Positions 1-64,000 of a DNA stretch of 64,000 bases are shown here, one piece after another. Within the stretch, counting starts at the first letter, position 1; each line of letters opens with the position of its first letter. The position numbers and the translations under genes are program-made. The DNA comes from Phaeobacter gallaeciensis DSM 26640. Its GTDB lineage: Bacteria > Pseudomonadota > Alphaproteobacteria > Rhodobacterales > Rhodobacteraceae. The notes under the pieces were generated by a model. The model had not been told where the DNA came from. It was given only the letters and a program-made list of their open reading frames with translations, and made no database searches. The stretch is from the NCBI RefSeq assembly GCF_000511385.1, contig NC_023137.1, positions 1,743,001 through 1,807,000 of the forward strand. The letters are read 5' to 3'.

Positions 1-558
1 CAAAGCGGGGAGCCGCAATCAGGCTATCTGAGCTGAGGCGAAATCCGTCATAGAGCTGTCACAGAAACGTTCTAGCGATTGAGCTGTTGATGCAGCGATA
101 CCCCGTCGTGATCGTTGATAATGGGGGCTTGTCAGTTGCTGGACACGATATATAGTTAAATCAAAGCAGGGGCGGGTTCCCCGCTCTGATGTCGAAACGC
201 AGGCAGACAGGGCGGTTGAGCCGTTGCAGGACATGCAGAACCATCAGCAACAGATTCCCGCAGATAATGGGTATCGCCATGCAGCGGTTGCCCATGGTCA
301 GCTTGTGATCAGCGGCAGCAAGGGAATGCGCCCGCTGATTGGTCTGCGAATACCTGTCTGGCCGCATCGAAGCCCTCTGTCGGTTCGCCCGCAGACTGCT
401 GATATTCATATGACTGATCTAAAGACAAGCGCGTGCACTCCACGCGCTTTTGTTTTGTCTGAAACCACTGCTGTGTCGGCCTGTGCGCGGGGGCAGGGTG
501 GTGGTCAGTGGCCGGGACCTTGGCGCAGGTCCGGGCCATTGAAACGAGGAGGTACAGT
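1..558. other. Region without a supportable gene
   Basis: No reading frame here has convincing composition, start and ribosome binding site together. Frames on both strands look like chance openings. The stretch ends with a hairpin terminator near 427-455 and with the leader of the HNH gene. A non-coding RNA or the 3' untranslated part of a transcript from left of the window could lie between about 150 and 426, but I recognise no RNA family in it. Confidence 0.6.
427..455 (+). terminator. Rho-independent terminator-like hairpin
   Basis: AAGCGCGTG at 427-435 pairs perfectly with CACGCGCTT at 441-449 around a 5-nt loop. A T-rich run TTGTTTTG follows. It would end a rightward transcript whose gene lies to the left or is a small RNA, as no protein gene precedes it here. 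Confidence 0.65.
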
Positions 559-1125
559 ATGACCGTCGCCGTTGGTAATCTCAGAACTTTGATTCTGAAC
601 GCAGATATGCAGCCGCTCAGCTGGGCGCCGCTGTCTGTCTGCAATTGGCAGGATGCGTTTGTTGCCGTCCATCAGGAACGGGTCATACAGGTGAAGACCT
701 ATGACGATGTCGCGGTGCATTCGGCCTCGGACACCTTCGAAGTGCCTGCTGTTGTTGCGCTCAAACGCTATCGCAAGCGCAAGAAGGTGGCCTTCACCCG
801 GTACAATGTGTTTCTGCGTGATGAGTTTTGCTGCCAGTATTGCGGCAAGCGGTTTGCCGCCAAGGATCTGACATTTGACCATGTGATCCCGCGCAGTAAG
901 GGGGGGGCTTCCTCATGGACGAATATCGTTGCTTGTTGCAGCGCTGACAATCTGCGCAAGGGGAACCTGACGCCGCAGCAGGTTGGGCTGAAACTGCGCC
1001 GCAAACCCTTTGCCCCCGGCCCACATGAGCTGGATGCCATCGCCCGCCGGTTGCCGCGACCAAAACCTGAGCTGCATCAAACCTGGATGGATTTTCTCTA
1101 CTGGGACAGTGAGCTGGATAGCTAA
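559..1125 (+). CDS. HNH endonuclease family protein
   Basis: A 188-residue protein with a C-terminal HNH nuclease fold. The zinc-type CxxC pair is CQYCG, followed by FDHVIPRSKGG with the catalytic His and then a WxNIVACC segment carrying the conserved Asn and a second Cys pair. The start at 559 is chosen because AGGAGG lies 6 nt upstream; an in-frame ATG at 508 has no such site. Similar stand-alone HNH proteins are widespread in Alphaproteobacteria with no settled role. It is a single gene convergent with the arginine operon. DNA cleavage is inferred from the fold only. Confidence 0.85.
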   Translation: MTVAVGNLRTLILNADMQPLSWAPLSVCNWQDAFVAVHQERVIQVKTYDDVAVHSASDTFEVPAVVALKRYRKRKKVAFTRYNVFLRDEFCCQYCGKRFAAKDLTFDHVIPRSKGGASSWTNIVACCSADNLRKGNLTPQQVGLKLRRKPFAPGPHELDAIARRLPRPKPELHQTWMDFLYWDSELDS

Positions 1126-1146
1126 GTTACACCACAATGAGACCAT

Positions 1147-1183
1147 AAAAGCGGCCCCAAACAGCTGTACTGTCGGGGCCGCT
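1147..1183 (-). terminator. Terminator of the arginine catabolic operon
   Basis: AGCGGCCCC at 1150-1158 pairs perfectly with GGGGCCGCT at 1175-1183. On the minus strand the stem is followed by TTTTATG, a short U-tract, so it should end the ocd transcript. It lies between convergent genes and may also stop readthrough from the HNH gene, although the plus strand lacks a U-run. Confidence 0.7.
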
Positions 1184-1219
1184 CGCGAGGGACATCATCG
1201 CTGTGAAGGGAGGCTGCTG

Positions 1220-2266
1220 TTAGCCTTTGGCGCGCTGTACCATACCGAAGAGGTCACGCGGATCATCCGGGTCGGCGAGCATGTCCAGTTCGAGGAAGAA
1301 ATCCGTATCCTTGATGCGGTCGCGGATGTAGCGCAGGGCCGAGAAATCCTCGATCGCGAAACCGACGCTGTCGAACAGGGTGATCTGCTTGTCATCCCGG
1401 CGACCGGGTTTCTGGCCCAGGATCACCTGCCACAGTTCGGTAACCTCAAAGTCCTCCGGCATCTGTTGGATTTCACCTTCAACGCGGGTCTGAGGCGGGA
1501 ATTCTACAAATACGTCAGAGCGGGACAGGATGCCCGGTACCAGTTCCGTCTTACCAGGGCAGTCGCCGCCGATGGCGTTGATATGAACGCCGCTGCCGAC
1601 CATATTGTCCGTCAGGATCGTGGCATATTGCTTGTCTGCGGTGCAGGTGGTCAGGATCTGCGCGCCCTCAATCGCCTCTTCCGGGGTCTTGCAGGCCACA
1701 ACCTCCAGTCCGCTGTTTTTCAGGTTTGCCGCGCATTTCGCGGTAGCAGCCGGATCAACATCATAAAGACGAACGGATTTCAGCCCGCAGATCGCCTGCA
1801 TGGCGAGCGACTGAAACTCCGACTGCGCACCATTGCCGATCATGGCCATGGTCGTCGCGCCTTTGGGCGCGAGGTGTTTTGCCACCATGGCCGACGTCGC
1901 AGCCGTGCGCAGCGCGGTCAGAATGGTCATCTCCGTCAACAGCACGGGATAGCCGGTGTAGACATCCGCGAGCAGGCCAAAGGCGGTGACAGTTTGCAGC
2001 CCCTCAGAGGTATTCTTCGGGTGGCCATTCACGTATTTGAAACCATAAGCTTCGCCGTCCGAGGTGGGCATCAGCTCAATCACACCAACGTCGGAGTGGC
2101 TGGCCACGCGCGGCGTTTTATCAAACAGCTCCCAGCGTTTGAAATCCTCTTCGATATAGGTGGCCAGATCCTTCATCACGGTGTCAATTCCAACATGATG
2201 AATGAGGCGCATCATATTGTCGACGCTGACAAAAGGCACAAGCGCCTTGTCCGAGGGTTGGGTCAT
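1220..2266 (-). CDS. ocd: Ornithine cyclodeaminase
   Basis: A 348-residue member of the ornithine cyclodeaminase/mu-crystallin family, which converts L-ornithine to L-proline plus ammonia using bound NAD. Visible are the substrate-side TALRTAATSA segment, the Rossmann MIGNGAQSEFQ motif around residue 140 and GGDCPGKTEL with the catalytic Asp. The length is normal. The start overlaps the ctlX stop by 4 bp (ATGA), so it is the last gene of a three-gene operon. Arginase and CtlX upstream both yield ornithine, which makes ornithine the likely substrate. The operon probably feeds proline formation and nitrogen release. Confidence 0.93.
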   Translation of the reverse strand: MTQPSDKALVPFVSVDNMMRLIHHVGIDTVMKDLATYIEEDFKRWELFDKTPRVASHSDVGVIELMPTSDGEAYGFKYVNGHPKNTSEGLQTVTAFGLLADVYTGYPVLLTEMTILTALRTAATSAMVAKHLAPKGATTMAMIGNGAQSEFQSLAMQAICGLKSVRLYDVDPAATAKCAANLKNSGLEVVACKTPEEAIEGAQILTTCTADKQYATILTDNMVGSGVHINAIGGDCPGKTELVPGILSRSDVFVEFPPQTRVEGEIQQMPEDFEVTELWQVILGQKPGRRDDKQITLFDSVGFAIEDFSALRYIRDRIKDTDFFLELDMLADPDDPRDLFGMVQRAKG

Positions 2267-3192
2267 GACTGGGTCCTTTCACGGGGGCTGAGGTGGATGG
2301 CTGCCAGCATGCAGCGCACCGACCCGCCAGCGGTTTCGATTGTCGGGATGGAGAGCGGTAGCAAGTGGGCGCTGCGCTCGATTATGGCGATTTGATCCGC
2401 GCGCAGTACCTCCACCGCGCGGGAGGAGAGCGCCAGAAGACGGCGATCACCGGTCAGCTCCAGCGCATTGCCGGCAAAGCCTGCGATCTGTTCAGGCGTA
2501 AGATCGATCACCTGGCGTCCGGTTTCCTCCAGCCGTGCGGCTATCTCAGCCCGGCGTGTTGGATCGGTGATCATATCAAGGCAGATCAGCGCATAGTCCG
2601 TGCCAATACCCATCAGGACATTGGTGTGATAAACGTCGCGCCCCTGAGCATCCCTCGCTTCAAACACCATCGGTTCAAAGTTGAAATGGGTGCAGAAACG
2701 TTCCAGCAACACTGGATCGGCACGGTTGGATTTCACGGTATAGGCAATGCGCCCGATATGGTCGAGCACCATGGCCCCGGTGCCTTCAAGCGCCAGCCCA
2801 TCCTGTTCCAACCCGGAATAGTCGATCACATCCTGAACACGGTAGTCGCGCTTCAACAGTTCGATCACATCCCAGCGGCGCTCCTTGCGCCGGTTGGCCG
2901 CATACATGGGGTAGACCGCAACATGGCCGCCGGCATGGGTCGAAAACCAGTTGTTCGGAAACACGCTATCCGGGGTTTCCGTGCCTTTATCGTCAAACAC
3001 ATGAACGCTCACACCCGCGCCGCGCAGTGCGGCAACAGCGGCGTCGAATTCAGCCAGCGCCTGCGCAGAGGTCACATCCGCCGTGTCATTCGCAAGGGTT
3101 TGAAACGCATTATCATCGCGCGTCTCCGGGTTGGAGCAGAAATGGTGCGGCCGGATCATCACCACCGCACCGGGGGCCTGAAGCTGGCTCAT
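2263..3192 (-). CDS. ctlX: CtlX-type citrulline hydrolase (amidinotransferase fold)
   Basis: A 309-residue guanidine-modifying-superfamily hydrolase resembling CtlX, the citrulline ureidase family. The N-terminus MIRPHHF, the EGTGAMVLD segment, HTNVLMGIG with the catalytic His and the late GGSVRCM with the nucleophilic Cys match that group. The expected reaction is hydrolysis of citrulline to ornithine, CO2 and ammonia. A related activity on methylated arginines cannot be excluded. It overlaps both operon neighbours by 4 bp, so translation is likely coupled. Feeding ornithine to the downstream cyclodeaminase fits the context. Confidence 0.85.
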   Translation of the reverse strand: MSQLQAPGAVVMIRPHHFCSNPETRDDNAFQTLANDTADVTSAQALAEFDAAVAALRGAGVSVHVFDDKGTETPDSVFPNNWFSTHAGGHVAVYPMYAANRRKERRWDVIELLKRDYRVQDVIDYSGLEQDGLALEGTGAMVLDHIGRIAYTVKSNRADPVLLERFCTHFNFEPMVFEARDAQGRDVYHTNVLMGIGTDYALICLDMITDPTRRAEIAARLEETGRQVIDLTPEQIAGFAGNALELTGDRRLLALSSRAVEVLRADQIAIIERSAHLLPLSIPTIETAGGSVRCMLAAIHLSPRERTQS

Positions 3193-4121
3193 TGATAGCT
3201 CCGTGTCGGACGATCAAAGACACGACGCCCAAGGGCCGAGGCGCAGAGATCCACCATCAGATGGGCCGTGCGACCGCGCTCATCCAGAAACGGGTTCAGC
3301 TCAACAAGATCGAGCGAGGTCATCAGCCCGGAATCATGCAGCATTTCGCACACCAGATGCCCCTCACGCACTGTGGCCCCACCGGGCACGGTGGTGCCGA
3401 CCGCTGGGGCCACAGACGGGTCCAGGAAATCAACATCCAGCGAGACATGCAGCATTCCGTTGGCATCCTTGACCCGCTTCAGAAAGGCAGAAAGCGGGCC
3501 GGCAATGCCATTTTCGTCGATATCACGCATGTCATGACGGTGAATATCGCTGGCCTCAAGCGCGAGGCGTTCCGGGGTGTCAACGGAACGCAAACCGATC
3601 ATGCAGACGTTTTCTTGTGGGACCGGGTTGGTGACCTTAGGGAAACCTGCAAAATCTGGGCGCCCGGTGAAGTAACCCACTGGTGTGCCGTGCAGGTTGC
3701 CGCTGTCAGAAGTCGCCGGTGTATGAAAATCGGTATGCGCATCGAGCCACAGCACGAATTGCGGGCGGCCTTCCTTCGCGGCGTGGTTGGCCACGCCAGC
3801 AACCGAGCCCAAGGACAGCGAATGGTCGCCACCAAGGAAGATCGGTAGTCCCTTTGTCATTGCCTCTTCAGCGGCACGGATCAGGCGATTGGTCCAGCCT
3901 ATGGTCTCATTGCGGGCAAAGACCAGACCGTCGTTGGCATCGGGTTCGTGGGTCGCAGGACGCAGGTTGCCCTGATCGATCACCTTGTGACCCAGACTTT
4001 CTATTGCGCGGCCCAAACCGGCGGTCCGATAGGCATCCGGCCCCATCAGGCATCCGGCCCGTCGCTTGCCGCTGTCCACTGGGGCACCGATCAGAATACA
4101 GGTCTTGGATGTCACGCGCAT
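3189..4121 (-). CDS. rocF: Arginase
   Basis: A 310-residue arginase that hydrolyses arginine to ornithine and urea with a binuclear Mn centre. The metal-binding signatures are GGDHSLSLGS, LDAHTDFHT and SLDVDFLDP, in the usual order and spacing. ATG at 4121 sits close behind GAGGAG; a GTG two codons later (4115) has a more standard spacing of about 8 nt and may be the true start. It is the first gene of the arginase-ctlX-ocd operon and is read divergently from the Lrp-type gene, which probably controls it in response to an amino acid. Confidence 0.93.
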   Translation of the reverse strand: MRVTSKTCILIGAPVDSGKRRAGCLMGPDAYRTAGLGRAIESLGHKVIDQGNLRPATHEPDANDGLVFARNETIGWTNRLIRAAEEAMTKGLPIFLGGDHSLSLGSVAGVANHAAKEGRPQFVLWLDAHTDFHTPATSDSGNLHGTPVGYFTGRPDFAGFPKVTNPVPQENVCMIGLRSVDTPERLALEASDIHRHDMRDIDENGIAGPLSAFLKRVKDANGMLHVSLDVDFLDPSVAPAVGTTVPGGATVREGHLVCEMLHDSGLMTSLDLVELNPFLDERGRTAHLMVDLCASALGRRVFDRPTRSYQ

Positions 4122-4160
4122 ATCTCCTCTGCGAACTGTCAATACCCTTAGAAACCTCCG

Positions 4161-4228
4161 ATTTGAGGTGGATTCCAGCGATCAAATCGCCCATATAGTA
4201 GGTCAAATAATCAAGGTGGAGGTCAAAT
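4161..4228. promoter_or_regulatory. Divergent control region with phased half-sites
   Basis: Between the arginase operon and the Lrp-type gene, related elements recur about every 20 bp: ATTTGAGG at 4161 (inverted), GATCAAAT at 4180, GGTCAAAT at 4201 and GGTCAAAT at 4221. Spacing close to two helical turns puts them on one DNA face, as expected for Lrp/AsnC octamer wrapping. Binding is an inference from pattern and position. The last copy overlaps the start of the regulator gene, which would allow autoregulation. Confidence 0.5.
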
Positions 4229-4653
4229 TGGACAAAACGGATGAGCGCCTGATTGCTGCGCTACGTCACAATGCACGCGCATCCCTATCGGATCTGGCGT
4301 TGCAGCTGAACCTGTCGCGGACCACCGTCCGAGCCCGGATTGAACGGCTGCAAGCCAAAGGCGATATCCTCGGGTTTTCTGTTGTACTGAAGGAGGATGT
4401 GCTGCGCGATCCGGTCCGCGGTCTCATGATGATCGGCATTGAGGGACGCGGCACCAGCCGGATCACCCGCCAGCTTCAGGGCTTGCCCGAAGTGCGGGCT
4501 ATCCACACCACGAACGGGCGCTGGGATCTGATTGTCGAACTCGGCACTGAAACACTGGAGACGCTGGATGCCGCGCTTGCCAAAATCCGCACATTCGAAG
4601 GGGTGGTGAGCAGCGAAACCAACCTCCTTCTTGCCACGAAAAAGGACAGTTGA
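4228..4653 (+). CDS. Lrp/AsnC family transcriptional regulator
   Basis: A 141-residue Lrp/AsnC regulator. It opens with the typical KTDERLIAALRHNAR helix, has the winged HTH LALQLNLSRTTVRARIERL, and then an effector-binding RAM domain containing TTNGRWDLIVEL. I start it at TTG 4228 because GGAGG (4218-4222) lies 5 nt upstream and the protein then begins where family members do. A GTG at 4216 is an alternative. It is divergent from the arginase operon, so arginine or ornithine control of that operon is the natural proposal, by analogy with PutR- and ArgP-like neighbours rather than by direct evidence. Confidence 0.9.
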   Translation: MDKTDERLIAALRHNARASLSDLALQLNLSRTTVRARIERLQAKGDILGFSVVLKEDVLRDPVRGLMMIGIEGRGTSRITRQLQGLPEVRAIHTTNGRWDLIVELGTETLETLDAALAKIRTFEGVVSSETNLLLATKKDS

Positions 4654-4687
4654 GCCGAGCGGTGGCAAGCCCGGCCCAATGGAGGCG

Positions 4688-5158
4688 TCAGATCCGGTTC
4701 TTGCGCATGTGGTTGGCCGCAGCAATCCAGAGCACTGCCAGAAAAAGCGATGCAACCGCATTCCAGCTGGCCATTGAGAGGCTGAACAACTCCCACGGTA
4801 CATCGTCACAGCGTACCAGCGGTGCAGACATGATCTGCTGCATCAGATCTTCGGAGCTGAGGTTGCCAATTGGGCCGGAAGTGCAGGAATTCGGGCCCTC
4901 CCACCAGCCACGCTCAACCCCAGTGTGATAAGCACCGATACTGGCTGTGGCCAGCGCAGCAAGCGCACCAAGATAGGGCAGGATCACCATTGGTACCATC
5001 AGCGCCAACACGCCAATCACAATCGCTGCACCATGCGGATACCGTTGCCAGATGCACAGCTTACACGGTGCCATCTCTCCAAGATACTGGAACCCGAAGG
5101 CACCCAGCAAAAGTGCTGCTGAGCCAGCGGTGGCAATCAGGATGAGAAATCTGCTCAT
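4688..5158 (-). CDS. dsbB: Disulfide bond formation protein DsbB
   Basis: A 156-residue inner-membrane protein with four hydrophobic segments. The CKLC pair lies after the first membrane segment, and a second pair (Cys in PNSC and Cys in LVRCDD) sits in the second periplasmic loop, as in DsbB. DsbB reoxidises DsbA and passes electrons to quinone. The gene is convergent with the Lrp-type gene and ends 34 bp from it. It begins only 2 bp after the stop of the upstream YqaA-type gene, so the two are probably cotranscribed. Confidence 0.9.
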   Translation of the reverse strand: MSRFLILIATAGSAALLLGAFGFQYLGEMAPCKLCIWQRYPHGAAIVIGVLALMVPMVILPYLGALAALATASIGAYHTGVERGWWEGPNSCTSGPIGNLSSEDLMQQIMSAPLVRCDDVPWELFSLSMASWNAVASLFLAVLWIAAANHMRKNRI

Positions 5159-5160
5159 GT

Positions 5161-5739
5161 CTACAAGACCTTTAGTGCGAAAAATCCGCCAAACAACAAC
5201 ACCACAAAGATCGTGAAGACAAGTCCCAGACGCCGTTCAATAAAGTCGCGGATGGGCGCGCCAAATTGCCACAGAAGCCCCGCAACCACGAAAAACCGCA
5301 GCGCACGGGCCAGAATGGAGGTCGCAACGAAGGTTGCGATGGGCATGCCGGTCCAGCCTGACATTATCGTGATGACCTTATAGGGGAAGGGGGTGATGCC
5401 CGCGATCAACACCGCCCAGAACCCAAAGTCATTGAACCGCGTGTTGAAGTTCGCCATCGCGTCAGCTTTGCCCATGGCCGCGAGCACCGGTTGTCCGATG
5501 CTGTCGTAGAAAAACGCGCCAATGGCGTAGCCCAGCAAACCACCGGCGACTGAAGCGACCAGCGCAACCAACGCTATCAGCCAAGCCCGCGACGGGCGTG
5601 CGAGGATCATCGGGATCATCAGAACATCGGGCGGGATCGGAAAAACCGAGCTTTCGACGAAGGCGACGCCTGCCAGCCACCACAGGGCCTTGGGGTGATC
5701 GGCCAGAGCCATGGTTCGGTCATACAGCGCGCGCAACAT
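5161..5739 (-). CDS. YqaA-type VTT-domain membrane protein
   Basis: A 192-residue membrane protein of the DedA/VTT superfamily, closest by eye to the YqaA branch. It has the ESSVFPIPPDVL motif near residue 30, a Gly-rich helix and the TPFPYKVITIMSG segment typical of the fold. Several hydrophobic stretches fill the rest. The start at 5739 follows AAGGAG; 25 further upstream codons are Arg/Pro-rich and unlikely. Relatives may act in lipid scrambling or membrane homeostasis, but substrate and role are not known here. It is followed directly by dsbB. Confidence 0.85.
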   Translation of the reverse strand: MLRALYDRTMALADHPKALWWLAGVAFVESSVFPIPPDVLMIPMILARPSRAWLIALVALVASVAGGLLGYAIGAFFYDSIGQPVLAAMGKADAMANFNTRFNDFGFWAVLIAGITPFPYKVITIMSGWTGMPIATFVATSILARALRFFVVAGLLWQFGAPIRDFIERRLGLVFTIFVVLLFGGFFALKVL

Positions 5740-5917
5740 CCTCGGGGCTCTCCTTGGCAATCCGATGAGAGCGGTGCCACGTGGGAGCGGGCGGGTCAAC
5801 CGCCATGGCCTCATGAGGCGTTCAAATGCCGCTCAGACCGCAGGTGCATTTTTCACCACTCCAGACGCGATTTGCCTATGGACCTCTGCGACCGCCTTGG
5901 GTAGGAACAACCCAGAA

Positions 5918-6003
5918 GCCCAAGTGGCGGAATGGTAGACGCAGGGGATTCAAAATCCCCCGCCTTTGCAGGCGTGCCGGTTCGAGTCCGGCCTTGGGTA
6001 CCA
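5918..6003 (+). tRNA. tRNA-Leu (anticodon CAA)
   Basis: A complete class II tRNA. Acceptor GCCCAAG pairs with CTTGGGT (one G-U). The anticodon loop TTCAAAA gives CAA, which reads UUG. A long variable arm GCCTTTGCAGGC and the T-arm GCCGGTTCGAGTCCGGC follow, and CCA is encoded at 6001-6003. The long variable arm supports Leu. Confidence 0.97.
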
Positions 6004-6011
6004 AGGGTTTC

Positions 6012-6048
6012 AAGGGGCTGTGCGATGGTATCGCGTGGCCCCTTACTT
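6012..6048 (+). terminator. Hairpin terminator after tRNA-Leu
   Basis: AAGGGGC at 6012-6018 pairs with GCCCCTT at 6038-6044, with an inner GCGAT/ATCGC stem and GGT loop. ACTTTCCC follows. The position nine bases after the tRNA 3' end suggests it terminates the tRNA transcript. The rest of 6049-6282 shows no gene. Confidence 0.6.
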
Positions 6049-6282
6049 TCCCAGCATCCTCGAAAGTAAAACGGAGCTGTGTAACTGCGTATCTGCCGTC
6101 AAGCTCGTCGATTTTCGGGCATCATGTGAGCCAGAGCTGACAGTGAACATTCTCGCTTTAACGCGGCAGGGGGGAGGGCAAAGGCTGGACGCTTAAATGA
6201 CGAGTTCCTTTGAATGCTCATGTATGAAGCGCAGCTGGTTCATACGTGCATATACATTCCTCTTAGCCAGAAGACCGCGCCG

Positions 6283-7755
6283 TCAGTATCTAGGCGAGAA
6301 TGGGCGTGTTTCGCGGGCAGGCCATGGGCTCTCCGCGATGGCGTCTTTTAGGGCTTGGTAGATCGCTGGATCGATGGCTGTACCCTGCATATCGTCCATG
6401 ACTGCAAGCGCTTTTTCTAACGGCAACGCCGAACGATAGGGGCGATCCGCAGTCAGCGCGTCAAAGATATCAGCGACCGTGAGGATGCGCATTTCGACAG
6501 TCAGATCCGCTGCTTGGAGACCGTGCGGATAGCCGGTACCATCTAGCCGTTCGTGATGCGCTGCCACCACTTCTGCGACATCCTCAAAAACCGAAATTCG
6601 TTGTAATATGTCATGACCCAGAACAGGGTGCAGTTTCACCCGCTCCATGTCCTGATCGTTGAGACGGCCGGGTTTGTCCAAGATTGCGTTGGACACGCCA
6701 AGTTTACCCAGATCGTGCAGAAGCCCAGCACGTACCATCCAGCGCCGATGAGACAGGTCAAAACCGAGCGCCTCGCAGATCATATCCGTGTAATGCGCGA
6801 CTCGTTCGGAATGACCATATGTGAAGGGGCTTTTGGCATCGATCACCTTGGAAAAGGCGTAAGACACCTCATCGAGATAATCATCATCGACGGCCATACT
6901 CGCCTGCGCCGCGCGATCGGAGAAAACGCTGGCCTCCAACCTGTTGCCGGTTAGCCTTTCGTAAAATCCGGGAGCGCGGACCACGCGGGTAAAGATGGGC
7001 ACCAGTTCTGGATCGAACCAACTGCCTGCGCGAGTTTCCAGTTCATCCGCTGCGGCGCCGGATCCGAGCTGTAGCGTGAACACATCGGTGACCTGCGCCA
7101 TAAGTGCGATACGGGAGAACAGCGGAATTTCTGTCCCGCAAATCCCTGCAGGATGGCCGCCACCGTCCCAATGCTCGTCTAGGCCAGCAATTCCACTGGC
7201 TACCTGCTCCGAGAACCGCATGAGCCGGGCGATTTCTGCGCCCCTGTCGCAGCGGGTCTGGATCAGTTCTGTGGCCAAACTACCGCTGCGGCCAATCACG
7301 CCAGTCACGGTTTTCAGCCGTTTCAGACGGCTGTCCCCCTGACCGGTGTGGCGCAGTACAAATTCCAGTTTCTGCCGGGTCGTGCCATCGACGAATTTGA
7401 AGTTGCGTTTAAAGGTGAGATCATCAGTGCGGTAAAGCGCGCAGATCCTGGCGGCGTTGGAGCTGCACCCTAGGTCCTTTAAAAGGAGGGTGAAATAGAG
7501 ATCGGCGCGATCATCCGGCGAGAAATTCAGATAATCTGCGATCTGCATTCCAATCCAGCAGCAACGAACGCAATGCCCCTCCGGCTGCCCCTCGGTCAGA
7601 TCCAGCGCATGGCTGAGCGCGCCGAGCAGTTCGCCGAGCTTGATGGTCTGGCCGCCAACCTTTTCATAGGTCACTCCATATAGCCCGCCGGACGAGGCAT
7701 TGGCCGCGTGAATACCCGGATCCTGTCCAGACAGCGAAGAGGGAATGGCCACCAT
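6283..7755 (-). CDS. HD-GYP domain protein (probable c-di-GMP phosphodiesterase)
   Basis: A protein of about 490 residues with a C-terminal HD-GYP domain. The motifs GHSERVAHYT, LLHDLGKLGVS, the HHERLDGTGYP signature and VADIFDALTADRPYR are all intact, so cyclic di-GMP hydrolysis is likely. The N-terminal half resembles a degenerate HD domain: GHCVR is followed by LLKDLGCSS, with the metal-binding HD lost. No membrane segment is seen. The start at 7755 has AAGG 9 nt upstream; an ATG at 7764 abuts that site. It is monocistronic. Motility or biofilm control is the usual role of the family, but nothing nearby specifies it. Confidence 0.88.
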   Translation of the reverse strand: MVAIPSSLSGQDPGIHAANASSGGLYGVTYEKVGGQTIKLGELLGALSHALDLTEGQPEGHCVRCCWIGMQIADYLNFSPDDRADLYFTLLLKDLGCSSNAARICALYRTDDLTFKRNFKFVDGTTRQKLEFVLRHTGQGDSRLKRLKTVTGVIGRSGSLATELIQTRCDRGAEIARLMRFSEQVASGIAGLDEHWDGGGHPAGICGTEIPLFSRIALMAQVTDVFTLQLGSGAAADELETRAGSWFDPELVPIFTRVVRAPGFYERLTGNRLEASVFSDRAAQASMAVDDDYLDEVSYAFSKVIDAKSPFTYGHSERVAHYTDMICEALGFDLSHRRWMVRAGLLHDLGKLGVSNAILDKPGRLNDQDMERVKLHPVLGHDILQRISVFEDVAEVVAAHHERLDGTGYPHGLQAADLTVEMRILTVADIFDALTADRPYRSALPLEKALAVMDDMQGTAIDPAIYQALKDAIAESPWPARETRPFSPRY

Positions 7756-7852
7756 GGCGCGCATCCTTGTTTAAACGCGCGCCTAGCCTATTATCGCGGC
7801 CTTAATCTGAGGTTACTGCGGCGATCGCCGCCCTGTGGCTGTTACTACCGCA

Positions 7853-8608
7853 TCAGGCGACACGATTTGCCGAGGCTGTGAGTAGCGTTTGGGTATAGGG
7901 ATGCTGGGTCTGGCCTGCGCGCATCGCCTCAATGCTGAGCACCTCAACGATCTCGCCATGTTGCATGACGGCGGCCTGATCACACATATGCGCCACCACC
8001 GCCAGATCATGAGAAACCATCACAAAGGTTAGCCCATGTTCGGCCCGCAGATCACTGAGAAGGTTCAGAATTTCCGCCTGAACCGACACATCCAGCGCCG
8101 AGGTCGGCTCATCCAGTAGTAAGATATCCGGCTGTGGCGCCAAAGCGCGGGCAATGGCGACGCGCTGGCGCTGGCCGCCAGAGAGTTGATGCGGATAACG
8201 AAAGCGGAAGGCGGGGCCGAGACCGACGTCTTTCAACAGTTGATCGACCCGATCGTCGATATCGCGAAACCCGTGCAGGTGTAGCGTTTCTGACAGCACC
8301 TGATCCACCGACTGGCGCGGATGGAGCGAGGCATAGGGATCCTGAAACACCATCTGCACGGTTTTGTAGAACTCTCGGTCGCGGGTGGGGCCAAGCCGTG
8401 TGCCCTCGACGAAAATCTCGCCGTTCCATTGCGGCGCAAGTCCGGTGATGGCTTTAAGGATAGTGGATTTTCCCGATCCGCTCTCCCCGACAAGCCCAAA
8501 ACTGGCGCCGGTTTCAACGCTGAGAGAGGCCGCTTTGACGGCATGAACCAGCGCGTGGCGTTCGCCGAAATAGACGTTGAGGTTGTTGATGTCCAAGGCG
8601 GTCGTCAT
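7853..8608 (-). CDS. Dipeptide/oligopeptide ABC transporter ATP-binding protein (DppF-like)
   Basis: A 251-residue ABC ATPase with Walker [11 protein letters not shown]-loop FQDPYASLHPR, signature LSGGQRQRVA and Walker [13 protein letters not shown]. The PYASLHPR region and the HPYTQTLL tail are typical of Dpp/Opp-type importers. ATG 8608 follows GGAGGG by 6 nt and overlaps the stop of the partner ATPase by 1 bp (TGATG). A GTG one codon earlier is less well spaced. It is the last gene of the importer operon and should pair with the DppD-like ATPase as a heterodimer. Confidence 0.93.
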   Translation of the reverse strand: MTTALDINNLNVYFGERHALVHAVKAASLSVETGASFGLVGESGSGKSTILKAITGLAPQWNGEIFVEGTRLGPTRDREFYKTVQMVFQDPYASLHPRQSVDQVLSETLHLHGFRDIDDRVDQLLKDVGLGPAFRFRYPHQLSGGQRQRVAIARALAPQPDILLLDEPTSALDVSVQAEILNLLSDLRAEHGLTFVMVSHDLAVVAHMCDQAAVMQHGEIVEVLSIEAMRAGQTQHPYTQTLLTASANRVA

Positions 8609-9462
8609 CACCGTCCCTCCACACTGGGGGCGTCACGCCAGGCGGGATCACGTTGCAGCACCTCCAGCCGGGGGCGCGGCGCGTCAAACCGGGGCAGGCT
8701 GCCCAATAGCCCCTTGGTATAGGGGTGTTGCGCCTCATGCAGGCGATTGGCGTCGCAGACCTCAACGATGCGGCCGGCATACATGATCAGCACCCGGTCG
8801 CAGAACTGCGACACAAGATTGAGGTCATGGCTGATGAAGATCAGCCCCATGCCGCGTTCCTTGACCAACCGGTCCATGATCGACAGCACCTGACCCTGCA
8901 CGGAGACATCCAGTGCCGATGTAGGTTCATCCGCGATCAGGATTTCCGGGTTGGGGATCAGCATCATGGCGATCATGATGCGCTGGCCCATACCCCCCGA
9001 CATCTCGTGCGGATAGGCGCCCATGACCCGTTCGGGATCCCGGATTGAGACCGCTTCCAGCATCTCGAGCGCTTTCTGGCGGGACTCGGCCTTGCTGGCC
9101 TTGGCGTGCAAGCGATGTGCCTCGATCAGCTGATCACCGATTGTCATCACCGGATTGAGCGAGAATTTCGGATCCTGCATGACCATTGAGATCTGCTCGC
9201 CGCGCACTTTGCGCATCTCGCGCTCGGATTTCGTGAGCAGGTTTTCCCCGTGCAGAGCAATATGATCAGCCTCAACCATCCCCGGTTTGCGGATCAGTTG
9301 CAGGATGGCGCGGCCAGTCATGGATTTGCCCGATCCGCTTTCGCCAACAATCCCAAGGCGTTCCCGTCCGAGCGAGAAGGACACACCGCGCACCGCATCA
9401 AAGATGCCATTGCGCGTGGGGAACCGCACCCAGAGGTTTTCGACATCTAGAAGCAAACTCAT
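8608..9462 (-). CDS. Dipeptide/oligopeptide ABC transporter ATP-binding protein (DppD-like)
   Basis: A 284-residue ABC ATPase with Walker [12 protein letters not shown]-loop [11 protein letters not shown], signature MSGGMGQR and Walker [13 protein letters not shown]. The C-terminal [13 protein letters not shown] extension is typical of the Opp/Dpp group. ATG 9462 overlaps the upstream permease stop by 4 bp (ATGA). Codons upstream of it in the same frame belong to the permease region. It partners the DppF-like protein encoded next. Confidence 0.93.
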
Positions 9463-10394
9463 GACGCGCTGTCCTTCGGGTCCAATACATCGCGCAAACC
9501 ATCGCCGAGCAGGTTGAAAGCCAGCGAGACGGCAAAGATGGCAAGTCCGGGCATGGTGGCCACCCACCAGTGATCCAGAATGAACCGACGGCCTTCAGAG
9601 ATCATTGCCCCCCATTCAGGGCTGGGCGGCTGCGCGCCAAGGCCAAGGAAACCGAGGCCCGCAGCGGCGAGAATGATGCCTGCCATATCCAGCGTTACCC
9701 GCACGATCAGCGAGGACACACAGAGCGGCCAGATATGCTTGATAATGATCCGCAGCGGACCGGCACCTTGTAGGCGGATCGCACTGATATAGTCGGAGGA
9801 CCGTATCGTTAGTGTCTCAGCCCGTGCCATCCGCGCATAGGGTGGCCATGCGGTGAGCGAGATCGCCAGCACGGCGTTCTCAATGCCGGCGCCCAGAGCG
9901 GCAACAAAGGCCAGCGCCAGAACCAGCCGTGGGAAGGCGAGGAAGATATCCGTGATCCGCATCAGGATGATATCGACCCAGCCGCCAACGTAGCCCGAAA
10001 CCGTACCCACAAGCAGCCCGGCGACGGGTGCAATCAGCGCCACCAGCGCCACGATATAAAGCGTGATACGTGCGCCATGGATCAACCGGCTGAGGATATC
10101 GCGGCCAAGGGAGTCGGTGCCCAGAATATGGCCATCGCTGCCCAGCGGCTGCAAACGGTTACCAAGGTTCTGCACAAACGGATCATGCGGCGCCAGCACC
10201 GGCGCAAGAACCGCGATGGAAACCAGCAGAACCAGAATGCCAAGGCCAACCATGGCCATGTGGTTCTGGCGCAGGGACAACCACCCTTGATAAAGAGCGG
10301 CCAACCGTGCCTGACGACGCGAGGTCGGCGTATCGGTCAGCAGCCAGGCGCGCAGGCCGTGCTTTGGAGCCGGGGAATGCGAAGACATGCTCAT
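9459..10394 (-). CDS. Dipeptide/oligopeptide ABC transporter permease (DppC-like)
   Basis: A 311-residue inner-membrane permease with an N-terminal cytoplasmic extension, a first membrane helix near residue 50, the LGTDSLGRDILSRL segment typical of DppC/OppC, and the EAA-type loop around ISAIRLQGAG. Five or six membrane segments are visible. It overlaps the DppB-like gene upstream and the ATPase gene downstream by 4 bp each, so the transporter is made from a tightly coupled operon. Confidence 0.93.
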   Translation of the reverse strand: MSMSSHSPAPKHGLRAWLLTDTPTSRRQARLAALYQGWLSLRQNHMAMVGLGILVLLVSIAVLAPVLAPHDPFVQNLGNRLQPLGSDGHILGTDSLGRDILSRLIHGARITLYIVALVALIAPVAGLLVGTVSGYVGGWVDIILMRITDIFLAFPRLVLALAFVAALGAGIENAVLAISLTAWPPYARMARAETLTIRSSDYISAIRLQGAGPLRIIIKHIWPLCVSSLIVRVTLDMAGIILAAAGLGFLGLGAQPPSPEWGAMISEGRRFILDHWWVATMPGLAIFAVSLAFNLLGDGLRDVLDPKDSAS

Positions 10395-11449
10395 TTCGAC
10401 CTCGGGTCAAAGACTTTGTAGAGAAGGTCGGAGAAGATATTGAGGCAGATGAATACCAGACCAACAACAACTGTGCCGCCCAGCACCGCATTCATATCGG
10501 CGGACAACAGGGCTGTTGTGATATAGCTGCCAATCCCCGGCCAGGAGAAGATGATTTCGGTCAGCACCGATCCCTCAAGGAGATTGGCATAGCTCAGCGC
10601 GATCACTGTGATCAGCTGCACGCGGATATTGCGAAATGCGTGCGTCCAGACCACGGCCCATTCGCTCATTCCTTTCACGCGGGCAGTGGTGACATATTCT
10701 GCCGAAAGCTGCTCCAGCATGAAGGAGCGTGTCATTCGGCTGATATAGGCAAGGCTATAGTACCCCAGTAGCGAAGCGGGTAGCACGATATGTGAGAAGG
10801 CATCGCGAAAGGCCCCCCAGTCCCCGGCAATCAGCGAGTCGATCAGGATCATCCCCGTGACAGAGGGGATCATGTCCTCGTAGAAAATTCCCTGACGACC
10901 GGGACCACCGACCCAACCCAGAATTCCGTAAAACAGCAACAAGCCCATCAGGCCCAGCCAGAATATCGGCATCGAATACCCTACCAACGCGATCACGCGG
11001 GCAATCTGGTCAATCCAGCTGCCGCGACGCACCGCAGCGATCACGCCCAGTGGCACGCCGAGTATGCAGCCAAAGAGAATGCCAATGGTGGCCAGCTCAA
11101 ACGTCGCCGGAAACACGCGCGCGATATCGGTGGAAACATCCCGCGCCGTCAGCAGCGAGGTTCCGAAATCGCCCCGCAGGACATCGGTGACATAGTAGAA
11201 AAACTGAACCGCAAGCGAGCGATCAAGACCCAGCTCACGGTAGACGGCATTATACTGCTCCTCCGTGGCGCGCTCGCCGACGATGGCCAGCACCGGATCG
11301 ATGGGCATCACCCGACCGATCAGGAAGGTCACAAACAGGAGGCCCAGCATAGTGACCGCGATGGACGACAGCGTCACCAGCGTGCCGCGCGCCCAAGGGG
11401 GGAGGGGCAGCCAAGGCCGCCGCTCCGTTTCTGTTGCGAAATTCGCCAT
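10391..11449 (-). CDS. Dipeptide/oligopeptide ABC transporter permease (DppB-like)
   Basis: A 352-residue inner-membrane permease of the DppB/OppB group. An N-terminal membrane segment is followed by a periplasmic stretch containing ELGLDRSLAVQFFYYV, then the permease core with YSMPIFWLGL and the EAA-type loop YVTTARVKGMSEW. The gene begins 1 bp after the stop of the binding-protein gene and overlaps the DppC-like gene by 4 bp. The substrate is inferred as short peptides from the family and the adjacent dipeptidase. Confidence 0.93.
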   Translation of the reverse strand: MANFATETERRPWLPLPPWARGTLVTLSSIAVTMLGLLFVTFLIGRVMPIDPVLAIVGERATEEQYNAVYRELGLDRSLAVQFFYYVTDVLRGDFGTSLLTARDVSTDIARVFPATFELATIGILFGCILGVPLGVIAAVRRGSWIDQIARVIALVGYSMPIFWLGLMGLLLFYGILGWVGGPGRQGIFYEDMIPSVTGMILIDSLIAGDWGAFRDAFSHIVLPASLLGYYSLAYISRMTRSFMLEQLSAEYVTTARVKGMSEWAVVWTHAFRNIRVQLITVIALSYANLLEGSVLTEIIFSWPGIGSYITTALLSADMNAVLGGTVVVGLVFICLNIFSDLLYKVFDPRSK

Positions 11450-11450
11450 C

Positions 11451-13046
11451 TTACTTTGTCACATCCCAGTATGCGACTGCAGTGATGGCGCCGCCAAGGC
11501 TCAGTCCTTCGACGTTATCGGCCATGCCCGCCTGTTCGATCAGCTGGAACATGACGGCAAAGGGAGCAGTGTCACGGAATTGCGCCTGAATCTCATGATA
11601 CATTTCGGCGCGCTTCTCGGTGTCGCCTTCGACAACGGCCGCCGCAACCTTCTCGGTCAGACCACCTGTGTCCCAGCCGTTGCGCCAGGCCAGCAGACCG
11701 GTGGCATTGGCTTCGTCCGAGTTATCCGGGTTATAAGCAAAGGTGCCTGCGTTCGTGTGGGGGTCAGGATAGTCCGGCCCCCATGCGCCGAGATAGATAT
11801 CCAGCTCACGCGCGCGATACTTACCCAGCACCTGTTTGCCAGTGCCAACCTCCAGGTTCAGCTTGATCCCGGCCTGCGCAAATGTGTTTTGCAGTGACTG
11901 GGCAATTTCCAGACGCTCCTGCGCCTCACGCACGCCGACGGTCAGCTCCAGATTTTCGACGCCCGCCTCAGCCAGCAACGCCTTGGCCTTTTCCACATCG
12001 AGCGAGAAGGGATTCTCGTCCACCGCGCCAAGATAGGTTTTGGGCAGGAAGTTCTGATGGCCGACATACCAGTTCTTGAGGAAGCTGTTTTCCATGCCGT
12101 CATAGTCGATCAGATACTTCAGCGCTTGACGAACTTGCGGTTTGGACAGTTCTGGGTGCTTCTGGTTGAAGGAGACATACATCAGGCGACCGCGCATTTC
12201 GCGCAGCACCTCAACGCCGTCAACACCGGCGAGACCATCGACATCAGACGGGGTGAGATCGCGGGCCACGTCAACGTCGCCACGTTCCAGCATCAGGCGC
12301 TGGGTCGCGCTTTCCTGAACATGGCGCACGATCACGCGCTTCATTTCTGGCTCACCACCGTAGTAGGCAGGGTTGGCGCTCAGGGTAACGCTTTCCTTCG
12401 GCTTCCAGCTGGCAAGGCTGTAGGGGCCGGACCCTGCGGAGTTGGTGGTCAGCCAAGTGTTGCCCATATCGCCATCGACTTCATTGGCCATGACCAATTC
12501 CCTATCGACGATCGCGCCAATGGTGGCAGTCAGGCAGTTCAGGACAAAGGAGGTCGCGTAGCGTTTGTCGGTGGTGATCGATAGGGTGTTGCCGTCAACC
12601 TTGATCGTTTCATCAACGTTTTCGGGCGTGAAGCCGAACTGGGTGATGATAAAGGACGGTGTCTTGTTCAGCAAAACCGCACGCTTCAGAGAAAATGCCG
12701 CATCCTCAGCGCGAACCGGGTTGCCCGACTGGAAGGTCACACCTTCGCGCATGGTGAAGGTGATGGTGCGCCCATCCTCGGAGACTGTCCAGCTTTCGGC
12801 CAGATCCGGCTGGTAGCCTGCGTCCAGATCAGAAGGGTCAAAGTTGACCAGCTTGCCGTAGATGTTGCGGATCACATCTGCGCCTGCAAACTCAAAACTC
12901 TGCGCCGGATCCAGCGTTGTGATATCGTCAATGCGGTTGGCAATGACCAGCATATTAGCTGGTGTTTCGGCCATCGTGGCCATCGGTGTGAAGCCAACCG
13001 CCAGCCCCAGCGCAGCGGTGCCAAGAAGGGTTTGAATGGTTTTCAT
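11451..13046 (-). CDS. Peptide ABC transporter substrate-binding protein (family 5)
   Basis: A 531-residue periplasmic solute-binding protein of the DppA/OppA family. A signal peptide covers about residues 1-26, ending ATMAETPA. ITTLDPAQSF, LAESWTVSEDGRTITF and VRQALKYLIDYDG are characteristic. It precedes both permease genes and both ATPase genes, and follows an M19 dipeptidase gene by 108 bp. The expected role is delivery of dipeptides or short peptides to the permease. The exact ligand cannot be read from the sequence. Confidence 0.93.
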   Translation of the reverse strand: MKTIQTLLGTAALGLAVGFTPMATMAETPANMLVIANRIDDITTLDPAQSFEFAGADVIRNIYGKLVNFDPSDLDAGYQPDLAESWTVSEDGRTITFTMREGVTFQSGNPVRAEDAAFSLKRAVLLNKTPSFIITQFGFTPENVDETIKVDGNTLSITTDKRYATSFVLNCLTATIGAIVDRELVMANEVDGDMGNTWLTTNSAGSGPYSLASWKPKESVTLSANPAYYGGEPEMKRVIVRHVQESATQRLMLERGDVDVARDLTPSDVDGLAGVDGVEVLREMRGRLMYVSFNQKHPELSKPQVRQALKYLIDYDGMENSFLKNWYVGHQNFLPKTYLGAVDENPFSLDVEKAKALLAEAGVENLELTVGVREAQERLEIAQSLQNTFAQAGIKLNLEVGTGKQVLGKYRARELDIYLGAWGPDYPDPHTNAGTFAYNPDNSDEANATGLLAWRNGWDTGGLTEKVAAAVVEGDTEKRAEMYHEIQAQFRDTAPFAVMFQLIEQAGMADNVEGLSLGGAITAVAYWDVTK

Positions 13047-13154
13047 CTTTAACTCCCTATCGTGTTTTTAATCTTTGAATATCGCGCTGTTGTCAGCGTC
13101 TTTTTCTTGTCTAACCGTGGCCCGTGCCGAGCAAGGGCGACCGCTTGTCGAATG

Positions 13155-14207
13155 TCAGGGATTGTCCCAGGTCGCATCCAGAACCCGGAGCCAATTGTCG
13201 TGGCACAGCTTTGCCATCAGGGCATCATTGATGCCGTGGTGACGCAAGGCGGCACGCAGCGCCGGAAGACCCGCCACGGTTTCGATGTCCTTTGGCACTG
13301 TGGCGCCATCAAAGTCGGAGCCGAACCCGACACGATCCTCCCCAAGCTGGGTGATCAGGTGATCAATATGGTGTAGCATGCGATCAATCGGAGTATCCGC
13401 GTCCATGCGGCCATCTTCCCGCAGGAAGGCCACGGCAAAGTTGAGACCGACCATGCCATCACTGTCACGGATTGCATGCAGCTGGCGATCCGTCAGGTTT
13501 CGGGTATGCGGTGTCAAGGCATGGGCGTTGGAGTGGGTTGCCACCAATGGCGCGTCACTCAGCTTTGCCACATCCCAGAACCCGGCCTCATTCAGGTGAG
13601 AAAGATCAATCATCACGCCCAGCTGATTGCAGCGTTGCACCAGCCGTTTGCCATCCGCCGTCAGACCCGGACCGGTGTCGGGAGATCCAGGAAAGCGAAA
13701 CGGCACACCGTGACCAAATGGGGTCGGGCGGCTCCAGACCGGGCCGAGGGACCGCAGCCCCGCTTGATACAGCACCTCCAGCATGTGGAAATCGGTGTCG
13801 ATTGCCTCCGCACCTTCCATATGCATCACGGCCGCCATCATGCCGGATGAGATGCAGTTGCGGATATCTGCGGTACTGCGGCAGATCTTCAGCGCGCCGT
13901 CCCGTTCCAGCTGAAACAGGCTTGCGGCCTGCGACAGAGCAACGGGCGCAGCATCTGGTAGAGCGATTTCATTGGGAAGGGGCAGATCGTAGCTCTCGGC
14001 CATCATCTCTTCGACGCTGTCGATACCGGCGGTATCCGGAATATAGATCGCGAAGAACCCGCCGCCAAAGCCGCCTTCGCGCGCCTTCACAAGGTCAATC
14101 TGGCGTCCACCGCTGCCCTGGAACCCATCCGCGCCGGATGAAATGTCGCGATTATGCAATCGCAGCAATAGATCGTTGTGGCCGTCGAAAATCAGAGGGT
14201 CAGTCAT
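13155..14207 (-). CDS. Membrane-type dipeptidase (M19 family)
   Basis: A 350-residue zinc dipeptidase of the renal dipeptidase (M19) family. The metal site is visible: DGHNDLLL, the bridging Glu in MHMEGAEAI, ATHSNAHAL and GFGSDFDG. There is no signal peptide, so it should act in the cytoplasm. It lies just upstream of the peptide importer on the same strand and is probably its first operon gene. This suggests that imported dipeptides are hydrolysed directly. Family members also take D-amino-acid dipeptides and beta-lactams, so substrate range is open. Confidence 0.92.
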   Translation of the reverse strand: MTDPLIFDGHNDLLLRLHNRDISSGADGFQGSGGRQIDLVKAREGGFGGGFFAIYIPDTAGIDSVEEMMAESYDLPLPNEIALPDAAPVALSQAASLFQLERDGALKICRSTADIRNCISSGMMAAVMHMEGAEAIDTDFHMLEVLYQAGLRSLGPVWSRPTPFGHGVPFRFPGSPDTGPGLTADGKRLVQRCNQLGVMIDLSHLNEAGFWDVAKLSDAPLVATHSNAHALTPHTRNLTDRQLHAIRDSDGMVGLNFAVAFLREDGRMDADTPIDRMLHHIDHLITQLGEDRVGFGSDFDGATVPKDIETVAGLPALRAALRHHGINDALMAKLCHDNWLRVLDATWDNP

Positions 14208-14411
14208 TTTGCTTCCTAGTTCTCTGATATGAGGTCGTATCTTTTGCGCTAACGCAAGGGAATTTACGCTGGTTTTCGCGATAAGTCAGAGCAACGCCCG
14301 AAAAGTAGCGTCTATCCAGCGGCATGCAGGGCGCTACAGGTCACCCTGTCTGCCACTAGCTCGACCGGGCCGGGAAGATGTTCGATTAACGCGCACGCGC
14401 GACTCAGGCGT
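14208..14411. promoter_or_regulatory. Intergenic region upstream of the dipeptidase-importer operon
   Basis: About 200 bp with no gene. It must hold the promoter of the leftward dipeptidase/importer operon and the 3' end of the leftward aldolase transcript. I see no clear terminator or operator. Confidence 0.4.
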
Positions 14412-15083
14412 TCAATACTGTTTCAAGCCATAGCTCGCGAACGCTGCCAGCGCTTCGTCAATCTGCGCGTGGCTGAGCAGCTTAGGCGTGCCGATGCTGC
14501 GTGCGCGAATGTAGGTTGCTGCCAGGTGTTCCAGCTCAGCCATCCGCCACATGGCGCGTGCCAGGGTGTCACCTGTACAAATAGCGCCATGGTTCGCCAT
14601 CAGGCAGCCCTGGCGGTCCGCCATCGCATCCACAACATGCGCCGACAGCTCAGCAGTGCCAAAGAGCGCATAATCAGCGAGCGGAACATCATGCCCACCA
14701 AAAGCGGCCACCATGTAATGACAGGGCGGGATCGGCATATGGTTCACCGCCAGCGCGCAGCAGTTCACGGGATGGGCATGAACCACCGCCATAGCCTCGG
14801 GCTTGGCAGCCAGAAGCGCTTGATGAAACTGCCATTCGGAGGAGGGGGCAGGCTGACCGTCCCCCGCATCCGGTCCGCGATCCAACGGCATTCGAACAAT
14901 CATCCCCGGTGTCATTGCCTCATAGGGCAGACCGGAAGGGGTGATCAGCATGTCCCCGTCGGCGATACGCAGAGAGATATTGCCGGACGTGCCCTGATTG
15001 ATGCCGCTCCTGTTCATCTCAAAACAGGCGTCAATGATCGACTGGCGTAGCGCCGGGCTATCCTCGGGGGCGAACCTTGGCAT
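14412..15083 (-). CDS. Class II aldolase of the fuculose-1-phosphate type (probable Ald2)
   Basis: A 223-residue zinc-dependent aldolase very like E. coli FucA in layout. NQGTSGNISLR binds the phosphate, Glu83 lies in SSEWQFH, and His102, His104 (HAHP) and His165 (NHG) form the zinc site. FucA cleaves fuculose-1-phosphate to DHAP plus an aldehyde. Here the next gene upstream, 6 bp away, is mtnA, the arrangement known for Ald2 of the DHAP shunt, which cleaves methylthioribulose-1-phosphate or 5-deoxyribulose-1-phosphate. That role is an inference from the pairing. MtnB dehydratase is a less likely alternative given the match to FucA. Confidence 0.85.
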   Translation of the reverse strand: MPRFAPEDSPALRQSIIDACFEMNRSGINQGTSGNISLRIADGDMLITPSGLPYEAMTPGMIVRMPLDRGPDAGDGQPAPSSEWQFHQALLAAKPEAMAVVHAHPVNCCALAVNHMPIPPCHYMVAAFGGHDVPLADYALFGTAELSAHVVDAMADRQGCLMANHGAICTGDTLARAMWRMAELEHLAATYIRARSIGTPKLLSHAQIDEALAAFASYGLKQY

Positions 15084-15089
15084 GGTAGG

Positions 15090-16193
15090 TTACCCCGCCT
15101 TGCGGATAAGGTCGGGAAACAGTGCCGCCAGCCCCTCGGCAGAGGCATCGCAGATACCGCGCTCGGTGATAAGCCCGGTCACCAGTCGGTTTGGCGTCAC
15201 GTCGAAGGCAGGGTTGCCGCAGGCGGTGCCCTCAGGCGTAACCTGCGCCAGAGCGATGCTACCGTCCTCCAGCACGCCTTGAACGTGGCTCACTTCACGG
15301 CTGTCGCGATCCTCAATCGGGATCTCTGCGACACCATCGGTAACCGTCCAGTCGATGGTGGGCGAGGGTAGGGCGACATAGAACGGCACCCCATTGTCTT
15401 GAGCGGCCAGCGCCTTCAGATAGGTGCCGATCTTGTTGCAGACATCGCCCTGCCGGGTGGTGCGGTCAGTTCCGGTTATGACCAGATCAACCTGACCATG
15501 CTGCATCAGATGGCCGCCTGCATTGTCCGTAATGTAGCTGTGGCTGATGCCATGGCTGCCCAGCTCCCATGCGGTCAGAGCGCCCTGATTGCGTGGCCGG
15601 GTTTCATCGACCCAGACATGGATCGGAATTCCGGCGTCGTGGGCCTGGTACATCGGGCTGGTGGCGGTGCCCCAATCGACGGTCGCAATCCAGCCGGCAT
15701 TGCAATGGGTGAGCAGGCGCACGGGGTCGCCCGCGGGCTTGCGCGCGGCGATATCGCGGATCAACGTCAGCCCATAGGTACCTATGCGTCGGTTGATCTC
15801 CACATCTTCATCGGCGATGGCATGGGCCAGTTTCAATGCGGCCTTGGCGCGGTCTTCTTCAGGCAGCGGGAGCAGGGTTTCCATGCAGCGGTTCAAGGCC
15901 CAGCGCAGATTAATCGCGGTGGGGCGCGTGGCGTTGAGCTGCTCCCAGGCGGCCTCCAAGGCGCGATCGGAGGGATCCAACTCAGCCGCAAGCGCCATGC
16001 CGTAGGCCGCAGTCGCCCCGATCAGTGGCGCACCCCGCACGCGCATTTCCACAATGGCCGTAGCAAATTCGTCCAGCGTCGCGATCGCTTGTGTGCGGAA
16101 GTCATGCGGCAACCAGCGCTGGTCGATAATCATCAGGACTGCCTGATCTTCATCCCACCAGAGCGAGCGATAATGCGTGCCATCAACCTTCAT
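15090..16193 (-). CDS. mtnA: S-methyl-5-thioribose-1-phosphate isomerase
   Basis: A 367-residue member of the MtnA/eIF2B-like family that isomerises methylthioribose-1-phosphate to methylthioribulose-1-phosphate. The catalytic Cys164 (LTHCNAG) and Asp243 (GTDRT, usually GADR) are in place, with [10 protein letters not shown] near residue 52 and NKIGTY after the Asp. The start at 16193 follows GAGGAG; 23 upstream codons are ignored. It is coupled to the aldolase gene 6 bp downstream. No MTA phosphorylase or MTR kinase gene is adjacent, so the entry step of the pathway must be elsewhere. Confidence 0.93.
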
Positions 16194-16275
16194 GTGCTCT
16201 CCTCGATCCGTCGCGCTTGCGGCTTTTGTCGACTGTCCTAGCGGATTGGCCGGAAGTTGCAATCATCAAGCGGGC

Positions 16276-16566
16276 TCAACCACCGCGCAGCCGCTGTATA
16301 AGGTAGATTTCATTCTCCGGCTTGAGCGGCTCATCCAGACTGGTCGCGATGATACGGCCATCCACAGCAACCGAAACCCCAGCATCCAACGCAGGTCCAA
16401 GGGCCGGGTAAGCGGCCTTCAGCGCAGCAATCATTGTACCAGTGGTGGTGGCAGAGACCTCCACGACCCGCTGACCCTCTGCAAACCGTCTGAGGCCGGA
16501 CCAAAGATGGACCGTCAGGCGCGGTGGGGCCGCGCCCTGACCTGTGGTGATATGCTCAGCCGCCAT
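16276..16566 (-). CDS. MoaD/ThiS-like small sulfur carrier protein
   Basis: A 96-residue beta-grasp protein ending in LIQRLRGG. The C-terminal Gly-Gly is the diagnostic feature of MoaD/ThiS sulfur carriers. It follows the molybdenum hydroxylase large-subunit gene by 10 bp, so it is probably the last gene of that operon. ATG 16566 has GAGG 8 nt upstream; a longer frame runs into the neighbour and is rejected. It may serve cofactor sulfuration or molybdopterin supply for the hydroxylase. Which pathway it feeds is not determined. Confidence 0.75.
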   Translation of the reverse strand: MAAEHITTGQGAAPPRLTVHLWSGLRRFAEGQRVVEVSATTTGTMIAALKAAYPALGPALDAGVSVAVDGRIIATSLDEPLKPENEIYLIQRLRGG

Positions 16567-16576
16567 CTGCGAAGCC

Positions 16577-18847
16577 TCAACCGCTTTCGCCGTGCTGTTG
16601 ATCCAGAGCGGCCAGGATACGCGGAGGTGACATCGGCAGCGCGTGCAACCGCACGCCTGCCGCCGCAGAGACCGCATTGGCAATCGCCGCCAGTGGTGGG
16701 CAGATGGAGGTCTCCCCCACACCGCGCACACCAAAAGGGTGGCCGGGGTTGGGCACTTCAACAATAACGGTGTCGATCATCGGCAGATCTGATGCGACAG
16801 GAATCCGGTAGTCGAGGAAGACCGCATTCTGCAACCGGCCATCCTCGCCGTAGATGTATTCCTCGTTGAGCGCCCAGCCGATGCCCTGTGCGGCACCGCC
16901 CTGAAACTGCCCTTCAACATAGGTGGGGTGGATCGCCTTGCCCGCGTCCTGAATGACGGTGTAGCGCGTCACAGCGGTTTTACCGGTCTCCGGGTCCACC
17001 TCCGCATCAACGATATGGGTGGCAAAGGAGACGCCCGCCCCTTCGGGCGTTGCCTCAAAATGGCCGGAAATGGGCCCGCCGGTCTGGCCCATGTCGCGGG
17101 TGATCTCAGCTAGCGGGACTGGGTCAAAATTGCCCGCATTGGGGCCAGAAGGCACAGCGTGGCCGTCCTCCCATTTGACCGCATCCTCAGGAATGCCCCA
17201 TTTGGCGGCGGCCCGTTTGCTCAGTTTGGCAACCGCATCCTCGGCGGCCTTGATCGTCGCGAGGCCACTGGCATAGGTCACCCGGCTGCCGTGGGACACA
17301 TCATTGTAGCCCAATGTTGCGGTGTCCGCGATGGTGACACGGATACTTTCATAGGGGATGCCCAGCACCTCTGCCGCCATCAGCGCCATCGAGGCCCGGG
17401 AGCCACCGATATCCGGTGTCCCGACCGAGATCTGGCAGGTGCCGTCCTCAGACAGGGACAGCGAAACGGAGGTCTCGCCCCCATGGTTGAACCAGAACCC
17501 GCAGGACACCCCACGCCCCTGACCGGGTTTGAGCGGGGCGCTATAGTGCGGGTGGGCCTTTGCCGCTTCAAGTGTTTCCACCAATCCGATCCGATCAAAT
17601 CGCGGCCCATAGGATGCCTTGGTGCCTTCCCGCGCGGCGTTCTTCAGGCGCACCTCAATCGGATCCAGGTCCAGCTTGCGGCACAGCTCATCAATCACAG
17701 ATTCCACCGCATAGGCCGCCATCGGCGACCCCGGCGCGCGGTAGGCGGCCTGTTTCGGGCGGTTGCTCATGACGTCATAGCCGATCTGCTGAACGTTCTT
17801 CAGATCATAGGGCGCGAAGGCACACATGGCGGTCATATCTGCCGGCGCGCCGGGGAAGGCCCCGCCTTGCAGCCGGAAAGTGCCCTGTGCCGCAGTGATG
17901 GTGCCATCTGAGGTCATGCCGATCTTGATATCCATCGAGGTCGAAGCGGTGGGCCCAGTGGCGCGGAAGACCTCAGGTCGGCTCATCACCAGCTTGACCG
18001 GGCGGTTTGCCTTGCGCGACAGGGCGAGTGCCACGGGTTCGATGAACACGGTGGTCTTGCCGCCAAAGCCGCCACCGATTTCCGATGCGGTCACGCGCAG
18101 CTGTGATGTCTCAATGCCCAACAACGCCGCGCAGTTCTTCTGCACATACCAATGCCCCTGGGTGCAACACCACAGCTCGCCTTTGCCGTCTTGCCCCAGT
18201 TGGGCCAGACAGGCATGTGGTTCAATGTATCCCTGATGCGTCGCCTCGGTGACGAAGTGCTCTTCGACCACCAGATCGGCCTTGGCAAAGCCTGCATCGA
18301 CATCGCCGTGACCGCTTTCGTGATAACGCACCACATTTGGGTGCATCCCGTCAGGTACGGAGTAATCGGCGGCCCCGTCACGGATCACTGGCGCATCCTG
18401 CGCCATGGCCTTGTCGACATCCGTCACATGAGGCAGCACCTCATAGTCAACCTCAATCAGTTTGAGCGCGTCACGTGCGGCGAGGGCGGAGGTTGCCGCG
18501 ACCGCGGCCACCGCATGACCATCATAGAGCGAGGTATCGCCCGCCATCACGTTTTCAAGCACATTCCATTGTTCGCCCTTCAGCCCCGGTGCAGGCTGGA
18601 TCTCATCGGAGAAATCGGCGCGGGTCACAATCGCCTTCACATCGCCCAGCGCCTCGGCCTTGCTGGTGTCGATATGTTTGATCCTTGCATGAGCATGGGG
18701 GCTGCGCAGAATGGCGCCAAACAACATCCCCGGCGCCGTCACATCGGCGCCAAAACGCGCCTTGCCAGTGACCTTGTCCAGACCATCGGGGCGATTGGGG
18801 CGAGTCCCCACTTGGGTGAAGTCGGTTTTTTGTTGATCCAGAGCCAT
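16577..18847 (-). CDS. Xanthine dehydrogenase-family molybdopterin-binding subunit
   Basis: A 756-residue large subunit of a three-component molybdenum hydroxylase (CoxL/XdhB-like). The a/b hammerhead domain starts with the VTGKARFGADV region. The pterin loops include IGGGFGGKT, and GVGETSICPP near residue 715 carries the catalytic Glu. The active-site loop reads AAYRAPGSP, not the AYxCSFR of form I CO dehydrogenase, so CO is unlikely. Its start overlaps the 2Fe-2S gene stop by 1 bp. The substrate is unknown; aldehydes, purines or aromatic heterocycles are possible. Confidence 0.9.
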   Translation of the reverse strand: MALDQQKTDFTQVGTRPNRPDGLDKVTGKARFGADVTAPGMLFGAILRSPHAHARIKHIDTSKAEALGDVKAIVTRADFSDEIQPAPGLKGEQWNVLENVMAGDTSLYDGHAVAAVAATSALAARDALKLIEVDYEVLPHVTDVDKAMAQDAPVIRDGAADYSVPDGMHPNVVRYHESGHGDVDAGFAKADLVVEEHFVTEATHQGYIEPHACLAQLGQDGKGELWCCTQGHWYVQKNCAALLGIETSQLRVTASEIGGGFGGKTTVFIEPVALALSRKANRPVKLVMSRPEVFRATGPTASTSMDIKIGMTSDGTITAAQGTFRLQGGAFPGAPADMTAMCAFAPYDLKNVQQIGYDVMSNRPKQAAYRAPGSPMAAYAVESVIDELCRKLDLDPIEVRLKNAAREGTKASYGPRFDRIGLVETLEAAKAHPHYSAPLKPGQGRGVSCGFWFNHGGETSVSLSLSEDGTCQISVGTPDIGGSRASMALMAAEVLGIPYESIRVTIADTATLGYNDVSHGSRVTYASGLATIKAAEDAVAKLSKRAAAKWGIPEDAVKWEDGHAVPSGPNAGNFDPVPLAEITRDMGQTGGPISGHFEATPEGAGVSFATHIVDAEVDPETGKTAVTRYTVIQDAGKAIHPTYVEGQFQGGAAQGIGWALNEEYIYGEDGRLQNAVFLDYRIPVASDLPMIDTVIVEVPNPGHPFGVRGVGETSICPPLAAIANAVSAAAGVRLHALPMSPPRILAALDQQHGESG

Positions 18848-19329
18848 TATGACGCCTCCCGCATCTCTGCTGCCGCGTCCATCACGGCGCGAATGATCTT
18901 ATCGTAACCGGTGCACCGGCAGAGGTTGCCCGCCAGCCAATAGCGCACTTCGGTTTCGGTCGGATCGGGATTTTTCTCCAGCAAGGCCTTGGCCGCCACC
19001 AGAATACCCGGCGTGCAGATCCCGCATTGCAAGGCCGCATGGTCGATGAATTTCTGCTGGAGCGGATGCAGGGTCTCGGCCTCGGCAATGCCCTCAACCG
19101 TGGCAATCTCCTGACCTTCTGCCTCAACCCCGAGGACGAGACAGGAACAGACCAGCCGCCCATTCAGCGTGACCGAACAGGCCCCGCAGTCACCCGTGCC
19201 GCAGCCTTCCTTGGCGCCCGTGAGGTTCAACCGGTCGCGCAGCACATCCAGCAAGGTTTCGCGCGGATCGCAGAGATAGTCGACCCCATCGCCATTGATG
19301 GTGGCCGAGACGTGGATTTTCGAGCTCAT
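18847..19329 (-). CDS. 2Fe-2S subunit of the molybdenum hydroxylase
   Basis: A 160-residue CoxS/XdhC-like protein with two [2Fe-2S] clusters. The plant-type set is EGCGTGDCGACSV plus CSC, and the second set is CGICTPG with NLCRCTGY. It relays electrons from the molybdenum site to the FAD subunit. It overlaps the FAD gene by 4 bp and the molybdenum gene by 1 bp, giving the order FAD, Fe-S, Mo. Confidence 0.95.
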   Translation of the reverse strand: MSSKIHVSATINGDGVDYLCDPRETLLDVLRDRLNLTGAKEGCGTGDCGACSVTLNGRLVCSCLVLGVEAEGQEIATVEGIAEAETLHPLQQKFIDHAALQCGICTPGILVAAKALLEKNPDPTETEVRYWLAGNLCRCTGYDKIIRAVMDAAAEMREAS

Positions 19330-20192
19330 GCTGTGTCTCCCTTGGCACGGGTATAGGCGATTTCGGCAGCGCGGCGGGCCATCACGCCCGTGACTTGCGT
19401 GCGAAAGGCGATGGTGCCGCGTTTATCGGTGATCGGTGAACAGGCATCAGAGGCAGCGGTGGCCAGACGCTCCAGTGCTGCTGCATCCAAAGTAGAGCCA
19501 ATCAGTGCATCGGCACAGGTCTGAACCAGCAGGACGGTCGGTGCGACGGCCCCCAGCGCAACACGGGCATCGGCAATGGTGTCGCCCTCCAACCTTAGCC
19601 AGACGCCGCAACCAACAACTGCGATATCCATTTCGGTGCGCGGAATGAACCGCAGATAGGCATCGCCTTGATGCGGTTGAGTGGCGGGCAGATGCACGGC
19701 TGTGATCAATTCACCGCGCTTGAGTGTGGTCTTACCGGGGGCGGCGGGGATATCCGCAACAGTGCAACGGCGCGTACCATCGGGGCCGGTAATGCTGACA
19801 GTTGCGTTCGCGGCAACCATCGCCGGCACGCTATCCGCCGCTGGCGAGGCATTGCACAGATTGCCAGCCAACGTGGCGCGGCCCTGCACTTGGGTTGAGC
19901 CGATCAGATCCATCGCCTCAACCACACCGGGCCAGGAAGCACATAGGGCAGGGTGCTCACTCATCTCGGCGCCGGCCACGGCGGCGCCGATCGTCCAACT
20001 GCCATCGTCGTCCTGCCGGATGTCCCGTGCCCCCGCAATTGACTTAATGTCAATCAGCGTATCTGGCGTGACGATATCGGCCCGCATCTGAACCAGCACA
20101 TCTGTGCCGCCGGCCAGAACACGGGTTACACCCTTGGCTGAGGCCGCCAGCTCTGCCGCCTCGGCAAAGCTGCTGGGTCGGTGATATTCCAT
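19326..20192 (-). CDS. FAD-binding subunit of the molybdenum hydroxylase
   Basis: A 288-residue CoxM-like FAD-binding protein. VLAGGTDVLVQMR near residue 25 and TLAGNLCNASPAADS near residue 107 are the FAD pyrophosphate-binding loops of this family. A CO-dehydrogenase flavoprotein C-terminal domain follows. It is the first gene of the operon and is divergent from the TAXI-TRAP genes across a 697-bp gap. Flow of electrons from FAD to an unknown acceptor is inferred from the family. Confidence 0.93.
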   Translation of the reverse strand: MEYHRPSSFAEAAELAASAKGVTRVLAGGTDVLVQMRADIVTPDTLIDIKSIAGARDIRQDDDGSWTIGAAVAGAEMSEHPALCASWPGVVEAMDLIGSTQVQGRATLAGNLCNASPAADSVPAMVAANATVSITGPDGTRRCTVADIPAAPGKTTLKRGELITAVHLPATQPHQGDAYLRFIPRTEMDIAVVGCGVWLRLEGDTIADARVALGAVAPTVLLVQTCADALIGSTLDAAALERLATAASDACSPITDKRGTIAFRTQVTGVMARRAAEIAYTRAKGDTA

Positions 20193-20889
20193 TGGAACTG
20201 TCCTTCTGCTGGCCTTGCTGCTGGCGACTGCGGTTGAAACCGGGGACCCCGCGTGGGAACAAGGTTAGGCATGGTGTTGACCCCGTGATCCCCGAACGTG
20301 GCGTGTGTCCGCAAGGTCATCTTGCGATCAGACGTGCGCTTGGGCAAGCCACCATCACGCCTTCGCCGGAGTATAAGCGCGAAAACCGTTCGAACAGGCC
20401 GCCATATTCGCACTCCGATCGGATCATCAGTGGTTTCCGATCAGCGGCACCTTACGATCCCAATGGGGAAGCTTTTACGGTTTTGCCCCTTGCGGTGTCG
20501 TATCCACTCTTTTATGGCGTCGGCGTTCCTGAATTTTTTCGAAAAATATCGCCGTCAAAGGGGTTTGACAGGCAGAGTTGGCTTGCACTTCGGTGTGACA
20601 ATCTGCCACAGTGCGACGAATCCAAAGGATGTGTGTACGGGGGAAAATTCCAGCATCAGTATCAGATACGCAGAAACCCTGCGCCTGTGGGCTGAAGGCA
20701 AGAGTGCGAGCCTTGACTTGGCCGGATGCGCCTGAAACGCTTAAACCTCTAGACCTGCCGGAAATTGTTGCCAGAACGCGCGACAAGTCACACCTGGCGT
20801 CTACATGTCCCCAAGGGTTCAACGACCCTCAGCCGCGACTTATGCGGCTCAACGGTTTCGACGACAAAAAAAGTGGGAGAACAACACAT
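20193..20889. other. Long intergenic region between divergent operons
   Basis: About 700 bp without a gene I can support. It separates the leftward molybdenum hydroxylase operon from the rightward TAXI-TRAP operon and so carries both promoters. A TTGACA lies at 20565-20570 without a clear -10 partner. Just before the TAXI gene are two small hairpins, AGGGTT/GACCCT-like near 20815-20830 and GCCGC/GCGGC near 20831-20850, which could influence translation. Short frames inside look non-coding. Confidence 0.5.
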
Positions 20890-21855
20890 ATGACCAACAC
20901 AAAGCTGGCCGTTAGCGCCCTTGTAGCAACTGCCTTTATGGCGCCTGCTGCAATGGCAGAAGAATTCATCACAATCGGTACCGGCGGTGTGACCGGCGTG
21001 TACTACCCGACCGGTGGCGCGATCTGTCGTCTGGTCAACAAGACCCGCAAAGAACACGGCATTCGTTGCTCCGTGGAATCCACTGGCGGCTCTGTCTACA
21101 ACATCAACACCATCCGCGAAGGCGAGCTGGAGTTTGGCGTGGCGCAGTCTGACTGGCAGTATCACGCCTATAACGGCACCTCCAAATTCGAAGATCAGGG
21201 CGCCTTTGAAGGTTTGCGCGCGGTATTCTCCGTGCATCCCGAACCCTTTACCGTTGTGGCTCGCGCCGATGCCGGTGTGACCAGCTTTGACGACCTGCAG
21301 GGCAAGCGCGTCAACATCGGCAACCCCGGTTCCGGTCAGCGCGGCACCATGGAAGTGCTGCTGGAAGCCAAAGGCTGGGGCATGGATAGCTTTGCGCTGG
21401 CAACCGAGCTGAAGGCGGCAGAACAGTCGGCTGCGCTCTGCGACAACCAGATCGACGCGATGGTCTACACCGTTGGTCACCCCTCCGGCTCCATTCAGGA
21501 AGCCACCACAGCCTGTGACTCCGTTCTGGTGACTGTTGATGGGGAAGCCGTTGAAAAGCTGATCGCCGACAATTCTTTCTACCGGACCGCAACCATCCCC
21601 GGTGGCATGTACCGTGGCTCCGACGCGGATGTGAACACATTCGGCGTTGGCGCGACCTTTGTCACCTCCGATCAGGTCTCCGACGAGGCGGTCTATACCG
21701 TGGTGAAAGCGGTCTTCGAAAACTTCGATGACTTCAAAAAGCTGCACCCTGCATTCGCCAACCTTAAGCCTGAGGAAATGGCAACCGCAGGCCTGTCCGC
21801 GCCGCTGCATCCCGGTGCCGCGAAATACTACAAAGAGCAGGGCTGGGTCGAGTAA
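20890..21855 (+). CDS. TAXI family TRAP transporter solute-binding protein
   Basis: A 321-residue periplasmic binding protein of the TAXI group. The signal peptide ends AAMAEE near residue 22. [20 protein letters not shown], the motif at the start of mature TAXI proteins, follows immediately. [14 protein letters not shown] and [12 protein letters not shown] are also typical. The start at 20890 follows GGGAGA and gives a clean signal peptide; a longer frame from 20611 is ignored. It captures an unknown ligand, often a dicarboxylate or amino acid in this group, for the fused permease encoded next. Confidence 0.95.
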
Positions 21856-21873
21856 CCCATCTCTGATGATTGC

Positions 21874-21900
21874 AACGGGGCGCCAATGGCGCCCCGTTTT
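21874..21900 (+). terminator. Strong hairpin between binding-protein and permease genes
   Basis: ACGGGGCGCC at 21875-21884 pairs perfectly with GGCGCCCCGT at 21888-21897 around an AAT loop, followed by TTTTGCCC. It lies 20 bp after the binding-protein stop and 135 bp before the permease start. Partial termination or mRNA stabilisation here would give more binding protein than permease. Confidence 0.75.
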
Positions 21901-22032
21901 GCCCTTGCCGTGAAGGCTTTGCCCTTTGCCATGAAGCGCTGAAACTCCACCAGGGAGCAGGGCGCGTCGGGGCCAAGGGCAACACCCAAGAATAACCGGC
22001 CGCAGAGTTAGACGGCCTCAGGGGGATACTCC

Positions 22033-24642
22033 ATGACATCCGATGTCCAAGGAAATCGACCGCTTACCGAAGAAGAGCTGCAAGACCTCGTCGCATCTTC
22101 CGATGCCGGCGCACGCAACCCGGTTGGGTCGGTTGGGCTGTTTCTGGCGATTGTCGCCGTAATATGGTCGGTCTTTCAGGTGGTACTGGCCTCGCCAGTT
22201 TCAAACCTTTTGCTGCCCGGCAGCGTGGTGAACAACTCACGCCAGATCCATTTGGCTTTTGCGATCTTCCTGGCCTTTGCGGCCTATCCCGCGCTGAAAT
22301 CCAGCCCACGTAACTACATCCCAATCCAGGATTGGATCATGTCGATCGTCGGAGCAGTGATCGCGCTCTATGGTTACATTTTCTACCAGAAAATCGTGAA
22401 TTCCGGCGGGCTTGCCGATGATACGGACAAATGGGTGGCCCTAATCGGGCTGTTGTTGTTGTTCGAAGCGGCACGCCGCGCGCTGGGGCCGGCTATGGCG
22501 ATCATTGCTTGTGTGTTTCTGGCCTATGTGTTCTTCGGCTCCTCCGACTGGGTACCGGAAGTCATCCGCTGGAAGGGCGCGAGCCTGAAAAAAGCGATGA
22601 GCCATATGTGGATCACCTCTGAGGGCGTGTTCGGCATCGCGCTGGGTGTCTCCACCAAGTTTGTCTTCCTCTTCGTGCTGTTCGGTGCGCTTCTGGATAA
22701 GGCAGGGGCCGGCAATTACTTCATCAAGATGGCCTTCGGCGCGCTTGGCCATCTGCGGGGCGGTCCGGCAAAGGCTGCGGTGGTTGGGTCAGCTGCTACT
22801 GGTCTGATTTCCGGCTCTTCCATCGCCAATGTTGTGACCACCGGCACTTTCACCATTCCGCTGATGAAGCGCGTGGGCTTCAGTTCAGAGCAGGCCGGTT
22901 CGGTCGAAGTTGCCTCTTCGGTGAACGGCCAGATCATGCCGCCGGTGATGGGCGCTGCGGCCTTCCTGATGGTGGAATACGTCGGCATTTCCTATGTCGA
23001 GGTGATCACCCATGCCTTCCTGCCGGCCGCGATTTCCTACATCGCGCTGGTCTATATCGTCCATCTTGAGGCGGTGAAGCGCAACATGCCCACGCTTGGC
23101 AACCGCGTTGTGTCTATGGGACGGACCATCGGCGGTATGGCTGCGTTCTTTGCCGGGTTTGCTGCACTTTGCTACGGCATCCAATACCCGATCAAAGCAA
23201 TTACCGCAGCCATCCCCGGGGCCTCTGGCCTTGTGCTGTCGCTCTTGGTGGTTGCAGCCTATCTGGGGCTATTGTGGCTGGCGGCCGGGACCGATGATCT
23301 GGTACCTGATGACCCCAATGCAGCTGAGGTGGAACTGCCGGTTGTGGGCGAGATCTACAAGGCGGGTTTGCACTACCTGCTGCCAATCATCGTCTTGGTC
23401 TACTTCCTGATGATTGAGCAGAAGTCGCCGGGTCTATCAGCCTTTTGGGCGACTGCTCTGCTGTTTGTGATCCTGTTGACCCAAAAACCGCTGAAAGCGC
23501 TGTTCCGAGGGCAAAGCACCTTGGCGCACAGCTTCCTGGATGGGGTGCATGATCTGTGGAATGGGCTGATCGACGGCGCGCGCAATATGATCGGGATTGC
23601 CCTGGCCACGGCCACAGCAGGCGTCATCGTCGGCACTGTAACGCTGACCGGCGTTGGTCAGGTGATGTCGGAACTGGTGGAATTGATGTCCGGCGGCAAT
23701 CTGATCCTGATGCTGATCATGGTCGGCCTTCTGTCGCTGGTTCTTGGCATGGGCCTGCCGACCACGGCCAACTATATCGTGGTGTCCTCTCTGATGGCGG
23801 GCGTTGTGGTTGAACTTGGTGCACAATCCGGGCTGGTGGTGCCGCTGATCGCGGTACATCTCTTTGTGTTCTACTTCGGGATCATGGCGGATGTGACACC
23901 ACCTGTGGGTCTGGCCAGCTTTGCCGCCGCTGCGGTGTCGGGGGGCGATGCCATTCGCACCGGCTTTGTTGCGTTCTTCTACAGTCTGCGCACGGTGGCG
24001 CTGCCCTTTGTCTTCATCTTCAACACGGATCTTCTGTTGATTGATGTAGGCTGGGTGCAGGGCATTCTGGTTGCGATTTCTGCAACCATCGCCATTCTTG
24101 CTTTCACGGCTGGCACGATGAACTATTTCATCACCCGCAACCGCATCTACGAAAGTGTCCTGCTGGTGCTGGTCGCCTTTTCCCTGTTCCGCCCGGACTT
24201 CTTCATGAACCGGCTGATGCCTCCGTTTGCCAGCACCGATCCGGCAGCTTTGGTGGAGACCGTTGCCGCGGCCCCTGCGGGGAGCGAGTTGCGGATCACC
24301 GTGGAGGGTCCTGACTTCGACACCGGAGAGCAGAAGAGCACCACGCTGATCCTGCCGGTCGCTGATGGTGGCGATGGTCAGGCGCAGGTTGATGCCTTTG
24401 GCCTGATGTTGCTGCCTGAGGATGGTGTGGTCAAACTGGATGAACCGATGTTTGGTACGCCTGCGCAATCCGGCATGGACAGCTTCGATTTCTACGGTGA
24501 CGAACCTGTCCGCCTGCTGAGTGTGCAGGCGCCGGCAGACCAACTGCCCAAGGAATTGATCTTCATCCCGGCGCTGCTGCTACTGGCGATGATCGCCTTC
24601 TTGCAGCGCGCACGGGCCAGCAAGGAAGGAGTCCCAGCATGA
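22033..24642 (+). CDS. TRAP transporter permease, fused 4TM/12TM (DctQM)
   Basis: An 869-residue inner-membrane permease in which the small DctQ and large DctM subunits are fused, as is usual for TAXI systems. Around residues 40-200 lie the DctQ-like helices. DctM landmarks include SGSSIANVVTTGTFTIPLMK near residue 255, EVASSVNGQIMPPVMGAAAF, and GMGLPTTANYIVVSSLMAG further on. A hydrophilic domain near residues 730-830 precedes a last membrane helix. Sodium-driven secondary import is the family mechanism. GGGGGAT precedes the ATG. Confidence 0.95.
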   Translation: MTSDVQGNRPLTEEELQDLVASSDAGARNPVGSVGLFLAIVAVIWSVFQVVLASPVSNLLLPGSVVNNSRQIHLAFAIFLAFAAYPALKSSPRNYIPIQDWIMSIVGAVIALYGYIFYQKIVNSGGLADDTDKWVALIGLLLLFEAARRALGPAMAIIACVFLAYVFFGSSDWVPEVIRWKGASLKKAMSHMWITSEGVFGIALGVSTKFVFLFVLFGALLDKAGAGNYFIKMAFGALGHLRGGPAKAAVVGSAATGLISGSSIANVVTTGTFTIPLMKRVGFSSEQAGSVEVASSVNGQIMPPVMGAAAFLMVEYVGISYVEVITHAFLPAAISYIALVYIVHLEAVKRNMPTLGNRVVSMGRTIGGMAAFFAGFAALCYGIQYPIKAITAAIPGASGLVLSLLVVAAYLGLLWLAAGTDDLVPDDPNAAEVELPVVGEIYKAGLHYLLPIIVLVYFLMIEQKSPGLSAFWATALLFVILLTQKPLKALFRGQSTLAHSFLDGVHDLWNGLIDGARNMIGIALATATAGVIVGTVTLTGVGQVMSELVELMSGGNLILMLIMVGLLSLVLGMGLPTTANYIVVSSLMAGVVVELGAQSGLVVPLIAVHLFVFYFGIMADVTPPVGLASFAAAAVSGGDAIRTGFVAFFYSLRTVALPFVFIFNTDLLLIDVGWVQGILVAISATIAILAFTAGTMNYFITRNRIYESVLLVLVAFSLFRPDFFMNRLMPPFASTDPAALVETVAAAPAGSELRITVEGPDFDTGEQKSTTLILPVADGGDGQAQVDAFGLMLLPEDGVVKLDEPMFGTPAQSGMDSFDFYGDEPVRLLSVQAPADQLPKELIFIPALLLLAMIAFLQRARASKEGVPA

Positions 24643-25070
24643 GCAAATCCGTTCTCTGCGCATTGGAACTGAGCGACAAGACCATTGATGCCAAGGTGCT
24701 GCGCGAAGCGGCGCGGCTGGCGGATATGGATGGTGCGCAGCTGGATGTGGTCAACGTCCTGCCCGATTTTGGCGAGAGCTGGGTGTCGGGGTTCTTTGAG
24801 GACCATCACCACGACCGCGCTGTGAAGGAAACCGCCGACCACCTGGGTAAGCTCTGTGAGGAGACCCTGGGAGGCGAGCGCAATGCCAAGGTGCGCCATG
24901 TGGTTGCCACCGGCAAAGCCTATCAGGAGATCCTGAAGGTCGCCGACAAGGCTGGCACGGATCTGATTGTAATTGGCGCCCATAAGCCGGAGCTGTCGGA
25001 TTACCTACTGGGTCCCAATGCGGCACGGGTGATCCGGCATTCGACCTGTTCGGTCTATGTGGTGCGCTGA
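24639..25070 (+). CDS. Universal stress protein of the TRAP operon
   Basis: A 143-residue UspA-domain protein. It opens SVLCALELS and ends with the ATP-binding GAHKPELSDYLLGPNA segment and a HSTCSVYVVR strand. Its ATG overlaps the permease stop by 4 bp, so it belongs to the transporter operon. A comparable protein, TeaD, is encoded with the TeaABC TRAP transporter of Halomonas and regulates it. A similar regulatory role is inferred here. Confidence 0.92.
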   Translation: MSKSVLCALELSDKTIDAKVLREAARLADMDGAQLDVVNVLPDFGESWVSGFFEDHHHDRAVKETADHLGKLCEETLGGERNAKVRHVVATGKAYQEILKVADKAGTDLIVIGAHKPELSDYLLGPNAARVIRHSTCSVYVVR

Positions 25071-25103
25071 TCAACCGATCCGAATTTACTGCCAACTCAT
25101 GAG

Positions 25104-25133
25104 AAAGGGGCGCCTCATCGGGCGCCCTTTTTT
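25104..25133 (+). terminator. Terminator of the TAXI-TRAP operon
   Basis: GGGCGCC at 25108-25114 pairs with GGCGCCC at 25121-25127 and runs into TTTTTT. A-rich sequence before the stem makes it usable from the minus strand too, which would serve the convergent AttH-type gene. Confidence 0.85.
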
Positions 25134-25159
25134 GCGTCAGTGTGATGACTGGTCACCCG

Positions 25160-26266
25160 CTAGTCCGTCGAAGTGCTGTAACCAGTCATCTCCAGGTATC
25201 CCTTGCCATGGTGACTACCACTGAGGCGCACAGGTCCCTCCCAATAGGGAAAGGACATCTCCATCCAAGACTGCGAGTTCATTGCTGAGACACGAACGTC
25301 CAACCCGCGCGCAGGCAGGCGCAGCTGCCACTCCGTCGGCACCTTGCGCCCGGCGACCTCAGTGAACGTGACAGGCGTTGCCCGCAGGCTGCCCGGCTCA
25401 AGCGGGGTCGGTGTGCCATCGACTGCAATCCACGTGCCAGAAGTATACAGATCACCACCGCGCAGCTGGAATCCCATCAGTTTCTCGCCCGTGTCAAAGC
25501 GCAGGGAAAACCAGTCCCATCCGTCCTGATCGTCGGACAAGGGCTGACTGGACCATTCGCGATCAAGCCAGCCATCGCCCGTTACCGCCACTGGTCCATC
25601 TGGCAGAACCAGCGTGCCGGTTACCTGATAATGGGGTTGGGAATAATAATAGCTGGCCTGCCCATCCGCCGATTTCACGGAATAGCCCGCATCGCCCTGT
25701 AACACCAGCGGACCGTTGGCGCTCAACGACAGATCATAGCGGAAGCTCTCGCCCGTTGCGCGCAAGGTCAGATCTCGCAGGTTTTGGTCGCTGCTGCGCA
25801 TATACCAATCATCGATATAAGCCTCAAATGGCGCAGCGGTGACGCCAGCCTGACCGATGCCGCCCCGTGCCAGCCGCTCAGCGGAATGATGGGCGTCTGG
25901 CGTCGTCAATCCTGCGTGCCCCATCCAGATCTGCGGATCCTCCCAAGGCGAGGCCGGATCGGGCATGGACCTCCCTTCGGGTCGTAAGCCAGAGCGGAAC
26001 AGCGTCCATTGCACCCCATAGTCGCGCCCGTCGTCGCCGGTCAGGTTGGCAGTCAGATACCACCATTCAATCCGGTAATCAGGATGGGCCGCGTGATCGC
26101 GTGGAAACACAAGCGGGCGACCGGCGATCGGCGCGGCAAAGCCCTCCGCCTCGGTTCCCAATCCAGCGTAACCCTGTGCCGTGACAACCTTTGCCGGCAA
26201 GACCAGCAGGATCAGGGCAGCAGTAATCCTCCCGATAGATTTCATAACAGCGTGGCTATCGTTCAT
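25160..26266 (-). CDS. AttH/CrtC-like lipocalin-fold secreted protein
   Basis: A protein of about 368 residues with a signal peptide (hydrophobic core AALILLVLPAKVVTA) and the AttH/carotenoid 1,2-hydratase-like lipocalin fold. DYRIEWWYLTANL, WMGHAGLTT, GWLDREWSSQPL and WDWFSLRFDTGEKL are family hallmarks. The start at 26266 lies 8 nt after GAGGG and inside the end of the FtsX gene; ATG 26245 is an alternative without a ribosome site. The ABC-FtsX-AttH order recurs in many bacteria and suggests handling of a hydrophobic ligand at the envelope. No catalytic function is assured. Confidence 0.85.
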   Translation of the reverse strand: MNDSHAVMKSIGRITAALILLVLPAKVVTAQGYAGLGTEAEGFAAPIAGRPLVFPRDHAAHPDYRIEWWYLTANLTGDDGRDYGVQWTLFRSGLRPEGRSMPDPASPWEDPQIWMGHAGLTTPDAHHSAERLARGGIGQAGVTAAPFEAYIDDWYMRSSDQNLRDLTLRATGESFRYDLSLSANGPLVLQGDAGYSVKSADGQASYYYSQPHYQVTGTLVLPDGPVAVTGDGWLDREWSSQPLSDDQDGWDWFSLRFDTGEKLMGFQLRGGDLYTSGTWIAVDGTPTPLEPGSLRATPVTFTEVAGRKVPTEWQLRLPARGLDVRVSAMNSQSWMEMSFPYWEGPVRLSGSHHGKGYLEMTGYSTSTD

Positions 26267-28715
26267 TGGCAAAGACCCTCAACAGATCGGCGGGTTTCAG
26301 CTTCGACAGTCGGCGGGCGGGCAGGGCGGCGGCCAGCGCTGCCGCAACAAGCGCCATCAGCAGCAACTGCAACCAATCCAGTGGGAACAGCGACATCGGC
26401 AAACGCCAGCCAAAGGCCTCGACGTTGACGACGGCCAGAAGCGCCCAGCCCAGCAGCAACCCCAAAGGCAGCGCCAAGAGGGCGGTGAGCCCTGCAAGGA
26501 TCACGCTACGCAGGATTTCATATCTGGCCAACTGTCGGCGCGTCAGCCCCATAGCCCAGATCGGAGCCAATTGCGGCAGGCGCTGGCTCCAGAGTGTCAG
26601 CAGACTTGTCAGCATGGCAAATCCTGCCACGCCAAAGGTCAGAAGGTTCAGCGCCCCTGTTATCACAAAGGTCCGGTCGAAAATCGCCAAGGACTGCGCT
26701 TTGAGCGCACTCTGGTCGATAAAGGAACTCTGCGGCAGACCAAACTCACGATGCAGCGTGGCGCGGATTTCTGCGACCTCAGCAGGGGGCAACCGCAGAC
26801 CAAATCGGCGGTTTTCAATCAATGGACGATGCTCCAGCAGTGTCTCTAGCCCTACAATTGCCTGAGGGTTAGGGTTTCCATAGTCGGAGTAGACCCCGGC
26901 AATCCGCATCCGCCAGTCCGGCGCGATCATCAGCATATCTCCCGGACCCAGATCCGCGCGCCGCGCCAGCTGTTCATTGATCAGTGCGCCAAGCCCCTCG
27001 GCCAGTTGCGCCCAGACCATCGGCTCTGCCTGCAACAGCGGCCAGTTGTCACGATAGGTGGCATCATCCACCACCCCGTAGACCTCCATCGGTGCGCCGA
27101 TACCGTCTGGTCCCACGTAACGCTCGTCACTGTGGCGGATCGGCAGGGTGCGAATACCCCTGTCGGCAAGCCACGGCAGCACGTCTTTGGCCATCTCCTC
27201 CTGCGGCAGCGTCATATACAGTTCAGACGCCAATCGCTGATCCAGCCAGCCCAAGAACGTGAGGCGGAAGCTGGACACCATTGTTCCAACGCCAATATTT
27301 GTCGCCAGCGCCAGCAGCAACGCCATCAGCGCCAGCGACAGACCGGGCAGTTGCGCCCGCATATCCGCCCAGAGCCATAGCGTTACCGGCTTGCGTGCCA
27401 GCTGCACGCCAACCGATGCCAACCGGGACAGCGCCAAAGGCAGCAAAAGCGCGGCCCCCAGCATCAGCCCCGCGAGAAAGGCAAACCCCGCAAGCAGCCC
27501 GTCGAACAGCGCAGGGATCGCTGCCGCGCCCAGCACAAGGAGCGCGCCGGACAAAGCCGAGAGACGATGCCCGCGCAAGGCCTGCTGGCCACGCGCCGCC
27601 GCGGCCGGAGCCGCAAGAATGGGCAGGCGCGACAGGCCGACCCAGCTTTGCGCCCCGGCAAGCGCCATCCCCGCCAGTGCCATCGCCAGGCCGGAAACCA
27701 CCCAGCCGGGGCGCAGTTGCAGGCTGCCGTCCAGCGGCGCGCCATAAAGCCCGGACAGTGTGGCGCCAACACCGGGGAGCAAGGCCGCGGCAATCAGGTA
27801 GCCCAGGATCAACCCCAGCAACGCCGCCAGCAGCGTAATCACCAGAAGTTCTGCAAAAATAAGCCCAACCAGCGTATTAAGCGGCACACCTAAACTGCGC
27901 AGCGTGCGAAACAAGCCCCGCCTCTGTTCGATCCCCAGCGCGATGGTGCCCTGCACGATGAACAACCCCACCGCAAAGGACAACAACCCAAAAGCCGTGA
28001 GATTGAGGTGAAAGCTCCGAGTCAGCTGCGCGGTATCCGCGCCGGTGGAGGCCGTTTGCAGGCGCAGATGAGGGGCAAGTTCTGCCAGTGGGCGCAGGCC
28101 GATGGGTTGCTCATCCAGGATCACCAACCGGCTGATCAAAAACGGCTTTCTCAGAAGGCGCGCGACTGTTGAGATATCGCCGACCACCACCCCACGCGGC
28201 ACCGCCGTGGTGCGTGTCAGAGGTGGCAGGCTGCGCAACAGCAGATCAAGATCACTGTCAGGATGCGCAAACAGATGACCGGGGGCCAGCAGCAGGTCCG
28301 CAGAGGTCAACGTCGTCTGCGCGTTTTCGTCAGAGGAGCTGTCCGTCGCAGCCAGCCGAGCCATCATCGGATGCGACAAGATATCTATCCCAATCATTTC
28401 CAGATCCACCGCGCCCACTTCGGCGGTATTCTCTGTAAGTGTTCCAATTAAAACCGGTGACAGTTGCCAACCTTCACGTCGCAGGGCAACATATTGATCC
28501 AGTTCGATATAACCATCCTGAGGTGTTAGATATGTCTGCCCTGATGGGGAGATACGCGCCGCAGCCTCGGCGTAGCTGGCGCGGGCCTCTGCGTTGATGG
28601 CCTGCACCGCAGACCAGAGCGCCGTGGCGAGGGCGAGGCCGGTCACAAGCATCGCCAGCTGCAGCGGATGCAAGCGCCAATGCGACAGGATCGCCGTGAA
28701 TGTAGCCGTGATCAC
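26256..28715 (-). CDS. FtsX-like ABC transporter permease
   Basis: An 819-residue permease with two FtsX/MacB-type domains. A first N-terminal helix (LAMLVTGLALATALW) and a large periplasmic domain are followed by three helices near residues 245-340. A middle hydrophobic block comes next, then a second periplasmic domain and three C-terminal helices ending in LSKLKPADLLRVFANER. GTG 28715 overlaps the ATPase stop as GTGA and has GAGG 7 nt before it; another GTG at 28730 lacks this. With the upstream ATPase it forms a LolCDE/MacB-like extruder of unknown cargo. Confidence 0.9.
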   Translation of the reverse strand: MITATFTAILSHWRLHPLQLAMLVTGLALATALWSAVQAINAEARASYAEAAARISPSGQTYLTPQDGYIELDQYVALRREGWQLSPVLIGTLTENTAEVGAVDLEMIGIDILSHPMMARLAATDSSSDENAQTTLTSADLLLAPGHLFAHPDSDLDLLLRSLPPLTRTTAVPRGVVVGDISTVARLLRKPFLISRLVILDEQPIGLRPLAELAPHLRLQTASTGADTAQLTRSFHLNLTAFGLLSFAVGLFIVQGTIALGIEQRRGLFRTLRSLGVPLNTLVGLIFAELLVITLLAALLGLILGYLIAAALLPGVGATLSGLYGAPLDGSLQLRPGWVVSGLAMALAGMALAGAQSWVGLSRLPILAAPAAAARGQQALRGHRLSALSGALLVLGAAAIPALFDGLLAGFAFLAGLMLGAALLLPLALSRLASVGVQLARKPVTLWLWADMRAQLPGLSLALMALLLALATNIGVGTMVSSFRLTFLGWLDQRLASELYMTLPQEEMAKDVLPWLADRGIRTLPIRHSDERYVGPDGIGAPMEVYGVVDDATYRDNWPLLQAEPMVWAQLAEGLGALINEQLARRADLGPGDMLMIAPDWRMRIAGVYSDYGNPNPQAIVGLETLLEHRPLIENRRFGLRLPPAEVAEIRATLHREFGLPQSSFIDQSALKAQSLAIFDRTFVITGALNLLTFGVAGFAMLTSLLTLWSQRLPQLAPIWAMGLTRRQLARYEILRSVILAGLTALLALPLGLLLGWALLAVVNVEAFGWRLPMSLFPLDWLQLLLMALVAAALAAALPARRLSKLKPADLLRVFANER

Positions 28716-29422
28716 GCCTTGCCCTCGCACAGGATCCCATCCGGCGAATTCCTCTCATAGAGGCTGTCACCATCAAGGCGCCCGTTGCTAAGATGACGCT
28801 GCTGATCAAGCTGTGAGGCAATGGCCTGCGAATGAGTCACCAGCAGCAGCGCGGCACCGGTTTCGCGCACCAGATCCAGCATGAGCGCCATCACCGAAGC
28901 ACTTGAACCTTCGTCCAGATTTCCCGTTGGTTCATCCGCAAGAAGCAACTTTGGTCGCATAGCCAGCGCACGCGCGATGGCAACACGCTGTTGTTGTCCG
29001 CCGGAGAGCTGCTCGGGATATCGCCCCTGAAGTTCCGCCAGCCCAAGTCGCTCGGTCAGTGCTTTTATCCAAACCGGATCAACACGCCCGGCCAATCGAG
29101 CATGAAGGCTGATATTCTGCGCCACGGTCAGGGCCGGGACCAGATTGAACTGCTGAAACACCAATGAGACCTGCTGACGCCTGAGGGCGGCACGTCCTGC
29201 ATCATCCAACCCCTCAAGAGAGATGCCATCCACCATTATCCGCCCGCTGTCGGACTGATCCAAAGCGGCTGCCAGATGGAGCAGTGTACTTTTGCCAGAG
29301 CCGCTGTCCCCGGTCAGTGCCAGGCTGCACCCGGCTGCCAGATGCAGCGATACCCCATTCAGAACCGGGATATCGCCGGACGGGCCTTGATAGGACTTGT
29401 GGACGTCCTCAATGATGAGCAT
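28712..29422 (-). CDS. ABC transporter ATP-binding protein (LolD/MacB type)
   Basis: A 236-residue ATPase of the LolD/MacB branch. Walker A is [10 protein letters not shown]-loop [12 protein letters not shown], signature [15 protein letters not shown] and Walker [13 protein letters not shown]. The EPTGNLD form is typical of this branch. ATG 29422 begins the conserved [10 protein letters not shown] strand; the 34 codons upstream are spurious. It is the first gene of the ABC-FtsX-AttH operon. Confidence 0.93.
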
Positions 29423-29609
29423 CACTTCGCAACCTTTTGACAATAAACTAGTTTTATATGTCTCACGTTTTACGCAACCCCGAGCCGCAGCAACCTGCCA
29501 CTGGCATGCAATGCGCCAGCACACTGCACAGCATTGACCCGAAGGGATCTAGCCCCCATTTGAGCGATGCCCATTTCATTTTACCGGGCCGCTTAAATCA
29601 GGTTTTGCC

Positions 29610-29990
29610 ATGTCGCTGCTCTCATCGCCATCCCGTCACTTCCGTGAAATTGTCGCACTGACGATGCTCGTGTTCTGTCTGGGCCAGCCCGCTCTGGCAG
29701 GGTCTGGAAATGCCGATCGTGAGGCGCTGTGCCGCAGCCGGGCCGAGGCCTATGCCGGGGCGCCCAGCAGCAAGGCATCCAACCATCTGAGACTGGGCAA
29801 TGATCGCGTCGGGATCACATTCTCCGGCACCGCCCGTATTGGCATCAGCGTGCAGGATGGCAAGGTCCGCAGCGCCGGTTCCCGTCGCGGCTCAGAGGCC
29901 GAGGATCGCGACGATTATTTCAATACCCCAGAGGCGCGCCGCAAACGACTGGTCAAGCAGCACTATCGCGATTGCATGTCCCAGCGCTGA
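29610..29990 (+). CDS. Secreted hypothetical protein
   Basis: A 126-residue protein with a signal peptide (VALTMLVFCLGQPALAG, cleaved near residue 31). The mature part has two Cys residues, one near each end (EALCRSRAEAY and YRDCMSQR), which could form a disulfide. The middle is hydrophilic and the C-terminal third is Arg/Lys-rich. I recognise no family. It is divergent from the ABC operon and precedes the K+ channel gene by 96 bp. Confidence 0.75.
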   Translation: MSLLSSPSRHFREIVALTMLVFCLGQPALAGSGNADREALCRSRAEAYAGAPSSKASNHLRLGNDRVGITFSGTARIGISVQDGKVRSAGSRRGSEAEDRDDYFNTPEARRKRLVKQHYRDCMSQR

Positions 29991-30086
29991 TTGAATAGAC
30001 TGCGCGAAACCGGGATCCTGACCGATCCGGTCGCAAGAGATGCGGGCGCTGACCGCACGAAACCCGGCGCATGAGGGGCAGGCGGC

Positions 30087-30536
30087 ATGACACTCATTCA
30101 ACAGCTGCTGATGGGCAGCTTGTACCTTGGTATCTGTCTGGTGGTCGAAGCCGGATTGCTTGTCTTTTGCATCCACATATTACGCGAACGGCTGGGTATT
30201 CTACAGCGCGGGCAACGGTTCTTGCAAATCTGCGTTGTACTTGCAGTGGCGATTGGTCTGATCGTCTTTGCACACACTTTGCAGGTCTGGATCTGGGCCA
30301 CGGCATTGGTTTTTTCTGGCGCTATAGGTGATTGGAATACCGCGATTTATTTTTCACTCGCCACGTATACGACGTTGGGCTACGGCGACATCGTTCTGGG
30401 CGAGGAAATGCGGATATTTGCAGCCTTTGGGGCTGTAACAGGGCTTTTTGCCTTTGGCATGAGCACGGCTTTTCTGGTCGCTGCCCTGCGTGAGGTTTTC
30501 CTTCTGGAAGAAACTGCGCCCGTGAAAGAACGCTAA
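30087..30536 (+). CDS. Two-pore-helix-type potassium channel (Ion_trans_2)
   Basis: A 149-residue membrane protein with the K+ selectivity filter TTLGYGD at about residue 93. Two hydrophobic segments precede the filter, a pore helix (AIYFSLATY) leads into it, and one helix follows it (FGAVTGLFAFGMSTAFLVAAL). No cytoplasmic TrkA/RCK domain is fused. Relatives are small KcsA-like channels that set membrane potential or osmotic response. It is probably monocistronic and convergent with cls. Confidence 0.85.
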   Translation: MTLIQQLLMGSLYLGICLVVEAGLLVFCIHILRERLGILQRGQRFLQICVVLAVAIGLIVFAHTLQVWIWATALVFSGAIGDWNTAIYFSLATYTTLGYGDIVLGEEMRIFAAFGAVTGLFAFGMSTAFLVAALREVFLLEETAPVKER

Positions 30537-30555
30537 GACGACGTCGCGAACAGAC

Positions 30556-31974
30556 CTACAGAACAGGAGCCAACAAGCGAGCAACCGGCGCGCCAAAACG
30601 AATAGTTAGAGGTTGTGCCTCCAAATCCGTAGTCAAAAGATGCGCAGACGCCATGTCCTGTTCCAGCATATCGGCCACCTGGTTTGCGGTCTCGCCATCA
30701 AAACACAGCGCCATACTCTCAAAATTCAACCGAAACGACCGATTGTCCAGGTTCATCGTACCCACTGCCGCAATGCTGTCATCCACTACAAACACCTTCT
30801 GGTGAAGAAAACCCGCCTGATAGCGATAGATACTGATGCCAACATCACGCAAGTCGTCGAAATACGCATAGGCAGCCAACCACGGGGCATAGTGATCCGC
30901 GGTCTCCGGCAACAGTATGCGCACATCGACGCCGCGCAGGGCGGCATTTTTCAGTGCAGCTACAACGTCTTGATCCGGTACGAAGTATGGTGAGGACAGC
31001 CAGATTCGAGACTGTGCGGCGGCAATCGCAGAGAAATACAGGGTTGAGCCGTTGACGGTGCTGTCGCCGGGGCCTGTTTCGATCACCAGCGCGGGTTTCC
31101 CGTCATCTGCCACTGGCGCGCACTCCCACGTCAGCAGGTCTAGGATCGGATCTTCGGTAAGCCAGAACCAGTCTTCAGCATAACCGAGCTGCAATTGCTG
31201 TACCTCGGGGCCTTCGAGCCTCACCTGCGTATCGCGCCAGTCGCCAAATTTTGGATCGCGCCCCATATACTCATCGCCAATATTCATCCCCCCGGTAAAG
31301 CCGACGCGACCATCGACAATCACTGTCTTGCGGTGATTTCGAAAATTGAGGTGAAAGCGATGTTTGGGGCCGGGCCGGGTGCTTGGATCAACCTGATTGA
31401 CCCCCGCCGCGTCCAGATCCGCACGGTATTGATGCGAAAGCCCGTGACTGCCAACCGCATCGGTCATAAACCAAACGGCCACCCCGCGCCCACGCGCACT
31501 GATGAGCGCAGATTTGAGCCGCTGGCCAATCTGATCGTCCCGCACGATGTAGAAATGAACCAGCACATAATCTTCGGCTGCATCAATGGCTTCAATAATC
31601 GCATCGCTGATGTCGCGGCCATTGACCAGCAACTCAAAGCTATTGCCCCGACAGACCGGATATCCGGCGAGCCGTTCAAAGGGTGCCTGATTTACCGCCA
31701 GTTGATCCCGATCTTGGGTATAGCGGGTGGAATAGACGCGCAGCGCGTTCAGCACCCGTTCCGCCTCGCGCCGTGTCGCGCGGTAACGGGAGAATTTACG
31801 CTGCCCGAAGAAGAGATAGAGTGGCAGCGCCAGAAGCGGTGCAGACAGCAAAAACACCACCCAGCCAATAGCCCCCTGCGGCGTGCGGGCAGTGCGTGCC
31901 GCCTTAAGAGAGGCAAGCCCCGCAAGCCCCCACATCAACAGCAGCGCAGATGTGCTTATCACGACCTCAACCAT
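30556..31974 (-). CDS. cls: Cardiolipin synthase (PLD family)
   Basis: A 472-residue protein with two N-terminal membrane helices and two phospholipase D motifs. The first is HRKTVIVDG followed by GGMNIGDEY; the second is HQKVFVVDD followed by GTMNLDNRS. Cls joins phosphatidylglycerol units into cardiolipin at the inner membrane. The length is normal. ATG 31974 has GAAGGGG 7 nt upstream; a GTG one codon earlier is possible. It is monocistronic. Confidence 0.93.
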   Translation of the reverse strand: MVEVVISTSALLLMWGLAGLASLKAARTARTPQGAIGWVVFLLSAPLLALPLYLFFGQRKFSRYRATRREAERVLNALRVYSTRYTQDRDQLAVNQAPFERLAGYPVCRGNSFELLVNGRDISDAIIEAIDAAEDYVLVHFYIVRDDQIGQRLKSALISARGRGVAVWFMTDAVGSHGLSHQYRADLDAAGVNQVDPSTRPGPKHRFHLNFRNHRKTVIVDGRVGFTGGMNIGDEYMGRDPKFGDWRDTQVRLEGPEVQQLQLGYAEDWFWLTEDPILDLLTWECAPVADDGKPALVIETGPGDSTVNGSTLYFSAIAAAQSRIWLSSPYFVPDQDVVAALKNAALRGVDVRILLPETADHYAPWLAAYAYFDDLRDVGISIYRYQAGFLHQKVFVVDDSIAAVGTMNLDNRSFRLNFESMALCFDGETANQVADMLEQDMASAHLLTTDLEAQPLTIRFGAPVARLLAPVL

Positions 31975-32088
31975 CACAGCGCCCCTTCGTGGCTCATCTC
32001 GATTTCGACCCTACATTCGGTAGGCGCCTTTGACTATATCTCCCTGAAAGGGCTGGTTTTTCGAACCAAGCTATGAGACCTTTTTCCC

Positions 32089-32952
32089 ATGAGCATCCGT
32101 CCCTATGTCAAGCCCGGCGCCTATGCGTTGTATCTGGCCGCCAAGCGGTTCAACGATAAGAATGGCTGGGTGCTGAGCAGCCACATTGCCATGTCGCTGA
32201 TGCTGGCCCTGTTTCCGTTCATCCTGTTTACCGTCGCACTCACCGGTGCGGTGGCGGGGGCGTTTTCTGACGGGATTGATCTGAAGAATCTGGTCGAACT
32301 GGTCTTTGGCTCCTGGCCAGACAGCGTCTCTGATCCGATTGTGCGCGAGGTGTATTCCGTCCTTGCAACCTCTTCGACAGGGGTGGTGACATTGGGGGGT
32401 GTGATTGCGATCTACTTTGCCTCAAACGGGGTGGATGCGGTGCGGCTGGCGATGGTTCAAGCCTATCATGAGCGGGACCACAGGCCATTCTGGAAAACCC
32501 GAGGCCTGTGCATCGGTCTGGTGATCCTTGGCGGTGCCGGCATCATGGCGGCAGCCGTGTTTGAGTTGATCCTACCGCTATATGCGCGCCATCTTGCCAG
32601 CTTCTTCCCGCAGGTGCCCCTTGCCCGCAATTGGGAAAGCGGTCTGAATGGCATATTGGTCGCCCTCATTCCGTTGATTGCTGTTTGCGCCTTTCACATG
32701 CTGCTACCGGCCAAACGCCACCGCTTCACGCAAGTGCTGCCCGGCGTGATCTTGACGGTGGTCCTGTGGTGGGCGGCAGGGCTGGCCTTCGCCATCTATA
32801 TCAGCAGTTTCGCATCGTATTCTGCGACTTACGCTGGGCTCGCGGGGGCAATGGCGGCGCTTATTTTTCTCTACCTCAACTCTGCCATTCTAATCCTCGG
32901 GGCGGAGCTGAACGGCGTGCTGCTGCACCCCACCTCAAAAACCAAGGCCTGA
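32089..32952 (+). CDS. YihY/UPF0761 family inner-membrane protein
   Basis: A 287-residue protein with about six membrane segments, matching the YihY (formerly BrkB) family. HIAMSLMLALFPFILF early, FASNGVDAVRLAMVQAYHERD near residue 115 and the late YSATYAGLAGAMAALIFLYL region are typical. The biochemical role of the family is unsettled. RNase BN is a misassignment in older annotation. It is divergent from cls and probably monocistronic. Confidence 0.9.
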   Translation: MSIRPYVKPGAYALYLAAKRFNDKNGWVLSSHIAMSLMLALFPFILFTVALTGAVAGAFSDGIDLKNLVELVFGSWPDSVSDPIVREVYSVLATSSTGVVTLGGVIAIYFASNGVDAVRLAMVQAYHERDHRPFWKTRGLCIGLVILGGAGIMAAAVFELILPLYARHLASFFPQVPLARNWESGLNGILVALIPLIAVCAFHMLLPAKRHRFTQVLPGVILTVVLWWAAGLAFAIYISSFASYSATYAGLAGAMAALIFLYLNSAILILGAELNGVLLHPTSKTKA

Positions 32953-33116
32953 AGGCATCAGGGCTTGAGGGGCGAAATCTGCGGCATTGCGCGAAATTGT
33001 TTCGCAAATTGCAACAATAAGGCAGTCTTGCCACAATTGGGTCACGATCACGGCCCAGTGATCGATCTATCCTCAGATCATACCAGCCACGACAGCTCAT
33101 ATGGTATGAGGATCAG

Positions 33117-33308
33117 ATGCGTCTTTTGCAAAACAAATTTCCGACCCGCCCCTTGATCCAGCGCTTGCTTGCGCGCCGCATCGGGGGCAAGCCGTCCACG
33201 CGTATGGACATGCCTCGTGTGACCCTGCGTGCTGAAGGCACTTCGCTGGAAACGCTCGCCCTGCAGACAATGGCGCTCCGCTCCTTTGGCAATACGGCGC
33301 CGCGCTGA
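33117..33308 (+). CDS. Small basic hypothetical protein
   Basis: A 63-residue Arg/Leu-rich frame beginning MRLLQNKF. GAGG lies 5 nt before the ATG. Several antisense frames overlap, and no family is recognised. The reasonable ribosome site and a stand-alone position 165 bp after the YihY gene support it weakly. Confidence 0.35.
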   Translation: MRLLQNKFPTRPLIQRLLARRIGGKPSTRMDMPRVTLRAEGTSLETLALQTMALRSFGNTAPR

Positions 33309-33363
33309 TCTGAACACAATCGGGCAGGGGCCAACACCCCACCCGAAACACGTCTAACTGCCG

Positions 33364-34119
33364 TTAGTCTTCCGCAGTTTCTGATGCATCGCCGCGAAAA
33401 CCTGTGGCAACCACGAATTTCTCGGAGCTATCGGACCGGGAGGAGGGCGGTTTGACATGGTAGACTTTGGTGAATTTCTGCTTCAGCAGTTTCTGCAACT
33501 CGCCCTCCGCGCCGCCGGCCAGGACTTTGGCAACGAAGGTCCCGCCGTCCTCCAGCACGTCGAAGGCAAAGTAAGCTGCCGTCTCGCAGAGGGAGATGAT
33601 CCGCAAATGGTCTGTCTGTTTGTGACCGGAGCTGGCCGCAGCCATATCTGACATCACCACATCTGCCTTACCACCCAGCCATTCCTTGACTTTGTCGTCG
33701 GCGCCGTCATCCATGAAATCCAGTTGATGGAATTCGGCACCGGGCAGCGGCTCCACCTCTTGCAGATCAACACCGATGATACGGCCAACCGCCTTACCCG
33801 GTTTTTCCCCCAAGGCGTTGATCCGCTTGACCGCGACCTGCGCCCAGCCACCCGGCGCACAACCGAGGTCAACCACTCGAGCACCATTGATGAGAAACCG
33901 AAATTTATCGTCGACTTCCATGATCTTGTAAGCCGCGCGCCCACGATAACCTTCGGCCTGTGCACGTTTCACATAAGGGTCGTTTAACTGCCGCTGCAAC
34001 CAGCGGGTTGAGCTGAGCTTGCGCCCACGGGCGGTCTTCACCTTGACCTTCAGATCACGCTGCCCGCGCCCGGAGGTGTTTTTGCCAGTGGGTGTTTTTC
34101 CCGTGGGAGTCTTTGCCAT
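33364..34119 (-). CDS. rlmE: 23S rRNA 2'-O-methyltransferase RlmE (FtsJ/RrmJ)
   Basis: A 251-residue protein carrying RlmE. The SAM-binding motif is [14 protein letters not shown] near residue 85. The catalytic K-D-K-E set is seen in [24 protein letters not shown] and FVAKVLAGG. It methylates U2552 of 23S rRNA. The N-terminus has an extra Lys/Thr/Gly-rich stretch of about 35 residues with a TPTGK repeat, as seen in related Alphaproteobacteria. ATG 34119 is chosen; frames upstream are non-coding. It lies 68 bp behind the Ppx/GppA gene. Confidence 0.93.
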
Positions 34120-34187
34120 ATCCGCTGTTCCTTGTCGCCCGAGGTCCCATCTGGACCTGTTGTCGAACGCATCATTTCTCTGGGCCC

Positions 34188-35300
34188 TTAGAACGGCCCG
34201 TCTTCCAACACCCCATCGGCGCTCATCTGTGCATAAAGCAGACCTTCGCGCAGACCCCGGTCTGCCACCGACAGGCGATCTGTTGGCCAGCACCGCAGAA
34301 GCGCCTGCAGAATTGCCGCACCGGACATGATCAGCGCCTGACGGTCCTCGCCAATGCGCGGGTCACTGCGGCGCCCTTGAGGGCCGAGTTCTAGATAAGA
34401 GCGGATCACCTTGTCAATCTGATCGCTGGTCATCCGCAGCCCGTCCACCTTGGTCCGGTCGTACCGTTTCAGCCCCAGATGGGAGGCCGCAACGGTTGTC
34501 ACCGTGCCGGAGGTTCCGACGATCTGAAATCCCTGCCGGGTCTGCTCGTCCTTGTAGGGGGCAAAATCCGCCAGGTTTTCCTCAAAAAACCAGCTCATCA
34601 GCGCAAAGCGCGCGGCATCGTCTTCTACATCATGGAACTGATCGCGCAGTGTTGCCACCCCCAGAGGGACAGAGATCCAGTCCACCACCTTCGCGGCGGG
34701 GAAGGGGCTCTCCGCCGGATGAAACCCTGCATGAAGCCGCATGATCGCCGAAGGACGATCGCGGCGCGGAATAGAAGAAATGTCGATCCAGACCAATTCG
34801 GTAGAGCCACCACCAATATCGACCACCAACAACTGATCCGTTTTGGTGGACACCAATGGCGCACAGGAAATAACCGCCAGACGCGCTTCTTCCTCTGGCT
34901 GGATGATCTCCAGCGTCAGGCCCGTCTCACGGCGCACCTGGCGAATGAACTCGCGCGCGTTCTTGGCACGGCGGCAGGCTTCGGTTGCGACCAGACGCAT
35001 CCGCTTCACACGGTTGCGCTTGAGTTTCTGCTGACAGATCCGAAGCGCCTGAATGGTGCGCGCCATGGACGCGCGCGACAATCGCCCGGTTCGCTCCAAA
35101 CCGGCGCCCAGTTGCACCGACTTTGAGAAGCTGTCCACCACATGAAAGCCGCTGCCCTTGGGTTGGGCAATCAGCATCCGGCAGCTATTTGTTCCCAGAT
35201 CGAGCGCCGCATAGAGCGCATCAGGATCTGGGCGGGCCGGTGCAGGGCTCTCTACCGCTAGGGGAAATGCGCCCGCACCTTTGGAACGCCTGGGCGCCAT
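34188..35300 (-). CDS. Ppx/GppA family phosphatase
   Basis: A 370-residue exopolyphosphatase/pppGpp phosphatase. The actin-like ATPase fold shows [14 protein letters not shown] near residue 32, EEEARLAVI, the [13 protein letters not shown] phosphate loop and [12 protein letters not shown]. No C-terminal HD domain is present, so it is the short form. It hydrolyses polyphosphate or guanosine pentaphosphate, and which one cannot be told from sequence. It is followed by rlmE on the same strand and probably shares its transcript. Confidence 0.9.
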
Positions 35301-35624
35301 GATTCACGCCCTCCGATAATCGTGTTGATCCAAGCATATGTGGGCACATCGCTGCGTGCAAGATGGGCCGAGCGTCCCGATGACGATTTGCAATCGCGCG
35401 AATTGACGTTTTTTGAACGGTTTTGAACGCTTTGCCGGTCAAATTCATAAAGCTGTTGAATATTATGAGGGAGCCACGCGGTAGCCAGCGCCGGGCCGTG
35501 TTGTTATCCAGATGCGACCCGGAAAAAGGTCGCTCAGAACCAATGTCAGGTCGAAATCCGACGAACGCGCCCGGCAATGCCACACTAGAAACGCATTTAC
35601 ACAGACGCAAAGGAAGCCAAGGCA
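35301..35624. other. Intergenic region between ppx/gppA and the one-carbon cluster
   Basis: About 320 bp between divergent genes, so it holds two promoters. The segment 35395-35460 is AT-rich (repeated TTTTGAACG and TTGAATATTATG). I see no gene, and no terminator is needed here. Confidence 0.45.
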
Positions 35625-35921
35625 ATGCCCGACGTCACCATCGTATACTGGCGCGACATCCCCGCTCAGATCATCGTCGGCAAAGGCCGTCGTGGGGCAA
35701 AACGCCAATTGGAAGAGCGGTTTGAACAAGCCATCGACCGCGCCGCCATGAAGGTGAACGCCAAGGATGCCGATGCCTATCTCGCAGAGTGGCGCAAGGC
35801 GGCGCCCTACGCGGTGGACGGTGAGCCTGCAGACATCGCAGAGTCCGAGGCCAAGCGTCTGGAAGCGGATTATGATCAGGACCGTCTGAAGACGCTGATC
35901 GCCAACGACGGATGGGCATGA
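35625..35921 (+). CDS. Virulence-factor-domain small protein of the one-carbon cluster
   Basis: A 98-residue protein beginning VTIVYWRDIPAQIIVGK, a sequence style seen in the small 'virulence factor' domain family. In roseobacters it is commonly linked to folate/corrinoid methyl-transfer genes, as here. Its biochemical role is unknown. A part in assembly or activation of the methyltransferases is possible. AAGG precedes the ATG. The next gene begins 26 bp downstream. Confidence 0.8.
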   Translation: MPDVTIVYWRDIPAQIIVGKGRRGAKRQLEERFEQAIDRAAMKVNAKDADAYLAEWRKAAPYAVDGEPADIAESEAKRLEADYDQDRLKTLIANDGWA

Positions 35922-35947
35922 GCCTGACATCTTTATGGGAGGCCACG

Positions 35948-36880
35948 ATGGCTTTGTTGAACTTCAAAAAACGCGATGCAGGCGCAGTCCAGCCCAGCAG
36001 CCCCGAGGTCGAGGCCTTTCTGGAGAACTACTCGATCGAGGTAATGCCACGCACCGCAGCCAAGGTTGAGAACTTCCGAGATCTGCTGCCTGCGGGTACG
36101 CGCGTCTACATCGCTCATATCGAAGGCACCCCGATTGAGGAGATGGTGGAAACGGCCAAACGCATCAACGCCGAGGGTTTCCCGGTGATGCCGCATTTTC
36201 CCGCGCGCATCATCCAGGATGAGGCGACACTGGCCGATTGGATTGCACGCTATCAGGGCGAGGCTGATGTCAAACAGGCGCTGCTGCTTGCCGGCGGCGT
36301 GGCCAAGCCGCATGGTGCTTTCGACAGCTCCATGCAGCTTTTGGAGACGGGGCTATTTGACAAGGCCGGTTTCAACAATCTGCACGTCGCGGGCCATCCG
36401 GAAGGCAACAAGGATATCGACCCTGACGGCAGCATGAAGAACGTCTCTGATGCACTTCTGTGGAAACAGAAATTCTCTGAGCGCACAGACGCAAATATGG
36501 CGCTGGCCACGCAGTTCGCTTTTGAGGCAAAGCCAATTATCGAATGGGCCGAGGGTATCAAGGCGGCTGGCGTTGACCTGCCTATCCACATCGGTATCGC
36601 CGGTCCGGCCAAGCTTCAGACGCTGATCAAATTCGCCATCGCTTGTGGTGTTGGTCCCTCGTTGAAGGTTCTGCAGAAGCGCGCGATGGATGTGTCCAAG
36701 CTGCTGCTGCCCTATGAGCCGACCGATGTGATCGCCGAGCTGGCCGCCCACAAGGCTGCCAACCCCGATTTCAACATCACCAATGTGCATTTCTTCCCGC
36801 TGGGTGGCATCAAGACCAACGCCACCTGGGCCATCAACAACGGCGGCGCAGCAGCGCAGCCGGTCAATTCCCAAGGATAA
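35948..36880 (+). CDS. Methylenetetrahydrofolate reductase-like protein
   Basis: A 310-residue TIM-barrel protein of the MetF family. The N-terminal half has the EVMPRTAAKVENF segment in place of the canonical EFFPP. ALLLAGGVAKPHG and NLHVAGHPEGNKDID match MetF flavin/folate regions, and VHFFPLGGIKTNATW closes the barrel. It likely interconverts methyl- and methylenetetrahydrofolate. GGGAGG lies 5 nt before ATG 35948, so an in-frame ATG at 35912 is rejected. The methyltransferase gene follows after 3 bp. Confidence 0.85.
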   Translation: MALLNFKKRDAGAVQPSSPEVEAFLENYSIEVMPRTAAKVENFRDLLPAGTRVYIAHIEGTPIEEMVETAKRINAEGFPVMPHFPARIIQDEATLADWIARYQGEADVKQALLLAGGVAKPHGAFDSSMQLLETGLFDKAGFNNLHVAGHPEGNKDIDPDGSMKNVSDALLWKQKFSERTDANMALATQFAFEAKPIIEWAEGIKAAGVDLPIHIGIAGPAKLQTLIKFAIACGVGPSLKVLQKRAMDVSKLLLPYEPTDVIAELAAHKAANPDFNITNVHFFPLGGIKTNATWAINNGGAAAQPVNSQG

Positions 36881-36883
36881 ACA

Positions 36884-37945
36884 ATGACCCGTACTGTCGT
36901 AGAATCTAAGACAAAAACCGCAATCCTGGGATTTGATGAGCCGTTCTGCGTGATCGGTGAGCGGATCAACCCCACCGGCCGTAAAAAACTGGCGGCCGAG
37001 CTGGAAGCGGGTGATTTCTCCACGGTTGAGAAAGACGCGCTCGCACAGGTGATGGCGGGAGCCAATATCCTCGATATCAATGCGGGTGTTGTCTACAACT
37101 CCAACCCGAACCCGAATGAGACCGAACCGCCGCTGATGACCAAGATCGTCGAGCTGGTGCAGGGCCTCACCGATACGCCGCTCTGCATCGACTCCTCGGT
37201 GCCCGGCGCGCTGGAAGCCGGCCTTCAGGCCGCCGAGGGCCGCCCGCTGCTGAACTCCGTCACCGGCGAGGAAGAGCGTCTGGAGCATGTTCTGCCGCTG
37301 GTTAAGAAATACAACGTGCCTGTGGTGGCGATTTCCAACGACGACACCGGCATTTCGGAAGATCCCGACGTGCGTTTTGCTGTCGCGAAGAAAATCGTTG
37401 AGCGTGCCGCAGACTTCGGAATCCCGGCCCATGATATCGTGGTGGATCCGCTGGTGATGCCGATTGGCGCGATGGCGACCGCCGGTCAGCAGGTCTTTGC
37501 TCTGGTCCGCCGCCTGCGCGAAGAGCTGGGCGTCAACACCACCTGTGGTGCCTCCAACGTCTCCTTCGGCCTGCCCAACCGTCACGGTATCAACAACGCC
37601 TTCCTGCCGATGGCCATGGGCGCGGGCATGACCTCCGCGATCATGAACCCGGTTGCTCTGCCGATCACTCAGAAAAAGATCGCAGAGAAGAAAGCCGAAG
37701 TTGAGGCCGCGGGCATCATCCTCCCCGAAGGCATGGAAGATGAGGCTTTTGTACAGATGTTCGGTCTGGGCTCCACCAAGCCGCGTGCCGGCAAGGAAAT
37801 GGAGGCCATCCGCGCCGCCAACCTGCTGACCAACAACGACCCCCATGGTGGGGAGTGGATCAAGGCCAACAAAGAACCTGCGAAAGAGGGTGAAGAAGGC
37901 CGAGGTCGCGGTGGTCGCGCAGGTGGCCGTCGCCGCCGCGCCTGA
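36884..37945 (+). CDS. Methyltetrahydrofolate:corrinoid methyltransferase (DHPS fold)
   Basis: A 353-residue pterin-binding protein of the MtvA/AcsE-like group. VIGERINPTGRKKL near residue 22, ILDINAGVVY, LCIDSSVPGALEAGL and NTTCGASNVSFGLPNRHGI are the folate-site motifs. It should move methyl groups between tetrahydrofolate and a corrinoid protein, with the MetF-like enzyme oxidising the methyl group. The last about 20 residues are a Gly/Arg tail (GRGRGGRAGGRRRR) not needed by the fold. No corrinoid protein or substrate methyltransferase gene is adjacent in the window. Confidence 0.88.
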   Translation: MTRTVVESKTKTAILGFDEPFCVIGERINPTGRKKLAAELEAGDFSTVEKDALAQVMAGANILDINAGVVYNSNPNPNETEPPLMTKIVELVQGLTDTPLCIDSSVPGALEAGLQAAEGRPLLNSVTGEEERLEHVLPLVKKYNVPVVAISNDDTGISEDPDVRFAVAKKIVERAADFGIPAHDIVVDPLVMPIGAMATAGQQVFALVRRLREELGVNTTCGASNVSFGLPNRHGINNAFLPMAMGAGMTSAIMNPVALPITQKKIAEKKAEVEAAGIILPEGMEDEAFVQMFGLGSTKPRAGKEMEAIRAANLLTNNDPHGGEWIKANKEPAKEGEEGRGRGGRAGGRRRRA

Positions 37946-37970
37946 TCCGGGATCAGCCACAAGATTGAGA

Positions 37971-37999
37971 AAGGTCAGGCTTCGGTCTGACCTTTTTTT
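37971..37999 (+). terminator. Terminator with UUCG tetraloop
   Basis: AAGGTCAGGC at 37971-37980 pairs with GTCTGACCTT at 37985-37994 around TTCG, closed by C-G, and runs into TTTTTT. It ends the one-carbon operon and separates it from the prophage boundary. Confidence 0.9.
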
Positions 38000-38283
38000 G
38001 TGGATGCCCGCACCGCGGTTCCCGTAGCCAACAGCAGGCACAGACGCAAACCGAGCAGTCGAAACGACCAGATCGATCAGAGGCAAAACGAGCGACCCAC
38101 GGGTAAAACCATTCCTTCATGGACGCAGGCCGCTCTCTCCCGCCCCGGATTTGTCGGGATTAACCAATAATAGTGCTTGGGCGGAGCAGCGTCCACTTCT
38201 GCCGGTCTGACCGGCAAGCCCTTGCCGTTCAGCTACAGGCGAACATCGTGCCCGAGCAACGATCAGTTCTAACTCGGGAGATA
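38000..38283. other. Host flank between one-carbon operon and attL
   Basis: About 280 bp with no gene. An inverted repeat CCCGAG...CTCGGG spans about 38252-38279, directly beyond the tRNA 3' end on the minus strand. It may be the terminator of the tRNA-Arg before integration, although no U-run follows. Confidence 0.4.
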
Positions 38284-38333
38284 TGGCGCACCTGAGAGGA
38301 TTCGAACCTCTGGCCTCTGCCTTCGGAGGGCAG
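38284..38333 (-). other. attL: 3' half of tRNA-Arg (CCG)
   Basis: On the minus strand the sequence contains the anticodon arm CTGCC-CTCCGAA-GGCAG (anticodon CCG), a variable loop, the T-arm AGAGGTTCGAATCCTCT, acceptor 3' strand CAGGTGC, discriminator G and CCA. The D-arm and 5' acceptor strand are absent; the sequence upstream is unrelated. This is the pattern left when a phage carrying the tRNA 3' half integrates. The intact tRNA is expected at attR, right of the window. Confidence 0.85.
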
Positions 38334-38432
38334 CGCCAGAGCCGGTATTCATGATTTATTCCCGTTTTGCGCATGTTTTGTTTACGCTCGGGATGTGTTC
38401 GAAATGGATGTAACTGTTACGCGTAACAGAAA

Positions 38433-39512
38433 CTATCGCCGCTCTACGGCACGCAGGACGCTTTCTTGGTGGCGTGGCGAATGGTGCCCATAAACTTTTT
38501 CGATGGTCTCGGCGCTAGTCGCAAAGAAACCGGCAGCATCCCAGACACTTGCACCGTTTTGAAGCGCCCAGGTGATCGCAGTGTGTTTTAACGTATGTGG
38601 GGAGCAAGGGGTAACATCGGCGGATTGCACGGCTTTTGCAAAGGCTCGCTTTATGTCGCCGACACGTGCGCCCTGATATTCGACAGCCCACTTGCTTCCA
38701 CTATCACGCCAGCGCCTCAGGTGGGCCGCCAGCTGGCGGGGGATGCGTGCTGGTGTGCGCCGCTTGTTGGTTTGCCGCTCTGAATCACTGCGCCTGAACA
38801 TAATGCCCTGGTCCAGATCAAACCATCCTCCAACTGTGTTGGGCTCAAAACCCATCCGCAAAATGGCGTCCTTGCGAGTTCCAGTGTAGATCGCAATCAG
38901 GATAAAACGGGCGAGGTGGGAAGCCTTGTGGCCCCGGTAGGCCGCCCAGAGAAGCTTGGCAGCCTCATCACGGGACAGCCAGCGTTCAGTCGCCTCTGGC
39001 TTACCCGGCAGTGTGACGGCTGGTGCAGAAGTAATATAGCCCTCAGCATGGGCGTAGTTGATAGCCCGTTGCAGAACTCCTAACTCACGGCGCACTGTCC
39101 CTGGCGAGATAGGAGCGTATTCGATGGGTTCTTTAGTGTCCGGATCACGTTGGACAACTTTCTTTCGGGTCTTTGCGTACCGCCTACACGTTTCGCCCTT
39201 CACATGGCTCAGTTTCAGCCCATCCCAAAATGGGATCAGGGCATCAATCGCATATCCGACCCTCTCTGGCGCCGCGACGGTCGGGGCATATTCCTCAGCG
39301 TAGATTGCGAGAACCTCCCCACAGGTTACGTTGGCCGGCTCATTCGCAGAACCTTCCCGTCCTTTGGTCGCGATGTAGGCAGCGAGCGCTTTTTCAGCAT
39401 CTGCGCGGCTTGCGCAGCCCGTTGACTGGTCTGGCCTTCCGGTGTCCCGGATGTACCAGTACGGCCGGTGTTTGAATTTGTGCAGGCGGGCGCCCTTGCT
39501 TGGTCTTGGCAT
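38433..39512 (-). CDS. int: Tyrosine recombinase (phage integrase)
   Basis: A 359-residue integrase. The N-terminal arm-binding and SAM-like core-binding parts precede the catalytic domain. Arg213 (TGTRKDAIL), His306 (SPHTLKHTAITW) and the nucleophile Tyr341 (EKVYGHHSP) are visible. The usual HxxR box reads HTLK, a Lys variant. It lies about 100 bp from attL and is the last gene of the leftward operon. It should catalyse integration into and excision from tRNA-Arg. Its first 187 bp overlap the excisionase frame. Confidence 0.93.
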   Translation of the reverse strand: MPRPSKGARLHKFKHRPYWYIRDTGRPDQSTGCASRADAEKALAAYIATKGREGSANEPANVTCGEVLAIYAEEYAPTVAAPERVGYAIDALIPFWDGLKLSHVKGETCRRYAKTRKKVVQRDPDTKEPIEYAPISPGTVRRELGVLQRAINYAHAEGYITSAPAVTLPGKPEATERWLSRDEAAKLLWAAYRGHKASHLARFILIAIYTGTRKDAILRMGFEPNTVGGWFDLDQGIMFRRSDSERQTNKRRTPARIPRQLAAHLRRWRDSGSKWAVEYQGARVGDIKRAFAKAVQSADVTPCSPHTLKHTAITWALQNGASVWDAAGFFATSAETIEKVYGHHSPRHQESVLRAVERR

Positions 39513-39670
39513 GCTTTCACCAATTTCGGAAAATCGTTTCTATCAATGCGAGTGGCACGGCCCATTTTAACGAGGAACCCATGCTCTTGTGCTGCGGTTT
39601 TTAGCGATCCTTTGGGTACACCCAATTCCTCCGCCGCCGCGTCAATGGTCAATAGCTGTGGATTAGCCAT
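39326..39670 (-). CDS. Probable excisionase / HTH DNA-binding protein
   Basis: A 114-residue frame with an N-terminal winged-HTH of the excisionase/AlpA style: LTIDAAAEELGVPKGSLKTAA and then a RATRIDRNDF wing. GGAG lies 6 nt before ATG 39670. The C-terminal half, rich in Thr, Gly and Arg, is encoded inside the integrase gene in another frame, an overlap of 187 bp. As with lambda xis-int, the overlap may couple excisionase and integrase output. Role inferred from domain and position. Confidence 0.75.
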   Translation of the reverse strand: MANPQLLTIDAAAEELGVPKGSLKTAAQEHGFLVKMGRATRIDRNDFPKLVKACQDQARAPACTNSNTGRTGTSGTPEGQTSQRAAQAAQMLKKRSLPTSRPKDGKVLRMSRPT

Positions 39671-39809
39671 ATTGGTCTCCAAGGGATTGTTGGGTTAATG
39701 GTGAGGGGATTTCGCGGCTCTTGTTGCTGAGAAAAATGGTGCGCAGCGCATCAACCGTGACAGGCGGGTTGCCCTCAAATTTTGCGGTTAGGAGTCTTAG
39801 TGTTTTCAT
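39663..39809 (-). CDS. Small phage protein between recombinase and excisionase genes
   Basis: A 48-residue protein beginning MKTLRLLTAKFEGNPPVTV. Its ATG overlaps the serine recombinase stop by 4 bp (ATGA) and its stop overlaps the excisionase start by 8 bp, so it looks translationally coupled on both sides. No family is recognised. The longer frame to 39884 is a shadow of the recombinase gene. Confidence 0.6.
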   Translation of the reverse strand: MKTLRLLTAKFEGNPPVTVDALRTIFLSNKSREIPSPLTQQSLGDQYG

Positions 39810-40459
39810 TGCTGCCACCCGGCATTTTCTCGAGTTGCACTTGACGTCAGCATTCCCTGTTGGGCTTTGAATTCCCTGACCCACTGATAGACGCGGGATT
39901 TGGCGATGCTGGGTCCGGGCATGGCTTTCATCACAGGGATGATCTTGGTTGCCGATACGCCTGCTAGGGCGAGTTCTGCGGCCTTCTCTATCCGTTCCGG
40001 TGTCATTGTCTGGGGCCTGCCGTGACGCGATCCGCGCTCACGGGCCGCTTTGACGCCTGCGATGGTGCGCTCCCTAATCAGGTCGCGCTCCATTTGCGCC
40101 AGGGCTGCCATGATGTGAAACATGCCCTTGCCCATGGGGCTAGTGAGGTCAAAGCGCTCTGTCAGGCTGACCAGCAGGACGTCGTTTGCCTCAAACACCT
40201 GCATTGCGCCGATGATGCCCAGCAGGGTACGGCCCAGTCTATCCAGCTTCCAAACCACGAACTCGCCACCAGTCTCCGCTGCGGTTGAGATAGCCGCTTG
40301 CAGCCCTGGGCGGTTTGTCTTTGCGCCGCTCATTTTGTCGGTAAAGATCATGGCGTCTGTGACGCCGTATTGTTTGAGGGCTGTGATCTGCATGTCCAGG
40401 TTCTGCTCTATTGTCGAGACGCGGGCGTATCCCACCTTCACGGGTTCAGGCTTGGTCAC
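39806..40459 (-). CDS. Serine recombinase (resolvase/invertase family)
   Basis: A 217-residue small serine recombinase. The nucleophile Ser15 lies in YARVSTIEQNLDMQ. KLDRLGRTLLGIIG, the long E helix near residues 105-135 with MAALAQMERDLIRERT, and a C-terminal HTH (AGVSATKIIPVM...SRVYQWV) complete the Hin/TnpR-type architecture. It lies in the leftward early operon beside the tyrosine integrase. No invertible segment or res site is visible nearby. It might act on a tail-fibre switch beyond the window or on plasmid-like multimers. Confidence 0.92.
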   Translation of the reverse strand: MTKPEPVKVGYARVSTIEQNLDMQITALKQYGVTDAMIFTDKMSGAKTNRPGLQAAISTAAETGGEFVVWKLDRLGRTLLGIIGAMQVFEANDVLLVSLTERFDLTSPMGKGMFHIMAALAQMERDLIRERTIAGVKAARERGSRHGRPQTMTPERIEKAAELALAGVSATKIIPVMKAMPGPSIAKSRVYQWVREFKAQQGMLTSSATRENAGWQQ

Positions 40460-40480
40460 GGTAGTCCTGCGGTTGGGATT

Positions 40481-40657
40481 TTATGGACGCAGGACGATGC
40501 AAGGGCCGTATGCCTCCTGCATCCGTCCCGGTTCGAGTTCTGCTACATCGTTCACTAGGCCGCTCAACTCGTCGGCGTCGTTATCGTGGTTGGCGATGGC
40601 TACGCGGTGCCCCTTTGGAAGTTTCTGAAGCTTCTTGATGAGTTGAGATACGGTCAT
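40481..40657 (-). CDS. Small phage protein, unknown
   Basis: A 58-residue protein beginning MTVSQLIKKLQKLPKGHRV. GGAGG lies 5 nt before ATG 40657, and the leader contains the recurring CAACAAACCCCGGAG element. The short LIKKLQKLP...VAIANHD pattern is common in small phage proteins of unknown role. It lies 21 bp upstream of the recombinase gene. Confidence 0.7.
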   Translation of the reverse strand: MTVSQLIKKLQKLPKGHRVAIANHDNDADELSGLVNDVAELEPGRMQEAYGPCIVLRP

Positions 40658-40700
40658 TTCGGCCTCCGGGGTTTGTTGGATTTGGCTGCGAAGATCATGA

Positions 40701-40862
40701 TTATGCCTTCGCTTCACGCTTGCTTTTCAGCCAAAGCGCCGCCGCCAAACGTGTCGGGAAATGCTTGATGGTTGTATCATCGTTAGTGATAGCCAAGGCT
40801 GCAAAGCGCTTTCGTTTCGTCCTGTGAGGGCAAGGCCAAATCCGTCTGTCCATCAAGTTCAT
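40701..40862 (-). CDS. Short phage protein, unknown
   Basis: A 53-residue frame read from ATG 40862 to TAA at 40701: it begins MNLMDRRIWPCPHRTKRKR and ends LKSKREAKA. GGAGG lies 4 nt before the ATG, preceded by the recurring CAACAATCCCC leader. The protein is basic, with Trp residues. The good ribosome site and its snug fit between neighbours support it. No family is recognised. Confidence 0.65.
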   Translation of the reverse strand: MNLMDRRIWPCPHRTKRKRFAALAITNDDTTIKHFPTRLAAALWLKSKREAKA

Positions 40863-40877
40863 GGTGCCTCCGGGGTT

Positions 40878-40898
40878 GGGGATTGTTGGAATTCAGGC
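40878..40898 (-). repeat. Start-associated leader repeat, family A copy
   Basis: A 21-bp stretch containing GATTGTTGGAATTCAGGC is identical to one at 42267-42287. Read on the minus strand it runs from the stop codon of one gene to just before GGAG of the next. Shorter relatives with CAACAA then CCC and GGAG lie at 39677-39694, 40664-40680 and 44867-44880. Confidence 0.75.
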
Positions 40899-41624
40899 GG
40901 CCTTGGCCATCTGGTCGATGTTGCAGAAATAGGGAGTGAAGGTGATGGCCATCACCCAGGGGTTTGACGCCCAGCTTATGTCTGCGCCGCCCGGCTTGCG
41001 TGGAGTGCCGTTGATGCTATCCCAAAGTTCACTAAACTTCCTGACCAAGGTTTTGTTGTCGGCTTCCACACCTCGGTCAAATTCTGGATACACTCCAGTG
41101 ATCCAGTGGTTTAGCTGGCATCCCTCGTTAGCCGAGTCCGGTCCGTCTATGTCCTGGAGGCGCTGAACCCGCACCTCGGTCACGTCCAGTGTGATGCGGC
41201 TGGCCCATCGGGGCATGTGCATTGATTGTCGATGCTTGCCCGGTTTGATCATCATGCAGCCGAGTTCGCGAACCATGCTGTCGGCCAGATAGAATACTGG
41301 TTCCCCCTTGCTCATGTTTCTGGGCGCAATTCCGTCCATCTGTGAGCAGGCTTTCCAATGCTCTCTTACGAAAAGTCTGTCACCAGACTGCACCGGTAGA
41401 AGCTTCATTAGGTCATCGTGCCGGAAGTCTTCCCAGACGTGATCCTTGCGACGAAACGTCCAATCATAACCTCGCGTGTCACTTACGCCGAATTGAAAGA
41501 AGCCGGGTTTACCTTTGATCTTTAGGAGGCGGCGGGTCTGGGTCTTTCCGGCCCCAGGGGTGCGGATCTCGCGAAGAATGGCATTCACCATAGGGGCGCT
41601 GAAAAGGATAGGGCGGTCGGCCAT
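40893..41624 (-). CDS. Phage protein of unknown function (243 aa)
   Basis: A 243-residue protein beginning MADRPILFSAPMVNAIL. It contains GAGKTQTRRLLK near residue 25 and GDRLFVREHWKACS near residue 85. This pattern recurs in a phage family that resembles the ASCH RNA-binding fold (the GKTQTRR and VREAW-type blocks); the assignment is by memory of the family. GKTQ here is not a Walker A. ATG 41624 follows GGAG by 6 nt. It lies in the leftward early operon and may bind RNA or modified bases. Confidence 0.65.
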   Translation of the reverse strand: MADRPILFSAPMVNAILREIRTPGAGKTQTRRLLKIKGKPGFFQFGVSDTRGYDWTFRRKDHVWEDFRHDDLMKLLPVQSGDRLFVREHWKACSQMDGIAPRNMSKGEPVFYLADSMVRELGCMMIKPGKHRQSMHMPRWASRITLDVTEVRVQRLQDIDGPDSANEGCQLNHWITGVYPEFDRGVEADNKTLVRKFSELWDSINGTPRKPGGADISWASNPWVMAITFTPYFCNIDQMAKAA

Positions 41625-41632
41625 GGTTCTCT

Positions 41633-41660
41633 CCATCAAAAGGGTGGGGTTCGGGGTTGG
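41633..41660 (-). repeat. Start-associated leader repeat, family B copy
   Basis: The plus-strand text CCATCAAAAGGGTG...TTCGGGGTTGG recurs at 41819-41847 and 43023-43053 with small changes. Read on the minus strand it gives CCCCGAA...CACCCYTTTGATGGA just before three gene starts. Confidence 0.7.
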
Positions 41661-41664
41661 GAGG

Positions 41665-41823
41665 TTATTCTTCGCCGCGCTCGTGGTGGTAAGCGCTCAC
41701 AATGGCAAAGCGCAGAGTGTCTCTCAGCTCGCATCGGGGCATTACATCCATGGATTTTCTCAACATCCATTCGCCGAACTTGAAGCGAGCCATCAGGTAG
41801 AAATCGATCACGTCGGTCTCCAT
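41665..41823 (-). CDS. Small phage protein (52 aa)
   Basis: A 52-residue protein beginning METDVIDFYLMARFKFGEW. The start at ATG 41823 lies right behind the recurring CACCCCTTTGATGGA leader, and no classical ribosome site is seen. A longer frame to 41871 would read through the repeat and is rejected. No family is recognised. Confidence 0.5.
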   Translation of the reverse strand: METDVIDFYLMARFKFGEWMLRKSMDVMPRCELRDTLRFAIVSAYHHERGEE

Positions 41824-41847
41824 CAAAGGGGTGTGTTTCGGGGTTGG
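41819..41847 (-). repeat. Start-associated leader repeat, family B copy
   Basis: Second family B copy, TCCATCAAAGGGGTG then TTCGGGGTTGG, directly at the start of the 52-aa gene. Confidence 0.7.
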
Positions 41848-41867
41848 GGTGGGGTTAGGTGGATTGT

Positions 41868-42257
41868 TCAAATCTCGACGCTGAAGCCGTGGTGCAGGAA
41901 CGGGTGGCCGTGATCGGTCATGATCCCGTTCAAGATCAGTTCCCCGCCCTCTGGCCGGTGCAGCGTGACGTGATAAATGCGATCTGATGGCTTGAGGTGG
42001 GCGTCGGTTGTCTCAACAGACCACCGGATTTTGTCATCAACCAAGGCAGAGAACCCCGACTCCTCGATCTGTCTTTGCGCGAACCGCACCAGCCGCTTGG
42101 CTAGTCCTGCGGTGATCTGCTCCGAGGTCTCAACAAGATGCTTGTTGTAGGCGTTCTTGATCCAGTTGTAGCCGCGTGTCTCGACATTGAAGACGGTCGT
42201 GGTGATCATATCAACCTCCGGCGCTACTTCGACCTGTTGGGTGCTTGTGATGTGCAT
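41868..42257 (-). CDS. Phage protein of unknown function (129 aa)
   Basis: A 129-residue protein beginning MHITSTQQVEVAPEV. CGGAG lies 6 nt before the ATG within the recurring CAACAATCCCC leader. It is mixed alpha/beta in feel, with IYHVTLHRPEGGELILNG near residue 92. I recognise no domain. It is part of the leftward early operon. Confidence 0.6.
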   Translation of the reverse strand: MHITSTQQVEVAPEVDMITTTVFNVETRGYNWIKNAYNKHLVETSEQITAGLAKRLVRFAQRQIEESGFSALVDDKIRWSVETTDAHLKPSDRIYHVTLHRPEGGELILNGIMTDHGHPFLHHGFSVEI

Positions 42258-42266
42258 ATCTACTCC

Positions 42267-42287
42267 GGGGATTGTTGGAATTCAGGC
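42267..42287 (-). repeat. Start-associated leader repeat, family A copy
   Basis: This is the second identical copy of the 21-bp repeat at 40878-40898. On the minus strand it joins the methyltransferase stop to the ribosome site of the 129-aa gene. Confidence 0.75.
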
Positions 42288-43016
42288 TCGCGCGAAGAGG
42301 TCGCCGGAAAGGCGTTCTTGCATTGTCGCAAAGTGCTGGTTGTCTGCTTCGATTAAGACGGCTTTTCGTCCTAGGCGGCGGGCAACGTAACCGGTGGTTC
42401 CTGAGCCTGCGAATGGATCCAGCACAATCCCGCCTTCGGGGCAGGCATTGCGTATCAGGGGTTCAATGATAGCTTCTGGCTTTTGTGTTGGATGCACGGC
42501 TGTGCCGTGCTGTGAGCGTGCATAGATAACGCTCCGCATAATCCGTGGGCCACCCTCTTCGCTTTGGTACTGTGTTTGATTTCGTGCGCCATGAAAGTGG
42601 GTTGGTTTAGATTGTCGTGAGACAGATCGCTTTTGGGCGTCCAGTGTGACCACCTTACCTTTGTAAACGTCACTCCATTTGCCGTTATAGAATTGAGCAG
42701 CCATTTCGTGTACGCGGCGAAAGCGATCACTTTGGAAACCGGAACCATTGTGCTTTTCCCAAACGATATCTTGTGACAGGTTCCAGCCTTCAAAGTCTGC
42801 CCAGTGTTTGGTGAACATGCGAAATGTCCCAAAAACCCACATGGATCCAGTTGGCTTCAAGATGCGGGCCATTTCGGAAGGCCAACCCTTTACCCAATGG
42901 TCCCAGTCAAAAGCGGTCTCGCCGTATGGTGGGTCGGTAACGATTGCATCCACGCTATTGTCGGGCAAGCAGTGAATGGCTTTTAGACAGTCGCCGTGGA
43001 TCAGTTTGCAGGTCAT
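42282..43016 (-). CDS. Orphan DNA methyltransferase (DPPY type, beta-class order)
   Basis: A 244-residue site-specific DNA methyltransferase. Motif IV VTDPPYG comes first, near residue 28. Motif X/I LDPFAGSGTTGYVARRL lies near the C-terminus, which is the beta-class order. DPPY suggests N6-adenine or N4-cytosine methylation. No restriction gene is adjacent, so it probably protects phage DNA or regulates. ATG 43016 is chosen; ATG 43028 in the repeat leader is possible. The leader carries the CACCCCTTTGATGGA repeat. Confidence 0.9.
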   Translation of the reverse strand: MTCKLIHGDCLKAIHCLPDNSVDAIVTDPPYGETAFDWDHWVKGWPSEMARILKPTGSMWVFGTFRMFTKHWADFEGWNLSQDIVWEKHNGSGFQSDRFRRVHEMAAQFYNGKWSDVYKGKVVTLDAQKRSVSRQSKPTHFHGARNQTQYQSEEGGPRIMRSVIYARSQHGTAVHPTQKPEAIIEPLIRNACPEGGIVLDPFAGSGTTGYVARRLGRKAVLIEADNQHFATMQERLSGDLFARA

Positions 43017-43022
43017 TCTAGG

Positions 43023-43053
43023 TTCCATCAAAGGGGTGCTAATTCGGGGCTGG
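43023..43053 (-). repeat. Start-associated leader repeat, family B copy
   Basis: Third family B copy, CCATCAAAGGGGTG then TTCGGGGCTGG, before the orphan methyltransferase gene. Confidence 0.7.
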
Positions 43054-43058
43054 TGGGA

Positions 43059-43832
43059 TCAGTAGTCACCGACTGAGGCGCAGACCTCGTCCCCATCGAC
43101 CTCGATCACGGTCTCGGCGGCGTACATAGCCAAGAGGCGCTGGGCGAGGCCGTAGGGCTTATTGGTGGTGAAACCCTCCCGGCCGCCCTTGCTGGCAATG
43201 ACGCCGGTGTAATCTCGGATACTGCTGATGGTGCCGGTGTGCAGCTCATCGCTGTCTTGGTTGAAGTCGGCCTTCAAACCATGGCGGATGCGCAGAGTGA
43301 CGTCGCAGGAGGTCTTTTCCCGGTGTTCATAGTACGCGCTGTCATCAAGGTAGATTGTCCACTCAGGGCCGAAACAGGTGCTGTCACGCGGATCCTCTCG
43401 CTCAATGATGCAGGTCACCACCTCACCGTATCCGCCGTCGCTCTCATGCGGCGCTCGCATCTCGTCCACGATCTCAGAGAGCTTTACCGATTTCGGCGCG
43501 ATCTTGAGCATCTGACCGATGTCTTCTTTCAGGCGCCCCTCAATCAGTTCCGACGCGATGGTCTCCACCTGTTTCAGAACCATGCCGCTAATCAGCGTGT
43601 TGTAGCTGGGCAGGTTCAGATCGTAGATTTTGAGGGCCTCAGAAATCTTGCGCTCTAGCTCCTGGCCAAAGGGTGAAAAGCTGCGTGTTGCCTGTTCAAT
43701 GGCATTTTCGACCGTCTTCGCGATTTGCTTATCCACGATCTCTTTCACTCGCTCTGGCGCCGTGGCACTGGCCAGCGCCTGGGCGGCCAGCTGTGCAATG
43801 TCTGTGGTTGGGGTGTCGACTTGGTCTTTCAT
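43059..43832 (-). CDS. Phage protein of unknown function (257 aa)
   Basis: A 257-residue protein beginning MKDQVDTPTTDIAQLAAQAL. The first 100 residues look alpha-helical and acidic, with AIEQATRSFSPFGQELERKI. The second half is mixed, with two Cys residues and a WTIYLDDSAYYEHREKTSC stretch. I recognise no family. The start at 43832 follows AGG at 10 nt; frames upstream are Pro/Arg-rich and non-coding. A gap of about 150 bp precedes it, with an imperfect GC-rich hairpin near 43940. Confidence 0.6.
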   Translation of the reverse strand: MKDQVDTPTTDIAQLAAQALASATAPERVKEIVDKQIAKTVENAIEQATRSFSPFGQELERKISEALKIYDLNLPSYNTLISGMVLKQVETIASELIEGRLKEDIGQMLKIAPKSVKLSEIVDEMRAPHESDGGYGEVVTCIIEREDPRDSTCFGPEWTIYLDDSAYYEHREKTSCDVTLRIRHGLKADFNQDSDELHTGTISSIRDYTGVIASKGGREGFTTNKPYGLAQRLLAMYAAETVIEVDGDEVCASVGDY

Positions 43833-43980
43833 GATGGCACCTATGATTTGCGATTTCAGCGCTGGGCGCGGCCGGTTTCCGTGAGTGGGATTGCCGCGCC
43901 CGGGTGGAGCGGGCGCCACCCCGCATGCGTTGGAAAAGGACCGGGACCGTGGCCCCGGCCAGTTTGTGCCTCAGCAGGTT

Positions 43981-44310
43981 TCAGGCCTCGGCAACAGGGA
44001 GTGAGGGTGGCAACGGCGCTTGCCCGTTGTAGGGGCAGTCAGGTCGCCAATCAGTGGCGCGGCGGGCCGGTGTCAGTCGGCAGGACATGCGGGCGGCGCG
44101 GGTCCACGCAGACAACGCGCTGGGCAGGTCAATGCCGTCCACGCTGATGCCCAGAAGATCCACGCGCCAATGCGCCTCATGGGCCGGAACGTCGGGCGTG
44201 ATCGGGCGCGCTGTGCCGCCAAGCGCGCGCAACAGGGTTGCCCGCCCGAACACGCCGCGATGTTCCATCGCCTGCGCTGCGGCATAGATTTCTTGCACGC
44301 TTGCGGGCAT
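43981..44310 (-). CDS. Phage early-left protein of unknown function (109 aa)
   Basis: A 109-residue protein beginning MPASVQEIYAAAQAMEHRG. The ATG overlaps the previous stop by 1 bp (TGATG). It contains GVFGRATLLRALGG and LLGISVDGIDLPSAL. No family is recognised. It is the third gene of a coupled trio starting at PL. Confidence 0.65.
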   Translation of the reverse strand: MPASVQEIYAAAQAMEHRGVFGRATLLRALGGTARPITPDVPAHEAHWRVDLLGISVDGIDLPSALSAWTRAARMSCRLTPARRATDWRPDCPYNGQAPLPPSLPVAEA

Positions 44311-44549
44311 CACGCGGCAACCTCGTGAGGCGACACCTTGGCAATCCAATTGCTGATCGCCTCATCCTCGCCGATGCCAGTCGCGCAGACGCCGTGCAGC
44401 TGGATCTCCACCAACGCGCGCTTTGGAAAGGGGAATGGGTAGAGGCCACCGGTTTCGATCACCGCGCAGGCCACAGCATCGCGGCGTTCACGGCCCTGCA
44501 GCTGGGCAATGGTCTGCGCAAAGCGGGCTGCAGTGGTTGCGGCGCTCAT
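44310..44549 (-). CDS. Phage early-left protein of unknown function (79 aa)
   Basis: A 79-residue protein beginning MSAATTAARFAQTIAQL, with a central FPKRALVEIQLHGVCATGI. Its start overlaps the preceding stop by 4 bp and its stop overlaps the next start by 1 bp. Tight coupling supports the call. No family is recognised. Confidence 0.65.
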   Translation of the reverse strand: MSAATTAARFAQTIAQLQGRERRDAVACAVIETGGLYPFPFPKRALVEIQLHGVCATGIGEDEAISNWIAKVSPHEVAA

Positions 44550-44860
44550 GCTATCGATCCCGCCTTGACGGTTACACCTGCGCGCCCCGCGAGAATGCGG
44601 GTCAAGCCATTGGCGAAACGGTGCCGCGCCGGAGCTACCTCGGCAGACCCTGCCAACGCCGCGAGGCGATGGCCCAGCAGCTCACCCGCCATATCGGGGA
44701 GCAGATGGCGCGCCATCGCGGCTAGTTCCTCATCGGACAAAGTCGCCAGCGCCGTGGTGGGGGCCATCGATGCGAGGGCACGGAGCTGGCTTGTAGACAC
44801 GAGGTCGTTGCCGATGGCTGCTGTCTGGTCTGCGCGTTGCTGACGGTGCGAATGCTGCAT
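44546..44860 (-). CDS. First gene of the PL operon, unknown (104 aa)
   Basis: A 104-residue protein beginning MQHSHRQQRADQTAAIG, with a Leu/Ala-rich second half (LSDEELAAMARHLLPDM). GGGAG lies 6 nt before ATG 44860. A longer frame to 44917 would cross the promoter and operator and is rejected. In lambda the matching slot holds N, but nothing here looks like an Arg-rich antiterminator. Role unknown. Confidence 0.65.
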   Translation of the reverse strand: MQHSHRQQRADQTAAIGNDLVSTSQLRALASMAPTTALATLSDEELAAMARHLLPDMAGELLGHRLAALAGSAEVAPARHRFANGLTRILAGRAGVTVKAGSIA

Positions 44861-44885
44861 GTTGATCTCCCTTTGTTGGGAACAA

Positions 44886-44938
44886 CATGTATGCGGTAAT
44901 ATTACCGCTGTCAACACGTTTGCGGTAATATTACCGCA
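44886..44938 (-). promoter_or_regulatory. PL promoter with OL operators
   Basis: Two identical 16-bp perfect palindromes GCGGTAATATTACCGC lie at 44893-44908 and 44922-44937. On the minus strand TTGACA (44914-44909) and TACATG (44891-44886) are separated by exactly 17 bp, which the first palindrome fills. Repressor binding would block RNA polymerase directly. The matching sites next to the repressor gene identify these as its operators. Confidence 0.85.
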
Positions 44939-45056
44939 ATTCTAATGCTGGTGTATCAGTCTACAGTGCACCTAAATACCAGCGGTATCAGCCTATCGCT
45001 GAGGGAGAATTTTTCACGAGAGTTGGAAAATAAGTCTATCGCCATTGAAATCATCA

Positions 45057-45542
45057 CTAGCCCTCAAGGCGAAGCTCGGCATCTCTTTCAAGCTGCGCTG
45101 CTACTACAAATGGGAGAAAGCAGGCCAAGAGCAGTGATAGTGTTGACAAGAAGGTGAATACATAGCTTGCGATCTTGGTTGACTGCGAACACGACTGAAA
45201 ATCAAAAATCACCATAAAAAAAACACCAGAAATCACTGCCGACATGATTAACAAAATTAGATACTTCTGGCGTAGGATAGTACGCCTGTCGTCTTTGGCA
45301 GTATTGCGAGCGATCTCATATTTGTCACCTTTTTTGTAAGCAGCACTATTAGAAATTGGAGAAAAAGCTGCGACTATTGCTAAGGTGGAAAGTGACAGCC
45401 CAAAGATCACACTTAATGCCGTGATTGTTGTAGGTGCGACTTTCAATATAGTTTGAGGGGCGTTGTAGGCAAAGTGAGCAGAACCCAATGAAAGGCAAAC
45501 ACAAACTAAGAGCAGTGCTATATTTCTAACTATATCTGGCAT
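45057..45542 (-). CDS. RexB-like four-helix membrane protein
   Basis: A 161-residue membrane protein with four predicted helices. Two are N-terminal (IALLLVCVCLSLGSAHFAY and ALSVIFGLSLSTLAIVAAF). A highly charged loop of about 30 residues (KKGDKYEIARNTAKDDRR) follows, then two C-terminal helices. Lambda RexB (144 aa) has the same four-helix plan with a charged loop between helices 2 and 3. AGGA overlaps the upstream stop, so translation is coupled to the RexA-like gene. An ion-channel effector in superinfection exclusion is an inference from position and topology. GTG 45545 is an alternative start. The DNA is visibly AT-richer than its neighbours. Confidence 0.75.
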   Translation of the reverse strand: MPDIVRNIALLLVCVCLSLGSAHFAYNAPQTILKVAPTTITALSVIFGLSLSTLAIVAAFSPISNSAAYKKGDKYEIARNTAKDDRRTILRQKYLILLIMSAVISGVFFMVIFDFQSCSQSTKIASYVFTFLSTLSLLLACFLPFVVAAQLERDAELRLEG

Positions 45543-45551
45543 CACGAATTC

Positions 45552-46481
45552 CTAGTGCTCCTGCACGACGGACCGGTAAAATTCTAACATTTTCTGATGT
45601 GCATCGTCTGCGTTGTAACTGCTGCCACTAGCGGCCACTGATACGACTTCCTCAATAAGAAGACTGCCACTTTTTATGGACTGATTGTTATTGAGGATAA
45701 TTGTGTAGTTATCGATATCATCATCATCTAACACCGCTTTAGCTACGCTGTCCAGCCAAATGTTCTTATCTTGTTCCTCCAGAGCCACCCCAGGCTTGTA
45801 GTGAGTCTGAAACTTCTTGCTCGTCTTTACTGTCAGGGTTGCCGTGTTCTGTCGCTGTCTCTTGAGGGTTTCCGCCTTGCTACTTGATCCAAACAGTCGA
45901 GATAACGTCGTATCACCCAGTGCTTTCTCTGCGTCTCCGAGCAGCATTGTCGCATCGATTCTTATTTTCTTAACGCCCCACTTTACAATTTGCTCCCAGG
46001 TGTCCTTCCTTGGTATGTGGACGAAGTTGAACGATTGACTGGTGGGCAGAACTCCAGATCTCAAAGCAAGAGAGTGAAGCACGGCAGAAATATAATTCTG
46101 TTTTCCGTTGAATGAGCAGCCTATGACAAAATCGTCAATTGCAAGAAGGGAGAAATCTCTGTCAAGAAATTCAGTCCCATCCTGGGCCGGTTGTTGGCTA
46201 TGGTTGACGCTTTCCGTTGACCCTAGAAAGTTCAACGCGCTGATGCTTGCCCCTGGTTCAAAAGCAGACAAAATAGCCCCTACGCCAGTATTGTTAGGGT
46301 GTTGAAGAAATCTAGATAGGATCACATTTTTCGAGGCAGCAGACGGTGCGTGAACCCTATCCTCGTGTCGAGGCAGCTTGTGAGCTATGGCATTTAAAAC
46401 TTGTTCAAATGTAACATCTGTCTGTTCGCGAAACACCACTCGAAATGCTGTTAGGCGGATATTTCTCATGTCGCTAGGCAT
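45552..46481 (-). CDS. RexA-like soluble protein
   Basis: A 309-residue soluble protein with no signal or membrane segment. It sits second in the repressor transcript, as rexA (279 aa) does behind cI in lambda. By eye a region near residues 115-195 (DDFVIGCSFNG...IRIDATMLLGDAEKALGDT) has the spacing of the RexA region with IGFARTVFG...VKVEAKLPVFGDILKVLGAT. The C-terminal HQKMLEFYRSVVQEH also recalls the RexA end helix. This likeness is weak and untested. A DNA/replication-intermediate sensor role is inferred from RexA. The base composition is low in GC, suggesting a moron acquired separately. Confidence 0.7.
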   Translation of the reverse strand: MPSDMRNIRLTAFRVVFREQTDVTFEQVLNAIAHKLPRHEDRVHAPSAASKNVILSRFLQHPNNTGVGAILSAFEPGASISALNFLGSTESVNHSQQPAQDGTEFLDRDFSLLAIDDFVIGCSFNGKQNYISAVLHSLALRSGVLPTSQSFNFVHIPRKDTWEQIVKWGVKKIRIDATMLLGDAEKALGDTTLSRLFGSSSKAETLKRQRQNTATLTVKTSKKFQTHYKPGVALEEQDKNIWLDSVAKAVLDDDDIDNYTIILNNNQSIKSGSLLIEEVVSVAASGSSYNADDAHQKMLEFYRSVVQEH

Positions 46482-46553
46482 TTTAATAGACCTGTTAAAA
46501 TCGTTTCTAATATCGGTATTTAAAGCGCATATCGTTAGTTCGCTGGCTTTTTT

Positions 46554-47204
46554 TCACTTATTCCGAACTAAGTCAGCAGGCCAATGCAACCTTACGCGTC
46601 CAGCCCATTTTAACTGAACGCCGTACATGGGCGGGACAGTAGTGTTGAGGCTGTGAAGATCGTATGTGCCAATGTCGCGCCCTTCCTTGATCAACTTTAC
46701 CCACCCCATGCCGTCAACGTCTTCACAAACGCAACGATGGCCAATGACATCAACTGGTACGGTTTCGTGCCCATCGCGTCTATAAAACAGCAGATCCCCG
46801 GCTGAATACACCGGCTCCATACTGTCACCCTCGACCTCAACGGCAACAATGCCGTGCGGAGATAGGCCGGGTGGGCACTCAACCTGTGGCCCGCCACCCT
46901 TTTCGTAGGCGTCAAACACTGGAACTTGAGCCCCAGCACCGACCTTGCCAGCAATCGAGATGGTCGGATGAGAGGCTTCGCCTATTCCGTGCAGGAGCCA
47001 CAACTCGGATACGCCGAGTGTAGTTGCGACTTTGCTTATTGAGCTGACGTTAGCACCAGCGTTTTCGTCTCCTGCTTCATGTCGGCGCCGCCAGTTGCGA
47101 ATTCCATCTTTAGACATGCCAGACTGAACCGCCAGAGCTTGCTCTGACAGTTTGAGGCTCTCACGCCGCTCGGTAATCCGAGCCAGAATTTCACCCATAT
47201 CCAT
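46554..47204 (-). CDS. CI/LexA-type prophage repressor (HTH + S24 peptidase)
   Basis: A 216-residue repressor. The N-terminal HTH is LSEQALAVQSGMSKDGIRNW. The C-terminal S24 domain has Ser128 (VEGDSME) and Lys170 (WVKLIKEG). An Ala-Gly bond near residues 85-91 (IAGKVGAGAQ) is a possible self-cleavage site for RecA-stimulated induction. The ATG at 47204 has no ribosome site; TAAAAT lies 7 bp upstream, so the lysogenic mRNA is probably leaderless, like lambda cI from PRM. It should bind the GCGGTAA-type palindromes at OL and OR. Confidence 0.93.
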   Translation of the reverse strand: MDMGEILARITERRESLKLSEQALAVQSGMSKDGIRNWRRRHEAGDENAGANVSSISKVATTLGVSELWLLHGIGEASHPTISIAGKVGAGAQVPVFDAYEKGGGPQVECPPGLSPHGIVAVEVEGDSMEPVYSAGDLLFYRRDGHETVPVDVIGHRCVCEDVDGMGWVKLIKEGRDIGTYDLHSLNTTVPPMYGVQLKWAGRVRLHWPADLVRNK

Positions 47205-47291
47205 AGGGGTAATTTTACCGCAGTCGTAGTCGACCTGTGAGCGGTAAGATGACCGTTGACGATGCGGTAAAATAACCGCATATTGCAAATC
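47205..47291. promoter_or_regulatory. OR operators with PR and PRM promoters
   Basis: Three related palindromes: GGGGTAATTTTACCGC (47206-47221), GCGGTAAGATGACCGT (47241-47256) and GCGGTAAAATAACCGC (47264-47279). PR: TTGACG at 47256-47261, then 17 bp holding the third site, then CATATT at 47279-47284. PRM: TAAAAT on the minus strand at 47217-47212, inside the first site, with a poor -35 next to the middle site. This is the OR3-OR2-OR1 logic of lambda, where repressor at OR2 helps PRM and at OR3 blocks it. Confidence 0.8.
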
Positions 47292-47549
47292 ATGATGACA
47301 ATTGGATCTCTCTTGCTTGTCGCCGACGCCTACAAGGTCGCGGCTTCGGTTGATCGTGACCGAACTGTGTCTCATCGGGTTTTTGGGGATAGCAAAAAAC
47401 TATCAGCTCTCCGCTCTGGGGCGGGGATCGACGTCCGCCGTTTCAATAATGCGTTGCGGTGGTTTCTCGACAACTGGCCCGAGGGCCACGAAGCGCCGAA
47501 GGATCTTTGCGAGCACGTGAAAGCGGTGACACATGACACTGCCGCCTGA
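47292..47549 (+). CDS. Cro-position early protein
   Basis: An 85-residue protein beginning MMTIGSLLLVADAYKVAA, with VSHRVFGDSKKLSALRSGAGI and ending in a NWPEGHEAP segment. It is the first gene from PR, where lambda has cro. The sequence could hold an HTH (VADAYKVAA...VSHRVFG), but the match is not clear. The ATG is within about 10 bp of the expected transcription start, so this mRNA may also be leaderless. The same protein type recurs in rhodobacteral prophages as I recall it. Confidence 0.7.
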   Translation: MMTIGSLLLVADAYKVAASVDRDRTVSHRVFGDSKKLSALRSGAGIDVRRFNNALRWFLDNWPEGHEAPKDLCEHVKAVTHDTAA

Positions 47550-47629
47550 TCCTCCATCGGTGAGAGTTTCCACTTCCATAACAACAACCTGAAGGCTGAG
47601 CAGCCAAAACCCAAGGAAAAGCCGTTTCC

Positions 47630-48070
47630 ATGTGTGAAACCTACGAGACGCCCGCGCTGCGCAAGACCTTTGCCAGCCTGGTCAAAAAAGCAGGCGGCGG
47701 GCCTTCTGTCTGCATGGCCATCAAGGAAACCACCGGGCGCAGTCTGGCCCCCGGCACGCTGTCCAAGATCGCCGATGGGTCCATGCGCTTTGATTGGCAG
47801 TTGGCGTTTCAGATTGAGGATATCGCGGAGCAGTTCCCCATCACCGGACGGCTAAAGGCTCGGGTTGATGCGTCCCCGGCGCAGAGTGACCTGCAGCGGC
47901 TGGCCTACACCGCGCTAAAGGAGATCGGCGAGGTGCCAGCTGCAGTCTGCAGCTGGGTCGCCACAGGTGAACTGAGCGCGCTGGAAAAGGAGGGGCCCGA
48001 GGGATTGGCTGCGCTGGAGGCTTTCCTACAAGCGGTGCGTGTGGTCAAGCAGGGCGAGGGCCAATCATGA
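47630..48070 (+). CDS. CII-like phage regulatory protein
   Basis: A 146-residue protein with the look of the phage CII/CP76 regulator family. It begins ETPALRKTFASLVKKAGG and continues GRSLAPGTLSKIADGSMRFDWQLAFQIEDI, an alpha-helical HTH-like region. A second Ala/Leu-rich domain follows. It is second from PR, as cII is near cro in lambda-like phages. AAGGAAA precedes the ATG by 10 nt. Control of the lysis-lysogeny choice is an inference. Confidence 0.7.
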   Translation: MCETYETPALRKTFASLVKKAGGGPSVCMAIKETTGRSLAPGTLSKIADGSMRFDWQLAFQIEDIAEQFPITGRLKARVDASPAQSDLQRLAYTALKEIGEVPAAVCSWVATGELSALEKEGPEGLAALEAFLQAVRVVKQGEGQS

Positions 48071-48234
48071 CCCCTCAGCAAGAGCATGATCGCGACAGCC
48101 GTGATCTGAAAATCCTTCGGTTGCTGGATGAGGGGTTATCGCAGCAGCAGGTTGCTGATGCCTGCGGTGTTACGCGCGGACCAATCGCAAAACTTGTGCG
48201 TGATATTCGCAAAGATGAGGCCGAGAATGCCTGA
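48067..48234 (+). CDS. Small HTH protein
   Basis: A 55-residue protein read from ATG 48067 to TGA 48232-48234. It begins MTPQQEHDRDSRDLKIL and contains a clear helix-turn-helix, LSQQQVADACGVTRGPIAKL. Its start overlaps the CII-like gene by 4 bp (ATGA), so the two are coupled. It is probably a DNA-binding partner or a regulator of the rightward operon. Confidence 0.75.
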   Translation: MTPQQEHDRDSRDLKILRLLDEGLSQQQVADACGVTRGPIAKLVRDIRKDEAENA

Positions 48235-48586
48235 CCAAGCGCCATTCACCGGAGCTTATGGGCAACCACGCGTCCTGTCAGAGGCCGAACTCCGATCCAT
48301 CAATGTGGACAACAAAGGCGTGCGTTTTCTTATGTCGTGTCTGGCCTGTGAACTTCAGGAAGCTTCTACCTTTGGCGACGTCACGCATTTGACGGTTAAG
48401 GACCAGTTGTCCCTCGTCTTTGGCGAACTCAATCGCAACCTTGGCGACCTGCTTGATATCCGCAGTGTTAGCACAGGAGACGCAGCCAGCCTCGCCAGTC
48501 TCAGTATCCGGTTCTCCTATCCACTCTATAGGCTTGTGGCAGAGGCCGCAAAGAACCGGGCGGCTGACATCGTTGACGGTGATTGA
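48227..48586 (+). CDS. Phage protein of unknown function (119 aa)
   Basis: A 119-residue protein beginning MPDQAPFTGAYGQPRVLSE, mostly alpha-helical (LTVKDQLSLVFGELNRNLGDLLDI). GAGG lies 6 nt before ATG 48227, and it overlaps the HTH gene by 8 bp. An in-frame start at 48128 is rejected because it runs through that gene. No family is recognised. Confidence 0.65.
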   Translation: MPDQAPFTGAYGQPRVLSEAELRSINVDNKGVRFLMSCLACELQEASTFGDVTHLTVKDQLSLVFGELNRNLGDLLDIRSVSTGDAASLASLSIRFSYPLYRLVAEAAKNRAADIVDGD

Positions 48587-48645
48587 AATGTCGTTGTCGC
48601 TCATTGATAAATTCCCTTTCGTCCAAATGGTTCGCACCACGGACG

Positions 48646-48783
48646 ATGCAGGCAATCGGAGAGGCGTACAATCTCCGATTGCCAGCCACCCACAAGAACA
48701 TGCGCTGGGAGACTTCGCCGCTGAACATCACGGGACAGCGGAACACCAAAATCGTGCTGGCATCAGGACCCGGCGCATTCTGA
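48646..48783 (+). CDS. Possible small phage protein
   Basis: A 45-residue frame beginning MQAIGEAYNLRLPATHKNM and ending IVLASGPGAF. Third-position G/C use is high, as in its neighbours, but no ribosome site is visible and the start could be a TTG upstream (48604). A competing frame (48588-48890) reads Arg/His-rich protein and seems less likely. No family is recognised. Confidence 0.35.
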   Translation: MQAIGEAYNLRLPATHKNMRWETSPLNITGQRNTKIVLASGPGAF

Positions 48784-48882
48784 AGGTACATACACGCCTG
48801 AGAAGCACGATCACCGGGGCGCGGGCGGGCGCCAGAGGCGGGTTTTCCCGTCACCGTCAGCCATTCCGGAGGTGCGCAGCCC

Positions 48883-49476
48883 ATGGGTAAGCGCAGCACC
48901 TTCAAACGCCGCAAGAACGACCTGTACCGCACGCCATGGGATCCGGTGCCGCTGCTGGCGCCCCATCTGCCCACACGGTTCCGATATGCTGAGCCATGCG
49001 CCGGAAACGGGCGGCTGATTGATCACCTTCGATGTATCGGCGGCACCTGTACTGAGGCGGTCGATATCAATCCGGGGCGAGGGGACGTCACGCAGGGCAA
49101 CGCACTGCACTGGACTCCAACGGCTAAGGTAGGCCGTCCGCTCGATTACATCATCACAAACCCGCCCTGGTCGCGGGAAATCCTGCACCCGCTGATCTTG
49201 CGCCTGTCAGGTCTGTGCCCGACGTGGCTGCTGTTTGATGCGGACTGGTGCCACACGCTGCAGGCACAGCCGTACCTGCGTCACTGCCGCAAGATCGTCT
49301 CGGTCGGGCGGGTGAAGTGGATCGAGGGCAGCAAGCACACCGGAAAAGACAACTGCGCCTGGCATCTGTTCACAGCAGGGAGCCACGGGCGCACCGAGTT
49401 CGTCGGCAGGTCAGATGCAGCCAAAAAGACAACGCCCAGCGCTGGGCGCACTACGAGCAGTAGGAGCCAATCATGA
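48883..49476 (+). CDS. DNA methyltransferase-like protein (NPPW motif)
   Basis: A 197-residue protein with SAM motif AEPCAGNGRLIDHL near residue 36 and catalytic motif IITNPPWSREI near residue 90. This order (I before IV) and the NPPW motif suggest an N6-adenine methyltransferase of a short phage type. The Lys/Arg-rich N-terminus (GKRSTFKRRKNDLYRTP) includes the DLYxTP segment usual in these proteins. GGAGG lies 10 nt before the ATG. It overlaps the replication gene by 4 bp. Confidence 0.85.
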   Translation: MGKRSTFKRRKNDLYRTPWDPVPLLAPHLPTRFRYAEPCAGNGRLIDHLRCIGGTCTEAVDINPGRGDVTQGNALHWTPTAKVGRPLDYIITNPPWSREILHPLILRLSGLCPTWLLFDADWCHTLQAQPYLRHCRKIVSVGRVKWIEGSKHTGKDNCAWHLFTAGSHGRTEFVGRSDAAKKTTPSAGRTTSSRSQS

Positions 49477-50384
49477 GCCACAAGGCAGTCAGCTGGGCGC
49501 TTGAGCAACGCCACCTGAAACCGGGGCCATGGATCGTATTGATTCAACTGGCTGACCGGCACAACAAAGACACCCTGCAGTGTGATCCGGATCAGAAGCT
49601 GATCGCGGCCGACTGCAATATGTCTCGCGCCACGGTCAACCGACACCTTGAGGACCTTGAACACACGGGGTTGATCCGCCGTATCCCGCGGGTAAATCCT
49701 CGCACGAACAAGGCGCTTTCGACATTCTACATATTGGGCCTGAATTTCGACAACCCACCAGAGGTCGAATTTGCTGTGTCTCAAAATGAGACACGGAAAC
49801 CGAAGGGGCAAAAAGAGAACAAAGGCGCATCCCGTGTCTCAAATTGCGACACGGCCCCGAGTCTCAAAAATGCGGATTCCCGAGTCTCAAAAATCGCGAT
49901 TCCCGAGTCTCAAATTGAGACACAAACCTTAGTAAATAAACCCGTAAGGGAACATTGCGCGGCTGACGCCCCGCACAATCCTGAGTTTGATTTTGATGGT
50001 TTCATGGCTGAGTTCTCGGCTGCCTATCCTCGGATGGGTCTGCCAGAGGCGACCGAGGACGCACTGCGCGCGGCGCTGGGCGAGGGGGCAGACCCGGCGG
50101 AGATCCTGGCTGGTGCCCGGGCCTATGCGGTCGAGCAGGATGGCAATGCCCCGCGGTATATGAAGCTCTCCGAGAACTGGATCGCTGAGAAACGCTGGCG
50201 CCAGCACGTGACCGCCCCCAAGGCGCAGGCCGATCAATCCGAGGTGCTGGCCTACTGGGCGAAAGAGATCCTTGAGGCCAAGCCCCACATGCACGGTCGT
50301 GTGTCGCCGTCCATGGCCCGGGAATGCCTGAGCGCGGGACTGGTGACCGAGCAGGATTGCCGACAGGTCGGGGTGTCGCTGTGA
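49473..50384 (+). CDS. Phage replication protein with N-terminal winged HTH
   Basis: A 303-residue protein. Residues 1-90 form a winged HTH of the replication-initiator style: KPGPWIVLIQLADRHNKDT, then CNMSRATVNRHLEDLEHTGLI. A hydrophilic linker at residues 100-155 is encoded by the iteron-like repeats. The C-terminal part (FMAEFSAAYPRMGLPEATEDA) resembles the helicase-loader-binding half of phage O-type proteins. Having repeats inside the gene mirrors lambda O and its origin. Start ATG 49473 overlaps the methyltransferase gene by 4 bp. Confidence 0.75.
   Translation: MSHKAVSWALEQRHLKPGPWIVLIQLADRHNKDTLQCDPDQKLIAADCNMSRATVNRHLEDLEHTGLIRRIPRVNPRTNKALSTFYILGLNFDNPPEVEFAVSQNETRKPKGQKENKGASRVSNCDTAPSLKNADSRVSKIAIPESQIETQTLVNKPVREHCAADAPHNPEFDFDGFMAEFSAAYPRMGLPEATEDALRAALGEGADPAEILAGARAYAVEQDGNAPRYMKLSENWIAEKRWRQHVTAPKAQADQSEVLAYWAKEILEAKPHMHGRVSPSMARECLSAGLVTEQDCRQVGVSL
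49776..49923. repeat. Five iteron-like repeats, candidate phage replication origin
   Basis: Copies start at 49776, 49834, 49859, 49882 and 49905 and share GTCTCAAAnT. The first, GTGTCTCAAAATGAGACAC, is a perfect palindrome around AAA; the second and fifth are near-palindromes; the middle two have the form GAGTCTCAAAAATnnnGATTC. The last three are 23 bp apart. AT-rich sequence (TTAGTAAATAAA, 49929-49940) follows. All are inside the replication gene and are read through as its linker. Confidence 0.7.
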
Positions 50385-50698
50385 TGTCGCCGCATTCGGA
50401 CCCTGAAACCCACGGCGTGCAGTTTGGCCGGGTGGTGGTGACCGTCGACGCCGCACTGGGCGATTGCATCGTCATCGCCCCGCAGCCCGGCCCGATCTGC
50501 ACCAGCCCCAAGCGCATGCGCCTGAACAGCCTTGATGAGATCCGTGGGGCCTACCGCACCCAAAGCCGCCTCGCTGCGCGCGTACCGGATCAGCACCCCC
50601 ACGCCAAAGACATCGCGGCAGCGCTGGAGTTCGCAGGAAAGACGCTGAGCGCCGCACAGGGCGCAAAACACCAACCCAAAGGGCAGAGCAATGCTTGA
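50384..50698 (+). CDS. Phage protein of unknown function (104 aa)
   Basis: A 104-residue protein beginning MSPHSDPETHGVQFGR. The ATG overlaps the replication-gene stop by 1 bp (TGATG). It contains VVVTVDAALGDCIVIAPQPG and a C-terminal helical part with HPHAKDIAAALEFAGK. No family is recognised. A role near replication is suggested by coupling only. Confidence 0.65.
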   Translation: MSPHSDPETHGVQFGRVVVTVDAALGDCIVIAPQPGPICTSPKRMRLNSLDEIRGAYRTQSRLAARVPDQHPHAKDIAAALEFAGKTLSAAQGAKHQPKGQSNA

Positions 50699-51353
50699 TC
50701 AACAGGAACCGTCCAACGCGCAGATAAAGTCCGATGGCGATGCGCTCTATTTTCGCGCTGCGGCAGTTGTCGTCAGTGAAGGGAACGCCAGCACCAGCTT
50801 TGTGCAGCGCAAGCTCGCAATTGGGTACAACAAGGCCGCGCGTCTGATCGAACGCATGGAAGAGGCGGGAATCGTTTCTGCACCCAACCATGTGGGTAAG
50901 CGCGAGGTGGCGACGATTGAAACGATCCGCACCGCCCTGTCCCTGCAATCCGCCATCCCCGATGACGCAGACCGCGAAACCGTTGTGAAGATGCTGACAG
51001 CAGCCTGTGACGATATCGGTGGCCAGCAACTCAAAGCCAAGCACGCGGAGCAACGCAAGGCCTCTGGAAAGCCCCCCATGAAGGCGGACCCGGATTTCGA
51101 CAATGCCGCAGATACCACATACCGGGTGACAGCGGGTGAGTTGCGCCAGTTCATTGAACGGTTCGAACGCCTGGACGCTGAGAAGAAAGAGCTGGCGGAT
51201 CAACAGAAAGAGGTCATGGCAGAGGCCAAGGCTCGCGGCTACGACACCAAGGTCATCCGAAAGGTGATCGCCCTGCGTAAGCGCGACAAGGACGATATCG
51301 CCGAGGAAGAGGCCGTCCTAGAAATGTACAAAGAAGCGCTGGGCATGGGGTGA
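50691..51353 (+). CDS. FtsK-gamma / GapR (DUF2312) fusion protein
   Basis: A 220-residue two-domain protein. Residues 15-75 match the FtsK gamma winged helix (ASTSFVQRKLAIGYNKAARL, then MEEAGIVSAPN and GKREV), the domain by which FtsK reads KOPS. Residues 143-219 match GapR/DUF2312 (LRQFIERFERLDAEKKELAD, then AEAKARGYDTKVIRKVI), a coiled-coil protein that clamps overtwisted DNA in Caulobacter. A Lys-rich linker joins them. I know neither domain in this combination. It probably binds phage DNA during replication, perhaps at the nearby origin. It overlaps the preceding gene by 8 bp. Confidence 0.85.
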   Translation: MLDQQEPSNAQIKSDGDALYFRAAAVVVSEGNASTSFVQRKLAIGYNKAARLIERMEEAGIVSAPNHVGKREVATIETIRTALSLQSAIPDDADRETVVKMLTAACDDIGGQQLKAKHAEQRKASGKPPMKADPDFDNAADTTYRVTAGELRQFIERFERLDAEKKELADQQKEVMAEAKARGYDTKVIRKVIALRKRDKDDIAEEEAVLEMYKEALGMG

Positions 51354-51362
51354 GGCAGACAC

Positions 51363-51779
51363 ATGGAACGCATGACAGCTGCAGACTACAATAAAGCCCA
51401 GCGCGATGAGAAGGGGCAGGGGGAAGACCGGCGCCGGGTGCGCGGCACCAAGCGCACCACGACCGCTGACGGCATCACCCACGACAGCAAGACAGAGGCG
51501 GATCGCTGGGAAGAGCTGAAGCTGTTGCAGGCGAGCGGCGCTATCTGCGGTCTGCGTCGGCAGGCCCCGATCCCGCTCATCGGCCGGGATGGTCCGATCA
51601 TGACGGACAGCGGCAACCAGCAGCGGGTTTACAAGGCGGATTTCGTCTATGTCGACAACGCGCTGGGCGTCACCGTCGTTGAGGATCGCAAGGGGCATGA
51701 GACCGACAAATTCAAACTAGTGAAATCAGTTCTGGCGGCTCAGGGCATTGAGCTGCTGATCACCCGCGCAAAGGGGTGA
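51363..51779 (+). CDS. DUF1064 family phage protein
   Basis: A 138-residue protein of the DUF1064 group. SKTEADRWEELKLLQASGAI near residue 42 and YKADFVYVDN...VVEDRKGHETDKFKLVK near residue 90 are the family pattern. The conserved E-x(n)-D-x(n)-ExRK arrangement recalls a PD-(D/E)XK nuclease core, so Holliday-junction or other DNA cleavage has been suggested for the family. Activity is inferred. It lies in the replication/recombination module. Confidence 0.85.
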   Translation: MERMTAADYNKAQRDEKGQGEDRRRVRGTKRTTTADGITHDSKTEADRWEELKLLQASGAICGLRRQAPIPLIGRDGPIMTDSGNQQRVYKADFVYVDNALGVTVVEDRKGHETDKFKLVKSVLAAQGIELLITRAKG

Positions 51780-51847
51780 TGGATCAAATCTTGCTTCGCG
51801 CCAATCAATAGCGCGCAGACCGGAAAACAACATCGGGGGAACCGATA

Positions 51848-52228
51848 GTGAGCAGAAAATCAAAGCCAATCGACCTGGGGTCCAAGATTGTCCGGATTAT
51901 TGAAAGCACCCGGATCAGCGTCACATGTGAGGAGGTTGCACAGGACAGCATTCATGTGGCGCTGCGTGATGCTGTTCCGGGCGTGCAAAGGGAGGTGCGG
52001 CTGAGCGACCGTGACCGCGTTGACCTTATGGCTGGTCCGGTGGCCATAGAGGTGAAGGTCAAGAAGCGCCAGAGCCGAGCCCAGATCCTGAAGCAGCTGG
52101 AACGCTACGCCGAGCACGACGAGGTCAAGGCGGTCATCTTGGCGACTGCCGACGCATGGCCCGGCACGATCTCTGACCTCAACGGCAAGCCCCTCTTGGT
52201 TGCCTCTCTGACCAAGGGATGGTTGTGA
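51848..52228 (+). CDS. Small nuclease-like protein upstream of the helicase
   Basis: A 126-residue protein starting at GTG 51848 behind GGGGGA. The central segment VDLMAGPVAIEVKVKK holds an Asp (59) and an ExK pair (Glu68, Lys70) in PD-(D/E)XK spacing, followed by a helix LKQLERYAEHDEV and a strand AVILATAD. That is the plan of a minimal restriction-type nuclease fold. Its stop overlaps the helicase start by 1 bp (TGATG). Pairing with a SNF2 helicase suggests a two-subunit helicase-nuclease. No database family is claimed. Confidence 0.65.
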   Translation: MSRKSKPIDLGSKIVRIIESTRISVTCEEVAQDSIHVALRDAVPGVQREVRLSDRDRVDLMAGPVAIEVKVKKRQSRAQILKQLERYAEHDEVKAVILATADAWPGTISDLNGKPLLVASLTKGWL

Positions 52229-53916
52229 TGAACGGCTTTGTCGATTTTCATGAGGGCAAATGGCGCGTCTCTGATCTGAAACCCCATGTCTCACTCCGGT
52301 TCAAGGACGTATTCAAGGGGATACAGTTCGGTGCCACGCCGCCGTTTGACCTGCGTGATCGCCCCAGCTTCGCCGCGGATCTCGACTGGTTTATGCAGCG
52401 TTATCCGCTCAGCCTCACAGAGGATGCGCAATCTCGGCTGTCAGATCAGCTGAAAACCTATGCATATCTGCAGGATCGTGTCGCAGAGTTGAAGCGACCG
52501 GACTACCGGCCCAGCATCAAGCCCGGGTTCAAGGCCCCAGAGGAGGCCGAGGACTATCAGATCAGGGCGGCGGAGATGCTGCGCAGCACCGGCAGCCTGT
52601 TGCTGTTAGATGATGTGGGTCTCGGCAAGACGGTTTCTTTCCTCGCCTCTGTTGCCGATGGTTGGGGGCTGCCTGCCGCGGTTGTGGTGCAGCCGCACCT
52701 ATCATCGCAGTGGGTTAAGGAATACATTGAGCGCTTCACCCATCTGACAGCGTTCGAGGTCAAGGATCGCAAGGTGCGCGACTTGCCGCCTGCCGATATC
52801 TACCTCTTCCGCTATTCCAACATCGCAGCATGGGCAGACTACGCCGCAACGCTGGGCATTAAGACCGTTTGTTTCGATGAAATCCAAGAGTTACGCCATG
52901 GTACGGGCAGGCAGCACGGGTCAGGTACGGCAAAGGGACTCGGCGCTCAGGCTTTCTGCGACGCCGCACAGTACCGTATCGGCCTGACCGCAACGCCGAT
53001 CTACAACTATGGATCTGAGATCTGGAACGTGGTCGAGTTTATCGCCCCCGGATCATTGGGCAGCTGGTATGAGTTCGTGATCAACTGGTGTACTTCGCAC
53101 GGGACCCATTGGATTGTTAAAGACCCCGCCGCGTTGGGCGCCTTCCTCGTGGATGAGGGCATCGCTCTGCGGCGGACCAATGACGATCCGGAGGTGTCGC
53201 GCACCTTGCCGCCTCTGTCCAAGGTGATCACGCAAGTTGGCTGGAATGAGGGTGACGCAGACACAAATCGGGAATTGCAGCAGCGCCTTGCCCAACGGAT
53301 CCTGGCCGGGTCGTTCCATGAGCGCGGGCAGGCGGCACGCGAGCTGGACGTCATGCTGCGCCAAGAAACCGGCATCGCCAAGGCAAGGGCCGTGGCCGCA
53401 TATGTGCGGACGCTGGTAGAGGCAGGGGAGCCGGTTCTATTGGCTGGCTGGCATCGTGGCGTTTATGAGATTTGGCAGGACACCTTAAGCGATCTGAACC
53501 CGGTCATGTTCACAGGCTCCGAGAGTCAGCCACAGAAACGTTGCGCGAAAGAGGCCTTCCTGACGGGCCAAAGCCCGTTGATGATCATGTCACTGCGTTC
53601 AGGCGCCGGTCTGGATGGTCTTCAGCATGTCTGTCGCCACGTCGTCTACGGCGAGCTTGATTGGTCGCCACAGGTCCATACTCAGTTCACCGGCCGGGTG
53701 AGGCGCCGGGGGCAGCAGCACCCGGTCACTGCGCACTTCCTGCATGTGGATGGCGGATCAGACCCGGTGGTTATGTCGACACTTGGCCTGAAGGCCTCGC
53801 AGTCGCACGGGATCCTGAACCCCTTCGCTGACATGGAAGCCGCCACACCGCTTGATGATACACGAATGCGGAAGCTGGCGAAGGCAGTCTTGGAGGGTAG
53901 TCACGATGCACAATGA
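52228..53916 (+). CDS. SNF2-family helicase
   Basis: A 562-residue helicase/translocase. Motif I is DDVGLGKT near residue 130, motif Ia VVVQPHLSSQW, motif II DEIQ near residue 218, motif III GLTATPIYN. C-terminal motifs include MIMSLRSGAGLDGLQ and the arginine-finger region TGRVRRRGQ. The length fits a compact SNF2/Swi2 phage helicase. ATG 52228 is used because AAGGG has proper spacing; ATG 52219 abuts that site. It probably works with the upstream nuclease-like protein in replication or recombination. Confidence 0.9.
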   Translation: MNGFVDFHEGKWRVSDLKPHVSLRFKDVFKGIQFGATPPFDLRDRPSFAADLDWFMQRYPLSLTEDAQSRLSDQLKTYAYLQDRVAELKRPDYRPSIKPGFKAPEEAEDYQIRAAEMLRSTGSLLLLDDVGLGKTVSFLASVADGWGLPAAVVVQPHLSSQWVKEYIERFTHLTAFEVKDRKVRDLPPADIYLFRYSNIAAWADYAATLGIKTVCFDEIQELRHGTGRQHGSGTAKGLGAQAFCDAAQYRIGLTATPIYNYGSEIWNVVEFIAPGSLGSWYEFVINWCTSHGTHWIVKDPAALGAFLVDEGIALRRTNDDPEVSRTLPPLSKVITQVGWNEGDADTNRELQQRLAQRILAGSFHERGQAARELDVMLRQETGIAKARAVAAYVRTLVEAGEPVLLAGWHRGVYEIWQDTLSDLNPVMFTGSESQPQKRCAKEAFLTGQSPLMIMSLRSGAGLDGLQHVCRHVVYGELDWSPQVHTQFTGRVRRRGQQHPVTAHFLHVDGGSDPVVMSTLGLKASQSHGILNPFADMEAATPLDDTRMRKLAKAVLEGSHDAQ

Positions 53917-54484
53917 GTGGAATATCGGCGACCCTTGGCCGTTCAGATCATCGCGCGGGATCGTGGGGAACCCCTGCGAGCCAGTATGGCACGCGCTGAT
54001 CACGCCCCCACAGAAGGAAGCGGAGACCGCACGCAAGCTTGAGAATGCAGGGTGCGAGGTTCAGTATCCAACCGAGGAGCGCGTACGGCACGTGGCGGGC
54101 AAGAAACATGTCCGAATAGCGCCAATCCTCCCCGGCATTATTTATGTAAAATTCAGCTATGAGCCTCATTGGGATGTGATGCGTAGGCGTAAGGTAGTCA
54201 TCGGCGTTTTCTCTCGCTATGGGCGCCCGGTTGCGTTGAGCGATGATGATGTCATGGGGGTAATGGGCTTACCCACGCAGGCGGAGAAACAACGCGCGGA
54301 GGCTTTGGCTGCTGTAATGCCCGCGCCAGGTGGCAGAGCTGTACTGACCTCAGGGCCGTTCAGCGGGTTCATGGTGGATGTGGTAGCTGTCGAGAAAGGC
54401 CGTGTCTGGTACGAAATGATCACTGCCATTGGCGTTGTGCGCGGCGAGGATGACAGTGGCATGGTACAACGAGTTGCGCAGTAA
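53906..54484 (+). CDS. Phage NusG/RfaH paralogue
   Basis: A 192-residue protein with an N-terminal NGN domain: WHALITPPQKEAETARKLENAG, then RVRHVAGKKHVRIAPILPGI and a YVKFSYE strand. GPFSGFMVDVVAVEKGRVW near residue 150 looks like a KOW-type segment. NusG paralogues such as RfaH bind RNA polymerase and suppress termination. The gene is the last before the non-coding stretch and late structural genes, so late-gene antitermination is the natural proposal. GGAGGG precedes ATG 53906. It overlaps the helicase gene by 11 bp. Confidence 0.8.
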   Translation: MHNEWNIGDPWPFRSSRGIVGNPCEPVWHALITPPQKEAETARKLENAGCEVQYPTEERVRHVAGKKHVRIAPILPGIIYVKFSYEPHWDVMRRRKVVIGVFSRYGRPVALSDDDVMGVMGLPTQAEKQRAEALAAVMPAPGGRAVLTSGPFSGFMVDVVAVEKGRVWYEMITAIGVVRGEDDSGMVQRVAQ

Positions 54485-54678
54485 TACTGCATATGGTATT
54501 GCTCACCCATCCGGTCATACGCCGGTGACCCTCCGAGCGTCGTTGAGCGTTAGAGGCGAGCGTACCGCGAGACGGGAAACCGGTGGCCCTCGCGGTGCTG
54601 CTGCATTGGCGGGGATGTTTCAGGGAAGTGGCGGCGGTACATCAGTTGCATAAGGCTGTCATTCCGTAGGGGTAGCTT
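54485..54678. other. Non-coding stretch with strong hairpin downstream of the NusG paralogue
   Basis: About 190 bp without a convincing gene. ACCGCGAG at 54564-54571 pairs perfectly with CTCGCGGT at 54589-54596 around a 17-nt loop, and further GC-rich complementarity surrounds it. The place, between a NusG-type gene and late genes, fits a structured RNA or antitermination site. I recognise no RNA family, and no U-run follows the stem. Confidence 0.5.
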
Positions 54679-54903
54679 ATGAACAGACGTGGATTTCTGA
54701 AGACAACGGCCGCCACTGCTTTGGTTTCGTTGCTTCCGTTGCCTACAGTTTCACGCGCATCGGCGCTATCGAATGTTTGTATTTCGATAGCGCCCACGCC
54801 GACCGTGTCGGACTTCGCCGGGCTTGATTGGGTGGAGGTCGGCGCTGTCTCGCCAGTGCCCGACCTGATCCACCAGGCGCGGCCATCCATTGGAGATGCA
54901 TAG
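54679..54903 (+). CDS. Tat-signal small protein with tail-tube-like segment
   Basis: A 74-residue protein. Residues 1-28 form a textbook Tat signal (MNRRGFLKTTAATALVSLL, ending SRA). The remaining 46 residues include SDFAGLDWVEVGAVSPVPDL, which resembles the start of phage tail-tube proteins, including the one at 63387 (AGFDALTFIPVGEITEVGEF). AGGGG precedes the ATG. It could be a truncated tail-tube copy, an exported decoy or a chance hybrid. Export by Tat is predicted, not shown. Confidence 0.6.
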   Translation: MNRRGFLKTTAATALVSLLPLPTVSRASALSNVCISIAPTPTVSDFAGLDWVEVGAVSPVPDLIHQARPSIGDA

Positions 54904-54905
54904 GC

Positions 54906-55097
54906 ATGGCAATTCAGATCACTGCGGAAGACTTGGCGCAGGCGTTTTTGCAGGCAGATGATGAACTTCATGGATCGCAGCAGGGCTACTTCGACTTTGA
55001 CAATCCATCTAGTTGCGCCATCGATGGCGGTTATATCGATCTGGTTCGGATCGCGGATATTTTGAATCAGAAGGTTGCGCAGCGCGAGGGCCAGTGA
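54906..55097 (+). CDS. Small acidic phage protein (63 aa)
   Basis: A 63-residue protein beginning MAIQITAEDLAQAFLQADD, acidic and Gln/Asp-rich. It begins 2 bp after the preceding stop with GGAG upstream. Its stop overlaps the HNH gene start as GTGA. No family is recognised. Confidence 0.6.
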   Translation: MAIQITAEDLAQAFLQADDELHGSQQGYFDFDNPSSCAIDGGYIDLVRIADILNQKVAQREGQ

Positions 55098-55420
55098 CCC
55101 GACACCCATTCTCAGGCCGCAAGGGCAGCGCCGCCCGCGACCGCTTTGCAACTACGCTCTACGCTCAGCAGCGCGGAAAATGCCGGATGTGCTGCCAGCC
55201 GATACCGGCAAGCCTCCGGGGTAAGACAGGCAAGCGCGCCGCCGTGGTGGATCACCTCCGCCCATGGCGCCTCCGCCCGGATCTGGCGTTCCAACTTACG
55301 AACCTCGCGCTGGTTTGCTCCGGTTGCCACCTCACTCATTGCGCATCAATCGAAGCTGCCCACGCAGGCGATGCTGAGCTGATCGCTCAGGCCAAGGAGC
55401 GTATCGGGCAGGAGTGGTGA
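55094..55420 (+). CDS. Phage HNH endonuclease
   Basis: A 108-residue HNH nuclease. CRMCCQPIP and CSGCHLTHC form the zinc knuckle pairs, and VVDHLRPW carries the first catalytic His. GTG 55094 is chosen since it overlaps the previous stop by 4 bp with GAGG upstream. HNH genes beside terminase genes are common in HK97-type phages, where gp74-like nucleases assist cos cleavage by the terminase. A homing-type nuclease is the alternative. Confidence 0.85.
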   Translation: MTRHPFSGRKGSAARDRFATTLYAQQRGKCRMCCQPIPASLRGKTGKRAAVVDHLRPWRLRPDLAFQLTNLALVCSGCHLTHCASIEAAHAGDAELIAQAKERIGQEW

Positions 55421-55595
55421 CCGGTAAGGAGTTTTGCCCCCGTGCCGCCCTGTTTTCGGCCTCCCGGCTCTGATCTGAGGCAGGGGGGAGGTCAAAAGTT
55501 CAGGCCTCCCTGCTGGAAACCTATCGCCCCTCCTGCGTGCGCAATATCTGCTCGCAAAAAGGGGGGTGTCCCCGTCGTAGGCTGGAGACTGCCCA
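55421..55595. other. Candidate cos region upstream of terminase
   Basis: About 175 bp between the HNH and small terminase genes, without a gene. It contains G- and C-runs (GGCAGGGGGGAGG near 55480, AAAAAGGGGGG near 55556) and inverted GGCCT/AGGCC copies near 55458 and 55501. In cos-type HK97-like phages the packaging site lies in this position. No cleavage site can be read from sequence alone. Confidence 0.35.
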
Positions 55596-56003
55596 ATGGC
55601 CCAAATTCCGCGCCCTCGATACGGTGATATTTTCGCTGGCCACGACGAGGGTGGCAGTATCGCCGAACAGGCTTGCGTTCTCTGGGAGGAGTACAAAGCT
55701 GATCTTGAGGCTAGAGGCCTGTGGAATCGGGCGCGGGCTCGTACGCTTGACCGTCTGGTCCGGATGACTGCCGAGTATTTGCACTATCAACCCCTGGCGG
55801 TCGCGAACGGGCCGGTTCGCGATAGTAAGGATGGCGGGCAGTATGCCGACATGCTTTGGTCTCAGGTAAAAAATATGGCTGACCAAATCGCCAAGCTGGA
55901 AAAATCTTTGACCCTCACGCCTGAGAGCGTCGGCGCAAAGACAGAGGCTCCGTTGAAACCTGCAGCAAAGACACCGGCGGATGAGTTCCTCGGAGCGCAT
56001 TGA
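55596..56003 (+). CDS. Terminase small subunit (P27 family)
   Basis: A 135-residue protein beginning MAQIPRPRYGDIFAGHDEG. The central LWEEYKADLEARGLWNRAR and DRLVRMTAEYLHY helices fit the P27-type small terminase, which recognises the packaging site and recruits the large subunit. GGAG precedes the ATG. It overlaps the large terminase gene by 23 bp. Confidence 0.8.
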   Translation: MAQIPRPRYGDIFAGHDEGGSIAEQACVLWEEYKADLEARGLWNRARARTLDRLVRMTAEYLHYQPLAVANGPVRDSKDGGQYADMLWSQVKNMADQIAKLEKSLTLTPESVGAKTEAPLKPAAKTPADEFLGAH

Positions 56004-57759
56004 TCAGACAACGCAATATGCGCGTGACGTTATTGCAGGAAAAGTCATCGCTGGAGAGTTTGTCAGAGCACAGTGCAAGCGCCATCTAGATGATCTAAAG
56101 CAAGCACATAGGCGTGAATTGACTTGGGATGTCGACCAGGCTGAGCGGGCCATTCGTTTTTTCCCGGCGATGCTATCGATCACTGAGGGTGCAAAGGAGG
56201 GCGAACCGTTCACCCTGTTGCCGTGGCACCTGTTTGTTGTCGGGTCGATCTTCGGGTGGCGAACGGCGGATGGCTTTATTCGGTTCAGATTTGTGTGGTT
56301 AGAGACCGGCAAGGGGCAGGCCAAGTCGCCGTTGATGGCGGCGATTGGAATCTATCTCAGCGGGTTTTATGGGCGCAAGCGCGCTGAGGTTTATTGCATC
56401 GGAGAGACCAAAGACACCGCTCGGGTCATGTTTCGCGATGCTGTGGCGATGCTGCGGGCACCAATACCAGGCAAGGAGGGCATGACGCTTGAAGACGCGG
56501 CCTACGTGATCCGTGGAACTGGAGATCTCGCCTATAGCGTGGAGCACGCAAAGAGCGGATCCTTCATGCGGCCTATCGCAAACAACGACAGCGTTTCTGG
56601 ACCAAAGCCGATACTCGTGGCCGGTGACGAAATCCACGAGATGAAGACCAACAAGGCCATCGAGATGTGGCGGGCGGCCGTTACGAAGAAGCACGGCGAC
56701 AGCATCTTGATGCTTGGCACCAATACCCCAAGTGCAGATCAGCAGGTCGGTACAGACTACAGCGAGTTTTGCCAAAAGGTTGTAACCGGCGATTTCACAG
56801 ATGACAGTGTCTTCGCATATATCGCCAGAGTCGATGAAGGCGATGACCCTTTGAACGACGAAAGCTGCTGGATTAAGGCGCTGCCAGCTCTGGGCCTGAC
56901 ATACCCCATCGACAATGTGCGCAAGCTGGTCGTTACAGCCAAGCAGCAGATCAGCACGCAACTGACGACCAAGCGCCTTTATTTCGGGATCCCTGTTGGC
57001 ACGGCAGGATTCTGGACGTCTGAGCAGGCATGGAAGGAAGTTCAAGGCGCCGTTGATGAGAAGGCCATGCGAGGTCGCAAAGCGCATCTGGCGCTTGATC
57101 TGTCAGAGAAAAACGACCTGACCGCGCTAACAGCCGCGTGGGAGGGGGAAAAGATCGAGGTCAAGAACTGGTATTGGACGCGTGAATTTGAGGTCGAAGA
57201 GCGTTCCACTGCCGATGCAATTCCTTACCGTGAACTGGAAGAAGCGAACCTGATCGAAATCACGCCAGGACGCGTGATTGATTACAGCTTCATCGCGGCC
57301 AAGATCATTGAATTCTGTGGCCGCCATGATGTGGTGCAGATGGCAATCGACAGCGCACATATGGAAAAGCTCTGCGAAGCCTTCGACACCGCCGGATTTA
57401 GCTACTGGATCGAAGAGGGTGACGACAAGACGGGCTCCGGCCTCAAGGTCGTGCGCCATAAACAGGGTCACAGCGTGAGCTTTGACGCCAAATTTCTCTG
57501 CATGCCAACCTCGATCACACAGCTTGAAGACCACATGCTCAAAGGCACAGTAGTCATCGACCGGAACAAATTGACCAGCATTTGCGCCCGCAACGCAATC
57601 ATCCGCGAAGACGGGTTCAGCAACCGCATGTTCGACAAATCGAGATCGCGGGGCCGGATCGATGGGGTTGTCACCTTGGCAATGGCAGTCGGATCGGCAA
57701 CGGCGGCGATGAAAGACAAGACCAGCGTCTATGAGGCGCGCGGCATTTTGAGTTTCTGA
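55981..57759 (+). CDS. Terminase large subunit
   Basis: A 592-residue packaging motor of the HK97-type Terminase_1 family. The ATPase half shows WLETGKGQAKSPLMAAIG (Walker A-like) near residue 106 and ILVAGDEIHEMKT (Walker B with Glu) near residue 210. The nuclease half begins at HLALDLSEKNDLTAL near residue 365 (RNase H-fold Asp), with VQMAIDSAHMEKL and RGRIDGVVTLAMA later supplying Asp residues. It cuts concatemers and drives DNA into proheads. Confidence 0.95.
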   Translation: MSSSERIDQTTQYARDVIAGKVIAGEFVRAQCKRHLDDLKQAHRRELTWDVDQAERAIRFFPAMLSITEGAKEGEPFTLLPWHLFVVGSIFGWRTADGFIRFRFVWLETGKGQAKSPLMAAIGIYLSGFYGRKRAEVYCIGETKDTARVMFRDAVAMLRAPIPGKEGMTLEDAAYVIRGTGDLAYSVEHAKSGSFMRPIANNDSVSGPKPILVAGDEIHEMKTNKAIEMWRAAVTKKHGDSILMLGTNTPSADQQVGTDYSEFCQKVVTGDFTDDSVFAYIARVDEGDDPLNDESCWIKALPALGLTYPIDNVRKLVVTAKQQISTQLTTKRLYFGIPVGTAGFWTSEQAWKEVQGAVDEKAMRGRKAHLALDLSEKNDLTALTAAWEGEKIEVKNWYWTREFEVEERSTADAIPYRELEEANLIEITPGRVIDYSFIAAKIIEFCGRHDVVQMAIDSAHMEKLCEAFDTAGFSYWIEEGDDKTGSGLKVVRHKQGHSVSFDAKFLCMPTSITQLEDHMLKGTVVIDRNKLTSICARNAIIREDGFSNRMFDKSRSRGRIDGVVTLAMAVGSATAAMKDKTSVYEARGILSF

Positions 57760-57766
57760 GGCATAT

Positions 57767-59017
57767 ATGGGCATCTTTGACCGTTTCCGCCTCAAGGGCC
57801 GGGATCAAGAACGCGGGTTGGACACAAAGGCGATGACAGGCGACGGTATGTCGTTCTCTGGCCTCAATGACCCCGCGTTATACGAGTTCATCCGTGGTGG
57901 AACAACTTCGGCTACGGCATCTGGTGTGTCCGTTTCAGCGAAGACGGCTCTCAAAAATACCGCAGTGCTACGGTCCGTTTCTCTTTTGTCGTTCTCCATC
58001 GGGATGCTGCCTTTACACCTTAAAGACAAGGTGACCAAGGAAAACGCAGTTCACCCTGTCCACCAGTTATTACACCGCAGGCCGAATGCGTGGCAAACGG
58101 CCTATGAGTTTCGAGCGGTTATGCAGCAACGTGCGCTAACCGAGGGCGATGCATTTGCGCTCAAAGTGCGCAGCGGTCGCCGTATTATCCAACTCGTTCC
58201 GCTTGTGAACTGCAAACCCACGCAAAACTCTGACTGGTCACTGTCTTACACCGTAACGCGCAAGGATGGCGGGAAGGTCACCTATTCACAGGATGACATT
58301 CTACACCTTCGATATGGGCTCTCTGATGACGGCTTCACTGGTCTATCACTGGTCAAGCAGGCGGCAGAGGCAATCGGGCTGGCGCTATCCGCTGAGCGGG
58401 CTGCCGCACGGATGTTCAGTAAAGGTATGATCGTTGACGGGGTATTGCGGCACCCGAACCAAATCTCGCCTGAGGTTTTTGAGCGCTTGAAGGCAAGCAT
58501 GCAGGAAGCTGAAGGTGCCGAGAACGCTCACAAGTGGAAGATCCTGGAAGAAGGCATGGATATGACGCCGTTTCAGGCGCCAGGTCGTGACGCTCAAGGT
58601 TTAGAGCAGCGCCAGCACCAGATCGAAGAAATCGCGCGGGTTTTTGGTGTTCCGCGCCCTCTTCTGATGATGGACGAAACCTCATGGGGGTCTGGCATCG
58701 ATGTTTTGGGTCAGTTCTTCGTCCGTTATTCGCTCAATCCGTGGTTCGAGGCTTGGCAGCAGGCAATTGAGCGCGATCTTCTGACCGAAGCAGAAGCTGA
58801 TCGATACGAGGCGAAATTCAACGCTGGCGGTCTGCTGCGCGGATCAATGAAAGATCAGGCTGACTTCTTCGCTAAGGGTCTGGGGTCTGGCGGGCATCAG
58901 CCCTGGCTGCACCCTGACGAGCCGCGGGCATGGATGGACTTACCGCAACGACACGATTTGCCCGAGCCGATGGGCGCAAAGAAAGGGGCGAGCAATGAGC
59001 ATTCGCAAACTTCCTGA
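57767..59017 (+). CDS. Portal protein (HK97 family)
   Basis: A 416-residue portal protein. LKNTAVLRSVSLLSFSIGMLPLHL near residue 62, HPVHQLLHRRPNAWQTAYEF near residue 95, and ILHLRYGLSDDGFTGLSLV followed by the clip/stem region with VFGVPRPLLM are typical. It forms the dodecameric ring at the packaging vertex. It starts 7 bp after the terminase stop and overlaps the protease gene by 23 bp. Confidence 0.95.
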   Translation: MGIFDRFRLKGRDQERGLDTKAMTGDGMSFSGLNDPALYEFIRGGTTSATASGVSVSAKTALKNTAVLRSVSLLSFSIGMLPLHLKDKVTKENAVHPVHQLLHRRPNAWQTAYEFRAVMQQRALTEGDAFALKVRSGRRIIQLVPLVNCKPTQNSDWSLSYTVTRKDGGKVTYSQDDILHLRYGLSDDGFTGLSLVKQAAEAIGLALSAERAAARMFSKGMIVDGVLRHPNQISPEVFERLKASMQEAEGAENAHKWKILEEGMDMTPFQAPGRDAQGLEQRQHQIEEIARVFGVPRPLLMMDETSWGSGIDVLGQFFVRYSLNPWFEAWQQAIERDLLTEAEADRYEAKFNAGGLLRGSMKDQADFFAKGLGSGGHQPWLHPDEPRAWMDLPQRHDLPEPMGAKKGASNEHSQTS

Positions 59018-59831
59018 CATCCAGGCCGGTCGTCTACCTAGCGTTTGCGCCTTCGAACCTGACGCAGATGCACTTGAACGCTGGAACGCTGGGCTTTCAC
59101 CGCAAGCGGCATCGGACAACACAATCACAATCCTCGACGTGATTGGAGAGGATTTTTGGACCGGTGGCGGCGTCACCTCCAAGCGGATTTCGGCGGCCCT
59201 GCGGGCAATCGGATCACAAGACGTTGTTGTCGAGATCAACAGCCCAGGTGGCGACTTCTTCGAGGGTGTTGCGATCTACAACGCCCTGCGAGCGCACCCG
59301 CACAAGGTCACGGTGCGCATCCTCGGGTTGGCCGCGTCGGCGGCGTCAGTCATTGCCATGGCTGGAGATGAAATCGAGATCGGCAAAGCTGGGTTCCTCA
59401 TGGTGCATAACGCCTGGGTCGTGGCGATGGGTAACCGTCACGATCTCAAGGAAGCGGCAGAAACCATGGAGCCTTTTGATGACGCTATGGCCACGCTCTA
59501 TTCTGACCGGGCCGGGGTCGAAAAAACCAAAGCTGCGGAATGGATGGACAATGAAACGTGGTTCAACGGTGAGCAGGCGGTAGATGCTGGCCTCGCTACC
59601 GGGTTCCTGCCTGCGGATTCTGTGTCAGAAGACAAGACAAAGGCAGAGGCTGCGAAGGGCGTGAACGCAACGCGCCGCATTGACGCCCGCCTCGCCAAAA
59701 CTGGAATGCCTCGCTCAGAACGCCGCGCGCTTCTAGCTGATGCAAAGGGGGGCACGCACGACGCTGCCTCGACCGTCACGCACGACGCTGACGAACTAGC
59801 GACCCTCGTTTCGGGTCTTTTCAAAGTCTAA
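58995..59831 (+). CDS. Head maturation protease (ClpP-like)
   Basis: A 278-residue protein whose residues 45-200 are a ClpP/S14-type protease. EINSPGGDFFEGVAIYNAL precedes the nucleophile Ser in GLAASAASVIAMAGDE, and MVHNAWVVAMG holds the catalytic His. It processes the scaffold part of the capsid precursor during head maturation. The C-terminal 70 residues are hydrophilic and could interact with capsid. Confidence 0.93.
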   Translation: MSIRKLPDIQAGRLPSVCAFEPDADALERWNAGLSPQAASDNTITILDVIGEDFWTGGGVTSKRISAALRAIGSQDVVVEINSPGGDFFEGVAIYNALRAHPHKVTVRILGLAASAASVIAMAGDEIEIGKAGFLMVHNAWVVAMGNRHDLKEAAETMEPFDDAMATLYSDRAGVEKTKAAEWMDNETWFNGEQAVDAGLATGFLPADSVSEDKTKAEAAKGVNATRRIDARLAKTGMPRSERRALLADAKGGTHDAASTVTHDADELATLVSGLFKV

Positions 59832-59847
59832 AATCAGGAGACTACTC

Positions 59848-61086
59848 ATGTCTAAGCACATGATCCCCGCGAAAGCTCGCGGGATCGTCGCCGTTCGTGC
59901 AGATGCAGGCGGTGACGTGACCAAAATTCTTGCCGACCTTCAGCGTGACTGGAAGGCGTTTAAGGACACTCAAGCGGAAAAAGACAAAGAGGTCAAAGCC
60001 AAGTTCGATGACGTGGTGACGACAGAGAAAATGGCGCGGATCGACGCCAGCGTCTCTGATATGCAAGCTGCTGTCGATCAGGCAAATGCCAAGCTGGCGG
60101 CGATGACTGCGAATGGATCTGGCCCTGTTCAGGTGAAAGATCCGGAGTATTCCGAGGCATTCCGCGCGCACTTCCGCAAGGGCGACGTTCAGGCGAATCT
60201 GAACAAAGGCGCCTCCGACGAGGGCGGCTACTTGGCTCCGGTCGAATGGGATCGCACCATCACCGACAAGCTGATCGAAGTTTCAGCCATGCGTCAGATC
60301 GCCAGTACACAGTCGATTTCCGGTAACGGCTTCACCAAACTGTTCAACCTGCGCGGCACCGCGTCGGGCTGGGTCGGCGAAACCGCTGCACGCGGCGAGA
60401 CCGGTACCGCAACCTTTGGCTCCATGACTTTCACTACAGGCGAAATCTACGCCAACCCTGCGGCAACCCAACAGATGCTGGATGATTCCGAGGTGGATCT
60501 TGAAGCCTGGATCGCTGGCGAGGTCGAAACCGAGTTCTCCTATCAGGAGGGGTTGGCGTTCATTTCCGGCAACGGCTCCAACAAGCCGAACGGATTCCTT
60601 ACTTATGTGACCGGCGCTGCCAACGCCGCGGCAAACCCTCTGGGCTCGATTGAGAAGAAATCGGCCGCTGCTGTTGCCATGGTAACTGAAGATGAATTGC
60701 TGGATCTAATCTACTCTGTGCCTTCGGCCTACACTGGCAATTGCCGCTTCACGATGAACCGCACCAGTATGGGCATTGTGCGTAAGCTGCGTGACACCGA
60801 TGGCCGCCAGCTATGGCAGCCTTCCTCTCAGGCCGGTCAGCCGTCGCAGCTGCTCAACTATCCGGTCACCGAAATGCCGGGTATGCCTGATATGGCTGCA
60901 TCAGCTCTGCCCATCGCCTTCGGTGACTTCCGTCGCGGCTACCTGATTGTTGACCGGACCGGCGTCCGTGTGCTGCGCGACCCGTTCACCAACAAGCCTT
61001 ATGTGCACTTCTATACCACCAAACGCGTTGGTGGCGGCGTGGTGAACCCGGAGTGCATCAAGGTTATGGAAATGGCCGCTTCCTAA
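59848..61086 (+). CDS. Major capsid protein (HK97 fold)
   Basis: A 412-residue HK97-type capsid protein. The first about 100 residues form a coiled-coil scaffold (delta domain) likely removed by the protease. Mature sequence would start near NKGASDEGGYLAPVEW. WVGETAARGETGTATFGSM, IYANPAATQQMLDDSEVDL, GNGSNKPNGFL and the C-terminal YLIVDRTGVRVLRDPFTNK are hallmarks. GGAG precedes the ATG. Confidence 0.95.
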   Translation: MSKHMIPAKARGIVAVRADAGGDVTKILADLQRDWKAFKDTQAEKDKEVKAKFDDVVTTEKMARIDASVSDMQAAVDQANAKLAAMTANGSGPVQVKDPEYSEAFRAHFRKGDVQANLNKGASDEGGYLAPVEWDRTITDKLIEVSAMRQIASTQSISGNGFTKLFNLRGTASGWVGETAARGETGTATFGSMTFTTGEIYANPAATQQMLDDSEVDLEAWIAGEVETEFSYQEGLAFISGNGSNKPNGFLTYVTGAANAAANPLGSIEKKSAAAVAMVTEDELLDLIYSVPSAYTGNCRFTMNRTSMGIVRKLRDTDGRQLWQPSSQAGQPSQLLNYPVTEMPGMPDMAASALPIAFGDFRRGYLIVDRTGVRVLRDPFTNKPYVHFYTTKRVGGGVVNPECIKVMEMAAS

Positions 61087-61146
61087 GCGGTGATCTCCTC
61101 GGCGGGCTATAATGGCCCGCCTGCAACCCTCTCAGGAGAGAACACT

Positions 61147-61287
61147 ATGGCTGAAAACAAGAATACTGAGACCAAGCAGGTCAAATCGGCGGATGCGAAG
61201 CCCGCATCCCGCCAATCGATGACGCCTGAATTGGCAAAAGAGTTGGGGTTGGACCCCGGCCCCTATGGCAAACCGACTAAGAAGTAA
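61147..61287 (+). CDS. Small hydrophilic head protein (46 aa)
   Basis: A 46-residue Lys/Ala/Pro-rich protein beginning MAENKNTETKQVKSADA, with TPELAKELGLDPGPYGK near the end. GGAG lies 7 nt before the ATG. It sits between the capsid and connector genes. Small proteins here are often head decoration or connector accessory factors. Role unknown. Confidence 0.6.
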   Translation: MAENKNTETKQVKSADAKPASRQSMTPELAKELGLDPGPYGKPTKK

Positions 61288-61293
61288 GAGCTG

Positions 61294-61863
61294 ATGTTCC
61301 GCCCCATTCGCATTGCCGCCCCTGCCGAAAGTCCCGTCACACTCGATGAGGTAAAAGAGCAGGCAATGGTCGATTTTGACGCCGATGATGATCTGCTGAC
61401 AGGCATGCGCGATGCCGCTGTTGTTCATCTAGATGGATTTCGGGGTGTCTTGGGTCGGGCCATGGTTGCGCAGACGTGGCAATTGCATCGCGCGAATTGG
61501 GCGCGGGACATTCGATTGCCGGTGCCTGACGTTGCATCTGTAGTTCTGACCTACCTCGATGAAGATGGCATGGAGCAAAGCGTTGCAGCAGAACACATCT
61601 CGATTTTGCCTGTTGTCACTGGCACGCTGGTTTCGTTGGCAGATGCGTTCACCTTTCCTGCGCTGCAGGAGGGTAATCACGCGCCAATCGCAGTGCAGTT
61701 CACATGCGGCTTTGGCGCCGCAGTCGATGTACCTGCCAACTTGAAACTAGCTGTAAAGGCGCTTGCTGCGACCTGGTATGAAAACCGGACAGCGCAGCCG
61801 GGTGAGGCCCTCCCGATGGGGGTCTCCGCCCTGATCAAGCCCTACCGTTGGATGGCAGTCTGA
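61294..61863 (+). CDS. Head-tail connector protein (gp6-like)
   Basis: A 189-residue protein with the DNA-packaging/connector gp6-type pattern. VTLDEVKEQAMVDFDADDDLL near the N-terminus, AQTWQLHRANWARDIRLPVPD near residue 62, and late LKLAVKALAATWYENRTA are typical. It forms the adaptor ring under the portal. It overlaps the next gene by 1 bp. Confidence 0.88.
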   Translation: MFRPIRIAAPAESPVTLDEVKEQAMVDFDADDDLLTGMRDAAVVHLDGFRGVLGRAMVAQTWQLHRANWARDIRLPVPDVASVVLTYLDEDGMEQSVAAEHISILPVVTGTLVSLADAFTFPALQEGNHAPIAVQFTCGFGAAVDVPANLKLAVKALAATWYENRTAQPGEALPMGVSALIKPYRWMAV

Positions 61864-62189
61864 TGCTGCTGACCGAACGCGTGGCTTTCGAAGAACTGGT
61901 CGGCACCGATGATGGTTTCGGAGGCAAAGACTGGACTCCTGTCGAGCGCCTCCGGGCTCGCGCTTTTTTTCAGTTCCTGCGCGGCGGTGAGAGTGTTCAA
62001 GCAGCGCGTTTGACAGGTCGGCAGACAATTGTTGCGACGATCCGCCAATCACCCCCTGCACTAGCCATAAAAACCAAATGGCAAATGCGAGATATCGGAA
62101 AAGGCATCACGTACGACATCCGAGCAATAGAGCCAAACCGGGACAAGCCGCGGCAATATCTGGACATTGTTTGCGAGAGCCTTTCGTGA
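61863..62189 (+). CDS. Head-closure / head-tail joining protein
   Basis: A 108-residue protein beginning MLLTERVAFEELVGTDDGFGG, matching the head-tail joining (SPP1 gp16/HK97 gp7-like) group by length, position and the RARAFFQFLRGGESVQAARLT-type strand pattern. ATG 61863 overlaps the connector stop by 1 bp. It seals the filled head before tail attachment. Confidence 0.83.
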   Translation: MLLTERVAFEELVGTDDGFGGKDWTPVERLRARAFFQFLRGGESVQAARLTGRQTIVATIRQSPPALAIKTKWQMRDIGKGITYDIRAIEPNRDKPRQYLDIVCESLS

Positions 62190-62641
62190 AAACCCTGCTG
62201 AAAATGGAGGGTTTGCGCGAACTCGACAATGATCTCGCCGCATTGCCGAAAGCTGTATCAAAGCCGGTTGTTCGGCGCGCTCTGGCCAAGCAGCTGCAGC
62301 CAGTTGCGGAAATGGCGAATTACCTTTGGCCCGGGGCGGACGATAGTGCATTCGCGGTTTCATCGAGGCTCAAAAACGGCCAGCCGCAACCAGATGTCGG
62401 TTCCAGCGCGGTCACCATGTTCGTTGGCGCGACCAGATCCGCCCCGCATGCGCATCTACGCGAGTGGGGCACTGAGCCTCGCTACCACAAAAGCGGCAAA
62501 TATGTGGGTGCTGTGGCCCCGACACCGTCGCTCACCCCGTCGTGGGAGGCCTACAAGGGCGACATCCTTCAGGGCTTGGCCGCTGAGATACGGGGCGAGT
62601 TGGAGGCGACACTGTCGCGCCGCGCCAAGAGGGGGCTGTGA
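62186..62641 (+). CDS. HK97 gp10-like tail completion protein
   Basis: A 151-residue protein starting at GTG 62186 (GTGA overlap with the preceding stop). KMEGLRELDNDLAALPKAVSK, the LREWGTEPRYHKSGKYVG segment and the late SLTPSWEAYKGDILQGL match the HK97 gp10 family, found at the head-tail interface. An in-frame ATG at 62078 lies inside the previous gene and is rejected. Confidence 0.88.
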   Translation: MKTLLKMEGLRELDNDLAALPKAVSKPVVRRALAKQLQPVAEMANYLWPGADDSAFAVSSRLKNGQPQPDVGSSAVTMFVGATRSAPHAHLREWGTEPRYHKSGKYVGAVAPTPSLTPSWEAYKGDILQGLAAEIRGELEATLSRRAKRGL

Positions 62642-62994
62642 TGGAGGAGTATCTTCAGAACTTGCTTGAGGCAGCAGTGAGTTGTCCGGTGAAATGGGGC
62701 TACTTCGAAGATGGCGAAACCATGCCGTTGGTGTCGATGTCGCGCATGTCTGGCAGGCGATACCACACCCTCAACAGCAAAGGCCTCATGCAAGGCTCGA
62801 TACAGATCGACTGCTGGGGCCAATCCTACCGTCAGGCGATGAATGCCAGCCGCGAGGTGCGCACCGTGCTCGAAGGCTATAGCGGCGGGACTATTGTCAG
62901 CGCGCGTCTGACGGCCGTACGAGACAGTAACAGCACCGATGCCAGTGCTGCCCACAGAGTCTCACTCACGTTTGCGATCACTTATGGCGAATAG
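62641..62994 (+). CDS. Tail terminator / DUF3168-like protein
   Basis: A 117-residue protein beginning MEEYLQNLLEAAVSCPVKW. SMQGSIQIDCWG-like wording near residue 58 and SREVRTVLEGYSGG fit the DUF3168 tail-terminator group. ATG 62641 overlaps the previous stop by 1 bp. A GTG one codon earlier is possible. It caps the tail tube at its head-proximal end. Confidence 0.78.
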   Translation: MEEYLQNLLEAAVSCPVKWGYFEDGETMPLVSMSRMSGRRYHTLNSKGLMQGSIQIDCWGQSYRQAMNASREVRTVLEGYSGGTIVSARLTAVRDSNSTDASAAHRVSLTFAITYGE

Positions 62995-63038
62995 CCGCAA
63001 ATCTGCGGCGGCACACCCCACCTCAAAGGACACACATC

Positions 63039-63326
63039 ATGACCAGCCACAAACCTGCTGTGACGGGCCAAAGATCTGCGGCTAAATCCAACCCGGAACC
63101 CGTTGTCGCGACGGGCGTCAAGCTGATCCGCTTGCCGATGGAGCCGAACAAGGAGTCACACCCGGCCGCGCTGTACCGGGGCCCTGAGCCAAAGCCCGGC
63201 GAGCTGCTGGAGTTCACTTTGGACAATGGCGTGACCTACCAGGGCAAGGTGGCCGAGGCGACCGAGGCTGATGGCGAAGTGCTGGCCGAGTTCACGGGGC
63301 CGCTGAAGGTGATCGCCACGAAATAG
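63039..63326 (+). CDS. Small structural-region protein (95 aa)
   Basis: A 95-residue protein beginning MTSHKPAVTGQRSAAKSN. It has a disordered Lys/Pro-rich N-terminus and then beta-type sequence (LLEFTLDNGVTYQGKVAEAT). It lies between tail terminator and tail tube genes. No family is recognised. A minor tail role is possible. Confidence 0.6.
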   Translation: MTSHKPAVTGQRSAAKSNPEPVVATGVKLIRLPMEPNKESHPAALYRGPEPKPGELLEFTLDNGVTYQGKVAEATEADGEVLAEFTGPLKVIATK

Positions 63327-63386
63327 GCCAAGGCCTATCTACCCGCGCCCCAAGGCGCTTTCTCTCTATACTGAAAGGAAACAGAT

Positions 63387-63833
63387 ATGGCGCACCAGAC
63401 CGCCTCTGGGGTGACGCTCGGCATTTCTGCCGCCGCGCCCGCAACCCATGACACCGCAGGGTTTGACGCCCTGACCTTCATCCCGGTTGGTGAGATCACC
63501 GAAGTGGGCGAATTCGGTAAAGAATGGGCCCTCGTTACCCACAACCCGCTGTCAACCCGGGGCACCAAGAAGGGCAAGGGGAGCTATAACAATGGCAACC
63601 TGAACCCGAGCCTTGCACTCGATCCCGACGACGCCGGGCAAACTGCGATGGAAACCGCGCTTGAAAGCGATGATCCGGTTTACATGGCGATCACCCTTCA
63701 GGATGGAACGGTCTTCTATCTTGTGGGTTTGGTGATGTCGTTCAAGGCAGGCATCCGCGGCGTGGATGATGTGGTTACGGCCACCACCTCAATTGAGCTG
63801 ACCCCTGAGCAGATCCTCAAAAAGGCCGCGTAA
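63387..63833 (+). CDS. Major tail tube protein
   Basis: A 148-residue protein with tail-tube features. TLGISAAAPATHDTAGFDAL and VGEITEVGEFG at the N-terminus, a beta-rich centre with NPSLALDPDDAGQTAMETAL, and a late TTSIELTPEQILKK. AAGGAAA precedes the ATG. It polymerises into the tube of a long non-contractile tail. Confidence 0.88.
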   Translation: MAHQTASGVTLGISAAAPATHDTAGFDALTFIPVGEITEVGEFGKEWALVTHNPLSTRGTKKGKGSYNNGNLNPSLALDPDDAGQTAMETALESDDPVYMAITLQDGTVFYLVGLVMSFKAGIRGVDDVVTATTSIELTPEQILKKAA

Positions 63834-63847
63834 GAGCTGATCAAGAT

Positions 63848-63899
63848 CCGCTCATTTGAGCGGCAGGGCCGGGTGGAAAGTGGTTCGATCCCCCGGCCC
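63848..63899 (+). promoter_or_regulatory. Two tandem hairpins after the tail tube gene
   Basis: CCGCTCATTTGAGCGG at 63848-63863 is a 7-bp perfect hairpin with a 2-nt centre. GGGCCGGG at 63866-63873 pairs perfectly with CCCGGCCC at 63892-63899 around an 18-nt loop. No U-run follows. They could protect the abundant tail-tube mRNA or lower expression of the next gene. Confidence 0.6.
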
Positions 63900-63929
63900 G
63901 AATGAACCACGAACTGATAGGATAAGATC

Positions 63930-64000
63930 ATGGATTTCAACCAGTTTGATAGCGTGTCAGCCGCTGAAAGGGGCGCCGACTGCCACCTGAAGCATCCGGC
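63930..64000 (+). CDS. Start of a tail gene (cut by window edge)
   Basis: Only the first 23 codons are present, beginning MDFNQFDSVSAAERGADCHL. AGGA lies about 9 nt before the ATG. In HK97-like phages the gene after the tail tube is usually a tail assembly chaperone or minor tail protein. Identity cannot be settled from this fragment. Confidence 0.6.
   Translation, partial: MDFNQFDSVSAAERGADCHLKHP

Follow-up and report, generated by a model that had tools for sequence, protein, structure and literature searches.

The exclusion genes of phage lambda, rexA and rexB (NC_001416, 35825-37114), encode proteins of 279 and 144 aa and lie on one strand in the order OL-rexB-rexA-cI-OR, with cro following in the lambda record. 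As outlined in two reports, phage DNA or proteins trigger such Rex-like systems, a four-helix channel is activated, membrane potential or integrity is lost, and the infection is aborted (PMC12894663, PMC6426596). Dimeric, non-specific DNA binding was described for the RexA proteins of lambda, Sbash, CarolAnn and Toast, although, judged from mutants of lambda RexA, exclusion does not strictly depend on DNA binding (PMC11077077). The RexA of Pseudomonas putida likewise binds DNA non-specifically as a dimer, and binding between RexA and RexB was not seen for that pair (PMC12894663). The same paper, of January 2026, counts only five RexAB-like systems as described and calls the Rex trigger still unknown some 70 years after discovery. 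In Gordonia phage CarolAnn (gp44/gp43) and Mycobacterium phage Sbash (gp30/gp31) a RexA-like gene is followed by a four-helix gene; the CarolAnn pair follows the repressor. The Sbash pair lies away from its repressor (PMC6426596). Mycobacterium phage Butters gp30/gp31 has the same two-gene layout, but its effector is described as the soluble protein (PMC12894663). A membrane protein with a DNA-binding partner is also found in Kiwa (KwaA/KwaB).

The window, i.e., the whole stretch of 64 kb of Phaeobacter gallaeciensis DNA analysed here, contains two genes which, judged from the genes and from structure models, are probably a RexAB-type abortive-infection cassette of a lambda-like prophage, predicted to be expressed in the lysogen. 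The pair is like lambda RexA/RexB in the four-helix partner, in the sizes and in the predicted RexA fold, but it has no detectable sequence similarity to them, and its soluble protein is less basic. A CI-like repressor followed by the pair between operators is the arrangement of lambda and, as far as the repressor is concerned, of CarolAnn, but not of Sbash; placement behind a repressor and away from one both occur in the present family. RexABpp of P. putida (PP_5643/PP_5644), compared here by its description, is separated from the repressor by two genes; DNA binding and membrane damage were shown there, while the window pair is known from sequence and models (PMC12894663).

The prophage and its immunity region

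The right part of the window is a prophage. This had been assumed in a first-pass annotation, and integrase, O-like replication protein, terminase, portal, capsid and tail genes were identified. The same annotation had placed three genes on one strand in the immunity region, and their frames, strand, lengths and coordinates came out identical when re-derived. The features are:

38433..39512, minus strand: prophage integrase (phrog_1, E 6.3e-35), the leftmost prophage gene seen
44893..44908: operator-like palindrome GCGGTAATATTACCGC, left group (OL-like), 16 bases, 0 mismatches
44922..44937: operator-like palindrome, left group (OL-like), 16 bases, 0 mismatches to GCGGTAATATTACCGC
45057..45542, minus strand: membrane protein, 161 aa, four-helix, RexB-like in position, size and topology
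45552..46481, minus strand: soluble protein, 309 aa, predicted RexA fold (model pLDDT 72.6)
46554..47204, minus strand: CI/LexA-like S24 repressor, 216 aa (Peptidase_S24, E 9.8e-10; phrog_4 transcriptional repressor, E 4.3e-22)
47206..47221: operator-like site, right group (OR-like), 2 mismatches, overlapping the promoter-like site
47212..47241, minus strand: weak PRM-like promoter candidate CTCACA-18-TAAAAT from a consensus scan
47241..47256: operator-like site, right group, 3 mismatches
47264..47279: operator-like site, right group, 2 mismatches
47283..47549, plus strand: first rightward gene (cro position), 88 aa (phrog_7669, a PHROG of unknown function, E 1e-11)
49473..50384, plus strand: O-like phage replication initiation protein (phrog_270, E 1.3e-20)
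55981..57759, plus strand: terminase large subunit, where the late genes start (phrog_9, E 1.7e-105)
57767-59017: portal
59848-61086: capsid
63387-63833: tail protein

The rightward gene in the cII position (146 aa, within 47283-48070) matched none of the PHROGs. At the left end of the prophage, a serine recombinase of the DNA invertase type (39806-40459) adjoins the tyrosine integrase.

Read from right to left, the immunity region consists of three operator-like sites, the S24 repressor, the 309-aa protein, the 161-aa protein and two perfect palindromes. The order of genes and operators is thus equal to that of lambda, and the operators expected on both sides of the block are represented by two palindromes to the left and three sites to the right. 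Eight sites with up to four mismatches to the palindrome were found in the 64 kb, and the five with up to three mismatches all flank the block; six random Markov sequences used as control gave from 0 to 6 sites at up to four mismatches. The PRM-like candidate was treated as weak, since the consensus scan found six promoter-like sites where 2.7 were expected. Its TAAAAT box would put the transcription start about at the ATG of the repressor, and the transcript of lambda cI from PRM starts leaderless too. The membrane protein has 161 aa if translated from ATG at 45542 and 162 aa from GTG at 45545. Upstream of it, on the minus strand, the AGGA within CACTAGGAATTCGTGATG overlaps the stop TAG of the 309-aa gene, so the reported overlap between this stop and the ribosome site of the membrane gene was found as described. 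No terminator was listed by the consensus scan between the pair and the left operators on the pair's strand. From this layout, the repressor, RexA-like and RexB-like genes would form one leftward operon with a repressor-controlled promoter.

The pair had been called richer in AT than its surroundings, and its G+C content is indeed 45.3%, vs 58.3% for the window. In stretches of 1425 bases moved in 25-base steps, the lowest value elsewhere in the window was 53.8%, none being as low as the pair. The cassette was also below its own locus in G+C in all 14 of the 14 loci compared.

Comparison of the two proteins with RexA and RexB

Neither the 309-aa nor the 161-aa protein matched the Pfam RexA/RexB families, PHROGs, PADLOC or NCBIfam, while lambda RexA and RexB, taken as positive controls, matched their own Pfam profiles at 1e-97 and 8.5e-92. 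Pfam RexA (PF15969) was matched by 0 of 23 soluble family members at E up to 10, and Pfam RexB (PF15968) gave no match to the membrane protein of the window among the best 25 of 71 families listed over 19 members. Profile comparison with lambda-type and Sbash-type RexA/RexB gave a best E of 0.015, which is not significant and comes from a comparison of low power with three to five sequences on the known side. The soluble proteins of CarolAnn and Sbash, to which this value applies, are also longer (370-372 vs 309 aa). The control failed too, as lambda-type and Sbash-type RexA, both accepted RexA proteins, gave no match to each other (E 0.32). Since the profile comparison, like its control, gave nothing, it is the fold, the order of the genes and the partner that speak for RexA.

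A comparison with the RexA fold, suggested in the first-pass annotation, turned out positive. The top solved structure for the 309-aa model was lambda RexA (8twq), and the 309-aa protein is predicted to have the RexA fold, which consists of a split globular domain and a dimerisation domain. Confidence of the model was moderate (pLDDT 72.6), and the whole-chain TM-score was only 0.37-0.40. RdgC was weaker than RexA as a fold match, and no RdgC profile match was obtained for the 309-aa protein; RdgC is not known to have a membrane partner. The pI of the protein is 6.4, vs 8.6 for lambda RexA. This does not speak for DNA binding, but it need not be an obstacle to it either, because Sbash gp30 (6.1) and CarolAnn gp44 (5.6) are equally acidic and are reported DNA binders. 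By analogy of the model, the 309-aa protein should dimerise and hold DNA.

Four hydrophobic cores were recovered in the membrane protein, with nine positive and four negative residues in the loop between helices 2 and 3, in agreement with the four helices and the charged loop seen at first. A structure model built from four sequences also shows four helices, but it is weak (pLDDT 63.8, pTM 0.46), and its PDB matches were generic bundles only. Among 19 sequences, the helix 2-3 loop holds from two to nine positive residues, vs 0-2 and 0-1 in the other two loops, although it is net negative in three of the 19. Because positive residues concentrate there, the positive-inside rule places the central loop in the cytoplasm, so that by charge and hydropathy the soluble protein has an adjacent four-helix partner predicted for the inner membrane. 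The same topology was predicted for Sbash gp31, in which two substitutions in the central loop are reported to abolish defence (PMC6426596). When predicted folds of viral proteins were searched, both proteins had their first match in one phage, Siphoviridae sp. ctylc9, with a protein of 314 aa for the soluble partner (E 2.1e-11) and one of 172 aa for the membrane partner (E 0.093, probability 0.99, 20% identity), the latter weak when taken alone. The loop topology of Sbash gp31 and the shared phage of the first fold matches tie the membrane protein to the Rex picture. Homology to RexB was not detected by hhalign or Pfam, nor did the control, lambda RexB against the Sbash gp31 group, give anything (E 0.27). 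The cassette had been described as either anciently diverged or convergent; for the soluble protein, divergence is favoured over convergence, while for the membrane protein the RexB profile comparison gave nothing significant and favours neither.

Distribution and apparent exchange of the gene pair

Altogether 26 loci were examined, including the window and an annotated locus on a Ketogulonicigenium plasmid; one of them (L011) ends before the place of the partner and could not be scored. The soluble gene comes first and is directly followed by the membrane-protein gene in 24 of the 25 testable loci, which is more than chance. The sole miss, L036, has a marginal soluble match (E 1.6e-4) and no membrane gene downstream. 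L003 and L005 nearly duplicate L002, sharing 1452 and 1458 of 1458 bases with it, and without them the pairing is 22/23. The count includes loci with a soluble frame broken by stops (L009, L053) or a cut soluble part (L012, L033), L055 with a weak match and two hydrophobic peaks in the partner, six or more partners with three instead of four hydropathy peaks, and L020, the partner of which was accepted from its annotation and an alignment. In 15 measured pairs, the genes are from -26 to 70 bases apart. Distances between partners correlate (Mantel r 0.878, 0 of 5000 permutations, 15 pairs, leaving out broken, cut and duplicate pairs and four loci from the phylum sample), which co-descent with the hosts alone could explain. 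In L009 (G045:C1:2785781-2789383) the four-helix gene has an open frame, but stops or frameshifts disrupt the soluble gene.

The family, of which 51 members were collected, is sparse and was found in 8 of 394 genomes of the host's taxonomic family, 2/7 of its genus, 10/390 of its order, 3/385 of its class and 6/398 of its phylum; these samples are partly the same, count the window's own genome among them and were searched with different queries. The cassette family is mainly alphaproteobacterial and occurs also outside lysogeny regions. Phaeobacter inhibens and Shimia have the nearest relatives of the soluble protein. In the window and in a P. inhibens prophage (L004, its protein identical to P0002) the pair lies within an immunity region. 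In Shimia (L002 and its near copies, one of them from IMG/VR) it is downstream of an integrase-like gene, as judged by eye, and in L046 (G957) it follows a D12 DNA methyltransferase, beyond which a phage tail gene lies upstream; L047 (G825) has a D12-family methyltransferase upstream as well. Other pairs are near ABC-3C, MmeI-like and dCTP-deaminase genes (L017, G167), 2-4 kb from Vsr and Eco29kI-like genes (L048, G088), near restriction and methyltransferase genes on the Ketogulonicigenium plasmid (L020), or about 5 kb from an integrase and 2 kb from a DUF5906 gene (L044, G866). Six loci (L013, L014, L015, L024, L045, L049) look by eye like plain chromosome. A pattern search for the S24 repressor motif beside the pair found it in 0 of 12 scanned loci, and most of the family loci examined have no adjoining repressor.

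The 17 kb of L004 allowed comparison of two related immunity regions. Identity to the window is 94-97% at 41149-41648, 43033-43897, 48700-49045 and 49318-51779, and lower at 44006-44531 (90.5%), at 40878-41027 (85%) and at the integrase (81%). Between 44531 and 48700 just two short stretches were alignable (76% and 79%). The repressors have 100 of 140 residues in common in the C-terminal part but 18 of 71 in the DNA-binding part, and protein identity is 63% for the RexA-like and 51% for the RexB-like alleles. L004 has its own sites, of the types GGGTAAGTTTACCC and GGGTAAACTTCCC, read by eye on both sides of the block. Since the flanks are near-identical while repressor head, operators and Rex-like alleles differ, the two prophages look heteroimmune, and the whole block appears to have been exchanged. 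The RexA proteins of lambda and 434 are identical, whereas here the alleles change with the immunity region.

Proposed mode of action and alternatives

With the predicted RexA fold and an order of genes and operators equal to that of lambda, the Rex-type reading of the first-pass annotation is supported in kind. Its probable mode of action is modelled on lambda, Sbash, CarolAnn and P. putida. Replication or recombination DNA made by another phage, or a trigger protein, would cause the RexA-like protein to activate its four-helix partner, perhaps via the charged central loop; the membrane protein would then open a channel, the membrane would be depolarised, and infection would stop. Among explanations of this kind, the strongest competitor is a reversal of roles, in which growth is stopped by the RexA-like protein as effector, while the membrane protein only tethers and silences it until infection releases it, as described for Butters gp30/gp31 (PMC12894663). 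The constant co-occurrence of the genes, bar one locus, fits a toxin with its keeper equally well as a sensor with its channel. However, that paper reports the membrane protein as the effector in three of the five systems described, and we consider the reversal unlikely. The position of the pair between operators, and alleles that change along with repressor and operators between two prophages which are otherwise near-identical, would also suit a pair which mainly tunes the prophage's own switch between lysogeny and lysis, with defence as a secondary effect; lambda RexA is reported to bias that switch (PMC11077077). Such a role is very unlikely for a family in which most loci examined are without an adjoining repressor, the S24 motif was absent from the 12 loci scanned, and some copies are chromosomal or on a plasmid.

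A standing membrane complex that captures the DNA of an incoming phage and prevents its replication, with no depolarisation involved, would have the same composition, as KwaA tetramers and KwaB dimers are described to form membrane complexes (PMC12904381). Against such a Kiwa-like complex, the best fold was RexA, the Kiwa genes are listed as kwaA/kwaB while the soluble gene is first here, and PADLOC gave no Kiwa family match for the pair, although remote relatives could escape it. We presume that the PADLOC library includes Kiwa models, and rate this explanation as scarcely probable. It would be just as surprising if the two genes were unrelated neighbours, i.e., a DNA-binding protein of RexA/RdgC fold with another role beside a holin-like or injection-blocking membrane protein. 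The membrane protein is without a significant RexB match and has a weak match to a holin family (phrog_920, E 0.076), but both genes are inherited together, outside prophages as well.

Beyond the RexAB-type cassette of the window, we lean towards the view that RexAB belongs, as a single branch, to a broad and mobile family of abortive-infection modules that sense DNA and are gated at the membrane. An alphaproteobacterial branch, without recognisable sequence similarity, would travel as a fixed, AT-rich cassette of two genes, its stations being immunity regions of prophages, other places in phages, a plasmid and the surroundings of host restriction genes; within the immunity region, cassette, repressor and operators would be exchanged jointly as a heteroimmunity module. 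Our confidence in this was lowered slightly because chromosomal RexA and RexAB outside prophages are already in print: orphan RexA homologues outside prophages are mentioned in one paper (PMC11077077), and the DefenseFinder paper places RexAB mostly, not only, on prophages (PMC9090908). The DefenseFinder model is described as derived from sequences of Pfam or COG and would therefore be likely to overlook the alphaproteobacterial branch. A RexAB-type pair of Phaeobacter or Roseobacter prophages was not found in the literature searched, partly by titles and with most subscription journals outside the search.

An alphaproteobacterial lineage which keeps the operator-rexB-rexA-cI-operator architecture of lambda without recognisable sequence, and which occurs also as bacterial cassettes near restriction genes, offers many new pairs to test. 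With copies away from repressors, defence could be tested independently of a switch to lysogeny, and a direct swap test is possible between the two near-identical prophages, whose alleles differ.

Directly upstream of the pair in L007 (558-1478) and L008 (2364-3299) is a gene that was considered as a third component and dropped, since by eye, from a motif, it looks like thyX (flavin-dependent thymidylate synthase). Another species of the window's genus (G075, L022/L024) carries a diverged pair of the other subfamily in what appears to be plain chromosome.
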